Origin: Closterium sp. NIES-65
Lineage: Eukaryota; Streptophyta; Zygnematophyceae; Desmidiales; Closteriaceae
DNA length: 64,000 nucleotides
Assembly: GCA_948144175.1 (NCBI GenBank)
Contig: CANXME010002331.1
Span: forward strand, 62,001-126,000
Direction: 5' to 3'
Shown: positions 1 to 64,000 of the stretch, in pieces
Position numbering within the stretch: position 1 is the first letter of the stretch
How the letters are laid out: every line of letters begins with the position of its first letter
The notes under the pieces: model-generated
What the model was told of the DNA's origin: nothing
The model's input: the letters and a program-made list of their open reading frames with translations, nothing else
Database searches by the model: none
Program-made: the position numbers and the translations under genes

Positions 1-1789
1 TACAGTGCCTCAGTAGACGCAGTACCTGAAGGCGCAGACTCACAAGCACCTGAAGCAGCAGACACACCTGCAGCTAGAGCACCAGCCTCACCAGGACCAG
101 GGGCAGTAGACGCACTAGCACCTAGAGCGGCAGCCTCACCGGCACCTGGAGCAGCAGACTGGATACCGGGGTCAGGCGGCACACAGAGGTGACAGGCTCC
201 CTCGGCACTAGTAGACAATGGATACATTACAGTGAGAATAGCATCATAGTCAAGAGCAAATATATCTACCCTCTGCCTAAGCAGCTCCACCCAGTCAGGG
301 AGCTCAGCGTCGTCGCCAAACTCTGTACGCCAAGCGTCGCTCAGACGGGCGAAGCAGCGGGACTCTGTCTGACCACGCGTCCCACAAGGCTGACCAGTCC
401 GGAAACCCGTGCTAATAACGTACGGGTAGCGAGCAGTACCCAGCGACCCTCCACTCTGAGCGTACCACTAACGAAGTTGCTGAGGCGAAAGAGTCTCACG
501 CGGACGACGCTGCTGCTGCACCGGGCCACTACAAGAAACTCCCGAACTACCCACTCTAGGACGACTCCCACTACTGCCACCCCTGACAACCCCAACTGGT
601 GTACCACTCACAAAGCTGCTGGGGCGTGAGGGACACACGCGGACGGCTCTGGAGCTGCATCTGGCCACGCCAGGAGCAGCAATAGAAGCAGTAGCAGCAG
701 TAGTAACAGAAGTAGCAGCACGGGCATGGCAGTGCTCACCAGTGGTGGGAAGGGCAAGCGCACGACGGAGGCGACTGCGGGGCCGCTACAGCGGCAGGGC
801 GGGGCCGCGACCGCGGTAGGGAGCTCCGCGGCAGTTGCTGCAGAGGCGGCTGCTCCACGGGCCAGGGGCGGCTGCTGCAGTGGCGACTGCTCCAGGGGCG
901 GCTACTCCAGGGGCGGCTGCTCCAAGGGCGGCTGATCCAGGGGCCAGGGGCGGCTCCTGCAAAGGCGGCTGCTCCAGTGGCCTGGGGCGGCTGCTGCAGG
1001 GGCGGCTGCTCCAAGGGAGGCTGCTCCAGGGGCCAGGCGCGGGGTAGGGCAGGGCGACGCGGCGGGCAGGGGCGACGCCGCGGGGAGGGGCGACGCGACG
1101 GGCTGGGCGACGCGGCGGGCAGGGGCTACGCCGCGGGCAGGGCGACGCGGCAGGCAGGGGGCGACGACGCGTCAGCAGCTGGGCGCTGCCGCGTCAGTAG
1201 CAGGGCGCGGCCGCGTCAGCAGAAGGGCGCGGCCGCGTCAGCAATAGGGCGCCTTCGCGTCAGCTGCAGGGCTGGCGGGGCCGCGTCACGGCAGGGCGGG
1301 GCCGCGACCGCGTCGGCGGCAGGGCGGGGCCACGTCTGCGGCCTGATAGGGCCGCGACAGCGACCTGACGGGTTCGCGCACTGGCCTGACGGGCCTGCAG
1401 AGGCTGCGTGCGGGCGGCGTGGTCCTGCAGGGGCAGCGCGCCGACCTGACGGGCATGCAGGGGTGGCTCTCGGGCCTGACGGGCCTACAGAGGCGGCTCG
1501 GGGGCCTGACGGACCTGCAGGGGCAGCTCGAGGGCCTTACTAGTCTGCAGGGGTGGTGCACTGGCCTAGGGCAGCATGAGGCAGCGCAAGGGCTGCAGGA
1601 CGGCGCACGGGCAGAACGAAGGGCGGGGCGCGCGAGGGCGCACTAGCAGAATAAGGCGCACCAGGGCGCACGAGCAGAGAAAGGCGCACGAGGGCGCATG
1701 TTGGGAAGGGCGCACGAGGGCGCTTCTAGCGGAATAGTGGGCCCGTAGGAGTAAGCTGTCCTAGGTGGCAACCTAGGCTCGTGATACCA
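1..1789 (-). mobile_element. Internal region of a small non-autonomous LTR retrotransposon, cut by the window edge
   Basis: This stretch lies just inside the LTR at 1790-1913 and reads on the minus strand. The primer-binding site is at 1776-1789: TGGTATCACGAGCC on the minus strand, close to the initiator-Met site TGGTATCAGAGC. The interior is GC-rich degenerate tandem repeat. Units are about 15 bp (GGGGCGGCTGCTCCA type, roughly 830-1045), then GGCGACGCGGCG-like units (1040-1160), then about 30 bp units containing GACGGGCCTGCAGGGG (1360-1560). No gag, protease, RT or integrase motif is visible in any frame, so the open frames here are repeat artefacts. The layout matches the four complete small LTR elements further right. 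The other LTR must lie left of the window. Confidence 0.7.
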
Positions 1790-1913
1790 TGTCAAAAATG
1801 AACAAGAGTGATTGCACTAGGAAAGTGTTGGGTACAAGTAGGAAACCCTTAACTTACTGTACCCCATAGTAACTACCCCACTACAGCCTAAACAAATTGT
1901 AGCAGATATGACA
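1790..1913 (-). repeat. 5' LTR (minus-strand element), 124 bp
   Basis: The LTR begins TG and ends CA on either strand. It is followed at 1914-1918 by TTTGA, the expected 5-bp target-site copy; the partner copy is outside the window. It contains the same core (AGCCTGTAGTGGGGTA-like, then TAGGGTTT-like) as the LTRs at 29570, 34681, 36559 and 40193. The element landed inside a reverse-transcriptase gene, which resumes at 1914. Confidence 0.75.
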
Positions 1914-4594
1914 TTTGACAGAGCACTCAACAGGGTAACAGTCAAGTCGCGGTACCCCATTCCCCGCGCCGAGGAACTGATAGACCAATTGTGAACAATA
2001 CGGGTTTTTTCAAAAATAGATTTACAGGGAGGTTACCATGAGATTAGAGTCGAACCATCGAACTGCGCCAAAACAACTTTTAGGACTAGGTACGGGTTGT
2101 TCGAGTACACCGTGATGCCCTTCGGGCAAACCAACGCACCAGCGACATTTCGGATGACCATGAACGAGGCGTTTAGGCCACTTTTCGATAAATGTGTGAT
2201 AGTGTACCTCGACGAGATCCTCGTCTACAATCTTGACAAGCAGCAGCACTTCGCAGATCTGGAAGTAGTATTTAAAATTTTAGACGAGCATTGGCTACTG
2301 ACATCCAAGTGCGAGTTTTTTCAGAACATGCTATAATTTTTGGGGCACATTATTTCGAAGGCTGGGGTCGAAATTGACCCGAAGAAGTTGGACACAGTGC
2401 AAGCCTGGCACCCCCCGACAAATATCACGGAACTACATAGCTTTTTAGGGTTCGTCAATTACGTGCGTCGGTTTGTCCCCGACATGGCATGGTTAACAGC
2501 GCCGCTGACGGACTTGTTACAGAAGGGGGTTGCTTTTACGTGGGGGGAGAAAGAGCATGCTGCCTTCTCTGCCCTGAAAAATGTTATCCGTTCACCGCCC
2601 GTACTACGCATCGCCGACCCTCACCGCCCATTCGAAGTAGTTACCGACGCAAGTGACATCGCCATCGGAGCCGTACTGCTATAGGACTTCTTGAGATAGA
2701 GGCGAGGAATGAGTGCACTATGAAATGAAACAAGTACAAGTACCAACCCTAATTGGGTTGTACCCCCTATGGGCTACCCCACTACAGCCTAAGTATATGC
2801 ATCAGTAATATAATCATCTGACAGGACTTCGGCAACAGCCTACAGCCCATCGCATACGAATTACGAAAACTGCATCCGCCCGAGAAAAATTACCCGATAC
2901 ACGACCGCGAAATGTTTGCGATCGTGCACGAGTTCAAAGTGTGGCGCTGTTAATTGACCGCGCGCAGACGTGACAGTACGGACAGACCATAAATCACTAC
3001 AGTACCTCCCCGCACAGCCACACATCAACCCACGACAGATTCGCTGGCTCGATTTCCTCGAGTCAAACTTCCACTACACAGTCACCTACAAAAAGGGGGC
3101 ATCGAACATCGCTAACGCACTGACCCGCCCCACTGCCCTGATCCACGCAATACTACTCGCCCAGACCAGTCCACTACTGACAGGCCTATTTACCCACGTG
3201 TTCCAAACGGATCCATTCTTCACAGGAGGAAGCTCGCAACAGTTCGCAACAGCAAAGGGAGTCTATTACGTAAAAACTGGGACTAACCGCATCTGGGTAT
3301 CACGGTACACACTGCTACGGGAGTTACTATTACAAGAGGCACATGACGGGGTTACCTCAGGGCATTTCGGGGTAGAGAAAACACGGCAGCAGCTGCAGCG
3401 GTATTATTACTGGCCCGAGATGTTGGCCAACGTACAGCAACACGTGGCATCGTGTCCCACTTGCCAGCTCATGAAATCATCACGGAAGCGGCCGGCAAGA
3501 CAGTTGCAACCGATACCACCCCCAGAGCGTGCTTGGCAGCAGGTGACGATGGATTTCGTCACGGGGTTACCGGCCGGGGCAAGTGGGAACGACGCGATCC
3601 TGGTCGTCGTCGATCGACTAACGAAAATGGCACACTTCGCAGCCTGCAAAAAAATCAATCACAGCCAAAGAAACAGCACGCCTCTTCATCTCCACCGTCG
3701 TTCGACTGCACGGGATACCAGCAGCGATCACCACCGACTGAGATACGAAATTCACCAGCAACTTCTGGCGGAACCTGTGGCAGCAGTTCGGCACTAGAAA
3801 GAGAGGACAAATCAGACCATGGAACAACTCATTCGAGCCACGTGCGACGACCCAACCACCTGGGAACAGCAACTGCCACTCATCGAGTTCGCGTACAACA
3901 ACTCACCTTCTGCCACGACCCAACAGTCACCATTTTACCTGAAGTGCGGACAAGACCCGACAGTACCCATGACTCCGCATCCCGACAACCCGGTGCCATG
4001 AGCACAACAGTTCGCTGAAATTTTACAAGCAGCACGGAACCGGGCAGCAGACGCAATAAAAAAATCGAACATCATCGCTAAACGCAACGCCGACCGTCAC
4101 CGCCGACTTGTCACTTACCATCCCGACGACCTAGTTTTACTTGACACCCAGAATCTCCGCCTGCCCATCACCCCAAAACTTCGCCCCCGATACTGTGGAC
4201 CATTCCGCATCAGCCACATGATTACACCCGTCACCGCCCATCTCCTCCTCCCCGCTGACTGGTACGTCAGCCCATACTTCCACGTCAGCCTGCGTCGCCC
4301 CTACGTACCATCCACAAGCCAACTGCCAGGCAATCGCCCCGCTAGCATGACACGACCACCGACCGAGCCAATCATAACACTCGAGAAGATCCTGAGCCAC
4401 CGAGTTCGTGACCCACGAGGAGCCCGAAGGATCGAATTCCTAATCCGCTGGAGATGCCGTACACCCACCGAAGACAACTGGGTTTCCCTGGACAGAATCG
4501 AAAACCACCCCGTCCTCACGGAGTACCTGCGCAGCTGAAATTTCCGAGATGTACACGCGCTTTCGTAAGGAGGGCCTCCTTAGGGGGGGGATAG
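1914..4594 (+). pseudogene. Decayed Ty3/gypsy (chromovirus) pol: RT, RNase H, integrase, chromodomain
   Basis: Translation from 1914 gives a gypsy RT starting in the middle of the fingers (ALNRVTVKSRYPIPRA). It continues through a degraded catalytic box (YLDE where YLDD is expected, near 2212), RNase H (TDASDIAIGAVLL, ending at 2684, and TDHKSLQYL near 2985), the integrase zinc finger (CPTCQLMKSS near 3455), the integrase core (MDFVTGLPAG near 3550) and a C-terminal chromodomain (IEFLIRWRCR near 4430). Stops interrupt it, for example at 1993, 2335 and 2683, a frame change occurs near 3655, and a solo LTR is inserted at 2689. It is a diverged relative of the young copy at 44371-49936. The 5' half (LTR, gag, protease) is left of the insertion at 1913 and not in view. 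A G-rich polypurine tract at 4577-4594 precedes the LTR. Confidence 0.9.
2689..2823 (-). repeat. Solo LTR (135 bp) inside the gypsy RNase H region
   Basis: The sequence is bounded by 5-bp direct repeats GGACT at 2684-2688 and 2824-2828. On the minus strand it starts TGTCAG and carries the GGCTGTAGTGGGGTAGCCC core of the small LTR elements. Its other end has TC where TG is expected, probably a point mutation. Removing it rejoins the RNase H frame, so it is an insertion that lost its interior by LTR-LTR recombination. Confidence 0.75.
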
Positions 4595-4937
4595 TGTAAG
4601 GAAAATTCCTTTTCCTTACTTCGCGCCCCTGCTCAAGCGCATATACCACTGTAGCACCACCGTCAGCACCGTTACCACTCGCAACCCTCGCATCGGCAAT
4701 CCTTCCGCCACCTTCGTACATCGCACCCCGACCTCACGTCTCGGTGGGTAACCCGCGCTCCGGGCCTCCGCCTCGACATTTTCCCAAACCTCGGTTCCAG
4801 GCCCGTCGCGCGTCACCCACAGTTCATTACTGTTACCACTGTAGTTTCGCTATATATTCTTCGCTCATGCCTTTGCTCATTGTACTCTTGCTTAGATAGT
4901 GGAATTCTCGCTCGCTCACTCAATTGCACTCGAAACA
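4595..4937 (+). repeat. 3' LTR of the decayed gypsy element
   Basis: Starts TGTAAGGAAAATTCC directly after the polypurine tract and ends ACTCGAAACA. It aligns along its whole length with the 344-bp LTRs at 44371-44714 and 49593-49936 (which read on the other strand). It contains a TATATATTC box near 4850 that could be the element promoter. It is clearly more diverged than the young pair. Confidence 0.9.
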
Positions 4938-6661
4938 TTTTCTATGACTGTACGTGATAGCGGGAAACCAGCATTCACCCCCCTGGTTGCCTTATCGCCT
5001 ACTTTCCATAGGTCTGGGAGAGACTGTTCTAGTTGTGTCCTTTACCACACACGTTGACCAAGCCATGACGGATACGGGCCTGGACGATGTCATACTGACG
5101 TGGATAATCCATCGCCCAAACATGTTAGGACAACTGGCACGATGGGCTTGGAGGAGGTTTGCGTGCTGGGGGCTACTGTACAAGGCTCGTCTCAGGCCGC
5201 CTTCAGAAGAACCATACCAGCCAAGGAGGTACTGCAACAAGGCTCTTCCCGACCGAACCTGAGTTCCTTCTCAACTATGGCAGCTGCAAAGCGACTGCGG
5301 CTGGAGGAGGGGATTTGACAGGCTGGTGAGATCGCTTGCCTCGGAAGCGAGCTCAGCTCTGGTGTTTGCGGTAGGCCGTACCGAAGCGTCTGAAGGCCAA
5401 TGACAAGCCTCACCCACATTCGACTAATCTGAACCTTGAAGATTTTCAGCTAATAGCGCAGCCTCGATACTAGCCGAACCTGCCATTATGAAACTCTCTG
5501 TGGTACGCTGCCCGAGTGCTTGTTGCTTAGGCTTGTCGGTATGTTCATCAGTCAGTCGTTCCAAGCCTAGTAATAAGGATAGGGCTCGGGCTAGCTTTGG
5601 CCCTTGACCGTGTCCGCTCATTAGTCCCACAGTCGACCTCAGATCCTGTTCAAGAAGCACGTATCGTATTTCCTTGAGCAGTTAGGTCGGTTCTTGGAGT
5701 CCAGAACAGTTCAACCACACAATCTATGCTCCATCGCAATGCAACGTCTCTCTAGCTACATAGTGTGTTGTTCTGATGTAGATCACGCCCTGACCAGATC
5801 AGTCATACTGAACCAGCCACACACCGCCATCCGAACCAGGTGGGACCCCGAACCCCGAGCCAACACGCATGATTTCTCCAATGCCGTGCGGGGGTCGCAG
5901 TCAGCAGTGGCGGCCGTTTGCGAAACGTTGCTTCCGTCAGCTCAGCAGGGCAGCATCGCTGCACCATCCATCCATCCATGCTTCTGGTCCGTCCGATCTA
6001 CTGTAACCTGGGTGGTTGGGAGCGATATGAGGCATGGCATTTGAGAGAGAGAACCAAGGCTTCTGCTGGTCGTCCAGCTTGGTTCAGATTGTTCTCACGC
6101 GGTAAGTTACGGTTCTTAGCTGTCACCGGTTTCAACCGCAACGAAGCGAGCTAGACCGTGGTACTTGAACTGGGAACGTATGCACAGGAAACACTTGCTC
6201 CGTACTATATTAGTGGAAAGTTGGCCTGTCCTCCATTCCATAAAATCTTAGCAGCTGGCTGGTGATTCCCTGTGCCTGGTCCGTTTCCGTACTTGACTGT
6301 CCTGTCACCGAGGTAGCTGCGTCCTCCCCGCGACTCGGATCTCCTGTATCAGTGTTTATATTTCGCGGGCTTTTCTTGAATGCTCATTACTTCGTAGTAG
6401 TTTTGAGTTATCAATTGCTCTTGTTTAGAAAGGAGGCTGAGGACGTATTAACCTTTTAATTATCGCTTAAACCGCCGTCATAGAAAGACCCGAGTATTCA
6501 TTAGCCTTTAAAGCCTTCTTTCACTCGAGAGTCACAGAAGAAGCTCTATCACGCTGAGGAGCTCTGCTAATACAAGCCCGGTTATATTGCCTGATTGATC
6601 CGTTACTAAGACTGACTTTTTATTAACAAGGTGCTTTAAGATTTCAAGAATTCTCTTCTGA
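4938..6661. other. Intergenic sequence, no gene recognised
   Basis: Between the gypsy LTR and the ATG of gene A. Short open frames (for example 4954-5262 and 5694-6044) show no family motif, no consistent splice structure and no repeat relationship I can recognise. The last few hundred bases should contain the promoter and 5' UTR of gene A, but no clear TATA box or initiator can be called. Confidence 0.5.
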
Positions 6662-9600
6662 ATGGCCGCCATTTTCTTCCGCTGCTCTGCGCCTCCTTGC
6701 GTCTCGCTCACGCTCTCCTCCTCCTCCGCTGCCCGTGGACTTTCTAGCAGCTCTTGCTCCCCTCCCGGTTTCTGCGTAACTTCACGCCGGCCGTTGCTTC
6801 CGTCGCCGGAGGGATCTCTTTTGTCTGACGCTACCCGTTCGATCAGCGTTCTCGGTCGCGCAAATTGCCTGAAGAAGCGGAACAGTTGCTGTGGTATCGG
6901 CATCAGCGGCAATCGTGGCGGAACCGTCAAATGCTCCTCCGAATTGAGGACACCGTTGATTTCCCCAACTTCCTCTCCGACGATTCCCGCCGTTCCCGTT
7001 GTTTCTACTTCTGGTAGCAACGCCGGTAACAGCGCCGGGAGCAGCAGTTGCAATGTTGATGGGGAGGTGGTGAACGCTGGTACTACGAGCCCTACGGAGT
7101 CTGTTTATATTGAGTCGTCTTCAGTTGGATCCAGAGAATCCGCTGGGTCTTATGTGGCAGCCAATGGGGAGGATTGTCAGAGCGACTGTGGAGTCGCGGT
7201 CCGTGGTACCCGGGAAGGCGCTCCGGAAGCCGTCGGCTCAATGCAGCAGTTTAACTCGGTGTCACGACAGCAAGGACCGGACGCTAAGATTACCGGCGAC
7301 CGGCAAATCAAGACTGTTGGCGAAGCTAAGAGGAGCGCAGGCGAACGGAGGAAGATTGCAGGACGACGGAAGAAAGCGGCTAGCGGCACACCGCACTCCG
7401 AACCCGCCTCCCGTTCCTCGCAGCTCCTCCGCGCGCTGATGCGAGGAAGGTTTGACGAAGCCGCGTCGCTCGCAACGGCTCCCAGCGCAGAACACGGGGT
7501 TCGGAATCCTAAGGAATCGGCTCCCGTCTTTATCCGCGCGGCTGCGACGGCCACCGCAGCCGCCATAGGTCTCAGCATCGTGACCGCCGCGCCTTGCCTC
7601 CCCACCGTTTCCCCCGCCTCCGCCGCCGCTTTCAACCGCGTTGCTGACGTGGCGGCGGCGGGGCTGCCGGCGGAGGTTCTGCCGCCGATCGCGGCGGTGA
7701 ATACGGGCGACGTGTGGCCGTCGCTGTACCACTCGGCGCAGTTCTTCTCGTCGTTCCGCTCGCTGCCCGTTCCGATCACGTTCGACCAAGGAAGCTTCGC
7801 GGATCGATCGGGCTTCGCCGCGCCGCCGCTAGTGTACACATACCCTTCCGCTGACGTCACGAGTGACGCGTCGGTGGGGACTAGTAACGAGCCGCTAACG
7901 GCTCCCGCAGTCGCTGAATCCTCGGCAGTTCCGGCATCCCTGCCGGCTAATCTACCGGCTGCACTACCGACCGCACTACCGGCCGCCTTACCCGCTTCTC
8001 TCCCTGCTGGAAACTATGTTCTGCCCGAGCCTACTGCTGCGGTTTTGCGCATGTCCCCCTCTAGGGCTCCGGTGCCCAGTGCGCCTGTGTCGCTCAATTA
8101 CTCCGCTCCCGCCGCGTCCGCGGATGCGGGGAAGGAGGCGGCGGGTCCCGCGGGCGCGGCTGCTGACGTGGTGTTCGGTGTCAATGTGTCCGTGTTAAAA
8201 GCCGCCTTCGGAACTGTGTTTAAGCTCTTCGGCATCTGCGGTAAGATCTAAGACGTCTCAGAATTTAGGTTTGTAAACGCCTCATAAGATTTGCCGCCTT
8301 TTCTCTTTGCAAGGTTTTGGGAAGGCGATTTTTCCCGCCTGGCGTCTCTCTCTTCCTCTACCTTCCCTATCTCATTCCCCCCACCCCTCCCTTCCCTCCC
8401 TCCTCTCTTCCTCACTCCCCCCGTGCTCCGTTGCATGTTGCCATACACATTTTACATCTTACATTACTCGCCTCCCATTAAGTCGATGTTCCTTCGCCTC
8501 ACCTCGCCCCTCTTCCTCCTTCCCCCCGGTGCTCCTTCGCATATCGTCATTCACATTTCCTTACGTTTCGCGCCTCTTCGCCCGTCTAAAAGTTCCTTCG
8601 CCTCACCTCGCCCCTCTTCTTCCTCCCCTTCTCCCCTTTGATTCCCCTCCTCTCCTGCCCCCCGTTCGCCCTCCCTTTCCCCCCTGCTCCACCTCCTTTC
8701 ATGCTGTGCGTGTGTGCGTGTGTGAGAGCAGCGTTCGTGGTGTGTCTGCAGAAGTCGGGCATTCTCCCCAAGTCCACGCCCTCTGTGCTCAGCCAGGTGC
8801 GCTTGTCCTTGCGTGTGCGTGTGCGTGCGGGGGTTGGGGGGGGGGGCTACTGAGCGTGCGGATGCGGGGTGGGGGTGGTTTGAGTCGGGCATTCTCCCCA
8901 AGTCCACGCCCTCTGTGCTCAGCCAGGTGTGTTGATGGGGTTTGCGGGTGTGTGAACGGGGTGGGTGCGAGCAGGCGTGCGCGGTTGGCGATGTTAGCAC
9001 GTGCGCATGTTTAGCCGTACACCAGTGCTCACACCTGCACCGTTATCAGTCAAGCACAGGGGCGCGCGAATAACCAAAGATTTCCAGTAATTTATGTACG
9101 ATTTGTCGCCTCACTGTAGCTTCACTGTGAACTCTTAATGACCCCATGAACCTCCCTTCATCCTCGCTTCTCCCCATGAAACTTTCTTCTGCCTCGCTTC
9201 TCTCACCCTCGCCCTCGTCCACCCTCTGTCTCCCCAGGTCTCCTTCCGAGTGCTCATCCCATGCTTCCTAATGAGCAAGGTACGCCTCCCATGCATTTCT
9301 GTTCCCTGCCTCCGTTTCTTTTATCTCCCGTGCATGCCGATCACAATTTTTCTGCGTTATCATCGAATCATGTGCTTTCCCTCTAATTACCTTCTCACTC
9401 TAATCTCGTCACCTTACTCATCCATCTCTTCTCCTGTGTTCTCCCTTCCGCCCTTCCACCCCGTCCATACGTCCCTCCCCGTCCCCGTCCCCCTCCCCCT
9501 TCCCCTCCCCTCCTTCCCTCCATCGCGTTCCCGCTCGCTGCAGGTGGCCACTACTCTCTCTGGCGAGTCCCTGTCAGCCCTCGCAGTGCTGCCGCTCATT

Positions 9601-10760
9601 GCTATTCTCCAGGTAATTGCCAGCACTGACTCAACCGCTGCATGCTGTGGACCATCCGCCTTCTGTTGCCTGATGCCGCGCTGCTGCTTGCTGCCTGTTT
9701 GCTGCCTTCTTGCTTGCTGCCTTCTTGCTTGCTGCCTGCCTGCTGCCTGCCTGCTGCCTTCCCAACACTCCTGCGTTTCTTGTGTCCACGTGTGTGTTTC
9801 CTCTCCAGGTGTTAGTAGGCACCGTATTGGGCAAGGCTGCGTGCCTCGTGGCCTTCCACAAGCTGTCTTCACTGCTGCCGGAATGTTTAATGCTTTCCTA
9901 ATGCCTTGCCAACACCACCCTTCCTGCTCTCCATTCAGGTGCTGGTAGGCACGGTGTTGGGCAAGGCTGCGTGCCTCGTGGCCTTCCACAAGCCGTCGTC
10001 GCTGCTGCCATCCGCTGCCCTGCTTCCCTCTCTCGTCACCGGCAACACCGGCAGCAGCAGCAGCAAGAACCTAAAGCACAGCAGTGGCACCAGCAGAGAA
10101 ACCCTCACTGAACTTGTCGCCACTGCTGCCGAACCAGCATCAACGGCAGCAGCAGTATCAACAGCACTAGCATCGGCAGAAGCAGCAGCAGCAGCACTGC
10201 GAACCAAGGAGTCGGTGGTAACCGCGGTGTGTGCGTTCAGCAACTCGCTCTCGCTGCCGCTGGTGTTCCTCACGGCGCTGCTCAGCCAGGTGGACGGCGA
10301 CAGGGCAGCCGGCTACCTTGCTCTTTTTATGATGGGGTGAGTTCTTGTGTGCCCCATAGACGTCTGGTCACACCACTGTCCAGCTTCTCTCGCTGCCGCT
10401 GGTGTTCCTCACGGCGCTGCTCAGCCAGGTGGACGGTGACAGGGCAGCGGGTTACCTTGCACTCTTCATGATGGGGTGAGTGTACGTATGTGCGTTTCCC
10501 TGCCTCTGGTGTTCTGGCTGGCAGCCTGCCTTGTGGACGACTGGCTACAGCATAGCATTCTAAAGGACACGGGCAAGGCTGGTCTGCTCCCTCTCCTTAA
10601 CCTTTCCCCCCCTGTCTTTCCCTCCTCACAAACCCACCTTTCCGTTTCAACAGCTGGCAGCCGGCGCTGTGGACGATTGGCTACAGCATCCTAAAGGACG
10701 CGGGCAAGCCTGCTGGCGGTGTGAGCAGCAGCACCACCACCAAGCCAGCTGCGACTGTTG

Positions 10761-10808
<48 letters not shown>

Positions 10809-13800
10809 GTGCTGGTGGTGGTGGTGGTGTTGGTTCCGTGCGTGCGTGGGCGAGCAACGCTGTGGAGTGTGTCTCTGGCGTGGCCAAGAAGGTGTTCAAC
10901 CCGCCTATGTACGGGGTGAGTTGTTTGAATACCAGCTTATATATTGGGTGAGTAGTTTGGGTACCCACCCATTTCTTACCCGTTTCACCTCTTTTGCCTT
11001 ATTCCTGTCTCTTCCTCTCCTACTTACCTCATGCAATTCTTTTCCTTGTTCTCTACCCCCCAGGTGCTCGTGGGGGTTGTTATCGGCACGACCCCTCTCG
11101 GTCATTTTGTCCTTGTTTCTTGGTAACCCGAAACCCTAAACAATCTCTTCCCTTCCTTTCCATCCCCTCTCAGGTGCTCGTGGGTGTTGTTATCGGCACG
11201 ACCCCTCTTGGCCATTTCTTCCTTCATTGTTATCTTGTAACCCTAAACCCTAGTCTTCGTCCCTTCCCTCATCATCCCTCAGGTGCTCGTCGGAGTTGTT
11301 ATCAGCACGACCCCTCTTGGCCATTTCTTCCTGCCTTGTTGCCTTCTAACTTACCCACCATTCTTGTCTTCCCTTTCACCCCCCTCAGGTGCTCGTGGGT
11401 GTTGTTATCGGCACGACCCCGCTCGGCCATTTCTTCCTGCCGGCTGCTGCTGATGCTGCTGCGGCTGCTACAGCCGCTGCTGCTGGCTCAGGCGACCTGC
11501 TGTCCTCTCTCCTCAGCCCTGCTACAACCGGAGTGCTAAACCCTCTGTTTGGGGTGAGTTTGTGCTACATCCCTGAACTGTTGGGTGAGGTATGCACGTG
11601 ATTGTATTTGGGAAGGGCAAGAGGTTGAACAGAGGGGCATGGAGACTTGGCCAGCAACCGAGAGGTTTATTCACAGATGGTCTAGGGCTCAATGACTGTA
11701 CAATTTTTCTGATTTCTCAAAATTTACTGCAGGGTTTGGGGGTCAGTGACTGCTGATCACTGTGCCAAGCTAATTGTGCACTACTGCCGTCGCGCTTGCC
11801 TCAACCAACCTTGCAGGCAGCAGGCATTCTGGGGGGAGCATGCATCCCTGTCCAAGTCTTCGTCCTCTCCCCCTCCCTTGCTAACGTTCCCTTTGGCCCT
11901 TCCCCGCCCACCCATTCACCCGTGCAGGCAGCAGGCATGCTGGGGGGAGCATGCGTGCCAGTGCAAACCATCAACCTCTCTTCCGCTCTCGCTAATGTGC
12001 TGTGCCCTTTGTCCCTTCCCTACCCGCCCATTCTTCCGTGCAGGCAGCAGGCATGCTAGGGGGAGCGTGCGTGCCAGTGCAAACCATCGTCCTCTCTTCC
12101 TCTCTCGCTGACGCCCTCCCCTCCAACCTCTCCTGGCCCAAATTCCTCCCCGCGCTCCCCAACCTCCCCACTCCTCCCAACCCCTTTGCAAACCTCCAAA
12201 AGTCTCTCTCCGCCAAATTCCCCGCCCCTGTCTTCCCTGCCGGTTCTCCCCCTCTCGCCAACCTCCACCACCTCCTCCAATCCCTCCTCACCCCTTCGTC
12301 CTCCTCTTCTCCCTCTTCCTCCTCCTCATCCTTCTCTTCCTCCTCTGATTCCGCCTCCTCACTGTGGCTCCTAGCCCGCTTAGTCCCCCACCAACCATTC
12401 CTTGGGAACTCCGTCCTAGCAGCTTCTTATTCCACCACTGCTGCAGCAGCAGCCACAGCATCAGCAGCTTCAGCAGCTGTTGTCGCTGGTGGCGCCTCTG
12501 CTGCTGTCCTGGCCATCCCAGTCCAAGGGAGAGTGGAGAGGGGCACGGAGGCGTTGGAGAGGGGTGAGGATGGGTTGAAGCAGGTGCGGTCGTGTGAGGC
12601 CGAGAGCAACACCGAGGCGGTGGGGGGGGTGGCGATGCTGGGGGATGGGGACGTCACGGGTGCACTGGAGGTGAATGGGCTAGAGGCGGTGGAGTTAGAA
12701 ATGGATTTGAGCATGGGCCAGGGTGCTGCCATGCACCTGGAGCGACCAAACACTGATGCTGCAGCAGCAGCAGCAGCTGTAGGGGACGCTGATGCTGCCG
12801 GTCTTTCCACTGCAGCAGCTGCCGTGGGAGAGGAAGTAGCAGCGCCTATTCGCCCTGTTGCTCCCGCCATGTCTCCTGAGCTGGCAGCTGCGCTGGCTCC
12901 TGCTACTGCCGCCGCCCTCGCCCCTTCTTCCTCCGCTGTGTTTGCCCGTACAGCAGCAACACCAACCGCCACGGCACCTGAATCCGTTGCCACTGCTGGC
13001 GCCGCATCTGCTGTTGTCGCTGCCACTGCTGTGCCTGCTGCTGTTCCTGCTGGTGCTGCTGCTGCGGCTGCTGCACCTGCCACCGCACCAGCTTTGGCAG
13101 GTCCGCCAGCAGACCTGCTGGACAATCGGGCGCTGGTAGTGGTGTCCCTCGTGCGCCTGCTCGTCTCTCCCATCGTTGGCATGACTAGCATCATGGTGCG
13201 TTCCCAGGGTTTAGGGTCGAGGTTTAAGGTGTAGAGGTTATAAGGTTTAGGGTGCCTGCAGGGCCGCCAGCAGCCCTGCTGGACAATCGTGCGCTGGTGG
13301 TGGTGTCACTCGTGCGCCTGCTGGTGTCTCCCATCGTCGGCACGACCAGCATCATGGTGCGTTCCCAGGGTTTAGGGTTTAGTGCTCCTTGCCGATTGCT
13401 TTGTTGGCCTGACACGGCAGCAGTGGTGTCACTTGTGCGCCTGCTGGTGTTCCCTGTTGTTGGCATGACCAGCATCATGGTGTGTTGCTGGCATAATTGT
13501 CTTTCTAAACATGTTTCAACATGGATGGTTGGCTCCGCTCTCCCCTCCATCTCCCGTTTCCCTCTTTTCTCAATAGCTAATGTCGCCTTTCTTTCTCTCC
13601 CCCCGCTTCTCTTTGCTCCTACAGGCTCTCTACCATGCTCACCTCATTCCCCAGGACCCTATTTGCGCGCTTTGCCTCATGGTGGGTGCTGACTGACCCA
13701 ATATGCCCTTCTGCCCCCATGACTGCTCATGTACATGCATCAACGTTCTTCTGGTTCTTTCTTGCTTCATTTCCCTCACCGCTCTTTCACCCAAATCAGT

Positions 13801-14884
13801 TATTTCTCTGCTCTCTCTTGCTTGTCCCTCTCTCAGGTGCCCACTGCAATGCCATCATCTCAGAGCCTTGTGGTTCTCACTCAGGTTAGTTGGTTCCCAG
13901 CATAATACAAATTCTTTAGAAGCATGTTTAAAAAAAAACAACAACAACAACAACAAGAATCAGCATAATACAAATTCTTGACACTGTGCTTCCCACCTTT
14001 AGAAGCATGTTAAAAAAAAAAAACAACAACAACAACAAGAATCTTAATCCCTTTGTCAAATTATTCTTCCTTCACTTCCGTGGCTGCAGCTGAGCTCCAA
14101 GACCCGTCCTCTCGCCGGAGTGCTGGCCTCGCTCATGCTTCGACAGGTGAGCCCCTTTCTTTCCTTCAAATATGGATGTTTTGCCCTCCATTTTCTCCTG
14201 GTCTTTTCTCTCTGGGCTTATCAGCTTTTGATGAAGGAACAATGCCAGCATCAGTCATTGATAAAGAATTATTGTCCGATAGGAAGATATGAACATGCTG
14301 CTCACAGTAAAGACAACCTGACCACGTGTCACAAAACCTCGTGCTGCGAAAGACAGTTATGGTTCGGTCATTGTCCACTAGGTTTAATGCGGTGCAGCGC
14401 AGTTCCATCCATGCCTTATGTGTCTGAGTCTAAAATGTACATTCCAGCTGACAACCAACTTGTCCAGGAAGCTCGCTGCCCGGGACAAAAACATCAATTC
14501 CCACAATGACTGGCATTAAACTATGGGGACGTATCAAAACTGTAACGCGTTGTCGCGCATCGTGTTTAGGTTTGATGCCTCTTTGAATGGTATGCCATCC
14601 AAGGTTTATTTTTTTTCTTCCTGCTTGATGTTCAGTGTCAACGGAACCCTAAACCAGTGTTGCCCACAGCAAACAGGACTGTAGATTGCTTGTCTGGAGA
14701 TTACTTAGCACTACACACTTAGCAGGGGTTGTGATGCAATTTCTAGAAATTAAAACTCACTTAATATTTCTGACCCTCCCTATTTCTCCCCAACGTTTGC
14801 CCACCCCTACAGTACGCCCTGGCCATGTTACCCATCACTATCTGGGTTACCGTTTTCCTCACCATCCTCAACATCCCCATGTGA
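6662..14884 (+). CDS. Gene A: PILS/auxin-efflux-carrier family membrane transporter with long plastid-type N-terminus, 12 exons
   Basis: Exons, all GT-AG and phase-consistent: 6662-8240, 8732-8796, 9238-9279, 9544-9612, 9939-10336, 10654-10915, 11389-11553, 12044-13195, 13625-13681, 13838-13885, 14090-14146, 14813-14884 (3966 nt, 1321 aa). Conserved blocks follow the PILS/AEC (Mem_trans) order: ILPKSTPSVLSQ (exon 2), VLIPCFLMSK, LAVLPLIAIL, LVGTVLGKAACLVAF, AVCAFSNSLSLPLVFL with AGYLALFMMG (exon 5), WQPALWTIGYSIL, FNPPMYG, VLVGVVIGTTPLGHFFLP, AAGMLGGACVPVQ, RLLVSPIVG, LIPQDPICAL, TAMPSSQSLV and MLPITIWVTVFL at the C-terminus. The first exon encodes about 520 residues, Ser/Ala-rich, beginning MAAIFFRCSAPPCVS like a plastid transit peptide. 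Ala-rich low-complexity inserts enlarge the cytosolic loops. Family members facilitate auxin or other carboxylate transport; substrate and membrane here are inferred only. Most junctions are tandemly duplicated. Confidence 0.85.
8880..8926 (+). repeat. Extra copy of gene A exon 2 tail plus donor
   Basis: The last ~45 bp of exon 2 (encoding SGILPKSTPSVLSQ) and the following GTG donor recur here, about 130 bp downstream of the real exon end at 8796. It has no matching acceptor of its own and is read as a duplicated junction inside intron 2. Confidence 0.8.
9809..9880 (+). repeat. Extra copy of gene A exon 5 head with acceptor
   Basis: CAG followed by the first ~72 bp of exon 5 (VLVGTVLGKAACLVAF), 130 bp upstream of the copy used in the model (9939). 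The two copies diverge at a few bases, so this is not a simple assembly echo. This copy lacks a donor in frame, which is why 9939 was chosen. Confidence 0.8.
10384..10600 (+). repeat. Extra exon 5 tail (10384-10475) and exon 6 head (10516-10600) in intron 5
   Basis: The intron between exons 5 and 6 holds first a repeat of the exon 5 tail, ending in CTCTTCATGATGGGGTGAGT (with donor), and then an imperfect copy of the exon 6 start (CTGGCAGCC, TGTGGACGA, GGCTACAGCAT). The real exon 6 starts at 10654. The order, tail copies then head copies, is the rule in all introns of this family. Confidence 0.8.
11064..11345 (+). repeat. Three extra tandem copies of the exon 7 acceptor and head
   Basis: CAGGTGCTCGTGGG plus the GTTGTTATCGGCACGACCCC segment occurs at 11064, 11174 and 11283, then again at the real exon 7 (11389). 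The spacing is about 106-110 bp. Each copy has its own pyrimidine tract and AG acceptor. Only the last one runs on into the Ala-rich exon body with a donor. Confidence 0.85.
11817..12005 (+). repeat. Two extra tandem copies of the exon 8 acceptor and head
   Basis: GCAGGCAGCAGGCAT followed by CTGGGGGGAGCATGC occurs at 11817 and 11928 before the real exon 8 at 12044. The period is about 111-116 bp. The copies encode variants of AAGxLGGACxPVQ. Confidence 0.85.
13259..13479 (+). repeat. Two extra copies of the gene A exon 8 tail plus donor
   Basis: The LLDNRALVVVSLVRLLVS segment ending in ATCATG and a GTG donor is repeated at 13259-13355 and, more degraded, at about 13416-13479, downstream of the real exon end at 13195. 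A copy used in place of the original would keep the frame locally. Confidence 0.8.
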
Positions 14885-16141
14885 TGACCATCCAAGCATG
14901 GCACTTAACCCACCACTGTAACTAGCTTTTTCCTCATAGCTGTAGCATGACAGTGTGAGCGTGGTCGTTTTGGTTTCCTACAAAGAATGAGGTGAGGTAG
15001 GCTGGCGAAAACAGTGGAAAGAAGCATAGGTGGTAGCAGGTAGACATGGTGACAGTACAAGCAGCGGCAGCAACTGCAGCAGAAACTCGACAAGCAGTAG
15101 TCATTGGTTCAGCAGCAACAGCTGCAGCACAAAGATGGCTTCAAAGTCGTGGTGTTGCTAGCACATGATGTGGCACGTAGCAGAACTGCAGCAGCGGAGA
15201 GGAGCAAGGGAGAAGAGCAAATAATTATGAATTTTAAGCAATCTGGGCTAGTACTTATAGGTGCACTACAATGCTTGTGCATTGTGGGAAATGTGCTGGA
15301 ACAGTTCGAATTGGCCACTCCATCCGAAGTTTCAATCATATATTTACCTTGCATAGAGAATGGTGTGCACAGTCTAAACCGCTGTGAGTGCCCAGTGTGG
15401 CATATCTTAACCTGCAAGCAGCAGGGAGAGAGACGGGGACACAGCAGAACTCTCTCAGTGATATGCATGCCAGGAACGAATGCAGAGAGGGCAAACTAAC
15501 AGGTGAAAACAAATCAACTCACCCATCATCAGTAAAGGTTTAGATGGAGTTGCTGAAGGCGTTGTAAGGTGGACTCGGAACACGACAGCATCTGATCCCC
15601 AAAAACACAGAGCGTAGCATATACAGATCCCACTGCCAGGCTCGCCGCTGGTGCTGGCTGCTGCTACTGACACATGACAGGACAGCTTGTTGTTGGTGCT
15701 GTGTCAATAGTTGGCTTGCCACTGCTGGAGACCCTCAAGTGAATTAAAGAAATACCCAGGACGAGAGGAGAGACTTGTGGTTGTGTTAGCTGGACAAGCA
15801 ACAACTTGCCATGCTGCTGCTGCTGCTGCTGATGTGTCGGGCAGGAGCAAGTTAGAGATGAGACCAAATTGGAAGTCTCCGAGCTGAGGTGTCCGAGTCT
15901 GTTATTGGGGCTCCCATGCCAGTGGAGTGGAGTGAAGTCGAATCAGGTCAGTTGAATCAGGTCGAGATAGACATTCCTGCGTTACAGAGACAGCTCCGGA
16001 GCAGAAGCAGCAGGGTCTCTGGGCTGGGTGAGCTCAACAGTTAACAGAATGGCTTGCTGCTGTTGGTACCGCTGCTGATGCTGGGTCTGACATGATTTGA
16101 GAGACACGAGGGGGATCAGAGAGGAACCAAGCGCTATGAGG
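14885..16141. other. Intergenic region between convergent genes A and C
   Basis: Gene A ends at 14884 and gene C points toward it from the right. The segment 15780-16130 contains, on the minus strand, two degraded tandem copies of the Gln-rich C-terminal part of the last recognisable exon of gene C (CAG-rich runs near 15810 and 16060). No exons matching the last four gene A exons can be found on the minus strand, so the 3' end of gene C is unresolved. No other gene is seen. Confidence 0.5.
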
Positions 16142-19100
16142 TTACAGGGGCAGCTCCGGTGAAGTACCAGCAGCATCTCTGGCCCGTGTAGCCTTGACAG
16201 GTGCGAGGATGCCTTGCTGCTGCTGCTGCTGTTGATGCTGATGCTGCTGATGCTGGGCTTGAGACGGTTCCAAGGGGGGGACCAGAGAGGAGACGAGCGC
16301 CATGAGGTGGAGTGGCAGAGCAGCCGAACCGAGGAACGATGCAGCCTCCATGAGGCAGTGCATGCACCCTGCCATCTCGCCCGCTTGCCCCTGCAGCCAC
16401 GCCAGCAGGGACCCGCTGTCAATCAACAGAGTGCTCGTGTCGGCCAATCCATCGGTGACACGTGGCAAGAGGAAGAGTTGGCTGAGAGGTGTGGCGCCGA
16501 TCAGGAGACCTGCTAGCACCTGACGGCGGGGCAGAGGAGAGGGAGAAGAGTCAAGGTGAGACAAGGTGATTCAAATCAAGGACACAAGGAGAGGACAGGA
16601 GACACGAGTGGACAGCAGGACAAGGGAGGCCACGTGAAGTGAGGGTGTTTTTTGAGACGTCTCAAAAACACCCTCACTTCACGTGGCCACAAGGAGAGGA
16701 CAGGAGACACATGAGTGGACAGCAGGACAAGGGAGAGACATGGGTGGGAGAGAAATGGGTGGATGGGCGGCAGGAAAAAGGATACGAACGTATGGAGAGG
16801 AGGTGAATGAGGGTGAGAAAAGGGGAATAAAGGGGTGTGGTTGTGCATGCGCATGCGGGTGGGGTGAGAAGGAGAGCGGGAGAAACAACAGGGCAACCGA
16901 ACTCACTCCAAGAACAGGAGGGGTGAAGAAATGATTCGAAAGCGACGGCCCAGAGGGGCTCGAAAGCAGGCTAGAATCCATTGCATCTGGCCGCGTTTGG
17001 ATCCACAGCAGAGCGTTGCATGCCAGAATGAGTAGCGCCGGGGCCCACCTGTTGATTCGCGCATTGACGGGACGTGGGAGGTGGGATGGGGGAAGGGGGA
17101 GGGGGAGGGGGATGGAGAGGGAAAGGGGGCGACGACAGCTTAGTCAACAATAGTCAACAACAGGCGCCTCAAAAGCCGTGACAGGTGGACACTGGACAGA
17201 GAGAGGCGATGCTGTCTCAAGCAGCAAGACAGGACGAGAGAAAAGACAGGACACGAGAGAAAAGACAGGACATGAGAGAATGCAATGCGACTTGCTGAAG
17301 CAACGCACTCCACCTCGCCTCACTCAACCGCTCTCTCAACCCCCCCCTCACTCATTCCCCCTCCACTCATCCCTTCCCCCGGCCCCCCACACTCATTCCC
17401 CCTCCGCTCATCGCTTTCCCCCGGCCCCCCACACTAATTTCCCCCTCCACCCAACCTCCCTTTCCCCCGGCCCCTCCCACTCGTTCCCCCGTCCACTCAC
17501 CCGCCCACGGCAAGCAGCGCCAGCTGTCCCGCCAGTCCGTCCCCCTGTCTCGCAGACGGCCGTCATGCCGGCCAGCAAAAGCAGCGCCATCTCTTCCCCG
17601 CTCTTCCTCAATCTCCCACTCGTACCAACAAACTCACCCGCCCACGGCGAGCAGCGCCAGTTGTCCCGCCAGTCCGTCACCGCCTCCCCCTGTCTCACAG
17701 ACGGCAGTCATGCCGACCAGCAGCAGCAGCAGCGTTATTACCGCCCCCCCTCGTACCACCTCATTCTCCCCCCCCTCCATCTCCCAGTCGTACCCACAAC
17801 TCACCCGCCCACAGCGAGCAGCGCCAGTTGTCCCGCCAGTCCGTCGCCGCCTCCCCCTGTCTCGCAGACGGCCGTCATGACGACCAGCAACAGCAGCGTC
17901 ATCACTGGCGCGCCGAGCCGACCGCCGAGATTGCCAGCAGCGTCACTACCGCCTGCTGCTGCAGCAGATTTGGCGGCTGGTTCGGTGGTTGGTTCGGCGG
18001 CCGGTTGGTTGAGGGAGGAGAGGGAGACGGAGATGGCGGCAGCGAGTTGGTGCAGAGCGGTTGAGGGGAGTGGAGAGAGATGAAGCGGCCGGGGGAGGAA
18101 TGAGGAGGATGAGGAGGATTGGGGGGAGGATTGGTGAGCGAGGTGACCCAACGAGGCTGCACAGAGAACCTGGATGAGAGAGGGCAGGGGAATTGGCAGC
18201 AGGACAAGACAGAGAGAGAGAACGAAGTGACTCTTGAGTCGACGGAATAGTCACTAGGTGACCGAATGAGGCTGCACAGTGGCCCTGGATGAGAGAGGGT
18301 ACGAGGCGGCGAGGACAAGACAGACAGAGAGAGAGCGAGGTGGCTTTTGAGTTGACGCAAGGGAGAGGAAAGGCAAGTCACGAGGTGAGAAGAAGGGGGA
18401 GCATACGTGCGCGAGTGCAATGAGGGTGAGCGAGGATAGCACCAACTAAGGTTCACTATCTGAGTCGACTCGAAAAGCAGAGAAGTGAAGAGAAGAGAAG
18501 AGACGGAAGGGGGAGCATACCTGCGCGAATGCCATGAGGGGGAGCGAGGATAGCACCAGCTCAGGTTCACTTGAAACTGCCGACGCCACGTGTACCGCCA
18601 GGAAGCACGGGATGAGCACGCGATTCGCCACCTGGAACGAGACAGGGTACGCACCGGGGAAGGCGGAAGGCAGGCGGAAGGCCGAGGAAATAAAAAGAGG
18701 GAGTGCGACGCAAGGGAGGGGGATCCGAGTCAGCAACGTGCATTCAGAGGGGAAACAGACCCCGACGCATGGACGGAGCGCCGGCGAGTAGCTAGCAGCA
18801 GAGAGCGAGAGAGAGCGAGGAGAGATACGAGAGGAACGGAGCAAGCGATTGAGCGCACCTGGGCTAGGACGTGGGCTGTGGAAGGTGGCAGGGTGCCGAC
18901 TCGCTGGAACCAAACCAGCAGCACTGCGAATTGAACGGTAACGAAACAAGCGAAACGAAAGGTAACACGCCAGAAGAAAGGAAACACGTCAAACAAAAAC
19001 GTAAAGCACAATGACGGACGTGAGAACAGTAAGGCTGTCCGTAAGTACGCAGGCAACAAGAAATACTTCAGGCGAACAGCTACAATGACAAGGAAGCAGC

Positions 19101-19916
19101 CATGACCGGAGGCAAATGAGGTATTTTAGTCGAAGAAGAACGGCTTACTGCGAGTAATGGATATGCATCAGATGCACCACGTGAATATAAAAAATCCTTA
19201 CCGCAGGCGGCGACGAGATTCGAACACGTGCTGACCACGCCGCGCGACGCCGCGTCGCGTGAAGCCAGCTGCATGATCGGACCCGATTTGGACGCGCCTG
19301 AGACACTATCGGAAAGTGAGACTGTAACCGCGTTGTCTGCTATCGAAGGTGATACTGTAGCGGGTAATAAAGTCAAACTTGAATCGCCAAAACTTTCCAA
19401 TGAAGGCGCTGCGAGCGATGCCGGCGCGAGGACCATGCCCTTCTCTAGCGCGGAAGAATCGCGGAACAAGACCGATTCCGCTTGCGGAAGCGACTCGAAG
19501 GAGGTGACGTCAGCGGCTAGAGCAGGAAGAGCAGAAAAAGCGAGGGCTGCGCTTATGGCTGCCGCCGAAGCGAGCGAGAGAGGTCGGGGGAGCGATGCGG
19601 AAAGGCTGGATGGGGGGGTATGACCTGCATCTGGAGTGACGGAGTTCGTTGTGTGGTGTATTCTATTACGAGCCTTAATATTGTCTAAGGTGCAACTGAT
19701 GCCGTTTGTGGGGCGACAAGGAGGCGAGGAAGCTTGTGACGGGGATATATAGAGTGGATTGAATCTTAATGGCAGTGGGTTGCGGAGAGCGGAACGACGG
19801 AGGAGAGGGGGCGAGGCTGGGCAAAATGGGGAAGGTCTGGGAGAGGAATGTAAGTGATAAGCCGAAACCTCAGGGGTCAGGGAATGACTGACCGTTGAGC
19901 AACAGAGGGACGCCAT
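16142..19916 (-). CDS. Gene C: PILS/auxin-efflux-carrier paralogue with plastid-type N-terminus, 3' end unresolved
   Basis: Exons in transcription order: 19916-19202, 18923-18859, 18631-18521, 18169-17805, 17048-16907, then one starting at 16519 and open to 16142. Lengths of exons 2 and 3 (65 and 111 nt) equal those of gene B, and phases agree throughout. Exon 1 starts MASLCCSTVSHSLTP and has an Ala-rich stretch ending in ALPALA, a plastid or thylakoid-like targeting region. Family blocks are GTLPPSTAHVLAQ, VLIPCFLAVHVASAV, VLCAASLGHLAHQ, AGQLALLAVG, WAPALLILACNALLW, FFTPPVLG and VLAGLLIGATPLSQLFLLP, the last fused without an intron to AASFLGSAALPLHLMAL. The conserved C-terminal third (DPICAL onwards) is not found, so this may be a truncated pseudogene or its last exons may be too diverged to see by eye. 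Confidence 0.7.
16628..16688. repeat. Near-perfect 61-bp palindrome (hairpin)
   Basis: Arms GGCCACGTGAAGTGAGGG and its complement flank a GAGACGTCTC centre; the only asymmetry is one extra T in the left T-run. Outside the arms, a direct repeat starting AAGGAGAGGACAGGAGACAC lies on both sides (about 16586 and 16690). The hairpin therefore sits exactly between two tandem copies, within gene C's intron 5. Confidence 0.85.
17498..17745 (-). repeat. Two extra copies of the gene C exon 4 tail plus donor
   Basis: On the minus strand the segment encoding TAVCETG and ending in the GTGAGT donor is repeated at about 17637-17745 and 17498-17595, downstream of the real exon end at 17805. Spacing is about 150 bp. 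A head copy of exon 4 lies at about 18262-18284, and an exon 3 tail copy at about 18406-18447. Confidence 0.75.
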
Positions 19917-21659
19917 GACGATTTGCTTGTACAATTCAAGGTTGGCGATGTTGCCTTCGCGTTCGCGGGGACGATCTGGAGAGATGATTTCTCACGAGGC
20001 CTAGCAACTTTGCGACCTACCGATTTCGCGACCTAGCAAGTATACGACTGGACGGCTATGCTTGCAGCACTTCACTGCTCGCTGACGTAGACAGAGCAGG
20101 CCAGAGAAGCGTAAGCAGAACTACCTAAGCTTCCAGCAACTCTAGCATAAATCACGTTGTCAATGCGACGGAAACTTGTGGAGCGGAGTTGCTAGCGCAG
20201 AGAGGTCAGACAATGTCTTGTACACTGACAAGACAGACTTGAAGGTTGGAAAATGCTTTGGTGATTGACTGAAGCTTGATGCACTGAAATGGTGGTAAAT
20301 AAGCACGCGGAATGTGCGTGCCCTCCTGGAAAGAGTAGAACAGCTAGAGATTGACAACGAGAACTAGCCACAGATTTAGGATAAAGCAGTCTTCCCCTGC
20401 GATAGTATTTCTCACGCTTTCTGTTGGCTGGATGATGAAAGCAATGCGTCAACTCAACCACACAAGCAGTGTCGATCAGAGAGTTCCGCTGAAGCTATGG
20501 CGGTTTTTCAGGCATCTTTGCAACTACCATACGGTAGCGTACCCGAACGTTCTGTATCTGACTTCACCGTTTCTCATCTTGCTAATAGTGGAACCCAGCA
20601 GCCTTGGGAATTGGTGCGTGTGTACCCCTGACCCCCTCTTCCGTGGGGGTGGTGGTGATGAGCAGAATCGTGTGGCTGGCTGGCGGCGGCAACACCGAGG
20701 CACCAACCAATCCCGAAGCGAACTTTGCGAGGAAAAATGAAGATTCTGCCTGAGGTGTCGTCGTCAGGTCACTCGTGCGATGCTTTGCGACTCGAGAGAT
20801 GCGACAGGCAGATGCGAAAGATGCGGAAGATGCGTGTTTTTGTGAAGGCTTGTTTTTACGTCGGTGTCGCTATTTGTCACAATAAACCACTACTCCGTTT
20901 GTCGCCATTTGTCACAATAAACCACTCCTCCGTTTGATTATTACCTTCGAGGTATCATGAAACATTACTTCGGATCCGTTGTGGAAACAGCATGTCAACG
21001 ATCGCAGTGAGATTCGCCAACTCCAAGCATCCTGCTGGCGGAATATTCCGTCTCAAGCATGTGGAGCATCGCCAACCAATCGTCTCGTCGTCGACTTGCT
21101 GAACACAGGGATCCAGGTAAGCAACGGGAGCAATTTATGATGCGCTGTCAAGGGGGTGGGAGTATTATGGCTGACTCGTCGCCAGCGACATTGTCGCTGC
21201 GTCGGATATTGGTCGACCCGAACCAGCGGTGGACATGTAGATGATGCCAAACCAGGCACTTCACAAGAACGGAATATTCTTGCTGAACAGGTAAGCGTGG
21301 GAAAAGTGCTACACGTTGATTCGATTTCACATACGTGGATAGAAAGGTCAACGCTATAACTTACTATTCAGGTGCAAATACCATGACATAAAAAAACATG
21401 ACCCCTTCTGAGCATGACCCCGATGCATTGCGCTTGGCTCACTGTCGCACAAGGTGCAAAGTGGGAGAATGGAGTAGGGTCTTGGCGTGTCTTACAGCCG
21501 GCAGCATGGCAGAGCCCTCCCAGCACATGGCTGTCTCGCTACGCGCCAAACACCCATCGTGCGGGACAGCCATCCCGGAGTGACACACGAGCCGTCCCTC
21601 ATACCCCATCTACCAGTGGCAGCACTCGGCCAACAATCCACTCGGCGGCTATAGGTCTT
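19917..21659. other. Intergenic, no gene recognised; one short tandem duplication
   Basis: Upstream of gene C's start codon and left of the LINE fragment. A ~32-bp unit containing ATTTGTCACAATAAACCACT is present twice at 20871-20935. Other open frames (20351-20740, 21398-21746) have no recognisable domain. Confidence 0.5.
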
Positions 21660-22345
21660 TACACAATGGAGCAAGGGAGGGGTAGCGGAGCGTGGACTAC
21701 CCTGGCTCACTGCATCCAACTTTGTAGGTCTATCGAAGCCGAATGATGACGTTCGTTCATTGGCTATCGGCGAGGTACTCCCCCACATACTATCTCGGGC
21801 TCTATGCATCGTGCTTCGCTCGAAAATGTTGTCGAACTTCTCTCCGTGTAATCAGCTTGAAGTCGGGTCCATGTCGGAAGCGGAAGTCCTGGCACACGCC
21901 TTTCGCTCCGCCAACTCTACTCACATGACGTTGTGCGCTCTTCGAATAGACGTAGTGAATGCTTTCAACTCTTTCAATCGACGAGAGATGTTTGAAGGCA
22001 TTTGCGAGCCACATTTTGCTGTATATATTCCATTGTTGCGCGTCTCCTATTGCACCACTAACGACCTCTATCTTCGCGCGGGCCCTTTCGTCGAGGCTTT
22101 GGCTTCCGAGCGGGGCTCGAGGCAAAGGGGCCCATTAGGGCCATTTCTAATAGCGTTCACACAACAGCTTGTAATGGAATCGACCAAGCAGAAATTTGCC
22201 AACCTCTTTTTCCCCGTCTACGCCGATGATACATACATTTTGGGTCCCGGAAGCGAGTGCTGGCAGCCGATGAGGTAATGCGGGAATGACTGGGCGGGCT
22301 TGGTCTGGAGGTGCAGCCGCATAAGTGCAAGATATGGGGGTGAGG
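21660..22345 (+). pseudogene. LINE-type (non-LTR) reverse transcriptase, central fragment
   Basis: The frame around 21690-22278 reads SNFVGLSKPNDDVRSLAIGE, then LRIDVVNAFNSFNR (first catalytic Asp), GSRQRGPLGPFLIAFTQQL (the QGDPLGP-like box with GD changed) and FFPVYADDTYILG (the FADD/YADD catalytic box near 22217). A stop follows at 22276, and a shifted frame continues LEVQPHKCKIWG to about 22340. These are the RT2-RT6 blocks of a LINE. No start, endonuclease or 3' tail is attached. The carboxy-terminal part appears 8.7 kb further on at 31081, across the methyltransferase retrotransposon. Confidence 0.8.
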
Positions 22346-23191
22346 GGTGGATCAAGAGGGAGAGGAGAGAAATGAGGCACTTGTCGCGGTTTTACGTAGC
22401 CAGGAGGGCCACATAGTAACCGAGACAGCGCCAAGAGTTTGGGAGCAAGGAGAGCGGCGGGACGTAGCAGAGGCAGAGTCAAGAAGGGCGGAGGGAAGAA
22501 GGAAGGGTGTACATAATTGTAAATAGCGCTCAAGAGTGTTTGCATAAGAATGGTGGGGGTACGAGTTGGGGTGGGTGTATGTTTCGTTTGTGTGGCAATC
22601 CTGTGCAGGGCGAAAGCTGTTGACGCGGATAAGTGCAGCACAGCCGATAGGTGGCAGAAGCTGCAGTTAACATGCAAGCCATGCTTGCAGCTGGCGGAGG
22701 GTTTGCGCTGGAGCCCATGCAGATACAGAGCGCCTGCGGTTTGTAAATACGGCTCGGCACCCCGAGCCTCGCCCATGTGATGTGTGCATGCTAGAAGCGC
22801 TAGGCTAGGGCGGTAGGGTTGTCTTGTACATAGCAGAGCTGAAACCCTAGTGTTGGCTGCTTCGTTGAATGTTTCCCATTTTGCTCAATGTAATCCTCTT
22901 AACCCAGTCGCAGGCAGTCATGAGCACGCTAGGGAACCAGCTTGTCAGCCAGTAGTGGGAAGGAGGTTTTCTGACATTCAATGAAGAAAATCTCCGGAGT
23001 GAAGCGCCTTAGACAGCGCATGCAGACACGGTCTGGGAAGCGTTACGAACGGCCGCCGGTGTTGGCGGCGATGGCGACGCCAGGATAGCGTGCAGGAGAA
23101 GTCACGGGGAGCGGTGGAGGGACGCAAGCGGGCGAGATGGAAGACGACGCCCGCAGAGAAGCCTACACGGCACCGCATCGGAGGCACAAGC
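22346..23191. other. Presumed 5' LTR/leader of the methyltransferase retrotransposon, boundaries not found
   Basis: LINE homology stops near 22345 and the gag frame opens near 23090, so this 0.85 kb should hold the element's 5' LTR and leader. I could not find a matching sequence downstream of the pol gene (29253-29569), nor a convincing primer-binding site. The LTRs are therefore unassigned; the 3' one may be truncated. Confidence 0.4.
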
Positions 23192-24859
23192 ATGGGTGAC
23201 CTGCCGAGCGAAGGCCGGGACGCGAGAGCGAGCTCGACGGGGAGACCGCTGGTAGAAGCCACCACGGGAGGGTCACAGTCGCGCGCGGGAGATACGCAAG
23301 GGGAGAGCTGTACCGACGGCGAGCTGCTCGGGCGCTTGAGGCGTCTCTCCTTATCAGAGCATCAAGTGACGGAAGTAACGTGCGCGGGCAACGTGAGGTA
23401 CGCCGCGCTACCCAAGATCGAGGTTCCCGAGCGCTTCGCGGGCACGCCAGGCGTGGGCAGCAGTCTAAAGAATTACATGATGCAGATCCGCAACGCGCAG
23501 TATGGCTGGATGAAGGACGGGCTGGAGCCAGAAGACTTCTTCCGGGGACTCTCGAACACGGTGACAGGAGAAGCGGAGACCGCGTATGGCATGGAGCTGG
23601 AACGCATGCTAAGTGAGCCGGCACAAGCCAGCGGAGTGACCTGGGACGTGGTGGCGCAGTTCTTCGACACGCTGAAGCGCCACTTCCCAGTGCAGACGCC
23701 GGAGCGTATGAGGGAGTTCGCATCGTTCAAAAGGAAGACGGGAGAGTCTTTGCTAGCTACGTACGGCAGACTGCGCGAGCTTGCGGCGGACATGGAATGC
23801 AGGGATGAGTGGAGGCTGGTCTCCAAATTTCTCAACTGCCTGGACGAGCGGGTGGCCGGGGATGTACGAGGAAGGGTGTTCGAGATGGGACCATCGGCGA
23901 CGCTGGAGTACGCGTACGAGCTGGCGAAGAAACACGAGTTGGGGCTCCGCCTCTACGAGATGGAGAGAGGCGGCATGCAGGCCGAAGGACGACGGGGGTC
24001 GGCCTGGGCGGCCGTGGCAGTCGGAGAAGCCTCCAGCAGGCGTGCCGCACGGGAGGCGGAGACGCGCAGGTGCCATCGGTGCGGGCAGGAGGGGCATCTG
24101 CAGCGGGATTGCAGCAGGCCGCCAAGGTGCGATCACTGCCAGAAGGAAGGGCACATGCGACGGGAATGTCCAGAAATCCCCACCTGTGAGAACTGCGGCA
24201 GGCGAGGGCATCGGACATCTGATTACTACAGCCGGAGACTAGGATCGGCGGGACCAAGAAACGAGAAGGACTTGGAGGCGCAGCTTCTGGTGCTGCAGGC
24301 ACGGATCAGGGAGCTGGAAGGTTCGGCTCGCAAGGAGTCCGCCATGCTGGCAAAAGAGGAGGAGGAGGGGAGTAGCGAAGCAGAGTTTGTGCTCGTGGTG
24401 CGGGCACCACGGCAGCGAGAGGAGATAGAGCTCAGAAGTGATCAAGGGGAAAGGAGAGAGCTGCCGGCCCCGAGGGTCAGGCGGTTTCGTGGGTACGCGG
24501 CAGAACCGGAGCAAGAAATGACATCGGAAAGACATCCCAAGGAGCGCATGGTGTGTCAGCCATCGGTGCTGACAATCGAAAAGGGGGCAATCACGGTAGG
24601 AGGGGTGACGGTGGCGCAAGCAATCATCGACACAGGGGCGCATCATATCCTCCTAGGGAAAGGGCTGGCTCAGAGGCTGGAGCTAGACCTGCCGAACCGG
24701 CTCATTACACGTGGAATCCTGGTGATGACTGCGGAGGGAGGTGAGCCGAAGTGGATGCACTGCACCCGCATGCCAGTGGAAGTGATCCTGCAGCCTGGCA
24801 CCAAGGACGAATGCCGAATCCGGATGCGGTGCGGCATATCGTCCGTCAGAGGATTTTGA
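23192..24859 (+). CDS. gag: Gag-protease ORF of the methyltransferase-bearing Ty3/gypsy retrotransposon
   Basis: The frame is open from about 23090, but the first ATG is at 23192, giving 555 residues. Order: a basic Ser/Gly-rich N-terminus; a retrotransposon Gag capsid domain (about 23400-23960, including FFDTLKRHFPVQTPERMREF and LATYGRLRELAADME); then three CCHC-type zinc knuckles at about 24070-24235 (CHRCGQEGHLQRDC, CDHCQKEGHMRREC, CENCGRRGHRTSDY). The third has Tyr in place of its last Cys. A coiled-coil segment follows (EAQLLVLQARIRELEG), then an aspartic protease with active site IIDTGAHHILLG near 24625. The frame stops at 24857-24859 inside the end of the protease domain; the missing residues continue in the +1 frame of the next ORF. 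Gag packages the RNA and the protease processes the polyprotein. Confidence 0.88.
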   Translation: MGDLPSEGRDARASSTGRPLVEATTGGSQSRAGDTQGESCTDGELLGRLRRLSLSEHQVTEVTCAGNVRYAALPKIEVPERFAGTPGVGSSLKNYMMQIRNAQYGWMKDGLEPEDFFRGLSNTVTGEAETAYGMELERMLSEPAQASGVTWDVVAQFFDTLKRHFPVQTPERMREFASFKRKTGESLLATYGRLRELAADMECRDEWRLVSKFLNCLDERVAGDVRGRVFEMGPSATLEYAYELAKKHELGLRLYEMERGGMQAEGRRGSAWAAVAVGEASSRRAAREAETRRCHRCGQEGHLQRDCSRPPRCDHCQKEGHMRRECPEIPTCENCGRRGHRTSDYYSRRLGSAGPRNEKDLEAQLLVLQARIRELEGSARKESAMLAKEEEEGSSEAEFVLVVRAPRQREEIELRSDQGERRELPAPRVRRFRGYAAEPEQEMTSERHPKERMVCQPSVLTIEKGAITVGGVTVAQAIIDTGAHHILLGKGLAQRLELDLPNRLITRGILVMTAEGGEPKWMHCTRMPVEVILQPGTKDECRIRMRCGISSVRGF

Positions 24860-24860
24860 T

Positions 24861-27800
24861 TTGCTGATAGGCATGGAGCTGTTGTATCGTGTGGGAGCCA
24901 CCATCTGCACCTGGCAGGAGAAAGTCCTCTACCGGACTCAGTACTGGAGGAATGATGGGCCCGTGGGCACACTGCCAGTACACTTCGTCAGACGTGAGCC
25001 GAGGGAAGCCTTTCGAGCGTGCATGGCGGAAGTGGAAGAGCAGATTGAAGATTGGTCCTGGAAGCAATACGTGCTGGAGCAAGAGACGTGCAAAGCGGAA
25101 GAAGAAAGGGCCGAGCGGCCCTTGGCGCTGCCCCCGAGGCTGACAGATCTGACGCGCCTGCAGGAACCGATCACCATCGTCGAGCTGTTCGGAGGGATCG
25201 GAACGGGGCTGGCTGCAGCACTAAAGGCAGGATGCAGAGTGAAGAAGTGGATACTAGTAGAAATAGATCCTGTGGTGCGTAGAATGGCCTTCAACCACGC
25301 AAGGAAGCTAAGAGGGATTTACCCGGCTCAGCTGATGTTGGATGTAGAGGCAGAGGCGGAAGAAGAATTGATCTACGATATTAGGGACGTGGCGGCAGAG
25401 GACGTGCGACGGTGGGGACGGGTGGATCTGCTGGTGGCGGGTTGGGAGTGCCAGGGAGTGTCGAGGGCCGGGAAGGGCAAGGGACTGGATGACCCCCGGT
25501 CCACGCTCTTCGCGGAGTTACTGCGTGTCATGAAGCTGGTATACCAGCAGCACGGGGAGTACTTGTACATCTTGGAAAACCCAAACTTCTCGACCGACTG
25601 CAGGGAGCCGGTGCGCCGAATGCTAGAAGTGGTGGCGGGAGCGCTGGGACCGGGAGTGGCATGGGATGCGGTACAGCAAGGGTCTTACGCGCACAGCGTC
25701 AGACGGTATTGCCAGAATGGGGTGTCAGAAGGGAGGCTCAGATGGGAGCTCATACAGACCGAGAGGCCCTCGCCACGCCCCGTGGAGGACATCCTGGAAG
25801 CGCATCGGGAGCCAGCGCCGGTGACTAAGCCCGATCACCCAAGTCAGTTCCAGTGCAACGAGCCCGGGTTGCCGAGAGAAGCCTGGCCCACTCTGATGGC
25901 GCACCACCAGGCCCATGGCTTCGTGTGGAGCGAGGGGCTGCCGGGCCCAGGCATGGTGTATGACCGGCTGAAGGACCGTTGGGAAGAGCCCTCGGCCACG
26001 GAGCGGGAGCTGGCGATGGGGTTCGTCCCTGACGCCACGGCAGCACCAGGAGTGGAAGAAGCCAAGCGGAGGGAAGCGCTCGGGCGAGCAATGGATGTGG
26101 AGGCTGTGCATTGGCTGATGCACGTGATACAGATGCACCTGGCCTCCAAGCAGCTGGAAATGGAAGTGGAAGTGGGAGGGCCAGGAGATGCGAGCGGAGA
26201 AGAGGTGCGCGCCAGCCAACAGAGGGCGGAACAGCGGCTGTTGGACATGCAGGTGGAAAGGCAGCAGCAGAGGGAGCGAGGTTGGGCTCTAATGGCGCTG
26301 GAAGTGTTGCCGGCAAGCAGAGAAGCAGCGGCAGCCGGCGAGCCGATATCACCAAACAGAGCTGGGGTGGCAGAGACGAGCCTGGGGCAGCAAGAGCCAG
26401 GGGCGGGGGCGGAACCAGAGGCCGAGACAGAGGGAGGGGGAATCATAGCGGTAGGCCGACCAGCAGCAGAGGAGGAGGAAGCATGGGAAGTAGGAGAAGG
26501 ATTGAAGGGAGACCTGCGGGAGCAGATGTGGAGCGTGCTGAGGAGGCATCGACAGGCATTTGCCTTCACACTGCCGGAGCTCGGCAAATACAACGGGGGA
26601 GAGATGGAGATTCGGCTAACGGAGGAGGTGCCGGTGTACCAGCGCAAACGTCGCATGAGCCCAGGAGATCTCGATCTGTGCAGAGAGAAGTGTCGGGAAT
26701 TGCTAGAGGCAGGGCTCATCAGGCCCTCTGAGTCGGAGTACGCGGCCGCCACCGTGGTGGCCGCAAGGAAAGAACTCACAGGAGAAGTGCTTTCACGACG
26801 CATGTGCGGCGACTACAGGGACCTCAACAAGCTGACGGTGGCGAATCGTTATCACATGCCAGCGCCAGAGGAGATATTCGACAAGTTGCAGGGGGCAGCG
26901 ATCTTCAGCACGCTAGATCTTCGCCAAGGCTTTAATCAGATACGAATCGTGGAGGCGGATGTGAGGAAGACAGCTTTTCATGGGCCGGACGGACTTTACG
27001 AGTGGCTGTTCATGCCTTTCGGACTAAAGAACGCGTCGGCAGTATTCCAGAAGGCAATGGATCGGGTGCTGCGCGCGCTGCAGCACTGCGCGGCCTGCTA
27101 CATAGACGACGTAGTTGTGTTCAGCGCAATGCCCGAGCAACACGTGAAGGATGTGCAGCAGGTCTTGGAAGCCATCAGGGGAGCCGGACTCACATGCCAC
27201 CCCAAGAAGTGCCGTTTCGGCACGAATACGGTGCGGTATCTGGGCTTTGAAGTGGGTGGAGGCCAGATGACCATTCAGCAAGCGAAGGTCGCAGTGCTGG
27301 ACAACCTGGCAGTCCCGAGTGGTCGCTCCGCGCTAAGGGCAATTCTAGGCTTCTTGAATTACTACCGTAAGTTCGTGCCGAACTTTAGTAGGCGGGCGGC
27401 TACTCTGAATAGGATGCTGCGGGAGGACGTGGCCTGGAAGTGGGGAGAGGCAGAGCAGGGGGCACTACGAGACCTGCTGGAAGCAGTGAAGTCGGGACCG
27501 GTGCTTCTGCTGCCAAAGCCAGAGGCCAGGTTCGTGCTGTACACCGACTGGAGCAGCGCAGGCATGGGGGCAGTGCTCAGCCAGCAGACAGAGCAGGGGG
27601 AGAGGGTGGTGGCCTTTGCGAGTCGCAGTTGCAACGCAGCAGAGGCGAACTACAGCTCCTACGAGGGAGAAGGGTTGGCGGCGGTTTGGGCGGTGACGCA
27701 TTTCCGAGTATACTTACAAGGGCGCGAGTTCACACTGGTGACAGACCACCAGCCGCTGCTGTGGCTAATGACTAATCATACGCTGACGGGCCGCAATGCG

Positions 27801-29252
27801 CGGTGGGCCATGCGGTTGCAGGAATTCGATTTCGTGGTGAAGCACAGGCCAGGCCGGGCGCTTCAGCACGTGGATGGGCTATCTCGTAACCCGCCAGCGG
27901 CAGAGCCAGTGGCCGGGCTCGTGGCTCTAGCAAGGGAGGCGGAAAAGCAGGGGGAGCAGCGTCAGGAGCAACGCGAAGCGGCCGACATCTGGCAGGACGA
28001 AGAGACTCTCAGGTGGCTGCGGGGAGAGACGGAGGCAGAGGAGCCTGCCTCAGAGAGAGCACGGGCAAGGGGACAACACTACAGGTGGTATGCGGGGCAA
28101 GTACAGCTGAGGACCAAAGAAGGGTGGAAGCTGGTGCCTGCGCCAGCAGAACGAGAAGGCATCATTGACAGGGTGTACCGACAGTTGGGGCACTTCGGGC
28201 ACGTCAGGACAACCCAGCTAGTCAACACGGGCTGGTGGTGGGCAGGCATGGCGCGACAGATTAAGGAGCAAGTGGCGCAATGTGAGGCTTGCGACCGCAA
28301 TAGGGCCCAGTTGGAGAAGAGCCAGCAAGAGCTGCAGTCGCTCCCCATCCGTGGGTTGGGCTACAGATGGTCCTTGGATTTGGCGGGGGAATTGCCTCTC
28401 AGCCGGCGAGGCAAGCGGTACATATTGGTCATGATCGAGCATGTCAGCAAGTGGGTGGAGGTGCGCGCGCTTAGCAGCAAGAGCGCGGCACTAGTCACGG
28501 AGGCCTTCACGGAGCAAGTGCTCACTAGGATGGGGGCATGTGGTGAAGTGCTCACCGATCAGGGCACAGAGTTTCGGGGGGAGTTTGACAAGGCGTTGGC
28601 AGTTATCGGGATTACGCACAGGAGGACCTCCCGGTACCATCCACAAGCAGACGGCCTCACAGAGCGGATGGTGCAAACACTCAAGCGAGGGCTAAGGGCA
28701 TATGGAGAGGCTCACAAGCGCAGCTGGGATGAGGATCTGCACTGGGTCGCTGCGGGGTATCGGTTCAGCAAGCAGGCGGCGCAGCGAGATGTGTCCCCAT
28801 ACTATCTGCTATATGACAGAGAGCCAATCCTGCCGGTAGGGGCGCCCAAAGTGTTGACTGATGTGGTGACAGCGGGAACCCCAGAGTTGTGGGCGGCGCT
28901 GGCCAAGGCCAAGGGGGACTACCTACGAGCGCTCCTGCCTTCAGCGTTAGAGAATCTCCATGTGGCTCAGCTGCGAGACGCGCGTCGGTACCAGCAGAGG
29001 CTCGGGGGGCAGAGGCCGACATGTGGGGGGCGGCTGCAGGAAGGGCAGGACGTGTATCGCAGGACTGCGCGGCAGCACACATTGGACCGTGGCCTCAGCG
29101 AGGAACGCTGGAGAGTGGTGGAGGTCCGAGAGTCTGGAGTGGTGGTACTGGAGAATCAGCAGGGGAGGAGGGTCCAGAACCACACCACGAATACAGCAAG
29201 GGCACGGTCTAGGAGTTTGAATGGTCTAGATCAGAGCCAGCAGGAGCCCTAG
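24861..29252 (+). CDS. pol: Pol of a Ty3/gypsy retrotransposon: protease end, C5-cytosine methyltransferase, RT, RNase H, integrase
   Basis: One uninterrupted frame of 1463 codons with no credible start of its own. It begins with the last strand of the protease (LLIGMELLYRVGA), so translation most likely enters by +1 frameshift. Residues ~104-425 form a DNA cytosine methyltransferase (separate entry). RT follows at about 26600-27270 with CGDYRDLNKLTV and YIDD at 27099-27110, then RNase H with LYTDWSSAGMGAVL (Asp at 27546) and TDHQPLLWL. Next come the integrase HHCC finger (HFGHVRTTQ to CEACDRN, 28180-28300) and core with Asp at 28377, Asp at 28557 and Glu at 28662. The C-terminal tail has no chromodomain. 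All catalytic residues of RT, RNase H and integrase are present and no stop interrupts the frame, so the element looks young or under selection. It is distinct from the chromovirus at 44371. Confidence 0.93.
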   Translation: MLIGMELLYRVGATICTWQEKVLYRTQYWRNDGPVGTLPVHFVRREPREAFRACMAEVEEQIEDWSWKQYVLEQETCKAEEERAERPLALPPRLTDLTRLQEPITIVELFGGIGTGLAAALKAGCRVKKWILVEIDPVVRRMAFNHARKLRGIYPAQLMLDVEAEAEEELIYDIRDVAAEDVRRWGRVDLLVAGWECQGVSRAGKGKGLDDPRSTLFAELLRVMKLVYQQHGEYLYILENPNFSTDCREPVRRMLEVVAGALGPGVAWDAVQQGSYAHSVRRYCQNGVSEGRLRWELIQTERPSPRPVEDILEAHREPAPVTKPDHPSQFQCNEPGLPREAWPTLMAHHQAHGFVWSEGLPGPGMVYDRLKDRWEEPSATERELAMGFVPDATAAPGVEEAKRREALGRAMDVEAVHWLMHVIQMHLASKQLEMEVEVGGPGDASGEEVRASQQRAEQRLLDMQVERQQQRERGWALMALEVLPASREAAAAGEPISPNRAGVAETSLGQQEPGAGAEPEAETEGGGIIAVGRPAAEEEEAWEVGEGLKGDLREQMWSVLRRHRQAFAFTLPELGKYNGGEMEIRLTEEVPVYQRKRRMSPGDLDLCREKCRELLEAGLIRPSESEYAAATVVAARKELTGEVLSRRMCGDYRDLNKLTVANRYHMPAPEEIFDKLQGAAIFSTLDLRQGFNQIRIVEADVRKTAFHGPDGLYEWLFMPFGLKNASAVFQKAMDRVLRALQHCAACYIDDVVVFSAMPEQHVKDVQQVLEAIRGAGLTCHPKKCRFGTNTVRYLGFEVGGGQMTIQQAKVAVLDNLAVPSGRSALRAILGFLNYYRKFVPNFSRRAATLNRMLREDVAWKWGEAEQGALRDLLEAVKSGPVLLLPKPEARFVLYTDWSSAGMGAVLSQQTEQGERVVAFASRSCNAAEANYSSYEGEGLAAVWAVTHFRVYLQGREFTLVTDHQPLLWLMTNHTLTGRNARWAMRLQEFDFVVKHRPGRALQHVDGLSRNPPAAEPVAGLVALAREAEKQGEQRQEQREAADIWQDEETLRWLRGETEAEEPASERARARGQHYRWYAGQVQLRTKEGWKLVPAPAEREGIIDRVYRQLGHFGHVRTTQLVNTGWWWAGMARQIKEQVAQCEACDRNRAQLEKSQQELQSLPIRGLGYRWSLDLAGELPLSRRGKRYILVMIEHVSKWVEVRALSSKSAALVTEAFTEQVLTRMGACGEVLTDQGTEFRGEFDKALAVIGITHRRTSRYHPQADGLTERMVQTLKRGLRAYGEAHKRSWDEDLHWVAAGYRFSKQAAQRDVSPYYLLYDREPILPVGAPKVLTDVVTAGTPELWAALAKAKGDYLRALLPSALENLHVAQLRDARRYQQRLGGQRPTCGGRLQEGQDVYRRTARQHTLDRGLSEERWRVVEVRESGVVVLENQQGRRVQNHTTNTARARSRSLNGLDQSQQEP
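25170..26135 (+). other. C5-cytosine DNA methyltransferase domain embedded in gypsy pol (DNMT3-like motif order)
   Basis: Numbering from the codon at 24861. Motif I ELFGGIGTG (108-116) binds S-adenosylmethionine, and motif II is VEIDP (133-137). Motif IV is WECQG (195-199), with the catalytic Cys197 at 25449-25451. Motif VI is LENP (238-241) with the conserved Glu239. Motif VIII-like SYAHSVRRYCQNG (275-287) recalls the DNMT3/DRM pattern, as does the C-terminal block EEPSATERELAMGFVPDA followed by RREALGRAMDVEAVHWLM. The target-recognition segment is short. In known enzymes motif IV is PCQ/PCN and motif VI ENV; here Pro is Glu and Val is Pro. The domain lies in frame between protease and RT, so it would be made as part of the polyprotein. 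Function is inferred: methylation of the element or host DNA. Confidence 0.88.
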
Positions 29253-29569
29253 TCTGTTCCAGAGGGGGCAAGTGAGGTATCACGATGGAGCGCTGTCACA
29301 CGGCACACGGTATACAGCAGATAGGGCGTTGGTAGTGCCCCAGTAGCGATAGCAGGAGAGATTGGGAGGAGAGGAGTCCAAGAGGAGAGAAAGGGGGGGG
29401 GAAGGAAGAACCAGTGGACTACAGGCATTGTCGGCAGGAGTTAGGAGAAAGGGGCCACACAGAGTATTTCCGACACACTTCCGCTTAGCATGCAGCAAAC
29501 CTGGACAGGGTTCATCGTAGTAGGTGTCCCAATTGGGGAGGAGGATTGGGAGGTGGCTCGCCTGCGAGA
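29253..29569. other. 3' untranslated/LTR remnant of the methyltransferase element
   Basis: Just after the pol stop, AGAGGGGGCAAG resembles a polypurine tract, and the sequence after it could begin an LTR at TGAGG (about 29273). No second copy of it is found upstream of gag. The target copy CGAGA of the next LTR element occupies 29565-29569. Confidence 0.4.
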
Positions 29570-30226
29570 TGTCAGAATATTATGCTCTAGCCTGTAGTGG
29601 GGTGATCCATAGTGAGTACAACCCTTCTAGGGTTTGCTATTTGTATCCCCATTCTTGCTAGTTCAACCTTCTTCTCTCTTCTAAATTTTCACATGCTATC
29701 AGAGCAGGTCGATCCCCTTGGATCGATCCTGTGGGTGGGCTCACCACCTCGTTGCTTCCGCTGCAACTACTACTGCTACTCTCTGTGCCGCACGCCCCGT
29801 GGCGTGCGGCAGTTTTTTTCTTCCCGCCGTACGCCCCGAGGCGCGCGGCAATCATCTGCCCGCCGTGCGCCCCGAGGCGTGCGGCGGTTCTCTACCCGCC
29901 GTGCTCCCCGAGGCGCGCGGCGAGTTTCTGCCCCGTCACGCCGCGCGTCGCTCTCGGGAGGCGCTGCGACGGGCGACGGGGACCCGCGCGTCGCCCCCCC
30001 CCCCCCCCCGTCGCCGCTCCTATCGGCCCCGTCGCCGCCGCCAGCGGCCCCGTCGCCGCCGCCAGCGGCCCCGTCGTCGCCGCCAGCGGCCCCGTCGCCG
30101 CCCTTGCACGGCCCCGGCGGCCCCCGAGGGTCGCCTCGACGGACGACGGGAGGGGCGACCTGGGGGAGGGGGGCGGGCACCGCCCCTTCTGCCGCCTGTT
30201 TTGGCGCCCTGGGAGGCCGCGCATCG

Positions 30227-30263
<37 letters not shown>

Positions 30264-31060
30264 TCCCTCCCGTAACCTCCCTACCCACCATCCCGCCCTG
30301 CCCTGTGTTAGGGTTTGGGGGTGGCGAGTAGGGGGTGGCGGGTGTGTAGTCTCTCCTGATCCTCCTCCTCCTCTGTCTCCCATTGCTGCAGCTGCCGCTG
30401 AGGGGGGTGGGTGTGTGGGAGTCGACGGAGTGGTGCTAGGGGGTGGGGTGTGAGTGACCCTAGGGGTGCAGTAGGGGGTGTGTGTCAGGGGGGGTGAGAC
30501 TGTTTGGGAAGCTGAACGGGAGTTGCCGTCGTGTCACCAGCAGCACCTGTAGTCCGGGAAGTTGCTCCGGTAGTCCAGTCGTAGCCACTTGTGCCAGTCG
30601 CCCGTGGGTCCGTTGCTCGTCTGCCGCTACTTTAGCCGCGGGGCCAGTTACTCCAGTAGTCCGGAGAGTTGCTCCAATAGCCACTGTGCCAGTGTGCCTC
30701 CTGTTGCCCGAGTGTCTGCAGCTTCAGCCGTCGCCTCCTATCTCCTCTCCTCTCACTCTCGCCTCCTCCTCCTCACTTGCCCTCTGCGATAGCCTCTAGC
30801 TTTGCTCATAATTGTTAACTTTAAACTATTGCTTCTTGAACTTGTGCTCAGAATGTGTGGTGACATTGTGATCCACCCTGAGCTTGTACTGCTTTGCTTG
30901 CTCTGCTGATTACACCCCACTTTGGCTATGGGGGTGTGTCAGAATATTATGCTCTAGCCTGTAGTGGGGTGCTCCATAGCGAGTACAACCCTTCTAGGGT
31001 TTGCTATTTGTATCCCCATTCTTGCTAGTTCAACCTTCTTCTCTCTTCTAAATTTTCACA
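29570..31060 (+). mobile_element. Complete non-autonomous LTR retrotransposon (TRIM-like), 1491 bp
   Basis: LTRs 29570-29693 and 30937-31060 (124 bp each) differ at very few positions (GTGATCCATAGTG versus GTGCTCCATAGCG). Target-site copies CGAGA lie at 29565-29569 and 31061-31065. The primer-binding site TGCTATCAGAGC (29694-29705) matches the initiator-Met site TGGTATCAGAGC at 11 of 12 bases. The interior has about six 25-30 bp units with CCCGAGGCGCGCGGC (29800-29935), a GCCAGCGGCCCCGTCGCC repeat, a C homopolymer near 30230-30262, and GGGTTTGGGGGTGG. No protein domain is present; long open frames on both strands come from the GC-rich repeats. It must be mobilised in trans, probably by a Copia-type element given this primer site. 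Confidence 0.9.
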
Positions 31061-31080
31061 CGAGACTGTTTGGCGCAGCT

Positions 31081-31560
31081 GTAGGCACTTGTCCCATGGC
31101 TTCCCCTGCTTGACCACCTACATATTGCATCTCATATGTTGGCGATCACGGTACCCATGCGAGCAGTCGTTTCCTCCTGTCACTTGGGATCACACTTCAG
31201 GAAAGTCGCAGATGGCGCGCTTGCAACAACACCTTCCTGCTAGACTCGGAGGTTTTGGCATACAGTCTGCAACCAACCTCAGTCATTTATTGTATGCCTG
31301 CAATTGGTGCCAGGCAATGATGTTGTTTGGATGGGGGTGGCAAGGGAAGAGCGGATGTTTGAGGAGTTTTTTTGCATGCCTGAGGCTACGACCTTGCTGG
31401 ATCCATGGTTCTCGAGAGCACGGGATCTACTTATAGAGCTGGTCCGGTAGGAGATGCCGCCCCTTGCCTTATGCACTGCTGACCCCCCACTGCTACTTTT
31501 CCCTATGCAACATTGTCGCCTAGCGGTTGAGAGCGACAGTCTCTTCGAGGCATGGCCCAC
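31081..31560 (+). pseudogene. LINE reverse transcriptase, C-terminal fragment
   Basis: The + frame reads ARLQQHLPARLGGFGIQSA followed by SHLLYACNWCQAMM, which is the LPxxxGGLG block found downstream of RT in plant-type LINEs. Another frame gives RDLLIELV and PLLLFPMQHCRLAVESDSLF. It is the natural continuation of the RT fragment at 21660-22345, so the methyltransferase retrotransposon (with the small LTR element after it) probably inserted into this LINE. Several frame changes show that it is dead. Confidence 0.6.
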
Positions 31561-31675
31561 GACGATGTCACCTTGGCCCCTATGACATCCCTTCAGGGCC
31601 CGGGAGCGCGAAGGTTTCAGCCATTTTGTCGCATGATGAGGCTAACTTCACCGCAGCCGAGCGGAGGCCGCATTA

Positions 31676-32061
31676 AAGCTCGCGTCTCATATTTCCAACC
31701 GTTTAATACTTGGTTGGGTTTGCCCGACTGTGATTGGGTAACGAAAACGAAATATTTGACGAGTGGGCGAAAAAATCACAGCGAACTACCAAAACAGTCG
31801 AGGCCAAAACAAACCAGGGTGGGTTGGTTTGGGTGGAAAACGAGCCAAGGGGGACAGGTTTGGTCCCCCCTTCTGTCAACGTTGAGTTTCAGAGTCTCAT
31901 ATTTTTGGAAGTTGTAAACGCTTGGTGTGCACAGGAAGTGTGCGACAGCCAACTTTCCCAAACCACCCCTTGCTTTGGTGTGCTTTGAGACAAACTTTGC
32001 TGTTACCAAATTCCAACCGTTTAACACTTGGTTGGATAGCAGAAATATGAGACGCGAGCTT
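31676..32061. mobile_element. 386-bp MITE with 20-bp terminal inverted repeats and TA target copy
   Basis: Left end AAGCTCGCGTCTCATATTTC and right end its exact complement, flanked by TA at 31674-31675 and 32062-32063. Subterminal copies of CCAACCGTTTAAYACTTGG occur near both ends in the same orientation. There is no transposase. The TA duplication fits a Tc1/mariner-type (including pogo/Tigger) helper, such as the family of the dead transposase nearby at 33838. Confidence 0.8.
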
Positions 32062-32124
32062 TAAGTCTCTTCAAGTCGATTCTAGGACCATTTTCTGCTC
32101 CCATTTTCGCCCTCCTTTCCCTAG

Positions 32125-33265
32125 GTGGCCTTTCAAGTGCCCATCCCTTGCTTCGTGATGAGTAAGCTCGCCTCCACCCTCTCTGGACAGCCCTTCATCA
32201 CCTTTTTACTCTCATTGTCATGTCGCCCTCTTCCCTCTCCATCTCTCCAGGTGGCTTTCGAAGCGCTCATCCCTGTTTTCTCATAACCAATGTTGCTTCA
32301 ACTCTCGCCGTTCAGCCACTAACCTCCCTCGCTGCTCCGCCCCTCCTCGCCGTCCTTCAGGTACCCTCCACCCCCCACCACTCCTCTCCACTCCACTCCC
32401 GTCCATTTTACTCCTCTTCACTCATCTCTACTCATCTCCACTCTACTCCTCTCCGCTCCTCTCCACATACCATGAATTGTACTCGGCAAATCATGGCATT
32501 CCCCCCTACAAGCCATTATAATATCACATGCTAATTCACCATCCACATGCACGTACATGATTTTTTTCCTTCCACCATCTCAAGTTCCCATCTACCATGG
32601 CCTATACCACCAACCCCACATCCCATTTCCACATCCTCTATGGAGTAGCTATGGGCAAGCTAGCTGGCTCTCTCGCCCACCACCGTCCCTCCCTCACCTC
32701 CCTCACTTCTGCATTGATTTTGTTATCCCTTTACCCTTGAAAAATCCTTCCACCCTACTCCATCACACTCTCCCTTCTCCCCAGATCCTCAGTGGGGCGG
32801 CGTTGGGCAAGTTAGCCTGCACAATTGCCTACTGGTGTCCCTCCTCGCTCTCCTCGCTCCTCACCCCTCCTTTTTCCCGCCACATTGACTTCTCGATCGC
32901 CCAGAGCCTCAGCCTCTTCCCCTCTGCCGCCGCCCTCCCCTCAGGTCTCCCCCCTCCTCCTCTTTTTTCCCCTTCCCCTAACAATGGATCCAGATGTTTT
33001 GTGCAGTGAGGAAGGGGCAGGGGAGGGAGGGGAGAGGAAAAGGAGGGGGGAGTGGATGGGAAGGAGGGTGGCTGGGAAGTAGCGTTTTGTCTGCACCTGG
33101 GATGGTCGGGGTGGCGGAACAGGCAGCGGAGAGGAAGGAGGCGTTGGTTACGTCAGCGTTTGTGTTTGGCAACTCGCTCACACTTCCTCCCGTGTTTCTG
33201 GCAACATTGCTCTCTGGCGCTGATGCTGAAAGGGCTGCTGGGTACCTGGCGCTCTTCATGGTTGG
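32125..33265 (+). pseudogene. Gene D: fragment of a third PILS-like gene copy (exons 3 to 5 only)
   Basis: Head of exon 3 at 32125 (VAFQVPIPCFVMSKLASTL), a fuller copy at 32251-32360 that is 1 nt short of the 111-nt exon in genes B and C, and exon 4 at 32785-33265. Exon 4 begins ILSGAALGKLACTIAYW and ends SAFVFGNSLTLPPVFLATLL, AGYLALFMVG and a GTGATT donor. Degraded tail copies follow at about 33303-33360 and 33380-33500. Nothing resembling the N-terminal exons or anything after exon 5 is present. The 1-nt deletion, the length of 32785-33265 (481 nt, out of phase) and the missing ends show that it is not functional. Confidence 0.75.
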
Positions 33266-33530
33266 GTGATTATACTCTTACACCTTGTTGTGTTTGGTAT
33301 GTCAACCCTACCCATTCGTATAGGGCTGATGGGTACATGCCACTATGCATGGTGGGTTAGTACATTTGTTACGGAGAGGAGGAAGGTGGCAGTGGTGATG
33401 TCAGCTTATGCGTTTGAAAACTTGCTCACTCTGCCTAAAGTGTTTTTGGCAACACGTTTGTCTCGTTTGTCAAAAGTGTCTCTCGTACCCAGGTTCATCG
33501 TTCATGAGGACAGGAGGTGGTGGTGGAGGT

Positions 33531-33837
33531 AGATGCCCCGTGTACAGGTTATTCAGATCCTGGAAGGGTTTAAGAAGCAACATATGGAATGCGCTATGAT
33601 TTTTTCAAGCAGTTGGTGGGCTCAAGTGGAATGCGACTAGAATAACCTGCTCTTATACGAGAAAAGGCCCGCAGGAGCAAGGCCGCAACTTCGATGAAAG
33701 GTGATCGAGGTTGAGGTTGCATGTGTCGATAATCACTGGTCACGAACCACAATAGTATGGTCGCGGCGATGGCGAGCAGCCAAGCGCTTCTGGGATGACT
33801 AAACAAATTTTCACCTCCCAGGTACATGCTAGCTACA
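33531..33837. other. No gene seen
   Basis: Between the last PILS fragment and the Tigger start codon. It may contain the left end and 5' UTR of the Tigger transposon. I could not define its terminal inverted repeat. Confidence 0.4.
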
Positions 33838-34404
33838 ATGCCTCATTTGCTAGGCCGTTCGCAGCTCTCCCTCGCCCAGAAGAGGGCTATTTGTGCCCAC
33901 CATGCTAACTTCCCCAGGCTGCGTCAAGAGAACTTAGCACGCAGATGCTCCACCTGCTTCGGTTTTTGACCGGACCGTTCTACCATAGGCAAGGTGATCC
34001 GCGAAGAATGTCGCTGGAGCTCTTCCGATGAGAGCTCCTGCACTGTTTGTGTGCACGGCAGTGCGCATCCGGAGCTCGAGCTGGCGATCATCAGGTCCCG
34101 CCGGCGCGCCGACTCTTCAAACCATTCGCGATCATGCGGTTGGTATTGCTCGTAAGATGGGCTTGCACCCCTCCTTCCGCTGCTCTGTCGATTGGGTTCG
34201 ACACACCATGAAGTGTCATGGTGTGCATTGCCTCATTTCGGTAGGTGAGGCAGCCAATCTTGACATCAACGTCGTTCGTACCTGCAAGGAGAAGATGCCG
34301 CAGCGTCTAATGCATCTCACCGTTTGTGCACGGAATATGTACAATTTTGATCAGAATCTTCTCGGGCTCAACGATGGGCTCTAATGCAGGCGATTCATGG
34401 ATGA

Positions 34405-34660
34405 CGGGCGGTGAGAAGGTAGTAGGCTTGTGGTTGGGATGTAAGGGCGAAGTAGGCTGACGTCGAACGATGGGCTGATGTACCAGTATGTCGGCAGCAG
34501 TAAATGGGCGGTAACTAGGGTGATCATGTGGCTAATTTGGAACAGTCCACAGTATCGCGGTCGAAGTTTTGGGACAACGGGCAGTCTTAAGTTCTGTGTG
34601 TCGAGCAGTATGTAATCCCCCGACTAATACGTGACTGGGCGGCGGTGGCTCAGTCACGTA
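34405..34660 (-). pseudogene. Small fragment of chromovirus pol 3' region
   Basis: The + strand text GTAGGCTGACGTCGAACGA and CAGTATCGCGGTCGAAGTTT follows, with about 20 percent divergence by eye, the antisense of the integrase C-terminal region of the young element at 45000-45200. No LTR is attached. It interrupts the Tigger gene just after the HTH domain. Confidence 0.65.
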
Positions 34661-34680
34661 CCAGTCGGAATAGAACGTAT

Positions 34681-36143
34681 TGTGAAGATAAGCAGTAGAA
34701 GTAGGAGCCATAGCTAGGAAAGCCCTAGCTAGGCAAGAAACAGTTTAGGCAAAGAGGGTGTTCACTAGCAGGAATGAGGATACAAATAGCAAACCCTAGA
34801 AGGGTTGTACTCGCTATAGAGCACCCTACTACAGGCTAGAGCATAACATTCTGACACACCCCTATAGCCAAAGTGGGGTGTAATCAGCACAATGAGCAAG
34901 CATGTATAGAGTAGGAGTTTACACAGATAAGCAAAGCTAGAGCTAATCACAGCGGACAAGTGAGGAGGAGGAGGAGCTGTGGAGGGAGAGAAGATGGGAG
35001 GCAACGACTGAGGCTGCAGAGGCACGGGCACAGGAGCGGCTGACTCAGAGGCTACCGAAGCAAGGGCGATGGACTACTGGAGTAACTGGCTCGGCGGCTA
35101 TAGAAGAGCGGCAGGAGCAACGGACCCACTGGCGACTGGTGCAGCAGACTCACTGGCTACCGAAGCAAGGGCGACGGACTACAGGCGCTGCAGACGACAC
35201 GACAGGTACCTCCACACAACCTCCTCCAACTGCCCCACACCCTCGACACACGCCCACTGCTCAAACCCTAGCTCCACTCCCACGCACCCCCCTTAAACCC
35301 TAAACCCCAGTCTCCCACTTATCCACCCCCCTTAGCGACAGCTGCAGCAGTGGGAGACGAAGGAGGAAGAGGAGCAGGAGACGGTGCACAGAAGCTGCAC
35401 CCCCATACCCCCCACCCCCAAACCCTAAGTCAGGAGAACGGGCAGCAGCAGGGGTGGGGCACCGTCAGAAGCACAGGGGACAGCGGGCAGCTCAGAAGCA
35501 GTGGAAATAGGGCGCCCACGGGCCTGGCGCAGCCCGTACGAACCGCACGCGGGCGGCCCGAGGCGCGCCCTGGCCTGGCGCAGTCCGGACGGGCCGCGCG
35601 CGGGCCTGGCGCTGCCCGTATGGGCCGCGCGCGGCCCTGGCGCAGCCCGTACGGGCCGCGCGCAGGCTGTACGGGCCGCGCGCAGGCCCTACGCAGGTCG
35701 CGCGGGCCACGACGGGCGACGGGGGGCGACGCGCGGGTCCCCGTCGCCCGTCACAGCGCCTCCCGGGGGTGACGCGCGGAGTGACGGGCCAGAAAGCCGC
35801 CGCGCGCCTCGGGGCGCACGGCGGGCAGAAAACCGCCGCGCGCTCCGAGTGCGCGGCGGGATGAAAAATCCGTCGCACGCCACGAGGCGTGCAACACACA
35901 GAGTAGCAGTAGCAGTGGAAGCAGTGAGGTGGGGCCCACAGGCCAGGAGCATATCGCTTTAATACCATGTGAAGATAAGCAGTAGAAGTAGGAGCCATAG
36001 CTAGGAAAGCCCTAGCTAGGCAAGAAACAGTTTAGGCAAAGAGGGTGTTCGCTAGCAGGAATGAGGATACAAATAGCAAACCCTAGAAGGGTTGTACTAG
36101 CTATAGAGCACCCCACTACAGGCTAGAGCATAACACTCTGACA
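34681..36143 (-). mobile_element. Complete non-autonomous LTR retrotransposon (TRIM-like), 1463 bp
   Basis: LTRs 34681-34856 and 35968-36143 (176 bp each), target copies CGTAT at 34676-34680 and 36144-36148. On the minus strand the primer site after the 5' LTR is TGGTATTAAAGC (35956-35967), 10 of 12 bases matching the initiator-Met site. The interior carries GC-rich repeats (GGGCCGCGCGC units at 35520-35700, GCGCCTCGGGGCGCACGGC at about 35800) and the TTTAGGG-like and GCAGCTGTCGCT-like blocks shared with the other small LTR elements. There is no coding domain. It is inserted in the Tigger transposase remnant. Confidence 0.9.
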
Positions 36144-36558
36144 CGTATGTTAAGGGACGCGTGGCGGGGAGGAGGATTTCCAAATAACACCTGGCCGTAG
36201 GCCTTCCTTGTTCCTCTCGGAGCTTCGGAAGAGAACGTATGTTAAGGGATGTGTGGCGGGGAGGAAGATTTCCAAAGAACACCGACGGCGCCCACTCTAT
36301 CCGCCCGCTCGTGATCTCCAAGGCGTCCCCGTGCATTTTTCTACCCAATTACAACCCCAAACTATTATGCTACTGGCCCTCTATCAAGAAGGGCCGGAGG
36401 ACCGCTTCGATAAGTGTGCGAATATTTTACAATTTAGAGTGATCATATTTCCCATGGCTACATTCAAGTTCTATTCTAGTCTAAGTAACTCGCATTAGTC
36501 TAGCTAGTCTTCACATATCGTTTTCTGTTCGTTTTCTTTCCACCCCTGCCCCACTCAT

Positions 36559-37844
36559 TGTCAGAATGTTGTATTTGTCTAGCCTGCAGTGGGGTACTCT
36601 ATAGCGAGTATAGCCCAATCTAGGGTTTCCTATATGTACTCAACTGCTTGCTAGTGCAACCTCTCTTTCTACTTCTAAACTTTTCTTCGTGATTTTGACA
36701 TGCTATCAGAGCGTGTCCTTCCTTGGCCTGTGGGCCCACCAACCTGCTTCCGCTGCTACTTGATCTGTCGCACGCCCCATGGCGTGCGACCTATTTTTCA
36801 ACCTATTACTCTCTGGCGCGCGGCCCCTTTCCTTCCTGGCGCGCTGCCCCCGCTATTTCGTCACGGCACCCTAGGGAGCCGCGCGCGCCCCCTGCCCGTC
36901 CGTTGCGATGCCCTGAGGTGTCGCGCGCGGCCCCTGCCGTCCTGTCGCGGCGCCCGGGCAAGGAGCGCGTGGCCCCTGCCGTCACGTCGCGGCGCTCTGA
37001 GGAGCCGCGCGCGACCCTCCGCTACCTCGTCGTGGCGCCCAGGGGAGCCGCGCGCGGCCCCTCGCTGCCCCGTGGTGGCGCCCTGGGGGCCGCGCGCCGT
37101 TCCCCTAGTCGTCCCCCGCACTCCTACCCCCTGCCACCCGTTTTAGGGTTTGGGGGTGGGGAGTGTGGGGATGGCGGTTGTGGGGGTGCCGGTTGTGTGC
37201 GCCGTCCCCTACTCCTCCTCCTCCATCTCCCGCTGCTGCAGCTGCCGCTCAGGGGGGTGGGTGTGTGGGAGCTGAAGGAGTGGTGCTAGGGGGGTGTCGT
37301 GGGAGTGGAGCTAGGGGTGCAGCAGGGGGTGTGTGATAGGGGCGTGGGACAGCTGGGGGAGGTTGAGTGGAGGCAGCCGTCGTGTCGTCAGCAGCGCCAG
37401 TAGTCCGGAGGCTACAATCTCCGGTAGTCGCCAGTCGCCTGTGGGTCAGTTGCTCCAGTCAAGAGGCTACAATCTCCGCGGAGCCAGTTACTCCTATAGT
37501 CCGGGCCCTTGCTTCGGTAGCCACTGAGCCAGCAGCTCCTGTGTGTCTGCAGCTTCAGCAGCCGCCTCCCATCTTCTCGCCCCCACAGTCTCTCCTCCTC
37601 CTCACTTGCCCTTTGTGATAGCCTCTAGCTTTGCTTGCAATTGTGAACCTGCTCTATGACTGCGTGCTCTGCTGATTACACCCCAATTTGGCTATGGGGG
37701 TGGGTCAGAATGTTGTATTTGTCTAGCCTACAGTGGGGTACTCTATAGCGAGTACAGCCCAATCTAGGGTTTCCTATATGTACTCAACTGCTTGCTAGTG
37801 CAACCTCTCTTTCTGCTTCTAAACTTTTCTTCGTGATTTTGACA
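36559..37844 (+). mobile_element. Complete non-autonomous LTR retrotransposon (TRIM-like), 1286 bp
   Basis: LTRs 36559-36700 and 37703-37844 (142 bp). The 3' LTR begins GG instead of TG, a point change. Target copies CTCAT at 36554-36558 and 37845-37849. Primer site TGCTATCAGAGC at 36701-36712. Interior: roughly eight ~36-bp units built on CGTCGCGGCGCCC and GCCGCGCGCGGCCCC (36840-37110), then TTTTAGGGTTTGGGGGTGG and CTGCAGCTGCCGCTCAGG. No protein domain. It splits the Tigger DDE domain: catalytic-core homology resumes directly at 37850. Confidence 0.9.
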
Positions 37845-38885
37845 CTCATCTCATCACCCACTTCATCGAGCAGCTCAACGCTGCAATGTTCACGGAGTGG
37901 AGGAACATCGTCATTTTGCTGGACAACGCCGACAACACAAGCTGCTTACCGAGACGGCTGTTGCGGAGGACTTGTCCGATATATGGACGAAGTCACTGAG
38001 CAACATTCACTTAGTTTACCTCCCCCCCAACACAACCTGCTTCACCCAGCCCCTGGTCTAGGAGGTCATCACAATGGTGAAAGGGCATTATGCCTGATTT
38101 ACCTCCCCCCAACACTGCTTGCTTCACTCACTGGCTGTATGCATTCGCGGCGCAGTGGGGATGCGATCGGGGCACTCGTGGCTCTCGCGGGGTACATGCC
38201 AAATCTGCATGACGTCATCGAATGGCTAAGCGACGCGTGGACGAACAATCCCCGCGTACGATTCAGCGCTGCTGGTGGCACACGAGGCATCTGCTGAGTG
38301 CACGAGAGATGGGGCCATGGCACATGGCCGAGCCTGATGTTGACGACGATTCTGAGATGCCCGATTTGGAGGACGAGATGGCAATGGTCGGCGCGCCCAT
38401 CGCGGGCCTGCAGCTCGGCCCAAGCGCGATGCCCACTCTGAGGTGGTTGAGTTTGGCACAAACCAACCCACTTGCGCTGAACCAGGAGAGGACCTGCTCA
38501 TAGAGGAGCCGTCATTCCCCACCCCACCATCGACGTGGGATGCCCCCCCGCCGCCCACGTCCGGAAACAACGACAACGAAGATGCGGCGTGCGAAGCTCG
38601 CTGCACTTCCAGTGCTGCCTACGAGATGCTTATCGAGCATGCGCACTTGCTTAACCTTGCTCCGTATGACCTTCGCTCGCTGTTCAACATCCGCAATCTC
38701 ATCATCGTCGAGCGTCTGGAGCGCGCAAGCCCGCGCCTAGATCTGAACCTCCCTGCATCCCCCCCCACACTTTGCCCCAGCGAACACCTCCTCCCTTGGT
38801 GGATACTGGCAGGTCGCCGCCGCCAAAAGCTGCTTGATGCATGTGTTGGCGCGGGCATGGATGATTACCTGGAGAGCGCCGACTA

Positions 38886-39249
38886 GATGCGCAATTTTTG
38901 AACTGCCATTCACGGCCGTGCACCAGACAATGTGCACGATGGCATTCCGTGTGTGTTTCCAACTGCGAACGTCGGAGGATGTGATAGGCATGCAGTTGTT
39001 TGATTTTTCTCGTAGCAATGTTTGTCATGTTATTGTTGTAATTGTGATTTTGATGTTACAACTGTTGTGTGGGAATCATATGAGTAGGACGACTAGGCTT
39101 GTATCCTGGAAACACAAAGAACACTGCAGTCCACCTAAACACTACAAACGGAAAACGCGTCACAGCCGTGTTTGAAAGAGTGTGAAAATGATGCTCGCTT
39201 GAGTTCGTAGGTGTCTAAAAAGAATATGGGCTTGTAGAGGAAATAATGT
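38886..39249. other. No gene recognised
   Basis: Follows the end of the Tigger coding remnant and may hold its right end. Open frames here are short, and no terminal inverted repeat matching the left side could be found. Confidence 0.4.
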
Positions 39250-39426
39250 GTACACTACATCTGTGTCATCGGGTCTCGCGGCTGTGATCGGCCAGTCATT
39301 GAGAAGTGACCATCCATATGCATATCGCCGCAAGGGCCGATAGAGCCACAACTTTTTGTTCAGGTGCAGGTAACCAAGATCGCCATTTCGAAAAGATGCT
39401 TCGGTACAGAAGGAAACCAAGGGCAT
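39250..39426 (-). pseudogene. PC-esterase gene fragment (antisense paralogue of gene E last exon)
   Basis: On the minus strand LRRYAYGWSLLNDWPITAAR followed by PDDTDVV parallels LERYGLSFFNDWLIAAPRSD in exon 4 of gene E at 44130-44190, and LHLNKKLW parallels ISHLNKVA. Only this part of the exon is present; there is no catalytic GDS block or His. It lies head-to-head with gene E exon 1. Confidence 0.6.
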
Positions 39427-39726
39427 TTGGTGGGATGCATTCCGGTTTCGTTGTAATTCCCGTTGCTCATGAGTTTCTCCTTTTTCTTCGCTCTACTAGC
39501 ATCTCGCATCCTTTTAGAGACTGCCGAGCCCGTCGCCGCCGCAATGGTCATAGGCGGGGACAGTAGAATTTCCCTCAACTTGTTCCCATCGAATCGAATC
39601 ATTTGCCAACTACATTAATCTTCACTGTCCTGCTCCAGACGTCGCCATACTTGCGCGTCCTCAGAGAGGTCTCTAGTCTTAGTGGATTAAGGGTGTCTAC
39701 ATTCATAGTATCTACGAAGCCGCTCC
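39427..39726. other. Likely promoter region of gene E
   Basis: 300 bp between the antisense fragment and the first ATG of gene E. No coding motif, no clear TATA box. Confidence 0.35.
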
Positions 39727-42700
39727 ATGGCAACAGCTTCCGTAGCCCGTGACTCGAAGCGCTCTTCGCTAGCCTTTGTGGTCGGGCCTTTCGCCGCGTT
39801 AGTGGTAGGTTCGTTGCTATTCACCATCCTTGTGAGCTCAGGTACGACGTATCCGGACGCACCAACTCTACACGAACCGTCCCCGAACGCGAACGAACAG
39901 GGCAACTCAGACACTGGCGTGGCTGCGAGACAGTCGAAACCCCAGAATCAGAAAATCCCAGCAGGATCCGTACCAATCTGCTGGTGGTTTGGGGACCATG
40001 GCGGTTACCGCGGGGGCGACTCGCCGGGAACGAGCGACGTGCCAATGTACTCTTATGGCGGGACCCGGCAGAATGGTTCAACACAGCAGCATGATCGCAC
40101 GCAAACGCCCACAGTTTTGAGTTGACTCAAAACTGCCAATGGCCAAACCGAAAACAAGGAGGAGAGCAATGGTACTAGGCAGAGGAAGGGAGTGTCAGAA
40201 TGTTATTGTTCTCTAGCCTGCAGTGGGGTACTCTATAGCGAGTACAACCCCTTAGGGTTTCCTATATGTATCCTGCTGCTTTCTAGTGAACCCCCTCCTT
40301 TCTTCAATTCTCGCTTGCCTAGCTAGGGTTCTCCTAGCTATGGCTCTTCATTCTCTCTCTCTAATCTCAACATGCTATCAGAGCGGTTACGCTCTTGGCC
40401 TGTGGGCCCCACTACTACTTCCGCTGCGCTACTGCTGTCACGCGCCCCTGGCGCGTGGCCCTTCCTTCCTGCCGTGCGCCCCGGGCGCGCGGCGTTTTTC
40501 ATCCCGCCGAGCGCTCGGGGCGTGTGGCCGTTTTCTGCCCGCCCCGAGGCGCGCGGCGGGTTCCTACCCCGTCGACGGTCGCGTCGCCCCCGGGAGCCCG
40601 TCGCGCCGCCCTGGGGAGCCGCGTGCGACCCCCCGCGGCCCCGATTTCCCGTCGCGCCGCCCTGGGGAGCCGCGCGCGACCATCGCCCCTTCTTCGCGGC
40701 GCCCTGGGGAGCACGCGCGGCCCCCGCCCTGCTCGTCGCGGCGCCCTTGGGTACCGCGCGCGCCCGTCGCCCGTCCGTCATGGCGCCCCTTCGGCCCCAC
40801 CCCCCCCCCCCCCCCCCTTTTTCCCGTCGCCTGCCGAGGCGACCCTCGGGGGCCGCATCTGGGGGAGGGGGCAAGCGCCGCCCCTTCTGACGCCCCCCCC
40901 CCCGTAACCTCCCTACCCGCCATCCCGCCCTGCCCTGTTTTAGGGTTTGGGGGTGGCGAGTCGGGGGTGGCGGGTGTGTGGTCTCCCCTGCTCCTCCTCC
41001 TCCTCTGTCTCCCACTGCTGCAGCTGCCGCTGAGGGGGGTGGGTGTGTGGGAGCCGACGGAGTCGTGCTAGGGGGTGAAGGGGGAGTGGAGCTAGGGTGA
41101 AGCAGTGGGTCTGTGGGGGGTGTGTGAGACTGTTTGCGGTAGGTTGAGCGGAGGCTGCCGTCTTGTCGTCCGCAGCACCTGTAGTCCGGGGCGCTGTCCC
41201 GGTAGCCTAGTGAGCTCGTCGCTGCGCCAGTCGCCTGTGGGTCCGTAGCTCCTGCCGCTCGTCTTAGCCGCGGAGCCAGTTACTCCTGTAGTCCGGGGCG
41301 CTGTCCCGGTAGCCACTGTGCTCGCCACTCCTGGTGCCCGTGTGTCTGCAGCTTCAGCCGCCGCCTCCTATCTCCTCTCCTCTCACTGTCCCTCCTCCTC
41401 CTCACTTGCCCGCTGTGTTAGCCTCTAGCTTTACTTATATTTCTGACCTACTTCTATGCTTGCTTGCTGTGCTGATTACACCCCACTTTGGCTAGGGGGG
41501 TGTGTCAGAATGTTATTGTTCTCTAGCCTGCAGTGGGGTACTCTATAGCGAGTACAACCCCTTAGGGTTTCCTATATGTATCCTGCTGCTTTCTAGTGAA
41601 CCCCCTCCTTTCTTCAATTCTCGCTTGCCTAGCTAGGGTTCTCCTAGCTATGGCTCTTCATTCTCTCTCTCTAATCTCAACAGGGAGGAGTTTTGATTTT
41701 CGGCGGGAGGTGATCTCACTGCATGGTGGGTGAGCTGTGCGCCTTCGAGATCGCCGTCAGATCGCCCGCGAAATGGGTCTTTGAGAGTCGAGCAAAGGGC
41801 CGTGACCCCAGCAGCGGCAGCTGCTGCAGCAGGTTTAGTAGCAGCAACAGCAGCAGCAGCAGCAGCGCGCGGAGGGGCGTGGGTGGGATGCGAGTCGTTG
41901 GTGGTGAGGTTGATGGGGCCTACGTTGGTTGCGGCGGATGTGACTACAGAGGAGGGGGACGTCGTGCGATGGCGAGTCACATACCGCGTGTGGGACGCTG
42001 GTAACTACAAGTGAGGCTTGAGGCATGCGGGGAGACAAAGGGAAGGGGGAATAGGGAGGGCAGATGGGCGAGAACAGAGTATGGGGAGGGGTAGGAGGGG
42101 GGAAGGGGTGGGAAGGGAAAGGGAAAGGGGAAGGATGGGGTTGGGGAAGGGGAAGGGGAAGGATGGGGATGGGGAAGCGGAAGGGGAAGGATGGGGAGGG
42201 GGAAGGGGAAGGGGAAGGAGGGGAGAAAAGGCTGTCGTGAAATAGGGGATGGGGCAAAAGGGAGGGAGGGGATGCGATCTCGGAAGAGGCCCGCACTTCT
42301 CTTGACTCCACTCAAGATTCTCCCCGTGAAGCGAGAGTATTTTTGAGACGTCTCAATAACGATCTCGGAAGAGCCTTGCACTTCTTTCCGACTCGACTCA
42401 AGATTCTCCCCGCAAATCGTTCCTTCCTGACCCTCTCACCGTTTACATGATATAAGGTTGGGTTTTGAGACGTCTGAGTCAACTCAAAAGTCCCTCTCGC
42501 CGTTTACATGATAGAAGGTTGGTTTTGAGACGTTTGAGTCGACTCAAAAGTCCCTCTCGCCGTTTACATGATATAAGGTTGGTTTTGAGACGTTTGAGTC
42601 GACTCAAAAGTCCCTCTCGCCGTTTACATGATATAAGGTTGGTTTTGAGACGTCTCCGCTTTAATTGGTCACTTGGACCTCTCAAAAAACAACTTCATAT

Positions 42701-43421
42701 CACCTGACCCGCTCTCCGCTTTCATCTATTTTTTTCAGGCGCTTACTAATCAAACCAAATCCCATTTATCCTTCCATCTTCTCTCTCCCCCTTCTCCCGA
42801 CTCCCCGCCCAATCAGCGTCCTGGTCCAATCAGAGTGCGACACGTTGGACTTTGCTCATGATTACTTGGAGCGAGTCAATAGCACGGGATCACATGTCAT
42901 GGCTCAGTGGGTCCTCACCGTCCTCCTACCCACCGAACCAGCCACTGAACCACCCACCGAACCAGCCACTGAACCACCCACCGAACCAGCCACTTCTGCC
43001 AAGTTCGAACCCAGCAACGAATCTTCTCAGGACATAACGGACGGTCCAGATTCGCCCTGCGACCATTCCATCCACGACCGGTGGCTCTTCTCCCCCCAAA
43101 AGCAAGCCTACACGTGGCAGCTCTACCCATGCGCGCACCCCCTCCCTCCCACCTCCCAATGGGTCTCCGCCCTCCAGTCCCGGGGCATTTCCGAAATCAA
43201 CTTTGTGGGGGACTCTCACGTGCGATTCCTCTTCCACCATCTCTACTTCCTCCTCACTGGCAAGGCCAATGCATCTACCATGGTATTTCACGGGGACATC
43301 CGATTGGTCGTGCCGCCCCGAAGCCCAGGGCTGCAGCCTTTGAAGCTTAACTTCTATTGGATTGGAGGGATTTACGTCGACGGGCCGTTTGGATGCAGGT
43401 GCAGTATGGGAGCTTAGATCG

Positions 43422-43493
<72 letters not shown>

Positions 43494-43631
43494 TCTCTCC
43501 CTCTGTTTCTATCCCCTCAGTTAGTGTCTTTAGCTCTTGGTTGAGGTCTCCATTTGGCATCCATTCGGTTGAGCTAATCCTTGTACGTATATACCGCACT
43601 TGGCTCGACTTTGGGTAACTGCTGGCTCTTA

Positions 43632-43722
<91 letters not shown>

Positions 43723-44344
43723 ATCATTCGTGCTATGTTCCCTTTCACTGTAATCACTGTGCAGCAATAAGCACATCTCGTCACTTCAAAGTCTCAGGTT
43801 CCCAGATATTTCCACCACAGCCGATGTTACGCTTGTAGACGCTAGTTTCTGGACGGTTTGTTTTTGCCATGAACCTGTGAACGCGTTCGGGTACTACCTT
43901 CCGAACTACCTCGAGTGGATTTACTCCCAAATGGAACTGGCTCAGCAGGAGCGGAAGCAGAAGCAGCAGCAGCAGCTTCAGGGGCATGACGAAACCAAGA
44001 CATTGCCTGTCAAGGGCCCTTGGTTTCTGTACCGAAGCATCCCTCCTAAACGTCTCAATGACTTCTGTGGAGTGGGAACCAACACCCTCATTTCACACCT
44101 GAACAAAGTTGCTGCAGGGCACTTGGAACGTTATGGGCTGTCGTTTTTCAACGATTGGCTCATTGCAGCCCCCCGATCCGATGATACATGTGGGCATAAT
44201 GATATTCACTATACTTGCTTTTCCAGAGTCTGGAAAAGCCAAATACTGTTTTGGAGTAGGGAAACGGATGGAAGTTATGAGGGGCCTGTGGGAGAGGCAA
44301 TGGTTTTGAACTTTGTTTACCATCTCTTGTATATGCTTGATTAA
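39727..44344 (+). CDS. Gene E: PC-esterase/TBL-like (SGNH) membrane-anchored acyltransferase, split by an LTR element
   Basis: Exon 1 starts at 39727 (MATASVARDSKRSS) and encodes a type II signal-anchor (LAFVVGPFAALVVGSLLF) followed by a polar linker; its 3' splice point is unclear. A complete LTR element occupies 40193-41682. A later exon ends at 42010 after a filamin-like strand pair (VTYRVWDAGNY). Exon 42817-43398 joins in phase (giving NVLVQSECDTLDFAHDYLERV) and carries PTEPATEP repeats and the SGNH block FVGDSHVRFLFHH. Exon 43798-44344 joins in phase (RFPDISTTADVTLVDASFW) and ends with NDIHYTCFSRVWKS (Asp-His pair) and a TAA at 44342. Such proteins O-acetylate or otherwise acylate polysaccharides in the Golgi. 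The intron 43399-43797 contains two (CT)n arrays. Whether the gene is still expressed past the LTR element is unknown; the frame between 41689 and 41790 is uncertain. Confidence 0.65.
40193..41682 (+). mobile_element. Complete non-autonomous LTR retrotransposon (TRIM-like), 1490 bp
   Basis: LTRs 40193-40372 and 41503-41682 (180 bp) look identical by eye, so the insertion is recent. Target copies GGGAG at 40188-40192 and 41683-41687. Primer site TGCTATCAGAGC at 40373-40384. Interior: CCGGGCGCGCGGC and GCGCCCTGGGGAGC units (40440-40760), a C-run near 40801-40818, TTTTAGGGTTTGGGGGTGG, CTGCAGCTGCCGCTGAGGGG, and GATTACACCCCACTTTGGCT just before the 3' LTR. No coding domain. It sits between exons of gene E. 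Confidence 0.92.
42430..42655. repeat. Four ~60-bp tandem units each containing a GAGACGT...GAGTCGACTCAAAA palindrome
   Basis: Each unit reads GTTTTGAGACGTYTGAGTC, ACTCAAAAGTCCCTCTCGCC, GTTTACATGATATAAGGTTG. Units start near 42463, 42523, 42582 and 42642. The array lies in the intron between gene E exons ending at 42010 and starting at 42817. Confidence 0.85.
43426..43718. repeat. Two (CT)n microsatellites in a gene E intron
   Basis: Uninterrupted CT runs at about 43426-43500 and 43634-43718, separated by unique sequence. They form the polypyrimidine-rich body of the intron 43399-43797. Long RERERE or SLSLSL frames here are artefacts. Confidence 0.95.
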
Positions 44345-44741
44345 ATCGTGTTGTAGACATAGTGCAACTCTGTTACGAGTGCAATTGAGTGAACGAACGA
44401 GAATTGCACTATCGAAGCAAGAGTACAATGAGCGAAGGCATGAGCGAAGAATATATAGCGAAACTACAGTGGTAACGGTAATGAACTGTGGTTGTTGCGC
44501 GACGAGCCTGGGACTGAGGTTGGGAAATATGTCGAAGCGTAGGCCCGGAGCGCGGGTTACCCGCCGAGCCGTGAGGTCGGGGTGCGATGTGCGAAAATGG
44601 CGGGATGAGTGTCGATGCGATGGTCGCGAGTGGTAACGGTGCTGACTGAGGTGCTACAGTGGTGTACGCGATGAGCAGGGATGCGAAGTAAGGAAAAAGG
44701 GAATTTTCCTTACACTACCCCCCCCCTTAAGGAGGTCCCGT

Positions 44742-45809
44742 TTACGAAAGTGCGTGGACATCTTTGAAGTTTCGGCTGCGCAGGTACTCGGTGAGGACGG
44801 GGTGGTTTTCAATTCTGTCCAGGGGAACCCAATTGTCCTCGGTGGGTGTACGATCTTTCCAGCGGATCAGAAACTCAACTTTTCGGGCTCCGCGGGGGTC
44901 ACGAACTCTGTGGCTCAAGATTTTTTCGGGGGTGATGACTGGTTCGGTTGGTGGTCGTGTCATGCTGGATGGCCGATGTCGTGGGAGTTGGCTGGTGGAT
45001 GGGACGTACGGGCAAAGCAGACTGACGTGGAACGAGGGGCTGACGTACCAGTCAGCGGGGAGGAGGAGGTGCGCAGTGACGGGTGTGATCATGTGGCTAA
45101 TTTGAAATGGCCCACAGTATCGAGGGCGGAGTTTTGGAGTGATGGGCAGGCGGAGGTTTTGAGTGTCGAGTAACACGAGGTCGTCGGGCTGATAAGTGAC
45201 GGGTATGCGGTGGCGATCGGCGTTGCGTTTAGCGATGATATTTGATTTTTTGATTGCTTCTGCTGCCCTGGTCCGTGCTGCTTGCAGAATCTCGGCGAAC
45301 TGTTGTGCGCGTGGAACGGGATTGTCGGGATTCGGTGTCATGGGTACTGTTGGGTCCTGTCCGTAGTTCAAATAAAATGGCGACTGTTGGGTTGTGGCGG
45401 ATGGCGCGTTGTTGTACGCAAACTCGATGAGAGGCAGCTGCTGTTCCCACGTGTTCGGATCGTCGCACGTGGCTCGAATCAGCTGCTCCATGGTCTGGTT
45501 TGTCCGTTCTGTCTGTCCGTCGGTTTCGGGGTGGTAGGATGAGCTGAATTGCAGTCGCGTGCCAAACTGCTGCCATAGGTTCCGCTAGAAGTTGCTTGTA
45601 AACTTCGTGTCTCTGTCGCTGATGATCGATGCTGGTATCCCGTGTAGTCGAACGACGGTCGAGATGAAGAGGCGGGCTGTTTCCTCGGCTGTGATGGATT
45701 TCTTGCAGGCTGCGAAGTGTGCCATTTTCGTCAGTCGATCGACGACGACCAGGATCGCATCATTCCCACTTGCCCCAGCCGGTAACCCCGTGACGAAGTC
45801 CATCGTCAC
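44742..45809 (-). pseudogene. Chromovirus integrase core and chromodomain (one stop codon)
   Basis: On the minus strand MTMDFVTGLPAGASGND starts the integrase core at 45809 (first catalytic Asp), with IISDRDTKF containing the second. A TAG at about 45587 replaces the Trp codon seen in the older copy near 3760. The frame then resumes, and the stretch to 45491 leads into MEQLIRATCDD. The C-terminus has the GPF-type module (PRYCGPFQISHMI) and a chromodomain (VEFLIRWKDRTPTEDNW) that would direct integration to marked chromatin. Continuity with the upstream pol frame is lost by a 1-nt expansion of a C-run near 45826-45832. Confidence 0.88.
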
Positions 45810-48339
45810 TTGCTGCCAAGCACGCTCTGGGGGGTGGGATCGGCTGCAATTGTCCCGCCGGCCGCTTCCTGCTTGACTTCATGAGCTGGCAAGTGGGACA
45901 CGATGCCACGTGTCGTTGCACGTCGGTCAACATTTCCGGCCAGTAGTAGTACCGCTGCAGTTGCTGCCGTGTTTTTTCTACTCCGAAATGTCCCGAGGTA
46001 ATCCCGTTGTGTGCTTCCTGTAACAGTAGCTCCCGTAGTAGCGTGTATCCTGGTACCCAGATGCGGTCGGTTCCGGTTTTTACGTAATAGACTCCTTTGG
46101 CTGCTGCGAATTGCTGTGAATTTCCTCCTGTGAAGAACGGGTCTGTTTGATATCCGTGGGTAAATAGTCCTGTCAGTAATGGGCTGGTCTGGGTGAGTAG
46201 TATCGCGTGGATTTGGGCAGTGGGGCGGGTCAGTGCGTCAGCGATATTCGAGGCTCCCTTTTTGTAGGTGACTGTGTAGTGAAAATTCCACTCGAGGAAA
46301 TCGAGCCACCGAATCTGTCGTGGGTTGAGGTGGGGCTGTGCGCGAAGGTACTGTAGGGATCGATGGTCTGTCCGTACTGTCACGTCTGCGCCGGTCAAGT
46401 AGCAGCGCCACACTTTGAATGCATGCACGATCGCAAGCATTTCGCGGTCGTGTATCGGGTAATTTCGCTCAGGTGGATGGAGCTTGCGTGATTCGTAAGC
46501 GATGGGTTGGAGGCCGTTGCCGAAGTCCTGTAACAGTACAGCTCCGATGGCGATGTCGCTCGCGTCGGTAACCAACTCGAAGGGGCAGTGTGGGTCAGCG
46601 ATGCGTAGGACGGGTGGTGAACAGAGAACATTCTTTAGGGCAGAGAAGGCAGCATGCTCTTTCTCCCCCCACGTAAACGGCACCCCCTTGCGCAGTAAAT
46701 CCGTGAGCGGGGCTGTTAAACGTGCCATGTCGGGGACGAACCGACGAACGTAATTAACAAATCCTAAAAAACTCTGCAGTTCCGTGATGTTCGTCGGGGG
46801 ACGCCACGCTTTTACCGTATCCAGCTTTTTAGGGTCAATTTCAACCCCAGCCTCCGAAATGACGTGACCTAAAAACTCTAGTCTGTCCCGGCAAAACTCG
46901 CACTTGGAGCCCTTGGTGAGTAGCCGATGTTTCTCTAAAATTTTAAAAATTGCTTCGAGATCGACTAAGTCCTGCTTCTGGTCCCGACTGTAAACGAGGA
47001 TGTCGTCGAGGTAAACTATGACGCATTTATCTAAAAGTGGCCTAAATGCCTCGTTCATGGTCATCTGAAATGTTGCGGGCGCGTTGGTCAGCCCGAAAGG
47101 CATCACCGTGTATTCGAATGACCCATACCTAGTCCTAAATGCTGTCTTGGCGCAGTCCGATGGTTCGACCCGAATTTGATGGTAACCCCCCCGTAAGTCT
47201 ATTTTCGAAAATACTCGTGCGGTTCGCAGCTGGTCGATTAGTTCGTCGGCGCGGGGGATGGGGTATCGTGATTTGACTGTTACCCTGTTAAGCGCTCGGT
47301 AGTCGATGCACATTCGAAACCCTCCGTCTTTTTTCGGTGTGAACAGTATCGGTGCGGCGAACGGTGACGAGCTCGGTCGGATGAACTGCTTCTCTAACAG
47401 GTAATCTAACTGCTTCCTTAGTTCGTCGAGCTCGGGCTGTGTCAGTCGAAATTGGCGCTGTACGGTTGGCTGTGCCCCCGGTTTTAACTCGATCCTATGG
47501 TCATGTGCCCGCTGAGGTGGCAGTCCTTGCGGTAAGTCATCCGGGAAGATACCCGGGAACCGTTTCAGTAGTGCCTGTAGTTCGGGCGGTACGGCTGCCA
47601 GCAGTTTCTGAAAATCACTCGGCTGCTCCTCTTTTTCAACTAATGCGATATCCACTGCGTATACGTCAGCTCCAGCAGCGACAGCCCGTTTCATCGTGAT
47701 GGCGTTGACCTAGACCGTCGAAGAATCGGGTGGCTGCCAGCGAGGTAGAACGACCCAGTTACCACCACTTCGCACTGTGCAGCTACCCGTCGTCCAGTCA
47801 ATTCATGGGTTATACCGTCGCAGCCAATCACGTCCCAATAAAATGTCGTGCCCATCCAGTGTCGTTGCGAGCATTTCCTGTGTAAACCCGAAGTTCCCTC
47901 CGCAGCGGACTTTTACGCGCTCCACTTTTTCCCGTATGGCCAGTGGTGTTCCGTCGACTAAGCGTGCGTCTATCTCAGGTAAGCATCGGTTAAGTGTTAA
48001 CTGTAACTTCCGTGCGGTTGCGGTATTAACTAAGCTGTGACTTGCTCCTCCGTCAATAAAAATCTTCACTGCTGCTCCCTGTATTTTCCCGTAGATCAGT
48101 ACCGGGCAATCCGTCGCTGTACCCTCCTCATTCATCCGAGCCCGATCGATGGCGTGAATCGGTACTGTGACTCGGTGAGGGTCGGTGTGGTTGGGCGAGC
48201 AGGCAGTCTCGTCAGTAGTTGGCCCAACTTCTACTGACTGCTGGCGTTTCCCTGCCTCTGAGACTCCCTCCCCTGCTCTGCTCCGCGGCGCCTCAGCTCC
48301 TCTGGGCACTCGCTCTTGCGGTGGCCCGGCCTGTTGCAA
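45760..48339 (-). pseudogene. pol: Chromovirus protease-RT-RNase H-integrase N-terminus (two in-frame stops)
   Basis: A single frame from 48339 to 45760 with stops at about 47803 and 47705. Protease: VKIFIDGGASHSLVNTATA near 48050, with D-G-G where D-S/T-G is usual, then HDILLGRDWL. RT: MCIDYRALNRVTVKSRYP, RTRYGSFEYTVMPFGLTNAP and the catalytic YLDDILVYSRD near 47000. RNase H: FELVTDASDIAIGAVLLQ and TDHRSLQYL. Integrase finger: HFGVEKTRQQ to CPTCQLMKSSRK near 45890. The stop at 47803 is TGA at a probable Trp codon. Frame relative to gag is shifted, as is normal for gypsy. Confidence 0.9.
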
Positions 48340-49409
48340 GCAAAACAGCGCCCTTTAAACGGTGCGGCAGCTGCATTCGTCGCAACGGCATGTACAGTGG
48401 CGTGCTCGATCGGTTCCCGAGGACGATGTCCGTAGTAGGACCCCGGTCTCGGTCGGCGTATGATGTCGATTTTCTCGGCGAGCGCGAGAATCTCGTTGAA
48501 GTTCGAGAGTCCGCGCAGCATTATTTCGTGCGAGATATCCGGCTTCAACCCTCCGACGTAACGGTCCACCCGCTCCGCTTCGTGCATGTAGCCGACCTGC
48601 TCGCAAAGTGCGAGAAAACCGCTGGTGTAGTCTTGAACTGACCCGAGCTGGCGCCAAGTGCGCAGTTTCTGACGCGCCGAAATCGAGGCCGCGATCGGCT
48701 CAAAACGTGCCCGAAGCCCTGCGCACCACGCATCCCACGTGCTGTATTGGGCGGTTTCGCAGAACGAACTCCAGGTGACAGCTGGGCCCGAGGGCCCTTC
48801 CTCGTGCGACGGTGGCTCGTAGGCGCGTGGCGACGTCACGATGACTCGCCACCAGTCCATGGCGGGGCCCCTTAGTAGTGAAACCGCATACCGGATTTTT
48901 GCGGCGTCCGACTCGACGTAATTGGCGTCGAAGAAAACGTTCATCGTGAAGACCCATGATTGAACTGTCGGACCGCCGCGTTGACTTGGGTCGAAGCAGG
49001 GCGGGCGTTGCGGCTTGAGCGGCATTGGTGCCATGTTGGTGTTTTCGCCACTTGTCGCCGCAAATTCCACGTGCCGACGGACTTCTCGAGGCTCCCGTGG
49101 GCTTGGTGCGATCCTGTTTCCTCCCATGCCAGGCATCGGCTGGGCGGCGCCCTCACTGGTTGCGCCTGAGCGTTGTCCCGTGCTGTCATGTTGTGTTGGT
49201 GTGCCGGACGAGATGACAATCGGCTCATCCGAATGTGCAGATGCGTTTGTTGGTGCGTGGTGTGTTGTCGGTGCGTTCGTCGTAGACTGTTGACGGGCGG
49301 AGTCCCGTTCCGCCGTGAGCGTCGCGATTTCGAGTGCCGATTCTTCCAGCTGACGCACAAGACGATCAAGTTGTTCCTGCGTCAATGTGGCGAGTGTGAA
49401 ATCGGCCAT
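48231..49409 (-). CDS. gag: Chromovirus Gag, 392 aa
   Basis: Starts at ATG 49409 (MADFTLATLTQEQLDRLVRQ); the frame is open slightly further up without ATG. A coiled-coil N-terminus (EESALEIATLTAERDSARQQ) is followed by a low-complexity linker. The capsid domain runs from about 48990 to 48560 (VQSWVFTMNVFFDANYV, WDAWCAGLRARFEPI, ALCEQVGYMHEAERVDRYVG). A single zinc knuckle CFACNRPGHRKSEC lies near 48320. The frame is intact. It overlaps the start of the protease frame by about 100 nt in another phase. Confidence 0.9.
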   Translation of the reverse strand: MADFTLATLTQEQLDRLVRQLEESALEIATLTAERDSARQQSTTNAPTTHHAPTNASAHSDEPIVISSGTPTQHDSTGQRSGATSEGAAQPMPGMGGNRIAPSPREPREVRRHVEFAATSGENTNMAPMPLKPQRPPCFDPSQRGGPTVQSWVFTMNVFFDANYVESDAAKIRYAVSLLRGPAMDWWRVIVTSPRAYEPPSHEEGPSGPAVTWSSFCETAQYSTWDAWCAGLRARFEPIAASISARQKLRTWRQLGSVQDYTSGFLALCEQVGYMHEAERVDRYVGGLKPDISHEIMLRGLSNFNEILALAEKIDIIRRPRPGSYYGHRPREPIEHATVHAVATNAAAAPFKGRCFACNRPGHRKSECPEELRRRGAEQGRESQRQGNASSQ

Positions 49410-49936
49410 GGCGGGGGTGTCGGGCAAGCTCAGCGAGAGCCTCTGTCGTGGCCGTGCGTGCTTACGAGAGAGCACTACGAGCGGCGGTGCTGTGTCGCTG
49501 AGAGACGTCTACCCCCCCCAAAAACTTGAGATAGTGGGGAAGCGAAGGTGTGGATGCGGTCCGAGATGGGATCGTAGGCTCTGAATACCAAGTGTTACGA
49601 GTGCAATTGAGTGAACGAACGAGAATTGCACTATCGAAGCAAGAGTACAATGAGCGAAGGCATGAGCGAAGAATATATAGCGAAACTACAGTGGTAACGG
49701 TAATGAAGTGTGGTTGTCGCCCGACGAGCCTGGGACTGAGGTTGGGAAATATGTCGAAGCGTAGGCCCGGAGCGCGGGTTACCCGCCGAGCCGTGAGGTC
49801 GGGGTGCGATGTGCGAAAATGGCGGGATGAGTGTCGATGCGATGGTCGCGAGTGGTAACGGTGCTGACTGAGGTGCTACAGTGGTGTACGCGATGAGCAG
49901 GGATGCGAAGTAAGGAAAAAGGGAATTTTCCTTACA

Positions 49937-50236
49937 CTACCCCCCCCCTTAAGGAGGTCCCGTTTACGAAAGTGCGTGGACATCTTTGAAGTTTCGGCTG
50001 CGCAGGTACTCGGTGAGGACGGGGTGGTTTTCAATTCTGTCCAGGGGAACCCAATTGTCCTCGGTGGGTGTACGATCTTTCCAGCGGATCAGAAACTCAA
50101 CTTTTCGGGCTCCGCGGGGGTCACGAACTCTGTGGCTCAAGATTTTTTCGGGGGTGATGACTGGTTCGGTTGGTGGTCGTGTCATGCTGGATGGCCGATG
50201 TCGTGGGAGTTGGCTGGTGGATGGGACGTACGGGCA
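49937..50236 (-). pseudogene. Truncated 3' end of a second chromovirus copy sharing the LTR at 49593-49936
   Basis: These 300 bp repeat 44715-45014 (polypurine tract and chromodomain end) with no difference visible by eye. The LTR at 49593-49936 is therefore both the 5' LTR of the full element and the 3' LTR of this truncated one, as in a tandem array made by LTR recombination. Homology ends abruptly at 50236. Just beyond, TGCACTCGTAACA at about 50244-50256 equals the LTR 3' terminus in the opposite orientation. Confidence 0.85.
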
Positions 50237-51613
50237 CCCTAAGTGCACTCGTAACATCAGATACTCGATGAATATTCGCAAAACTGGAGGCCTGTTTCTC
50301 TGTGTGTGACCAGATTGCGAAAGAACTTGCCTTCGCCTGCGAGGGGACGAGCGCAAGCGAATTTTGCGTTACCATGCATAGTAGACCTTCGCTTCACACC
50401 TTTCTGTTCTATGTGTGACCCAAGTTCCTGATCGATTTCCGCAGTGGGTCCGCACCGCACATAGTTGTCTCCTTTCAGACTAATAATCTTGAGTGTGTCA
50501 TACTAGTAGTACATAACATATCCGGAACGGACGAATGCAGCATTTTTTTTGTCGCGTCGCGACCACTCTTAAAGCCACGCCTTTGTGCTTCAAGTGGGCC
50601 CTCGCCTGATGCTTATCGCGTGATTTAGTGCATTGTTCTAACCCGCCATTGCTCTCGCATTCTTCTCAGCTTTATCGAGTCGAGACGGGTGCAATTGCTC
50701 GCAGTTTCACTTCGCGAAGTGCCGTAGCTTACTCCCTCCGTCGTGATTTTCCTCTTGCGCATTTTCGTCGTCTTATTTGACCGTTGACATCGGGTCGACG
50801 CGCTTCGGCGAGTGGTGGTGACACGCGCAATCGTTTGTAGGGCTTATTCGGCGGCAGGAAAACCTCCTTTGCGATTCCATAGCGACTGTTAGCGAAAGGT
50901 GCTCGTGAGCTGTACAGCTGGATACCGCACCGAATTCAAGTTGCCAGCGACGATTTCGACTTACGACGACTTCCCTTCAGTCTGGCGCTCGCGGCGACAA
51001 AACGGAATCCGTCAGAAAGATGGTCAGCCTCCGTCGGAGCATCTTCGCAATATGGTAGTGTCCATGCATGAAACAGACGGATTTTTGTCCTAATTGGATT
51101 GATCCGATTCGATTGGATTCGATCCGATTTGTTTCATTGACAAACGGCACCGATTGAGCCACATTACGCCATGTTCCCGATGCTTCCAGGAACCTGCACT
51201 CTGACACCTACTCTTAATCCAGCCACTCACGCCACGCCACATGTCCTTTCCGCTGCAGGGCAATCTCAATTAATATCCGTCCTTGTTCCGCCATCTCGGC
51301 TCGACCAATCAGAATCAGCCACGCACGGCGTTCTCTCAGCCAGAGTTCTCTCGCCGTCACACCCAGCACCAGCCGTCTAGTTAAACGCCCTGCCGGCAAG
51401 GAATGCAGATTCCGACGGTCGCTTTTCGGGAGCGGGGGAGCTCTTCGCTGCAACGGCAGTTCCGCCAATGGCCCGTCCGTCAGGCGTCCGTCAGTCAGCG
51501 CCACGTCAGCAGACAGGATCATCCGTCCGTCAGTTATCGCCACGTCAGCTGGCAGGACTATCCACGTCATCACGGCCGCAGCAGCGGCTGCAGCAGTGGT
51601 GGCTGGGGGAATC
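50237..51613. other. No gene recognised; upstream region of gene B
   Basis: Contains a low-complexity GATTCGATTGGATTCGATCC stretch at about 51097-51130. From about 51218 the gene B reading frame is already open (Arg/Ser-rich, for example RRSLSQSSLAVTPSTSRLV) but has no ATG before 51614. A transit-peptide exon or a lost start codon is possible there. Confidence 0.4.
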
Positions 51614-54600
51614 ATGGCTGCGCCAGCAGCAGCGGGAACAGCAGGGGCAGGAGTAGGAGCAGCAGCAGCGGGAACAGCGGGGGCAGGGGTAGGAGCAGCA
51701 GCCGCGGGAACAGCGGGGGCAGGAGTAGGAGCAGCAGCAGCAGCAGCGGCAGCGGCAGCATCATCATCATCAGCGGTGGGAGCGTTGCTGGCCGCATGTG
51801 GCGTGAACACGTCTGTGCTGCGCGCATCCCTGGGAGCCGCGTTTAAGCTCTTCGCCATGTGTGGTGAGCCGCTGCCTATCTCTCGCTCATGCTCACCCCT
51901 CATTTGGGCAAGTTCTGAGATTCCTGCTGTGCTGCTAGCGTCTCTGGGAGCCGTGTTCAAGCTGTTCGCCATGTGTGGTGAGTCCATGCGGGCTCTGCCT
52001 CATACCTAATGCCTCATGCTCACCCGCATTCGCTGTGCTCGCTCTTGCTTGCTCTCTTCTCCCTTCCCTCTCACACGCCCGCCTCCCCCTCCGCGATGCG
52101 ATGCGATGCGGTGCGGTGCGGTGCGATGCGATGTGATGTGCTGTGCCTCGTGTTCATCCCCCTTCCCTCCATCGTTATTGCACCCACCCCACCTTCCTAC
52201 TCCCTCCTTCCCAACTCCTCCTCCATGCTCCCCCCAGCCTCCGTCGTGTGGCTAATGAAGACCAACGTCCTTCCTGAAGGCACCACCACACATGATGTGA
52301 TCGCACCCACCCATCCCACCTCCCCACCCGCTATCTCCTTCCCTCTTTCCCTCCCTCCATGCTCCCCCCAGCCTTCATCGTGTGGCTAATGAAGGCCAAC
52401 ATTCTTCCTGAAGCCACGCCCTCGGTGCTCAGCCAGGTGGGGTTCAGGTGTTGTCAGGTGGGGTTCAGGTGTTGTCAGGTGGGGTTCAGGTGTTGTCAGG
52501 TTGGCTTCAGGTGTTGTCAGGTGGGGTTCAGGTGTTGTTAGGTGGGGTTCAGGTGTTGTCAGGTGGGGTTCAGGTGTTGTCAGGTGGGGTTCAGGTGTTG
52601 TCAGGTGGGGTTCAGGTGTTGTCAGGTGGGGTTCAGGTGTTGTCAGGTGGGGTTCAGGTGTTGTCAGGTGGGGTTCAGGTGTTGTCAGGTGGGGTTCGGG
52701 TGTTGTCAGGTGGGGTTCAGGTGTTGTCAGGTGGGGTTCAGGTGTTGTCAGGTGGGGTTCAGGTGTTGTCAGGTGGGGTTCAGGTGTTGTCAGGTGGGGT
52801 TCAGGTGTTGTCAGGTGGGGTTCAGGTGTCTAATCATCTGTGGTTCAAATGTCCAGTCAGCTGTTGTTGTTCGTATGTCCTTCCCCTCTTGCGCGTTGAC
52901 GCAAAAGTCCCCGTAAGCTGGACAAAGGTCATGTATTATTGCTCCTCATGGCTCATCAAGCACTCATTTCATGCTTCCTCATGACTCAGAAACTCGTTCC
53001 CACCTCATCCCCCCTGTCTATTCCTCAGGTGGCCTTCCAAGCGCTCGTCCCCCGCTTCCTCACGATCAGAGTCGCCTCTACTCTCGCCGTGCCTCATCAT
53101 GTTTTGACTCTCTATGTCATGTTGCACCCCCCTACCCACCCCTTCCATCCCTCCACATCGCCTTCCATTCCAAGTGCTCATCCCCGCTTCCTCACGCCCA
53201 AAGTCGCTTCTTCTCTTGCCTATCCTTCTGTTCACCTTTCCCCCCTTTGCCTTTCCCCCCTTCACCTTTCCCCCCTTCACCTTTCCCCCCTTCACCTTTC
53301 CCCCCTTCGCCTTTCCCCCCTTCACCTTTCCCCCCTTCGCCTTTCCCCCCTTCATCTTTCCCCAGGTGGCCTTCCAAGCGCTCATCCCGTGCTTCCTCAT
53401 GACCAAGGTCGCCTCTACTCTCGCTGTGCAACCACTCACCTCGCTCGCTGCCCTGCCCTTACTTGCTGTAATTCAGGTGTGTTGCACCCCTCTGCACTCC
53501 TCTTTACTCCACTCCTCTCCACTCCTCTTTACTCCACTCCTCTCCACTCCTCTTCACTCCACTCCTCTGTATTCCAACCCGCTTTACTCCTGTCCTATCC
53601 ACTCCTCTTCTCTCCTCTGCTCTCCACCCCTCTCCACTCCACTCGTCTCCATTTCACTCCTCTCCACCCCACTCCACTCCACCTCTGTCTGCCCACCCTC
53701 CCTTCTTTCCATGTCCTCTGTGGACTACCTTTAGGCAGGCTAGCCTGCCTACCACCGTCTCTCTTCCCCCTCTTCTCTCGCTTCTGCACTGCTTATGTTC
53801 TCCAGTTCGCCTTGTAAACTCCCTCCACCCCGCCCCACCCCACCCCACCCCATCCCATCCTACCCCACCCATCCTCTCCAGGTCCTCTGTGGGGCAGCTT
53901 TGGGCAAGCTAGCCTGCACCATTGCCTACCGCCGTCCCTCCTCCCTCACCTCGCTCACTTTCGCACTGCTTCTGTTCTCCAGTTCTCCTTGAAAACTCCT
54001 TCACCCACCCCACCCCACCCCACCCCACCCCACCTCACCTCACCCCATCCCCTCGTCTTCCCCAGATCCTCTGTGGAGCAGCGCCAGGCAAGCTAGCCTG
54101 CACCATAGCCTACCGCCGTCCCTCCTCGCTCTCCTCCCTCATCTCTGCCGTGCTTTTTAACTCCACTTTTTCTCCAAAACTCACACCCCCTCCTCCCTGC
54201 CTCCTTTTCACCTACCCCTTCCACACTGCTCAAATCAGATCCTCTGTGGAGCAGCGCTAGGCAAGCTAGCCTGCACAATCGCCTACCGCCGTCCCTCCTC
54301 GCTCTCCTCACTCCCCTCCCCTCCTGCCGCCCGCCACATCGCCTTCTCCGTCGCTCAGAGCCTCGGCCTCTCCCCCTCTGCTGCCGCCCTCCTCTCTGGC
54401 CTCCCCCCTCCGAAGCGGGAGGGGGCGGTGGAGGGGAAGGTGGGCGGTGGGAAGGCGGCGCCTGGGCGGGGAGTTTTGTCTTCACCTGGGATGGTTGGGG
54501 CGGCGGAGCGGGCGGCGGGGAGGAAGGAGGCAGTGGTGATGTCAGCATGTGCGTTTGGAAACTCGCTCACTCTGCCTCTGGTGTTTCTGGCAACGCTGCT

Positions 54601-55640
54601 GACTCGCGCTGATGCTGACAGGGCTGCTGGGTACCTTGCACTCTTCATGGTTGGGTGAGAACACCTTTACACCTTGCTGTGTTGGGTACCTTAGCAGTCT
54701 ACCCATGCTGACAGAGCGCCTGGGTACCTTGTGCTCTTCAAGGTTGGGTGAGCACACTGTTTTTGGTTGGGCCTTAGGGGAGGTAGGAAGGATTCTACTT
54801 TTGAGAATTCTCAAAAGTAAAATTCACATGCCTGAGAGGAGGAAGGAGGGTGTTTGAAGTCAGCATGTGTTCGCTCACTCTGCCTGGCTCTCGTGTTTCT
54901 GGCAACGCTGCTGTCTCGCGCTCATGCTGACAGGGCTGCTGGTTACCTTGCACTTTTTATGGTTGGGTGAGTGTACTACTGTTACACCTTGCTGTGTTGG
55001 GAGCGTTTGGCAACTCGCTCACTCTGCCTCTCGTGTTTCTGACAATGCTGCTGTCTCGCGCTGATGCTGACAGACAGGGCTGCTGGGTACGTCGCACTCT
55101 TCATGGTTGGGCGAGTACACTCTATAAAGCTGTGCATCACTACATTGTACCCACACATGCTGACCGGGCTGTTGGGTGCTTGATGCTGTTCATGCTGGGG
55201 TGAGTATCTGTGCTGGGATGACTTTTGAGTCGACTCAAAAGTCATCTCATTGTACCCACACATGCTGACAGGGCTGTTGGGTGCTTGATGCTGTTCATGC
55301 TGGGGTGAGTATCTGTGCTGGGCATGTTAGAACCTTTCCAATTGGTCACCCACCTTCTGGACCCTGGGTTACGGCATGTTCACCACAGTTAACCGCTCCG
55401 AACCCCTGTGTTCACCGTATACCCCTCACTCTTCCCTCCCTCTTCCAGCTGGTCCCCCACCTTCTGGAATCCGGGCTACAGCATGCTCACACGACATCGC
55501 CTTTGCTTCCCACCGACCCACTCACAGGGGGCGGTGCTGCTGCTGCCACTCCTTGTCCCACCCCCCTCCCTCCCCATTCTAGCTGGTCACCCACCTTCTG
55601 GGTTTTGAGAATTCTCAGAAACCAGCTTGCCGTTGCCGTG

Positions 55641-55673
<33 letters not shown>

Positions 55674-58600
55674 ATTGCCGTTCTGGTCTGGACCCTGGGC
55701 TACAACATGGTGTCAGGGGGGGAGAAGAAGCAGGTAGAGGGCGAGAGGAGGGGGGGGGAAATGATGGCACACCATCTATTCTTTTGAGGCGCCTCAAAAG
55801 GATGGGGGGGAAATGATGGCACACCATCTATTCTTTTGAGGCGCCTCAAAAGGATGGGGGGGAAATGATGGCACACCATCTATTCTTTTGAGGCGCCTCA
55901 AAAGGATGGGGGGGAAATGATGGCACACCATCTATTCTTTTGAGGCGCCTCAAAAGGATGGGGGGGAAATGATGGCACACCATCTATTCTTTTGAGGCGC
56001 CTCAAAAGGATGGGGGGGAAATGATGGCACACCATCTATTCTTTTGAGGCGCCTCAAAAGGATGGGGGGGAAATGATGGCACACCATCTATTCTTTTGAG
56101 GCGCCTCAAAAGGATGGGGGGGAAATGATGGCACACCATCTATTCTTTTGAGGCGCCTCAAAAGGATGGGGGGGAAATGATGGCACACCATCTATTCTCC
56201 TCTCCCACTCCCCTCCCCCACCCTTCCACCTGCTTCCCCACGTTCCCCCACCATTGCCGTTCTGGACTCTGGGCTACAACATGCTAACATGCCTTTGCCC
56301 CCTCTCTGTCTTCCCCCTTTTCGGTCTTACCCCCTCTCCGTCTTCCCCCCCTCTCCGTCTTACCCCCTCTCCGTCTTCCCCCCCTCTCCGTCTTACCCCC
56401 TCTCCGTCTTACCCCCTCTCCGTCTTACCCCCTCTCCGTCTCCCCTCCATTTTCCCATTGCTTGCATCTTTCCACAGCTGGTCCCCCACCTTCTGGACTC
56501 TGGGCTACAGCATGTTCACAGGGGGGGATAACAAGCAGGAGGAGGGTGAGCGGGCGGGGGAAGAGTGATGGCACACCATATATTCCCCTCTTCCCATTCG
56601 CTTCCCTCCCTCCCCTTTCCAGCTGGTCCCCCACCTTCTGGACTCTGGGTTACAGCATGTTCACACACCACCGCTGTTTCTCCCCCTCCTTCCCCTCTTT
56701 CTCCCCCTCCTTCCCCTCTTTCTCCCCCTCCTTCCCCTCTTTCTCCCCCTCCTTCCCCTCTTTTTCCCCCTCCTTCCCCTCTTTTTCCCCTCCTCCCTCT
56801 TCCAGCTGGTCGCCCACCTTCTGGACCCTGGGCTACGGCATGTTCACAGGGGGGGATAACAAGCAGGAGGAGGGTGAGCGGGCGGGTGAAGAGGCGAGTG
56901 CAGCAGCAGCAGCAGCAGCAGAAGCAGCAGTGATGGGAGTGACAGGGTTTGAACGTGCTGTCAGCCGTGTGATGGCGGTGGTTCAGAAAGTGCTCAATCC
57001 ACCTATTTATGGGGTGAGTTTCTAAAAATGGAAGCGATGGGAGTGACAAGGTTTGAGCGTGCTGTCAGCCGTGTGATGGCGGTGGTTCAGAAAGTGCTCA
57101 ACCCGCCTATTTATGGGGTGCGTTTCTATTTATGGGGTGGCTTCCTATTTATGGGATGAGTTCCTATTTGTGATGTGGGTTCTTAGTTATGCAGTGGGTT
57201 CTGTGTTGATCCTCCCAAGGGTCTTTCGGACCAAGTGCCCATGTGTCTGTCTAATCGAACCAATCATCCCTCATTCCCTAATGTGTGTCTGCCCTCGTTC
57301 CCAGGGCAGGGCACACATATCTGCTTCAATAGGAGCTGACTTTCGAGTCGACTCAAAAGTGGGCTGACTTTCGAGTCGACTCAAAAGTGGGCTGACTTTC
57401 GAGTCGACTCAAAAGTGGGCTGTCTTTTGAGTCGACTCAAAAGTGGGCTGTCTTTTGAGTCGACTCAAAAGTTCCCAGGGCACACATATCTGCTTCAATA
57501 GGAGCTAGTGAAACCAATGAGGCTCTCTCCTCCCACTCCCCCCTCTCCTCTCATCGCCCCATCAGGTGCTAGCAGGTCTGCTAATAGGAGCCACCCCTCT
57601 TTCTCACTTCTTCCTCCCCGCCTCCTCCTCCTCTGCTGCTGCTGCCGCCTCCCTCCCAGCCTCCGCCTCACCATGGCTCTTCAGCCCTGCCACTGCCGGC
57701 ATTCTGCATGGCATCATGGAGGTGAGCTTTGGGGTGGGTGGGGTAGGCAAGGCATGCGGCATGCGATGCCCGCATTGGCAGGTCCTGTGGCTCTTCAACC
57801 CTGCCACTGCTGGCATCCTGCACGGCCTCATGGAGGTGAGCGATGGAAGGAGGAGAGGCATGTGGCATGTTGACGAACCACTCTCAGTCCTGCCACTGTT
57901 AGCATGGCTCTTCAACCCTGCCACTGCTGGCATCCTGCACGGCCTCATGGAGGTGAGCGATGGAAGGAGGAGAGGCATGTGGCATGTTGACGAACCACTC
58001 TCAGTCCTGCCACTGCTCAGCATGGCTCTTCAACCCTGCCACTGCTGGCATCCTGCACGGCATCATGGAGGTGGTGGGGGCAGGCGAGGCAAGGCAAGGC
58101 ATGCGGGTTGGAGGTGAGAAGGGCAGGAGAGTCGAGGCAAGGCATGCGTCATGTTTATTAACCACTCTCAGTCCTGCCACTGCTGGCATTCTGCATGGCG
58201 TCATGGAGGTGAGCTCTGAGGTGGGTGGGGTAGGCAAGGCATGCATCATACGGCATAGAGGTGAGCTTTAAGACGTCTCAAAGGTCATGCAGGCGACAGG
58301 TGCTCAAATGCCAATGGAATTCTGCAAGGCAAATCCATTTAACCATGTCCAAAACAAGTGATAGCATTGTCTCCTGTTTGTCAAACGGGTGGGGTGTTCT
58401 CGAGAACCACTCTTCGCCAGATGGCATGCCTCGCCACTCAACCCCCTTGATGAGTCGGTTTTTGAGTCGCCAGATGGCATGCCTCTCGAGTCCACTCATC
58501 ACACGCGGGTTCTCAAGAACCACTCTTCGCGAGATGGCATGCCTCGCCACTCAACCACCTTCCTCCCTCCCTCCTGCCACCGCCCAGGCAGCAGCTATTC

Positions 58601-61442
58601 TTGGGTCAGCCTGTGTGGCCGTGCAAGCAGTCGTGCTTGCGTCCTCTCTCGCCTCCTCCATCCCCTCCCGCATCTCCCTCTCCTGGCCCAAACCCTCCTC
58701 CTCCCCTTCCTCCACTCCCTCCCCCTCTCCATCCTCCTCCTCACCATCTCATCCCTCCTCTCCCACCTCTGCTGCTACAGCAGCATCTGTGTCAGCAGCA
58801 ATCGAACAGCTGCTGCCACCAGCAGCCAACACCCAAGTCACGTCGCTAGCGACAATCCCAACACCAGGTGCGTTATGTGCTTCCCCTTCCTCCTCTCCTT
58901 CCTCTTCTTCACCCTACCTCTGCTGAAGCAGCGGCTGTGACAGCAGCAATTGAACTGCTACCACCACCACCAGCAGCCAACACCCAAGTCACGGCGCTAG
59001 CGACAATCCCAACACCAGGTGCGTTATGTGCTTCCCTTTCCTCCTCTTCTCCTCCTCTGCTACAGCAGCCGCCGTGACAGCAGCAATTGAACAGATGCTA
59101 CCACCAGCACCAGCAGCCATCACCCAAGTCACCACTCTGATGCCCATGCCTGTGCAAGGTGTGTTAAGGTGTGCATGCCTGCTGTAGCGTCTACTGCACC
59201 AGCAGCAAACATATGTATATACACTACATTCTATAACATATCTCTGTATGTATGTATGCACTCTAAACACTCCCGCCCCTCCGCCCCACCGTTTTCCCCC
59301 AGGCAGCACTCCCTCATCTCTCGTGCTGTTCAATCCGAACCAACTCCCGGCCCTCTCAGGCCTGGGCATGAGAGAAATAAGGGTGGAATCTCGCTCCTCC
59401 GTCACTTTACCTGGTGTTGGTGCTGCTGCTGCGGGTGGAATTGGAGGAGGTGGGGGTGGGGGTGGTGGAAACGGTAGCATGGAATTGCAAGCAACAGGCA
59501 GGAGCGCTTCATCTGCTTCTCCCTCCTCCTCTGCTGCGCTGCCCTCCTTGCTGGATGATAGGGCGCTCTGGGTGGTGTGTGCTGTGCGCCTGCTGCTGCT
59601 GCCCATGCTTGGGACCATTGGAATCATGGTGAGAGAGGCATGCCGCCCATGCCATGCTGAAGCATGCCGCCATGCCATGCTGAGGCATACACCCATGCCA
59701 TACAGAGGCATGAAGCCCATAGCCCTTAAAATAGAGGAGAGGGGAGGTCTCTTCCATGCCCATGCTCGGGACCCTCTCACTTACACCGTCTCCCCTCCCA
59801 TTCCTCGTCTCCATCTCTTTTCTTCGCTTCCCATGGTTGGCACCATGGCAATCATGGTGAGGCGTTGGCCTCTTCCTCTCTCTCGCTCTCTTCCACCTCC
59901 CCTCTTTCCGTCCTCTCGTCTTCCTCCCTCTCTCTTCCGCCTTCCCCTTTCGCCTTCCCTCGTCCGCCCTCCCCTTTCCGCCCTACCCTTTCCGACCTCC
60001 CCTTTCTGCCCTCCCGTTTCGCCCTCTCCTTGCTTCTCAGGTGCTGTACAAAGCCGGGCTGATTCCACAAGACCCCATCTGTGCCTTTTGAGTCGATTCA
60101 AACGTCGTCACCCCCTATTCGCCCTCCCCTTTCCCCCCTCCCCTTTGCTTCTCAGGCGCTGTACAACGCCAGGCTGATTCCCCAAGACCCCATCTGTGCT
60201 CTCACCCTCATGGTCAGTGCTTCCCCCCCCTCTTTCCCTTCCCTCGACCACCACAAAGCCCTGTTTTTGCTATCACCCTCATGGTCAGTGTAGCGCTTCC
60301 TTCCTTTTGAAACGTGGCTTTTCCTATCTACACGTGGCTTTTGCTATCACCCTCATGGTCAGTGTAGCGCTTCCTTCCCCGCCCTTTCGCCTTCTCGCCT
60401 AGTACTGCTCTCATCTCCTTGTCATCTCCTATCATGGCGATATATATTAATTCTGTCTCTGTGTATTCTCCTCCCATGTGCTGTTATTAGTAAACAGGTG
60501 GGCTGCGGAGGTCTGACGTCCATCAATTTGGATGTGTATTCTCCTCTCCTCCCATGTGTGAGCCCCTTGGATCCAAACAGACTTTTGAGACGTCTCAACA
60601 GTCCTCTCATGTGTGAGCCCCTTGGATCCAAACAGCATCGAATCTCATTTACGTGTCTCTCCTCTCCTCGTCTCTCCTCCACTCTCCTCCTTTCCCCTCT
60701 CCCATCAGATCCAAACCGCCATGCCATCGGCACAGAATCGATTTTTGAGGCGGCTCAAAAGCCATCGGTACAGAATCTCGTGCTCATGGCGCAATTCATT
60801 TTCTACCTTAAATCAGAAACCCTACACCCTTTTCTCCCCTCTCCTCTCCCCCCTCTCCCCATCAGATCCAAACCGCCATGCCGTCAGCACAGAATCTCGT
60901 GCTCATGTCGCAGCTCAGCCCCGCCACCAAGCCTCTGGCGGGAATGCTGGCCTCGCTCATGCTGCGACAGGTGGGTGTGTGGGGTGTGTGTACATTGTTT
61001 TTGGCAAACGATGTCTCTGTGTACATGCCACGGCCCAACCCAATAGCAATACCCAAGCCTCCCCCTCTCTTGCATCTTTCCCCTCCTTCCCCTGCAGTAC
61101 GCCATTACCATGCTCCCTATCACAGTGTGAATCACAGTCTTCCTACAGCAATCCACAAGCCTTATTAACATACTCCCATCTCCCTCGCTTTCAACCCTCT
61201 CCCTCTCTTGCATCCCTCCCCTATCCTCCGTCCCCTTGCAGTACGCCATATCCATGCTTCCAATCACAGTGTGGATCACAGTCTTCCTACTGCAACCCAC
61301 ATGCTGTTCAACCCCACCCTCCCCCCATGCCTCCCTCTCCCCCGCTACACCTCCCCTCCGTCCCCTGCAGTACGCCATATCCATGCTCCCAATCACAGTG
61401 TGGATCACAGTCTTCCTCTCACGCCTCAACATGGCCATATGA
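51614..61442 (+). CDS. Gene B: PILS/auxin-efflux-carrier family membrane transporter, 11 exons
   Basis: Exons, phase-consistent: 51614-51863, 52372-52436, 53366-53476, 54239-54654, 56806-57013, 57566-57721, 58588-58867, 59303-59628, 60156-60212, 60866-60970, 61371-61442 (2046 nt, 681 aa). The start is the first in-frame ATG; the true N-terminus may be longer. Conserved blocks: CGVNTSVLRASLGAAFKLFA, WLMKANILPEATPSVLSQ, VAFQALIPCFLMTKVAS, LCGAALGKLACTIAY, CAFGNSLTLPLVFLATLL with AGYLALFMVG, WSPTFWTLGYGMF, VLNPPIYG, VLAGLLIGATPLSHFFLPA, LFSPATAGILHGIME, AAAILGSACVAVQAVVLASS, LIPQDPICALTLM, IQTAMPSAQNLVLMSQ and MLPITVWITVFL. Compared with gene A, exons 3+4 and 10+11 are fused, and the loop after AAAILGS is split by an intron. 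Ala/Ser/Gly-rich loops vary in length. Several hydrophobic segments in the family's usual order indicate a polytopic carrier. Confidence 0.82.
51905..52300 (+). repeat. Extra exon 1 tail (51905-51977) and extra exon 2 head (52238-52300) in gene B intron 1
   Basis: The first repeats LASLGAVFKLFAMCG with the GTGAGT donor. The second repeats the acceptor and VWLMKTNVLPEGT, a variant of the real exon 2 start (VWLMKANILPEAT at 52372). A (GATGC)n-like run lies between them near 52095-52140. Confidence 0.8.
52437..52830 (+). repeat. 21-bp minisatellite (~19 copies) starting exactly at the gene B exon 2 donor
   Basis: Unit GTGGGGTTCAGGTGTTGTCAG, two CAG|GTG donor-like boundaries per unit. The array begins at the first intron base after ...AGCCAG (52436). 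Single-base variants occur (for example TTGGCTTCAG near 52500). All long frames here (LSGGVQV or WGSGVVR repeats) are non-genic. Confidence 0.93.
53029..53220 (+). repeat. Extra copies of gene B exon 3 head
   Basis: CAGGTGGCCTTCCAAGCGCT with the VPRFLTIRVASTLAV continuation at 53029-53095, and a weaker copy at 53162-53220 (SAHPRFLTPKVAS-like in another frame). A remnant lies at about 52945-52990. The used copy is 53366-53476. A 15-bp CTTTCCCCCCTTCAC array (about nine units, 53236-53362) forms the pyrimidine tract before the real acceptor. Confidence 0.75.
53720..54120 (+). repeat. Three extra copies of gene B exon 4 acceptor/head
   Basis: The TCCTCTGTGGxGCAGC, GGCAAGCTAGCCTGCAC block occurs at about 53712 (degraded), 53882 and 54066, before the used copy at 54239. 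Period about 175-185 bp. The copies encode VLCGAALGKLACTIAYRRPS variants. Confidence 0.82.
54700..55310 (+). repeat. Five extra copies of gene B exon 4 tail plus donor, with palindromes
   Basis: GGTACCTTGCACTCTTCATG-like tails followed by GTTGGGTGAG occur near 54710-54750, 54880-54968, 55012-55110, 55155-55202 and 55258-55306. Two perfect palindromes lie at unit boundaries: 54796-54819 (AATT centre) and 55217-55246 (TCGA centre, 30 bp). Confidence 0.8.
55350..56680 (+). repeat. Six extra copies of gene B exon 5 acceptor/head
   Basis: CTGGTCxCCCACCTTCTGGA followed by CTCTGGGCTACAGCATG-like sequence recurs near 55352, 55449, 55584, 56250 (partial), 56477 and 56624, before the used copy at 56806. 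The copy at 55584 is cut by a TTTTGAGAATTCTCAGAAA palindrome and a (GTTGCC)n run (55625-55680). Confidence 0.82.
55752..56197. repeat. 52-bp tandem array with eight TTTTGAGGCGCCTCAAAA palindromes
   Basis: Unit: GGATGGGGGGGAAATGATGG, CACACCATCTATTC, TTTTGAGGCGCCTCAAAA. Palindromes begin near 55781, 55833, 55885, 55937, 55989, 56041, 56093 and 56145, an exact 52-bp period. The copies look identical, so the expansion is recent. It sits in gene B intron 4. Confidence 0.95.
57335..57471. repeat. 28-bp tandem array with five GAGTCGACTC palindromes
   Basis: Unit CTGACTTTCGAGTCGACTCA, AAAGTGGG, five times; the last two read TCTTTTGAG. The array is itself bracketed by a direct repeat containing CACATATCTGCTTCAATAGG at about 57312 and 57484. 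In gene B intron 5. Confidence 0.92.
57781..58215 (+). repeat. Four extra copies of gene B exon 6 tail plus donor
   Basis: TCAACCCTGCCACTGCTGGC followed by ATCCTGCACGG(C)xTCATGGAGGTGAG recurs at about 57789, 57908, 58028 and 58172. The original tail ends at 57721. Spacing is close to 120 bp for the first three. Confidence 0.85.
58926..59160 (+). repeat. Two extra copies of gene B exon 7 tail plus donor
   Basis: AAVTAAIE, LLPP, AANTQVTALATIPTPG and the GTGCGT-type donor are repeated at about 58926-59012 and 59065-59158 after the real end at 58867. Confidence 0.8.
61099..61310 (+). repeat. Two extra copies of gene B last exon head
   Basis: CAGTACGCCAT(T/A)(A/T)CCATG, CTATCACAGTGTG and following bases at 61099 and 61243, before the used terminal exon at 61371. 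The first has TGA in place of the Trp codon. Fragments of the terminal CTCAACATGGCCAT segment recur again near 61805 and 61907. Confidence 0.8.
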
Positions 61443-62871
61443 AAGCGGCAGCATAACCGCCTCAAGGCACGAGGGCAGGCACGAGCACTTCTCAGGTGTC
61501 TGCCTCCACACGTGTCTTCCTCTCACACCTGCACATCACTACTTTGAGACGTCTCAAGGTCACTATTGAGTCGACTCCAAAGTCACAAGCACTTCTCAGG
61601 TGTCTGCCTCCACGCGTGTCTTCCTCTCATACCTGCACATCAGTACCACCTTGAGACGTCTCAAGGTAGACGGGGTGACTCTCAAGCCGTCTGGGTTGCA
61701 CAAGGAGGTTCTTTCGCGTGTGATGAGGCGATTTTCGAGTCGACTCAAAAATCGCCTCCCAAGCCGTCTGGGTAGCACAAGGAGGTTCTTTCTTTCTCTG
61801 TTGCCTCAACATGACCAAACGAAGGCGTCAGCATACCCAACTGGGGACAAGAGAGCACGAGCGTTCTTCGAGAGCTTCAAAATCAAAAGCCGCCTCCGCT
61901 CACGCTTCAACATGGCCATCTGGAGACGCGGCACGTCAACACTTGATGGAGGAGCGTTCTTTATGTGAGAGTGACACAACAGCATACACGTGTACATGAT
62001 GCGCTTTCCATGCCTCAGCTTCGTTGTTCGAAGCATACTGGTTACGTGTAGCTTCAAATAAGATAGTTAGCTGTTCAGAGTGTAAAAATAAGCAGGAAAT
62101 CTCATTACACTTCCATAGCTCCTCTAGTCGCACAACCTTAGCAGAGAACACACTACCAGACCAGACCACAATATCATGTTACTCGCTGCAGCAGTAGCGA
62201 CCGGAGCAGAACTGGAAGCGGAAGCAGAACCTGAAATTCTGAAGGACACTCAATAGCAGCCATTCAGCAACACCTTAGTCAATAACAAATCCTTGGATGT
62301 CTCAACTTTACGACATATCCTCTTAACATCATTCACTCAGTATATTATGTATATTATAGACATAAGCGAATAGGTATACACTAGCTTAGATTTTGCAAAC
62401 TCGCACCCGCTGACTGCAATTTCAACTGCAATCCTCATGTGTTTTCTGCTGTGCGCTGACCCAGCCAGACACAGCTCCAAACCAGTCGAAGAATTTCAAC
62501 ACCAGGCCCTTCCTCACCAGACCAGTCACAGTACCGAGCCGCTAAGCTCTCACCGCCAAGCCCCAAACCAAACAATACGAGCCAAACCAGACAAAGGGAA
62601 CACAACCATACCATACCATACCAGACCTCATGTCTCTCACGATTCGCGACTGGCTCCACCAACTTGACGAGTCTCCTCGCGTCTCGGGAATTATATTTCG
62701 TCAGTCAACGCCCGATCGACTCGAGGATGGATTGTGAGAAAGCTGTTGCCTATAAGTTGCTCCCTCAGTTCAACCTCTTGCCATCTCAAACTTTCTGCTC
62801 TGCTTTCTCCCATCCATTCAACGTCTATCGATCTCGCCTCAATACCAATTCACTTCACGATTCCGAAAGCC
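61443..62871. other. Gene B 3' flank and upstream region of the next gene
   Basis: 61485-61800 is built of two direct repeats (CACTTCTCAGGTGTCTGCCT and CAAGCCGTCTGGGT(T/A)GCAC types), each bordered by palindromes at about 61541-61583, 61650-61665 and 61735-61768. From 61990 to 62860 no repeat or gene is recognised. TATAAG at 62751, about 120 bp before the next ATG, is a possible TATA box. Confidence 0.5.
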
Positions 62872-63954
62872 ATGGCAGCCAGGGGATATATTTTCGTATG
62901 CATTGCGCTCCTCCTTGCGACTTCCGCGGCCGCGCAGCGTGGACCGCCTGGCGGAGGCCCTCCCGGAGGCCAGCAGTCCGGAGGGGCGCGCGGAGGACCT
63001 GGCGGACCCGGGTCTGGCGGGCCTGGCGGGCCTGGTGGGCCTGCTGGTCCGCGCGGTCCTCCGTTCAACTTGACGGTCGTCGGAAATCTGACGGCGGACG
63101 TCGGCGCGCGATTGGCCAATTGCTCCGCAGACGAAACCTTTCTCGACGGCCGCTTTCACCTCGCCATCTTTAAGTGAGCTTCGATGTTACCGTAACCCTA
63201 ACTTTCGCGGGCCTCCTTTCGTCGGATTTTCTCGTTCATTTAGCTTCAGCGTCGCAAATTCTTCTCCTCTTGGTTGCAGATATTACAATTTCGATGCGCT
63301 TCGTGAAACTGATTCGTTCTTCTGTTCCCTTCCCCCTCCGCCAGGAACGCGAGCGGCAACTACAACCTGGCGGTCGACGCGCTGCTCGTGGGCGCCACGG
63401 GTGGGCCGCCCGACTCCCTCGCGATCGTGAAGGGCGCCGTCTGCGACTCTTCCGCCTCCGCCGCCGCGATCCTCGCGATTCCGCTGGCGGAGTCCGACTG
63501 GCAGCAGCGCGAAGGCTGGTGGCTGCTGCACGCGGAGGCGCGGCTCGACGCGTTTCTCGAGAACGCGGACGCCGCCACCGTCGAAGCGCTCCTCGCGCTC
63601 CTCCCTAACGCGACGCTCCCGGCGGCGCGCGGCGGCGGCGGACGTGGAGGGAGCTCGGGCGGCACGCGGAGCGGGCAGGGCAGCAGGCGCATGGGGAGGG
63701 AGCTGCTGATGCGCGCAGCGGGGCGCGTCACCGGCGCCAGGCAGGGGGGGCAGCAGCAGGGGGCGCCACGGCAGCCGCCTGCAGGTGGTTCCTCAGGTGG
63801 ATACCCAGGCGCTGGGGGCGCGGGGGGGATGATGGGGGGTGGCGGGGTGAACGCGACTGTAAGTGGGTATGCCGTGCTGGCCACTGCCACTGCGGGGGGT
63901 GTGGCGTGGGGCGGCCAGCTCATGGGCGTCAAACTGCCCTCCGCCGCTGCCTGA
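62872..63954 (+). CDS. Secreted Gly/Pro-rich protein, 303 aa, two exons
   Basis: Exon 62872-63173 and exon 63345-63954 join in phase (AA|G gives Lys). The start ATG is followed by a clear signal peptide (ARGYIFVCIALLLATSAAA) with a likely cleavage before QRGPPGG. A collagen-like Gly/Pro-rich segment follows (GGPGGPGSGGPGGPGG), then a globular region (NLTADVGARLANCSADETFL, then GNYNLAVDALLVGATGG, DSLAIVKGAVC). The C-terminus is Gly/Ala-rich. N-glycosylation sequons occur (NLT, NCS, NAS, NAT). The middle part is loosely reminiscent of CHRD-type extracellular domains, but I cannot confirm this. A cell-wall or extracellular-matrix role is an inference from the signal peptide and composition. The stop is TGA at 63952. 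Confidence 0.65.
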
Positions 63955-64000
63955 TGTGATGGCGGTGCTGCTGGCGGCTTTGCGCTGCCACTTGGGGGGG

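What the first reader, a model, noticed from the sequence alone, without database searches (positions are those of the whole stretch)
24861..29252. A Ty3/gypsy retrotransposon that encodes its own DNA cytosine methyltransferase
Seen: one uninterrupted frame holds protease end, a full set of C5-methyltransferase motifs (ELFGGIGTG, VEIDP, a catalytic Cys in WECQG, LENP, a DNMT3-like C-terminal block), then RT (YIDD), RNase H and integrase with all catalytic residues. Known: capture of cytosine methyltransferases by retrotransposons has, as I recall, been reported in the charophyte Klebsormidium and the dinoflagellate Symbiodinium. Inferred: the element could methylate its own or host DNA, either to hide new copies from nucleases or to moderate host damage. 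The position between protease and RT means it would travel inside the particle, next to nascent cDNA.
Basis: partly seen in the sequence, partly recalled or inferred. Interest (0 to 1): 0.95.

Follow-up and report, generated by a model that had tools for sequence, protein, structure and literature searches.

The report
Algal retrotransposon carrying a DNA methyltransferase
A green-alga jumping gene carries its own DNA-methylating enzyme, as one earlier reported from another alga does, and its repeat layout and insertion scars suggest that it inserts itself in an unusual way.

Summary
Observation confirmed. Window 22382-29475 (+) is a Ty3/gypsy-type retrotransposon copy, flanked by a 4-bp duplication, whose Pol holds a DNMT3-like C5-methyltransferase between protease and RT. 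Its own 874-Mb genome, which looks like Closterium, has at least 326 DNMT places. DNMT dN/dS is 0.09 against 0.08 for RT. The kind is already known (KnitGypsy-Dnmt3 of Klebsormidium, 2018). New here, as far as my searches show: (1) relatives in Closterium, Chlorophyceae, Cymbomonas and unnamed records, in three layouts, with one DNMT clade among those sampled; (2) DIRS-like A-coding-B-A-B repeats with TG...CA ends and target duplications of at least 4 bp in 10 of 10 resolved loci, a near-constant GACA-GC-TGTC B|A joint and a variable A|B joint that looks like end-joining; (3) mostly Glu instead of Pro before the catalytic Cys. The window copy looks dead: its frame breaks between protease and DNMT, and two near-invariant DNMT residues are changed. 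Best reading: the DNMT methylates the element's own cDNA before or during insertion. Function is untested, and in the window's subfamily DNMT carries more stops than RT.

The parts
22378..22381 (.). left copy of the 4-bp target-site duplication CACT
   Evidence: identical CACT follows the element at 29476-29479
22382..22973 (+). A repeat (A1), starts TGTCGCGG; this copy lacks the second A and second B seen in many relatives
   Evidence: aligned to L009, L010, L014, L025; ends called
22382..29475 (+). whole element copy, form A-coding-B
   Evidence: end-to-end 92.9% DNA match to one relative (L009), TG...CA ends, TSD
23192..24859 (+). gag and protease frame from first Met 23192 (three CCHC knuckles 24071-24226; protease DTGA at 24623-24646)
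   Evidence: PF00098 E 2.1e-11; PF13650 E 1.2e-4, just under Pfam's cut-off; coordinates
24786..24859 (+). overlap of the gag-protease frame with the pol frame: the reading frame of this copy is broken here; sibling L009 reads through in one frame
25146..26150 (+). DNMT3-like C5-methyltransferase domain (residues 121-455)
   Evidence: PF00145; DNMT3 enzymes best among solved structures; motifs
25692..25718 (+). motif VIII with two private changes (Ser304, Cys309) at near-invariant positions
26766..27275 (+). reverse transcriptase core (YIDD at 27099)
   Evidence: PF00078 E 8.6e-32
27441..27830 (+). RNase H
   Evidence: PF17917 E 5.9e-35
28131..28685 (+). integrase (H2C2 zinc site and D,D,E core)
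   Evidence: PF17921 E 3.8e-11, PF00665 E 2.4e-11
29261..29270 (+). polypurine tract AGAGGGGGCA directly before B
   Evidence: a GGGGGCA-type tract lies at or near the B1 start in 12 of 13 relatives printed; coordinate
29271..29475 (+). B repeat (B1), ends TTTCCGACA
   Evidence: second copy downstream of A2 in L010, L014, L025
29476..29479 (.). right copy of the target-site duplication CACT

Best explanation
The window holds a decayed copy of a multi-copy, recently active Ty3/gypsy-type retrotransposon of a Closterium-like green alga, of the KnitGypsy-Dnmt3 kind. Shown: the DNMT3-like domain is part of Pol between protease and RT, is under purifying selection in sibling copies, and recurs in relatives across green algae; the integrated elements have split direct repeats, TG...CA ends and target duplications of at least 4 bp. 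Inferred: reverse transcription makes a linear cDNA with B-A repeats at both ends (polypurine tract before B, presumed primer site after A). Its ends are joined by end-joining, either in a circle or after capture at the target, and the DDE integrase uses the internal B|A palindrome as its substrate. Inferred and untested: the DNMT, carried in the particle as part of Gag-Pol, methylates this cDNA, so that the unintegrated or newly inserted DNA is treated as silent or self DNA.
For: Domain and order. Copies: 326 distinct DNMT places from three capped searches. Catalytic Cys and motif VI Glu in 127 of 127 aligned domains and 21 of 21 own copies. dN/dS within the window family (7 copies; 6 for gag and RT): DNMT 0.092, RT 0.080, the others 0.054-0.070; between families, median of unsaturated pairs, DNMT 0.18 (11 of 28), RT 0.106 (8 of 28). 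A-B-A-B with TSD of at least 4 bp in 10 of 10 loci whose two outer ends were resolved; A-coding-B with 4-bp TSD in 4 of 6. A2|B2 joints differ between close siblings; B1|A2 is GACA..TGTC in 14 of 15 loci. GACAGCTGTC also in the noncoding part of the distant relative L048. Recent: 12 A1/A2 pairs are 96.6-99.7% identical. CpG transitions in these pairs at 18 of 588 positions against 31 of 6356 elsewhere: inserted copies behave as methylated DNA, by whatever enzyme. In L048 a TAG followed by CAATCA separates gag-protease-DNMT from RT; with readthrough, DNMT would be made at Gag levels, which fits a role in the particle.
Against: No activity or methylation data. In 29 matched copies of the window's subfamily DNMT carries 21 stops in 14 copies and RT 3 in 3, each of these also with DNMT stops (3.5-fold per residue, P 0.019 ignoring shared descent). 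Two alike copies with a DNMT stop and a clean RT (C1674, C1782) may mean that the domain can be dispensed with, or are one duplicated segment. Glu replaces the usual Pro before the catalytic Cys. CpG observed/expected of 15 elements (0.71-0.83) is near the window background (0.77): no strong depletion. KnitGypsy-Dnmt3 showed no activity in yeast, called inconclusive by its authors. The A2-B2 pair sat on the 3' side in all 10 complete A-B-A-B loci; a simple two-LTR circle cut at random would put it on either side. L009 ends in A2 with no B2 and no duplication, and L021 and L027 have no duplication.
Confidence: 0.45

Rival explanations
1. The domain has lost methyltransferase activity and is kept for SAM or DNA binding or as a structural spacer of Pol.
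For: Glu before the catalytic Cys in 81 of 127 domains and 21 of 21 own copies; stops accumulate in DNMT in the window's subfamily; the related Klebsormidium domain showed no activity in yeast.
Against: Catalytic Cys and motif VI Glu kept in 127 of 127, with other motif positions near-invariant; 35 of 127 domains keep Pro.
Confidence: 0.2
2. The DNMT acts on host chromatin or on other element copies, for example damping transposition or competing with host silencing, rather than on nascent cDNA.
For: CpG transitions are raised 6-fold in inserted copies; Symbiodinium hosts with such elements have unusual methylomes (PMC5890265).
Against: Sits in Pol next to RT; host DNMTs alone could explain the methylated state. 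A separate nuclear form was not searched for. No direct test.
Confidence: 0.2
3. The DNMT methylates RNA (genomic RNA or primer tRNA), as DNMT2 does.
For: Present during reverse transcription if packaged; no ordinary tRNA primer site was recognised by eye after A.
Against: Profile similarity is to DNMT3 (E 4.6e-21), DNMT2 only about 2e-3; DNMT3A falls on the retro-DNMT side of the tree.
Confidence: 0.08
4. The methyltransferase is a chance insertion or assembly join in one copy.
For: None found.
Against: 326 distinct DNMT places in the genome, 20 of 20 fetched loci with the same order, and homologous proteins in independent records.
Confidence: 0.01

Closest known systems
KnitGypsy-Dnmt3, Klebsormidium nitens (de Mendoza et al. 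2018, PMC5890265)
   Same: DNMT3-related domain in the Pol frame of a Gypsy element, DIRS-like repeat arrangement (Fig. 4 legend), Ka/Ks below 0.2
   Different: The parts I saw report no TSDs, junction scars or relatives in other green algae, and call the acquisition independent; here the sampled green-alga retro-DNMTs form one clade.
SymbioDIRS-Dnmt3 (Symbiodinium)
   Same: DNMT3 domain in Pol; A-coding-B-A-B repeats
   Different: DIRS element with tyrosine recombinase; here a DDE integrase and target duplications
DIRS/Ngaro/PAT elements
   Same: split direct repeats
   Different: tyrosine recombinase and no target duplication (recalled); here DDE integrase and a duplication of at least 4 bp
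Ordinary gypsy element in the same window (44371-50236)
   Same: gypsy pol
   Different: conventional 644-bp terminal repeats, 99.5% alike, no flank duplication seen; no DNMT hit listed there (capped lists)
DNMT3A/3B and bacterial DNMT3-like methyltransferases
   Same: nearest solved structures and same side of the tree
   Different: Glu for Pro in motif IV in most members; fused in Pol

Membership tests
Ty3/gypsy retrotransposon | Pol order RT - RNase H - zinc/DDE integrase, with CCHC gag and aspartic protease | tested here: met
   protease PF13650 just under cut-off; no RT tree with reference gypsy clades was made, only one chromovirus outgroup
Ty3/gypsy retrotransposon | long terminal repeats directly at both ends | tested here: not met
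   A-coding-B-A-B (10) or A-coding-B (4) with TSD in 14 of 21 copies; hence filed as a variant by pol, not as a canonical LTR element
Ty3/gypsy retrotransposon | 4-6 bp target-site duplication | tested here: met
   10 of 10 resolved A-B-A-B loci; 4 of 6 A-coding-B
Ty3/gypsy retrotransposon | tRNA primer-binding site after the 5' repeat | tested here: inconclusive
   sequence after A starts ACA in the loci read, no TGG; by eye
KnitGypsy-Dnmt3 | DNMT domain inside Pol of a gypsy element | tested here: met
KnitGypsy-Dnmt3 | DIRS-like repeat arrangement | tested here: met
   defining text from the Fig. 4 legend
KnitGypsy-Dnmt3 | purifying selection on DNMT, Ka/Ks below 0.2 | tested here: met
   0.092 within the family, 0.18 between families
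KnitGypsy-Dnmt3 | sequence kinship with the K. nitens elements | not tested
   no protein named K. nitens was listed
DIRS-type elements | split direct repeats | tested here: met
DIRS-type elements | tyrosine recombinase instead of DDE integrase | tested here: not met
   PF00665 and PF17921 match in the pol ORF, no recombinase family listed for the gag and pol ORFs
DNMT3 | nearest by profile and tree | tested here: met
   DNMT3A E 4.6e-21, best of 56 PDB sequences; on one side of a branch with DNMT3A pieces and bacterial P0187/P0188 (100/99), order among these unresolved
DNMT3 | Pro-Cys in motif IV | tested here: not met
   Glu-Cys in the window and in 21 of 21 own copies; Pro in 35 of 127 domains
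DNMT3 | de novo DNA methylation activity | not testable with these tools
   needs an assay

The most novel reading that the evidence does not exclude
These elements are gypsy-type retrotransposons whose DDE integrase does not use the ends of the linear cDNA but an internal palindromic B|A joint, so that end-joined (circular) cDNA is a normal step of the cycle. The captured DNMT3-like enzyme would serve this step, marking or shielding the free cDNA. Split repeats together with a methyltransferase also occur in SymbioDIRS, which would make this a repeated pairing of the two traits.
Probability: 0.3. Interest if true: 0.85.

Novelty: new variant of a known kind. Interest (0 to 1): 0.6.

Why it matters
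Retrotransposons that carry a DNA methyltransferase invert the usual picture in which methylation silences them. This family gives many young copies, several layouts and one DNMT clade among the sampled green algae, so what the enzyme does for the element can be tested by comparing copies with intact and broken DNMT. The scars at the A|B joint may record cDNA handling in the sequence of each insertion, making an unusual integration route testable from genomes alone.

Tried and rejected
Conventional terminal repeats round the window element: none found. Pseudogene or assembly join: rejected by copy number. Host = Closterium sp. Naga37s-1: P0147 from that strain matches this genome at 86-87% over most of its length, shorter pieces up to 94%, so probably not that strain; species unnamed. 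Two-LTR circle cut at random: disfavoured, 10 of 10 complete loci have A2-B2 on the 3' side. Strong CpG depletion as in SymbioLINE: not seen. Layout with DNMT between RNase H and integrase in this genome: not among 43 matches of a capped list (22 of 22,912 candidates scored), which does not show absence. DNMT-less close relatives: unresolved; 99 of 150 nearest RT places have a listed DNMT upstream, the lists are capped. Viral collection: 19 loci, best 43% in short segments. Genome collection: 3 loci, of which only L048 was close. Structure prediction: switched off. My first PHD label was drawn from residues just before the finger; recounted. Paper searches for DNMT-gypsy elements beyond Klebsormidium and for gypsy split repeats listed no such paper that I recognised; only open-licence PMC is held, and I opened seven papers, most of them as passages only.

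Full report
WHAT IS THERE. The pol frame 24786-29252 (+) has 1488 codons without a stop and matches PF00145, RVT_1, RT_RNaseH, Integrase_H2C2 and rve. The frame before it (23003-24859) has three CCHC knuckles and a retroviral-type protease; the protease match PF13650 (23.2 bits) is just under Pfam's cut-off of 24.3. The sibling L009 has gag, protease, DNMT, RT, RNase H and integrase matches in one frame within an open frame of 1953 aa, and other own-genome copies have open frames of up to 2492 aa without a stop; the window copy changes frame between protease and DNMT, so I read it as broken. Its DNMT also has Ser304 and Cys309, where the 20 other own-genome copies have Arg in 20 and Trp in 19. 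The catalytic Cys and the motif VI Glu are present. I therefore read the window copy as dead and the family as recently active.

ENDS. The element is 22382-29475, flanked by CACT on both sides. It starts TGTC and ends GACA.

FAMILY IN THE GENOME. The genome is 874,075,685 bp in 2400 contigs. Searches with PF00145 (123 scored of 901 candidates), the window's DNMT (119 of 1463) and a second subfamily's DNMT (125 of 1475) give 326 distinct places, a lower bound for DNMT places; not every one was shown to lie in an element. I fetched 20 loci out of the PF00145 list, mostly ones with long open frames, so intact copies are over-represented. In 20 of 20, protease, DNMT, RT, RNase H and integrase come in that order; a gag match precedes them in 20, only as a 29-aa piece in L010 and a partial one in L015. 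Seven copies, window included, form the window's own family (about 92-99% DNA identity in the pairs compared); the other 14 are 48-54% identical to the window in DNMT protein.

REPEAT STRUCTURE. Ten of 21 copies (20 loci plus window) read A1 - coding - B1 - A2 - B2 with both outer ends resolved (self-match lengths A 431-675 bp, B 85-283 bp), and 10 of these 10 have identical flanks of at least 4 bp; L011's match is six bases of a simple repeat. Six are A-coding-B without second repeats: four have 4-bp flanks (window, L013, L016, L018), two do not (L021, L027). Five were not scorable: L009 ends at A2 without B2, L010 lacks A1, L012 and L028 run out of the piece, L014 has masked bases at its left end. 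The A-coding-B form may be a separate insertion product or the result of recombination between B1 and B2; I cannot tell which. Hits at regular spacing suggest tandem units: C995, three at 7064 (part read as L028) and C382, two at 7088 (not fetched).

JUNCTIONS. The B1|A2 joint matches GACA-(0-3 bases)-TGTC in 14 of 15 loci that have it, with GC between wherever printed; L011 has GATAGCTGTC. A GGGGGCA-type purine tract lies at or within a few bases of the B1 start in 12 of 13 loci printed, L023 differing. The A2|B2 joint varies even between close siblings: L011 has one extra base, L017 a short deletion at a microhomology, L019 an exact join; in the window family L010 and L025 are exact or nearly so and L014 lacks 16 bases of A at a shared AGTG; L026 has eight extra bases (my reading). 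This looks like end-joining of the two cDNA ends made anew at each insertion. I infer that reverse transcription makes B-A...B-A linear DNA and that integrase uses the inner B|A palindrome. I could not recognise the primer site. Why A2-B2 sits on the 3' side in all ten complete loci is unexplained. GACAGCTGTC also occurs once in the noncoding part of L048, a distant relative in a 9285-bp contig filed under a cyanobacterial MAG, whose 127-bp end overlap suggests a circular assembly, possibly an artefact of repeats. Control in the window: an ordinary gypsy element at 44371-50236 has conventional 644-bp repeats; this is one element only.

SELECTION. NG86 dN/dS pooled over the pairs of seven window-family copies (six for gag and RT): gag 0.062, protease 0.070, DNMT 0.092, RT 0.080, RNase H 0.057, integrase 0.054. 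Between eight family representatives (28 pairs; 21 for gag), medians over unsaturated pairs only: gag 0.262 (14 pairs), protease 0.27 (18), DNMT 0.18 (11), RT 0.106 (8), RNase H 0.126 (12), integrase 0.134 (3). Pooling counts shared branches more than once, and stop codons were skipped. Against a strict need for the domain: of the 34 rows at 78% identity or more I left out three partial ones (C1672 with 2 stops, C2356 with 0, C222 with 1); two more (C1806 with 0, C365 with 1) had no listed RT. In the remaining 29 matched copies DNMT has 21 stops in 14 copies and RT 3 in 3; no copy has a stop in RT alone. The DNMT is thus conserved over the long run but broken in many copies.

METHYLATION TRACES. 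In 12 A1/A2 pairs, transitions occur at 18 of 588 CpG positions and at 31 of 6356 others, about six-fold. This fits methylated CpGs in inserted copies but does not say by which enzyme; the one ordinary gypsy element differs at only three places between its repeats, so it is no control. CpG observed/expected is 0.71-0.83 in 15 elements, 0.77 in the rest of the window and 1.17 in the ordinary gypsy element.

RELATIVES. One search (capped at 8000 candidates) gave 26 proteins: 20 named Closterium sp. (NIES-53, -54, -68) and six without an organism name. One search gave 130 (120 listed), most without an organism name; named ones are Haematococcus lacustris (P0068, P0142), Scenedesmus sp. PABB004 (P0099) and a record whose code I read as Chromochloris zofingiensis (P0087). 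Over 146 proteins (window included), 107 have DNMT after RT/RNase H, 16 before RT (15 Closterium records and the window), 11 before integrase with RT outside the fragment, 12 undetermined. A PHD finger is matched in 101 of 146 and in none of the 21 Closterium-group proteins (the PHD label covered residues just before the finger). L048 combines DNMT before RT with a C-terminal PHD and has TAG followed by CAATCA between DNMT and RT; this resembles the tobacco-mosaic-type readthrough context (recalled), which would make DNMT at Gag levels. The five relatives P0010, P0012, P0013, P0016 and P0017 end where the first L048 frame stops. Cymbomonas P0171 has an RNase H-like tail before its DNMT (my reading). 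One search (capped at 8000 candidates) gave 44 proteins, the best one from Closterium sp. Naga37s-1.

PHYLOGENY. In RT+RNase H (32 rows) and DNMT (31 rows) trees the Closterium group is one clade (99/99 and 100/100), the RT-RNase H-DNMT-integrase group another (94/93 and 100/99), with L048 outside both. With phage and bacterial enzymes and DNMT3A pieces (29 rows, chosen by me), the 15 retro-DNMTs form one clade (100/99), on one side of a branch with DNMT3A and two bacterial enzymes (100/99), branching order unresolved; a third bacterial enzyme, P0189, falls with the phage ones. Fewest assumptions: one capture, then relocation of the domain. Horizontal transfer is not excluded, and Klebsormidium was not sampled. 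Profile searches agree: DNMT3A E 4.6e-21, 4onj (recalled as a plant DRM) 7e-12, M.HhaI 1e-9, DRM2 4e-9, DNMT2 about 2e-3. The phage family phrog_116 also matches all 8 members of the alignment (best E 4.2e-25), so a prokaryotic source is not excluded. The residue before the catalytic Cys is E in 81, P in 35, S in 6, A in 3, D in 2 of 127 domains.

HOST. No name is given. Closest named proteins are Closterium; P0147 (Naga37s-1) reaches 86-87% in this genome over most of its length, with shorter pieces up to 94%. PMC10407611 (passages only) gives 438-975 Mb for six Closterium assemblies, compatible with 874 Mb. Closterium or a near relative is inferred.

LITERATURE. PMC5890265: parts 1-3 of 7 and passages. 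PMC12344493: section 5 and passages; it describes DNMT3 members within retrotransposons of 'LTR Copia and DIRS' families in streptophytes and dinoflagellates. PMC11244446, PMC12477816, PMC10407611, PMC13419823, PMC11096116: passages only. Absence claims rest, of which I otherwise saw listings.

VERDICT. Identity of the thing: about 0.97. The kind has been known since 2018; this is a new variant by distribution, layouts and end structure. Function of the DNMT: inferred, about 0.45 for self-methylation of cDNA.

Noticed in passing
window 29570-31060 (+): Short element with 124-bp terminal repeats (98.4% alike), a TGCTATCAGAGC motif after the first repeat that resembles a plant tRNA-iMet primer site (recalled), and CGAGA on both flanks; similar pieces recur near 34.7-37.8 kb and 40.2-41.6 kb. 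Looks like a non-autonomous conventional LTR element.
   Followed up: partly
window 44371-50236 (-): Ordinary gypsy element with 644-bp terminal repeats 99.5% alike; a fragment of a similar pol lies at 2958-3797.
   Followed up: partly
window 21655-22278 (+): ORF resembling a reverse transcriptase (VYADDTYILG) just upstream of the element, by eye a LINE-type remnant.
   Followed up: no
L048 3483-3500: In-frame TAG followed by CAATCA between gag-protease-DNMT and RT: a possible readthrough site that would make DNMT at Gag levels.
   Followed up: partly
L048: Eukaryote-type retroelement contig filed in a cyanobacterial MAG (CADCWO010000201.1): likely contamination.
   Followed up: partly
G000 C995 near 460522-474898 and C382 near 35480-43581: DNMT hits at about element-length spacing (7064 and 7088), probably tandem arrays of whole units.
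   Followed up: partly
window 42665-43417 (+): ORF with a GDSHVR motif like plant TBL/PC-esterase proteins (recalled), fitting a streptophyte host (by eye).
   Followed up: no
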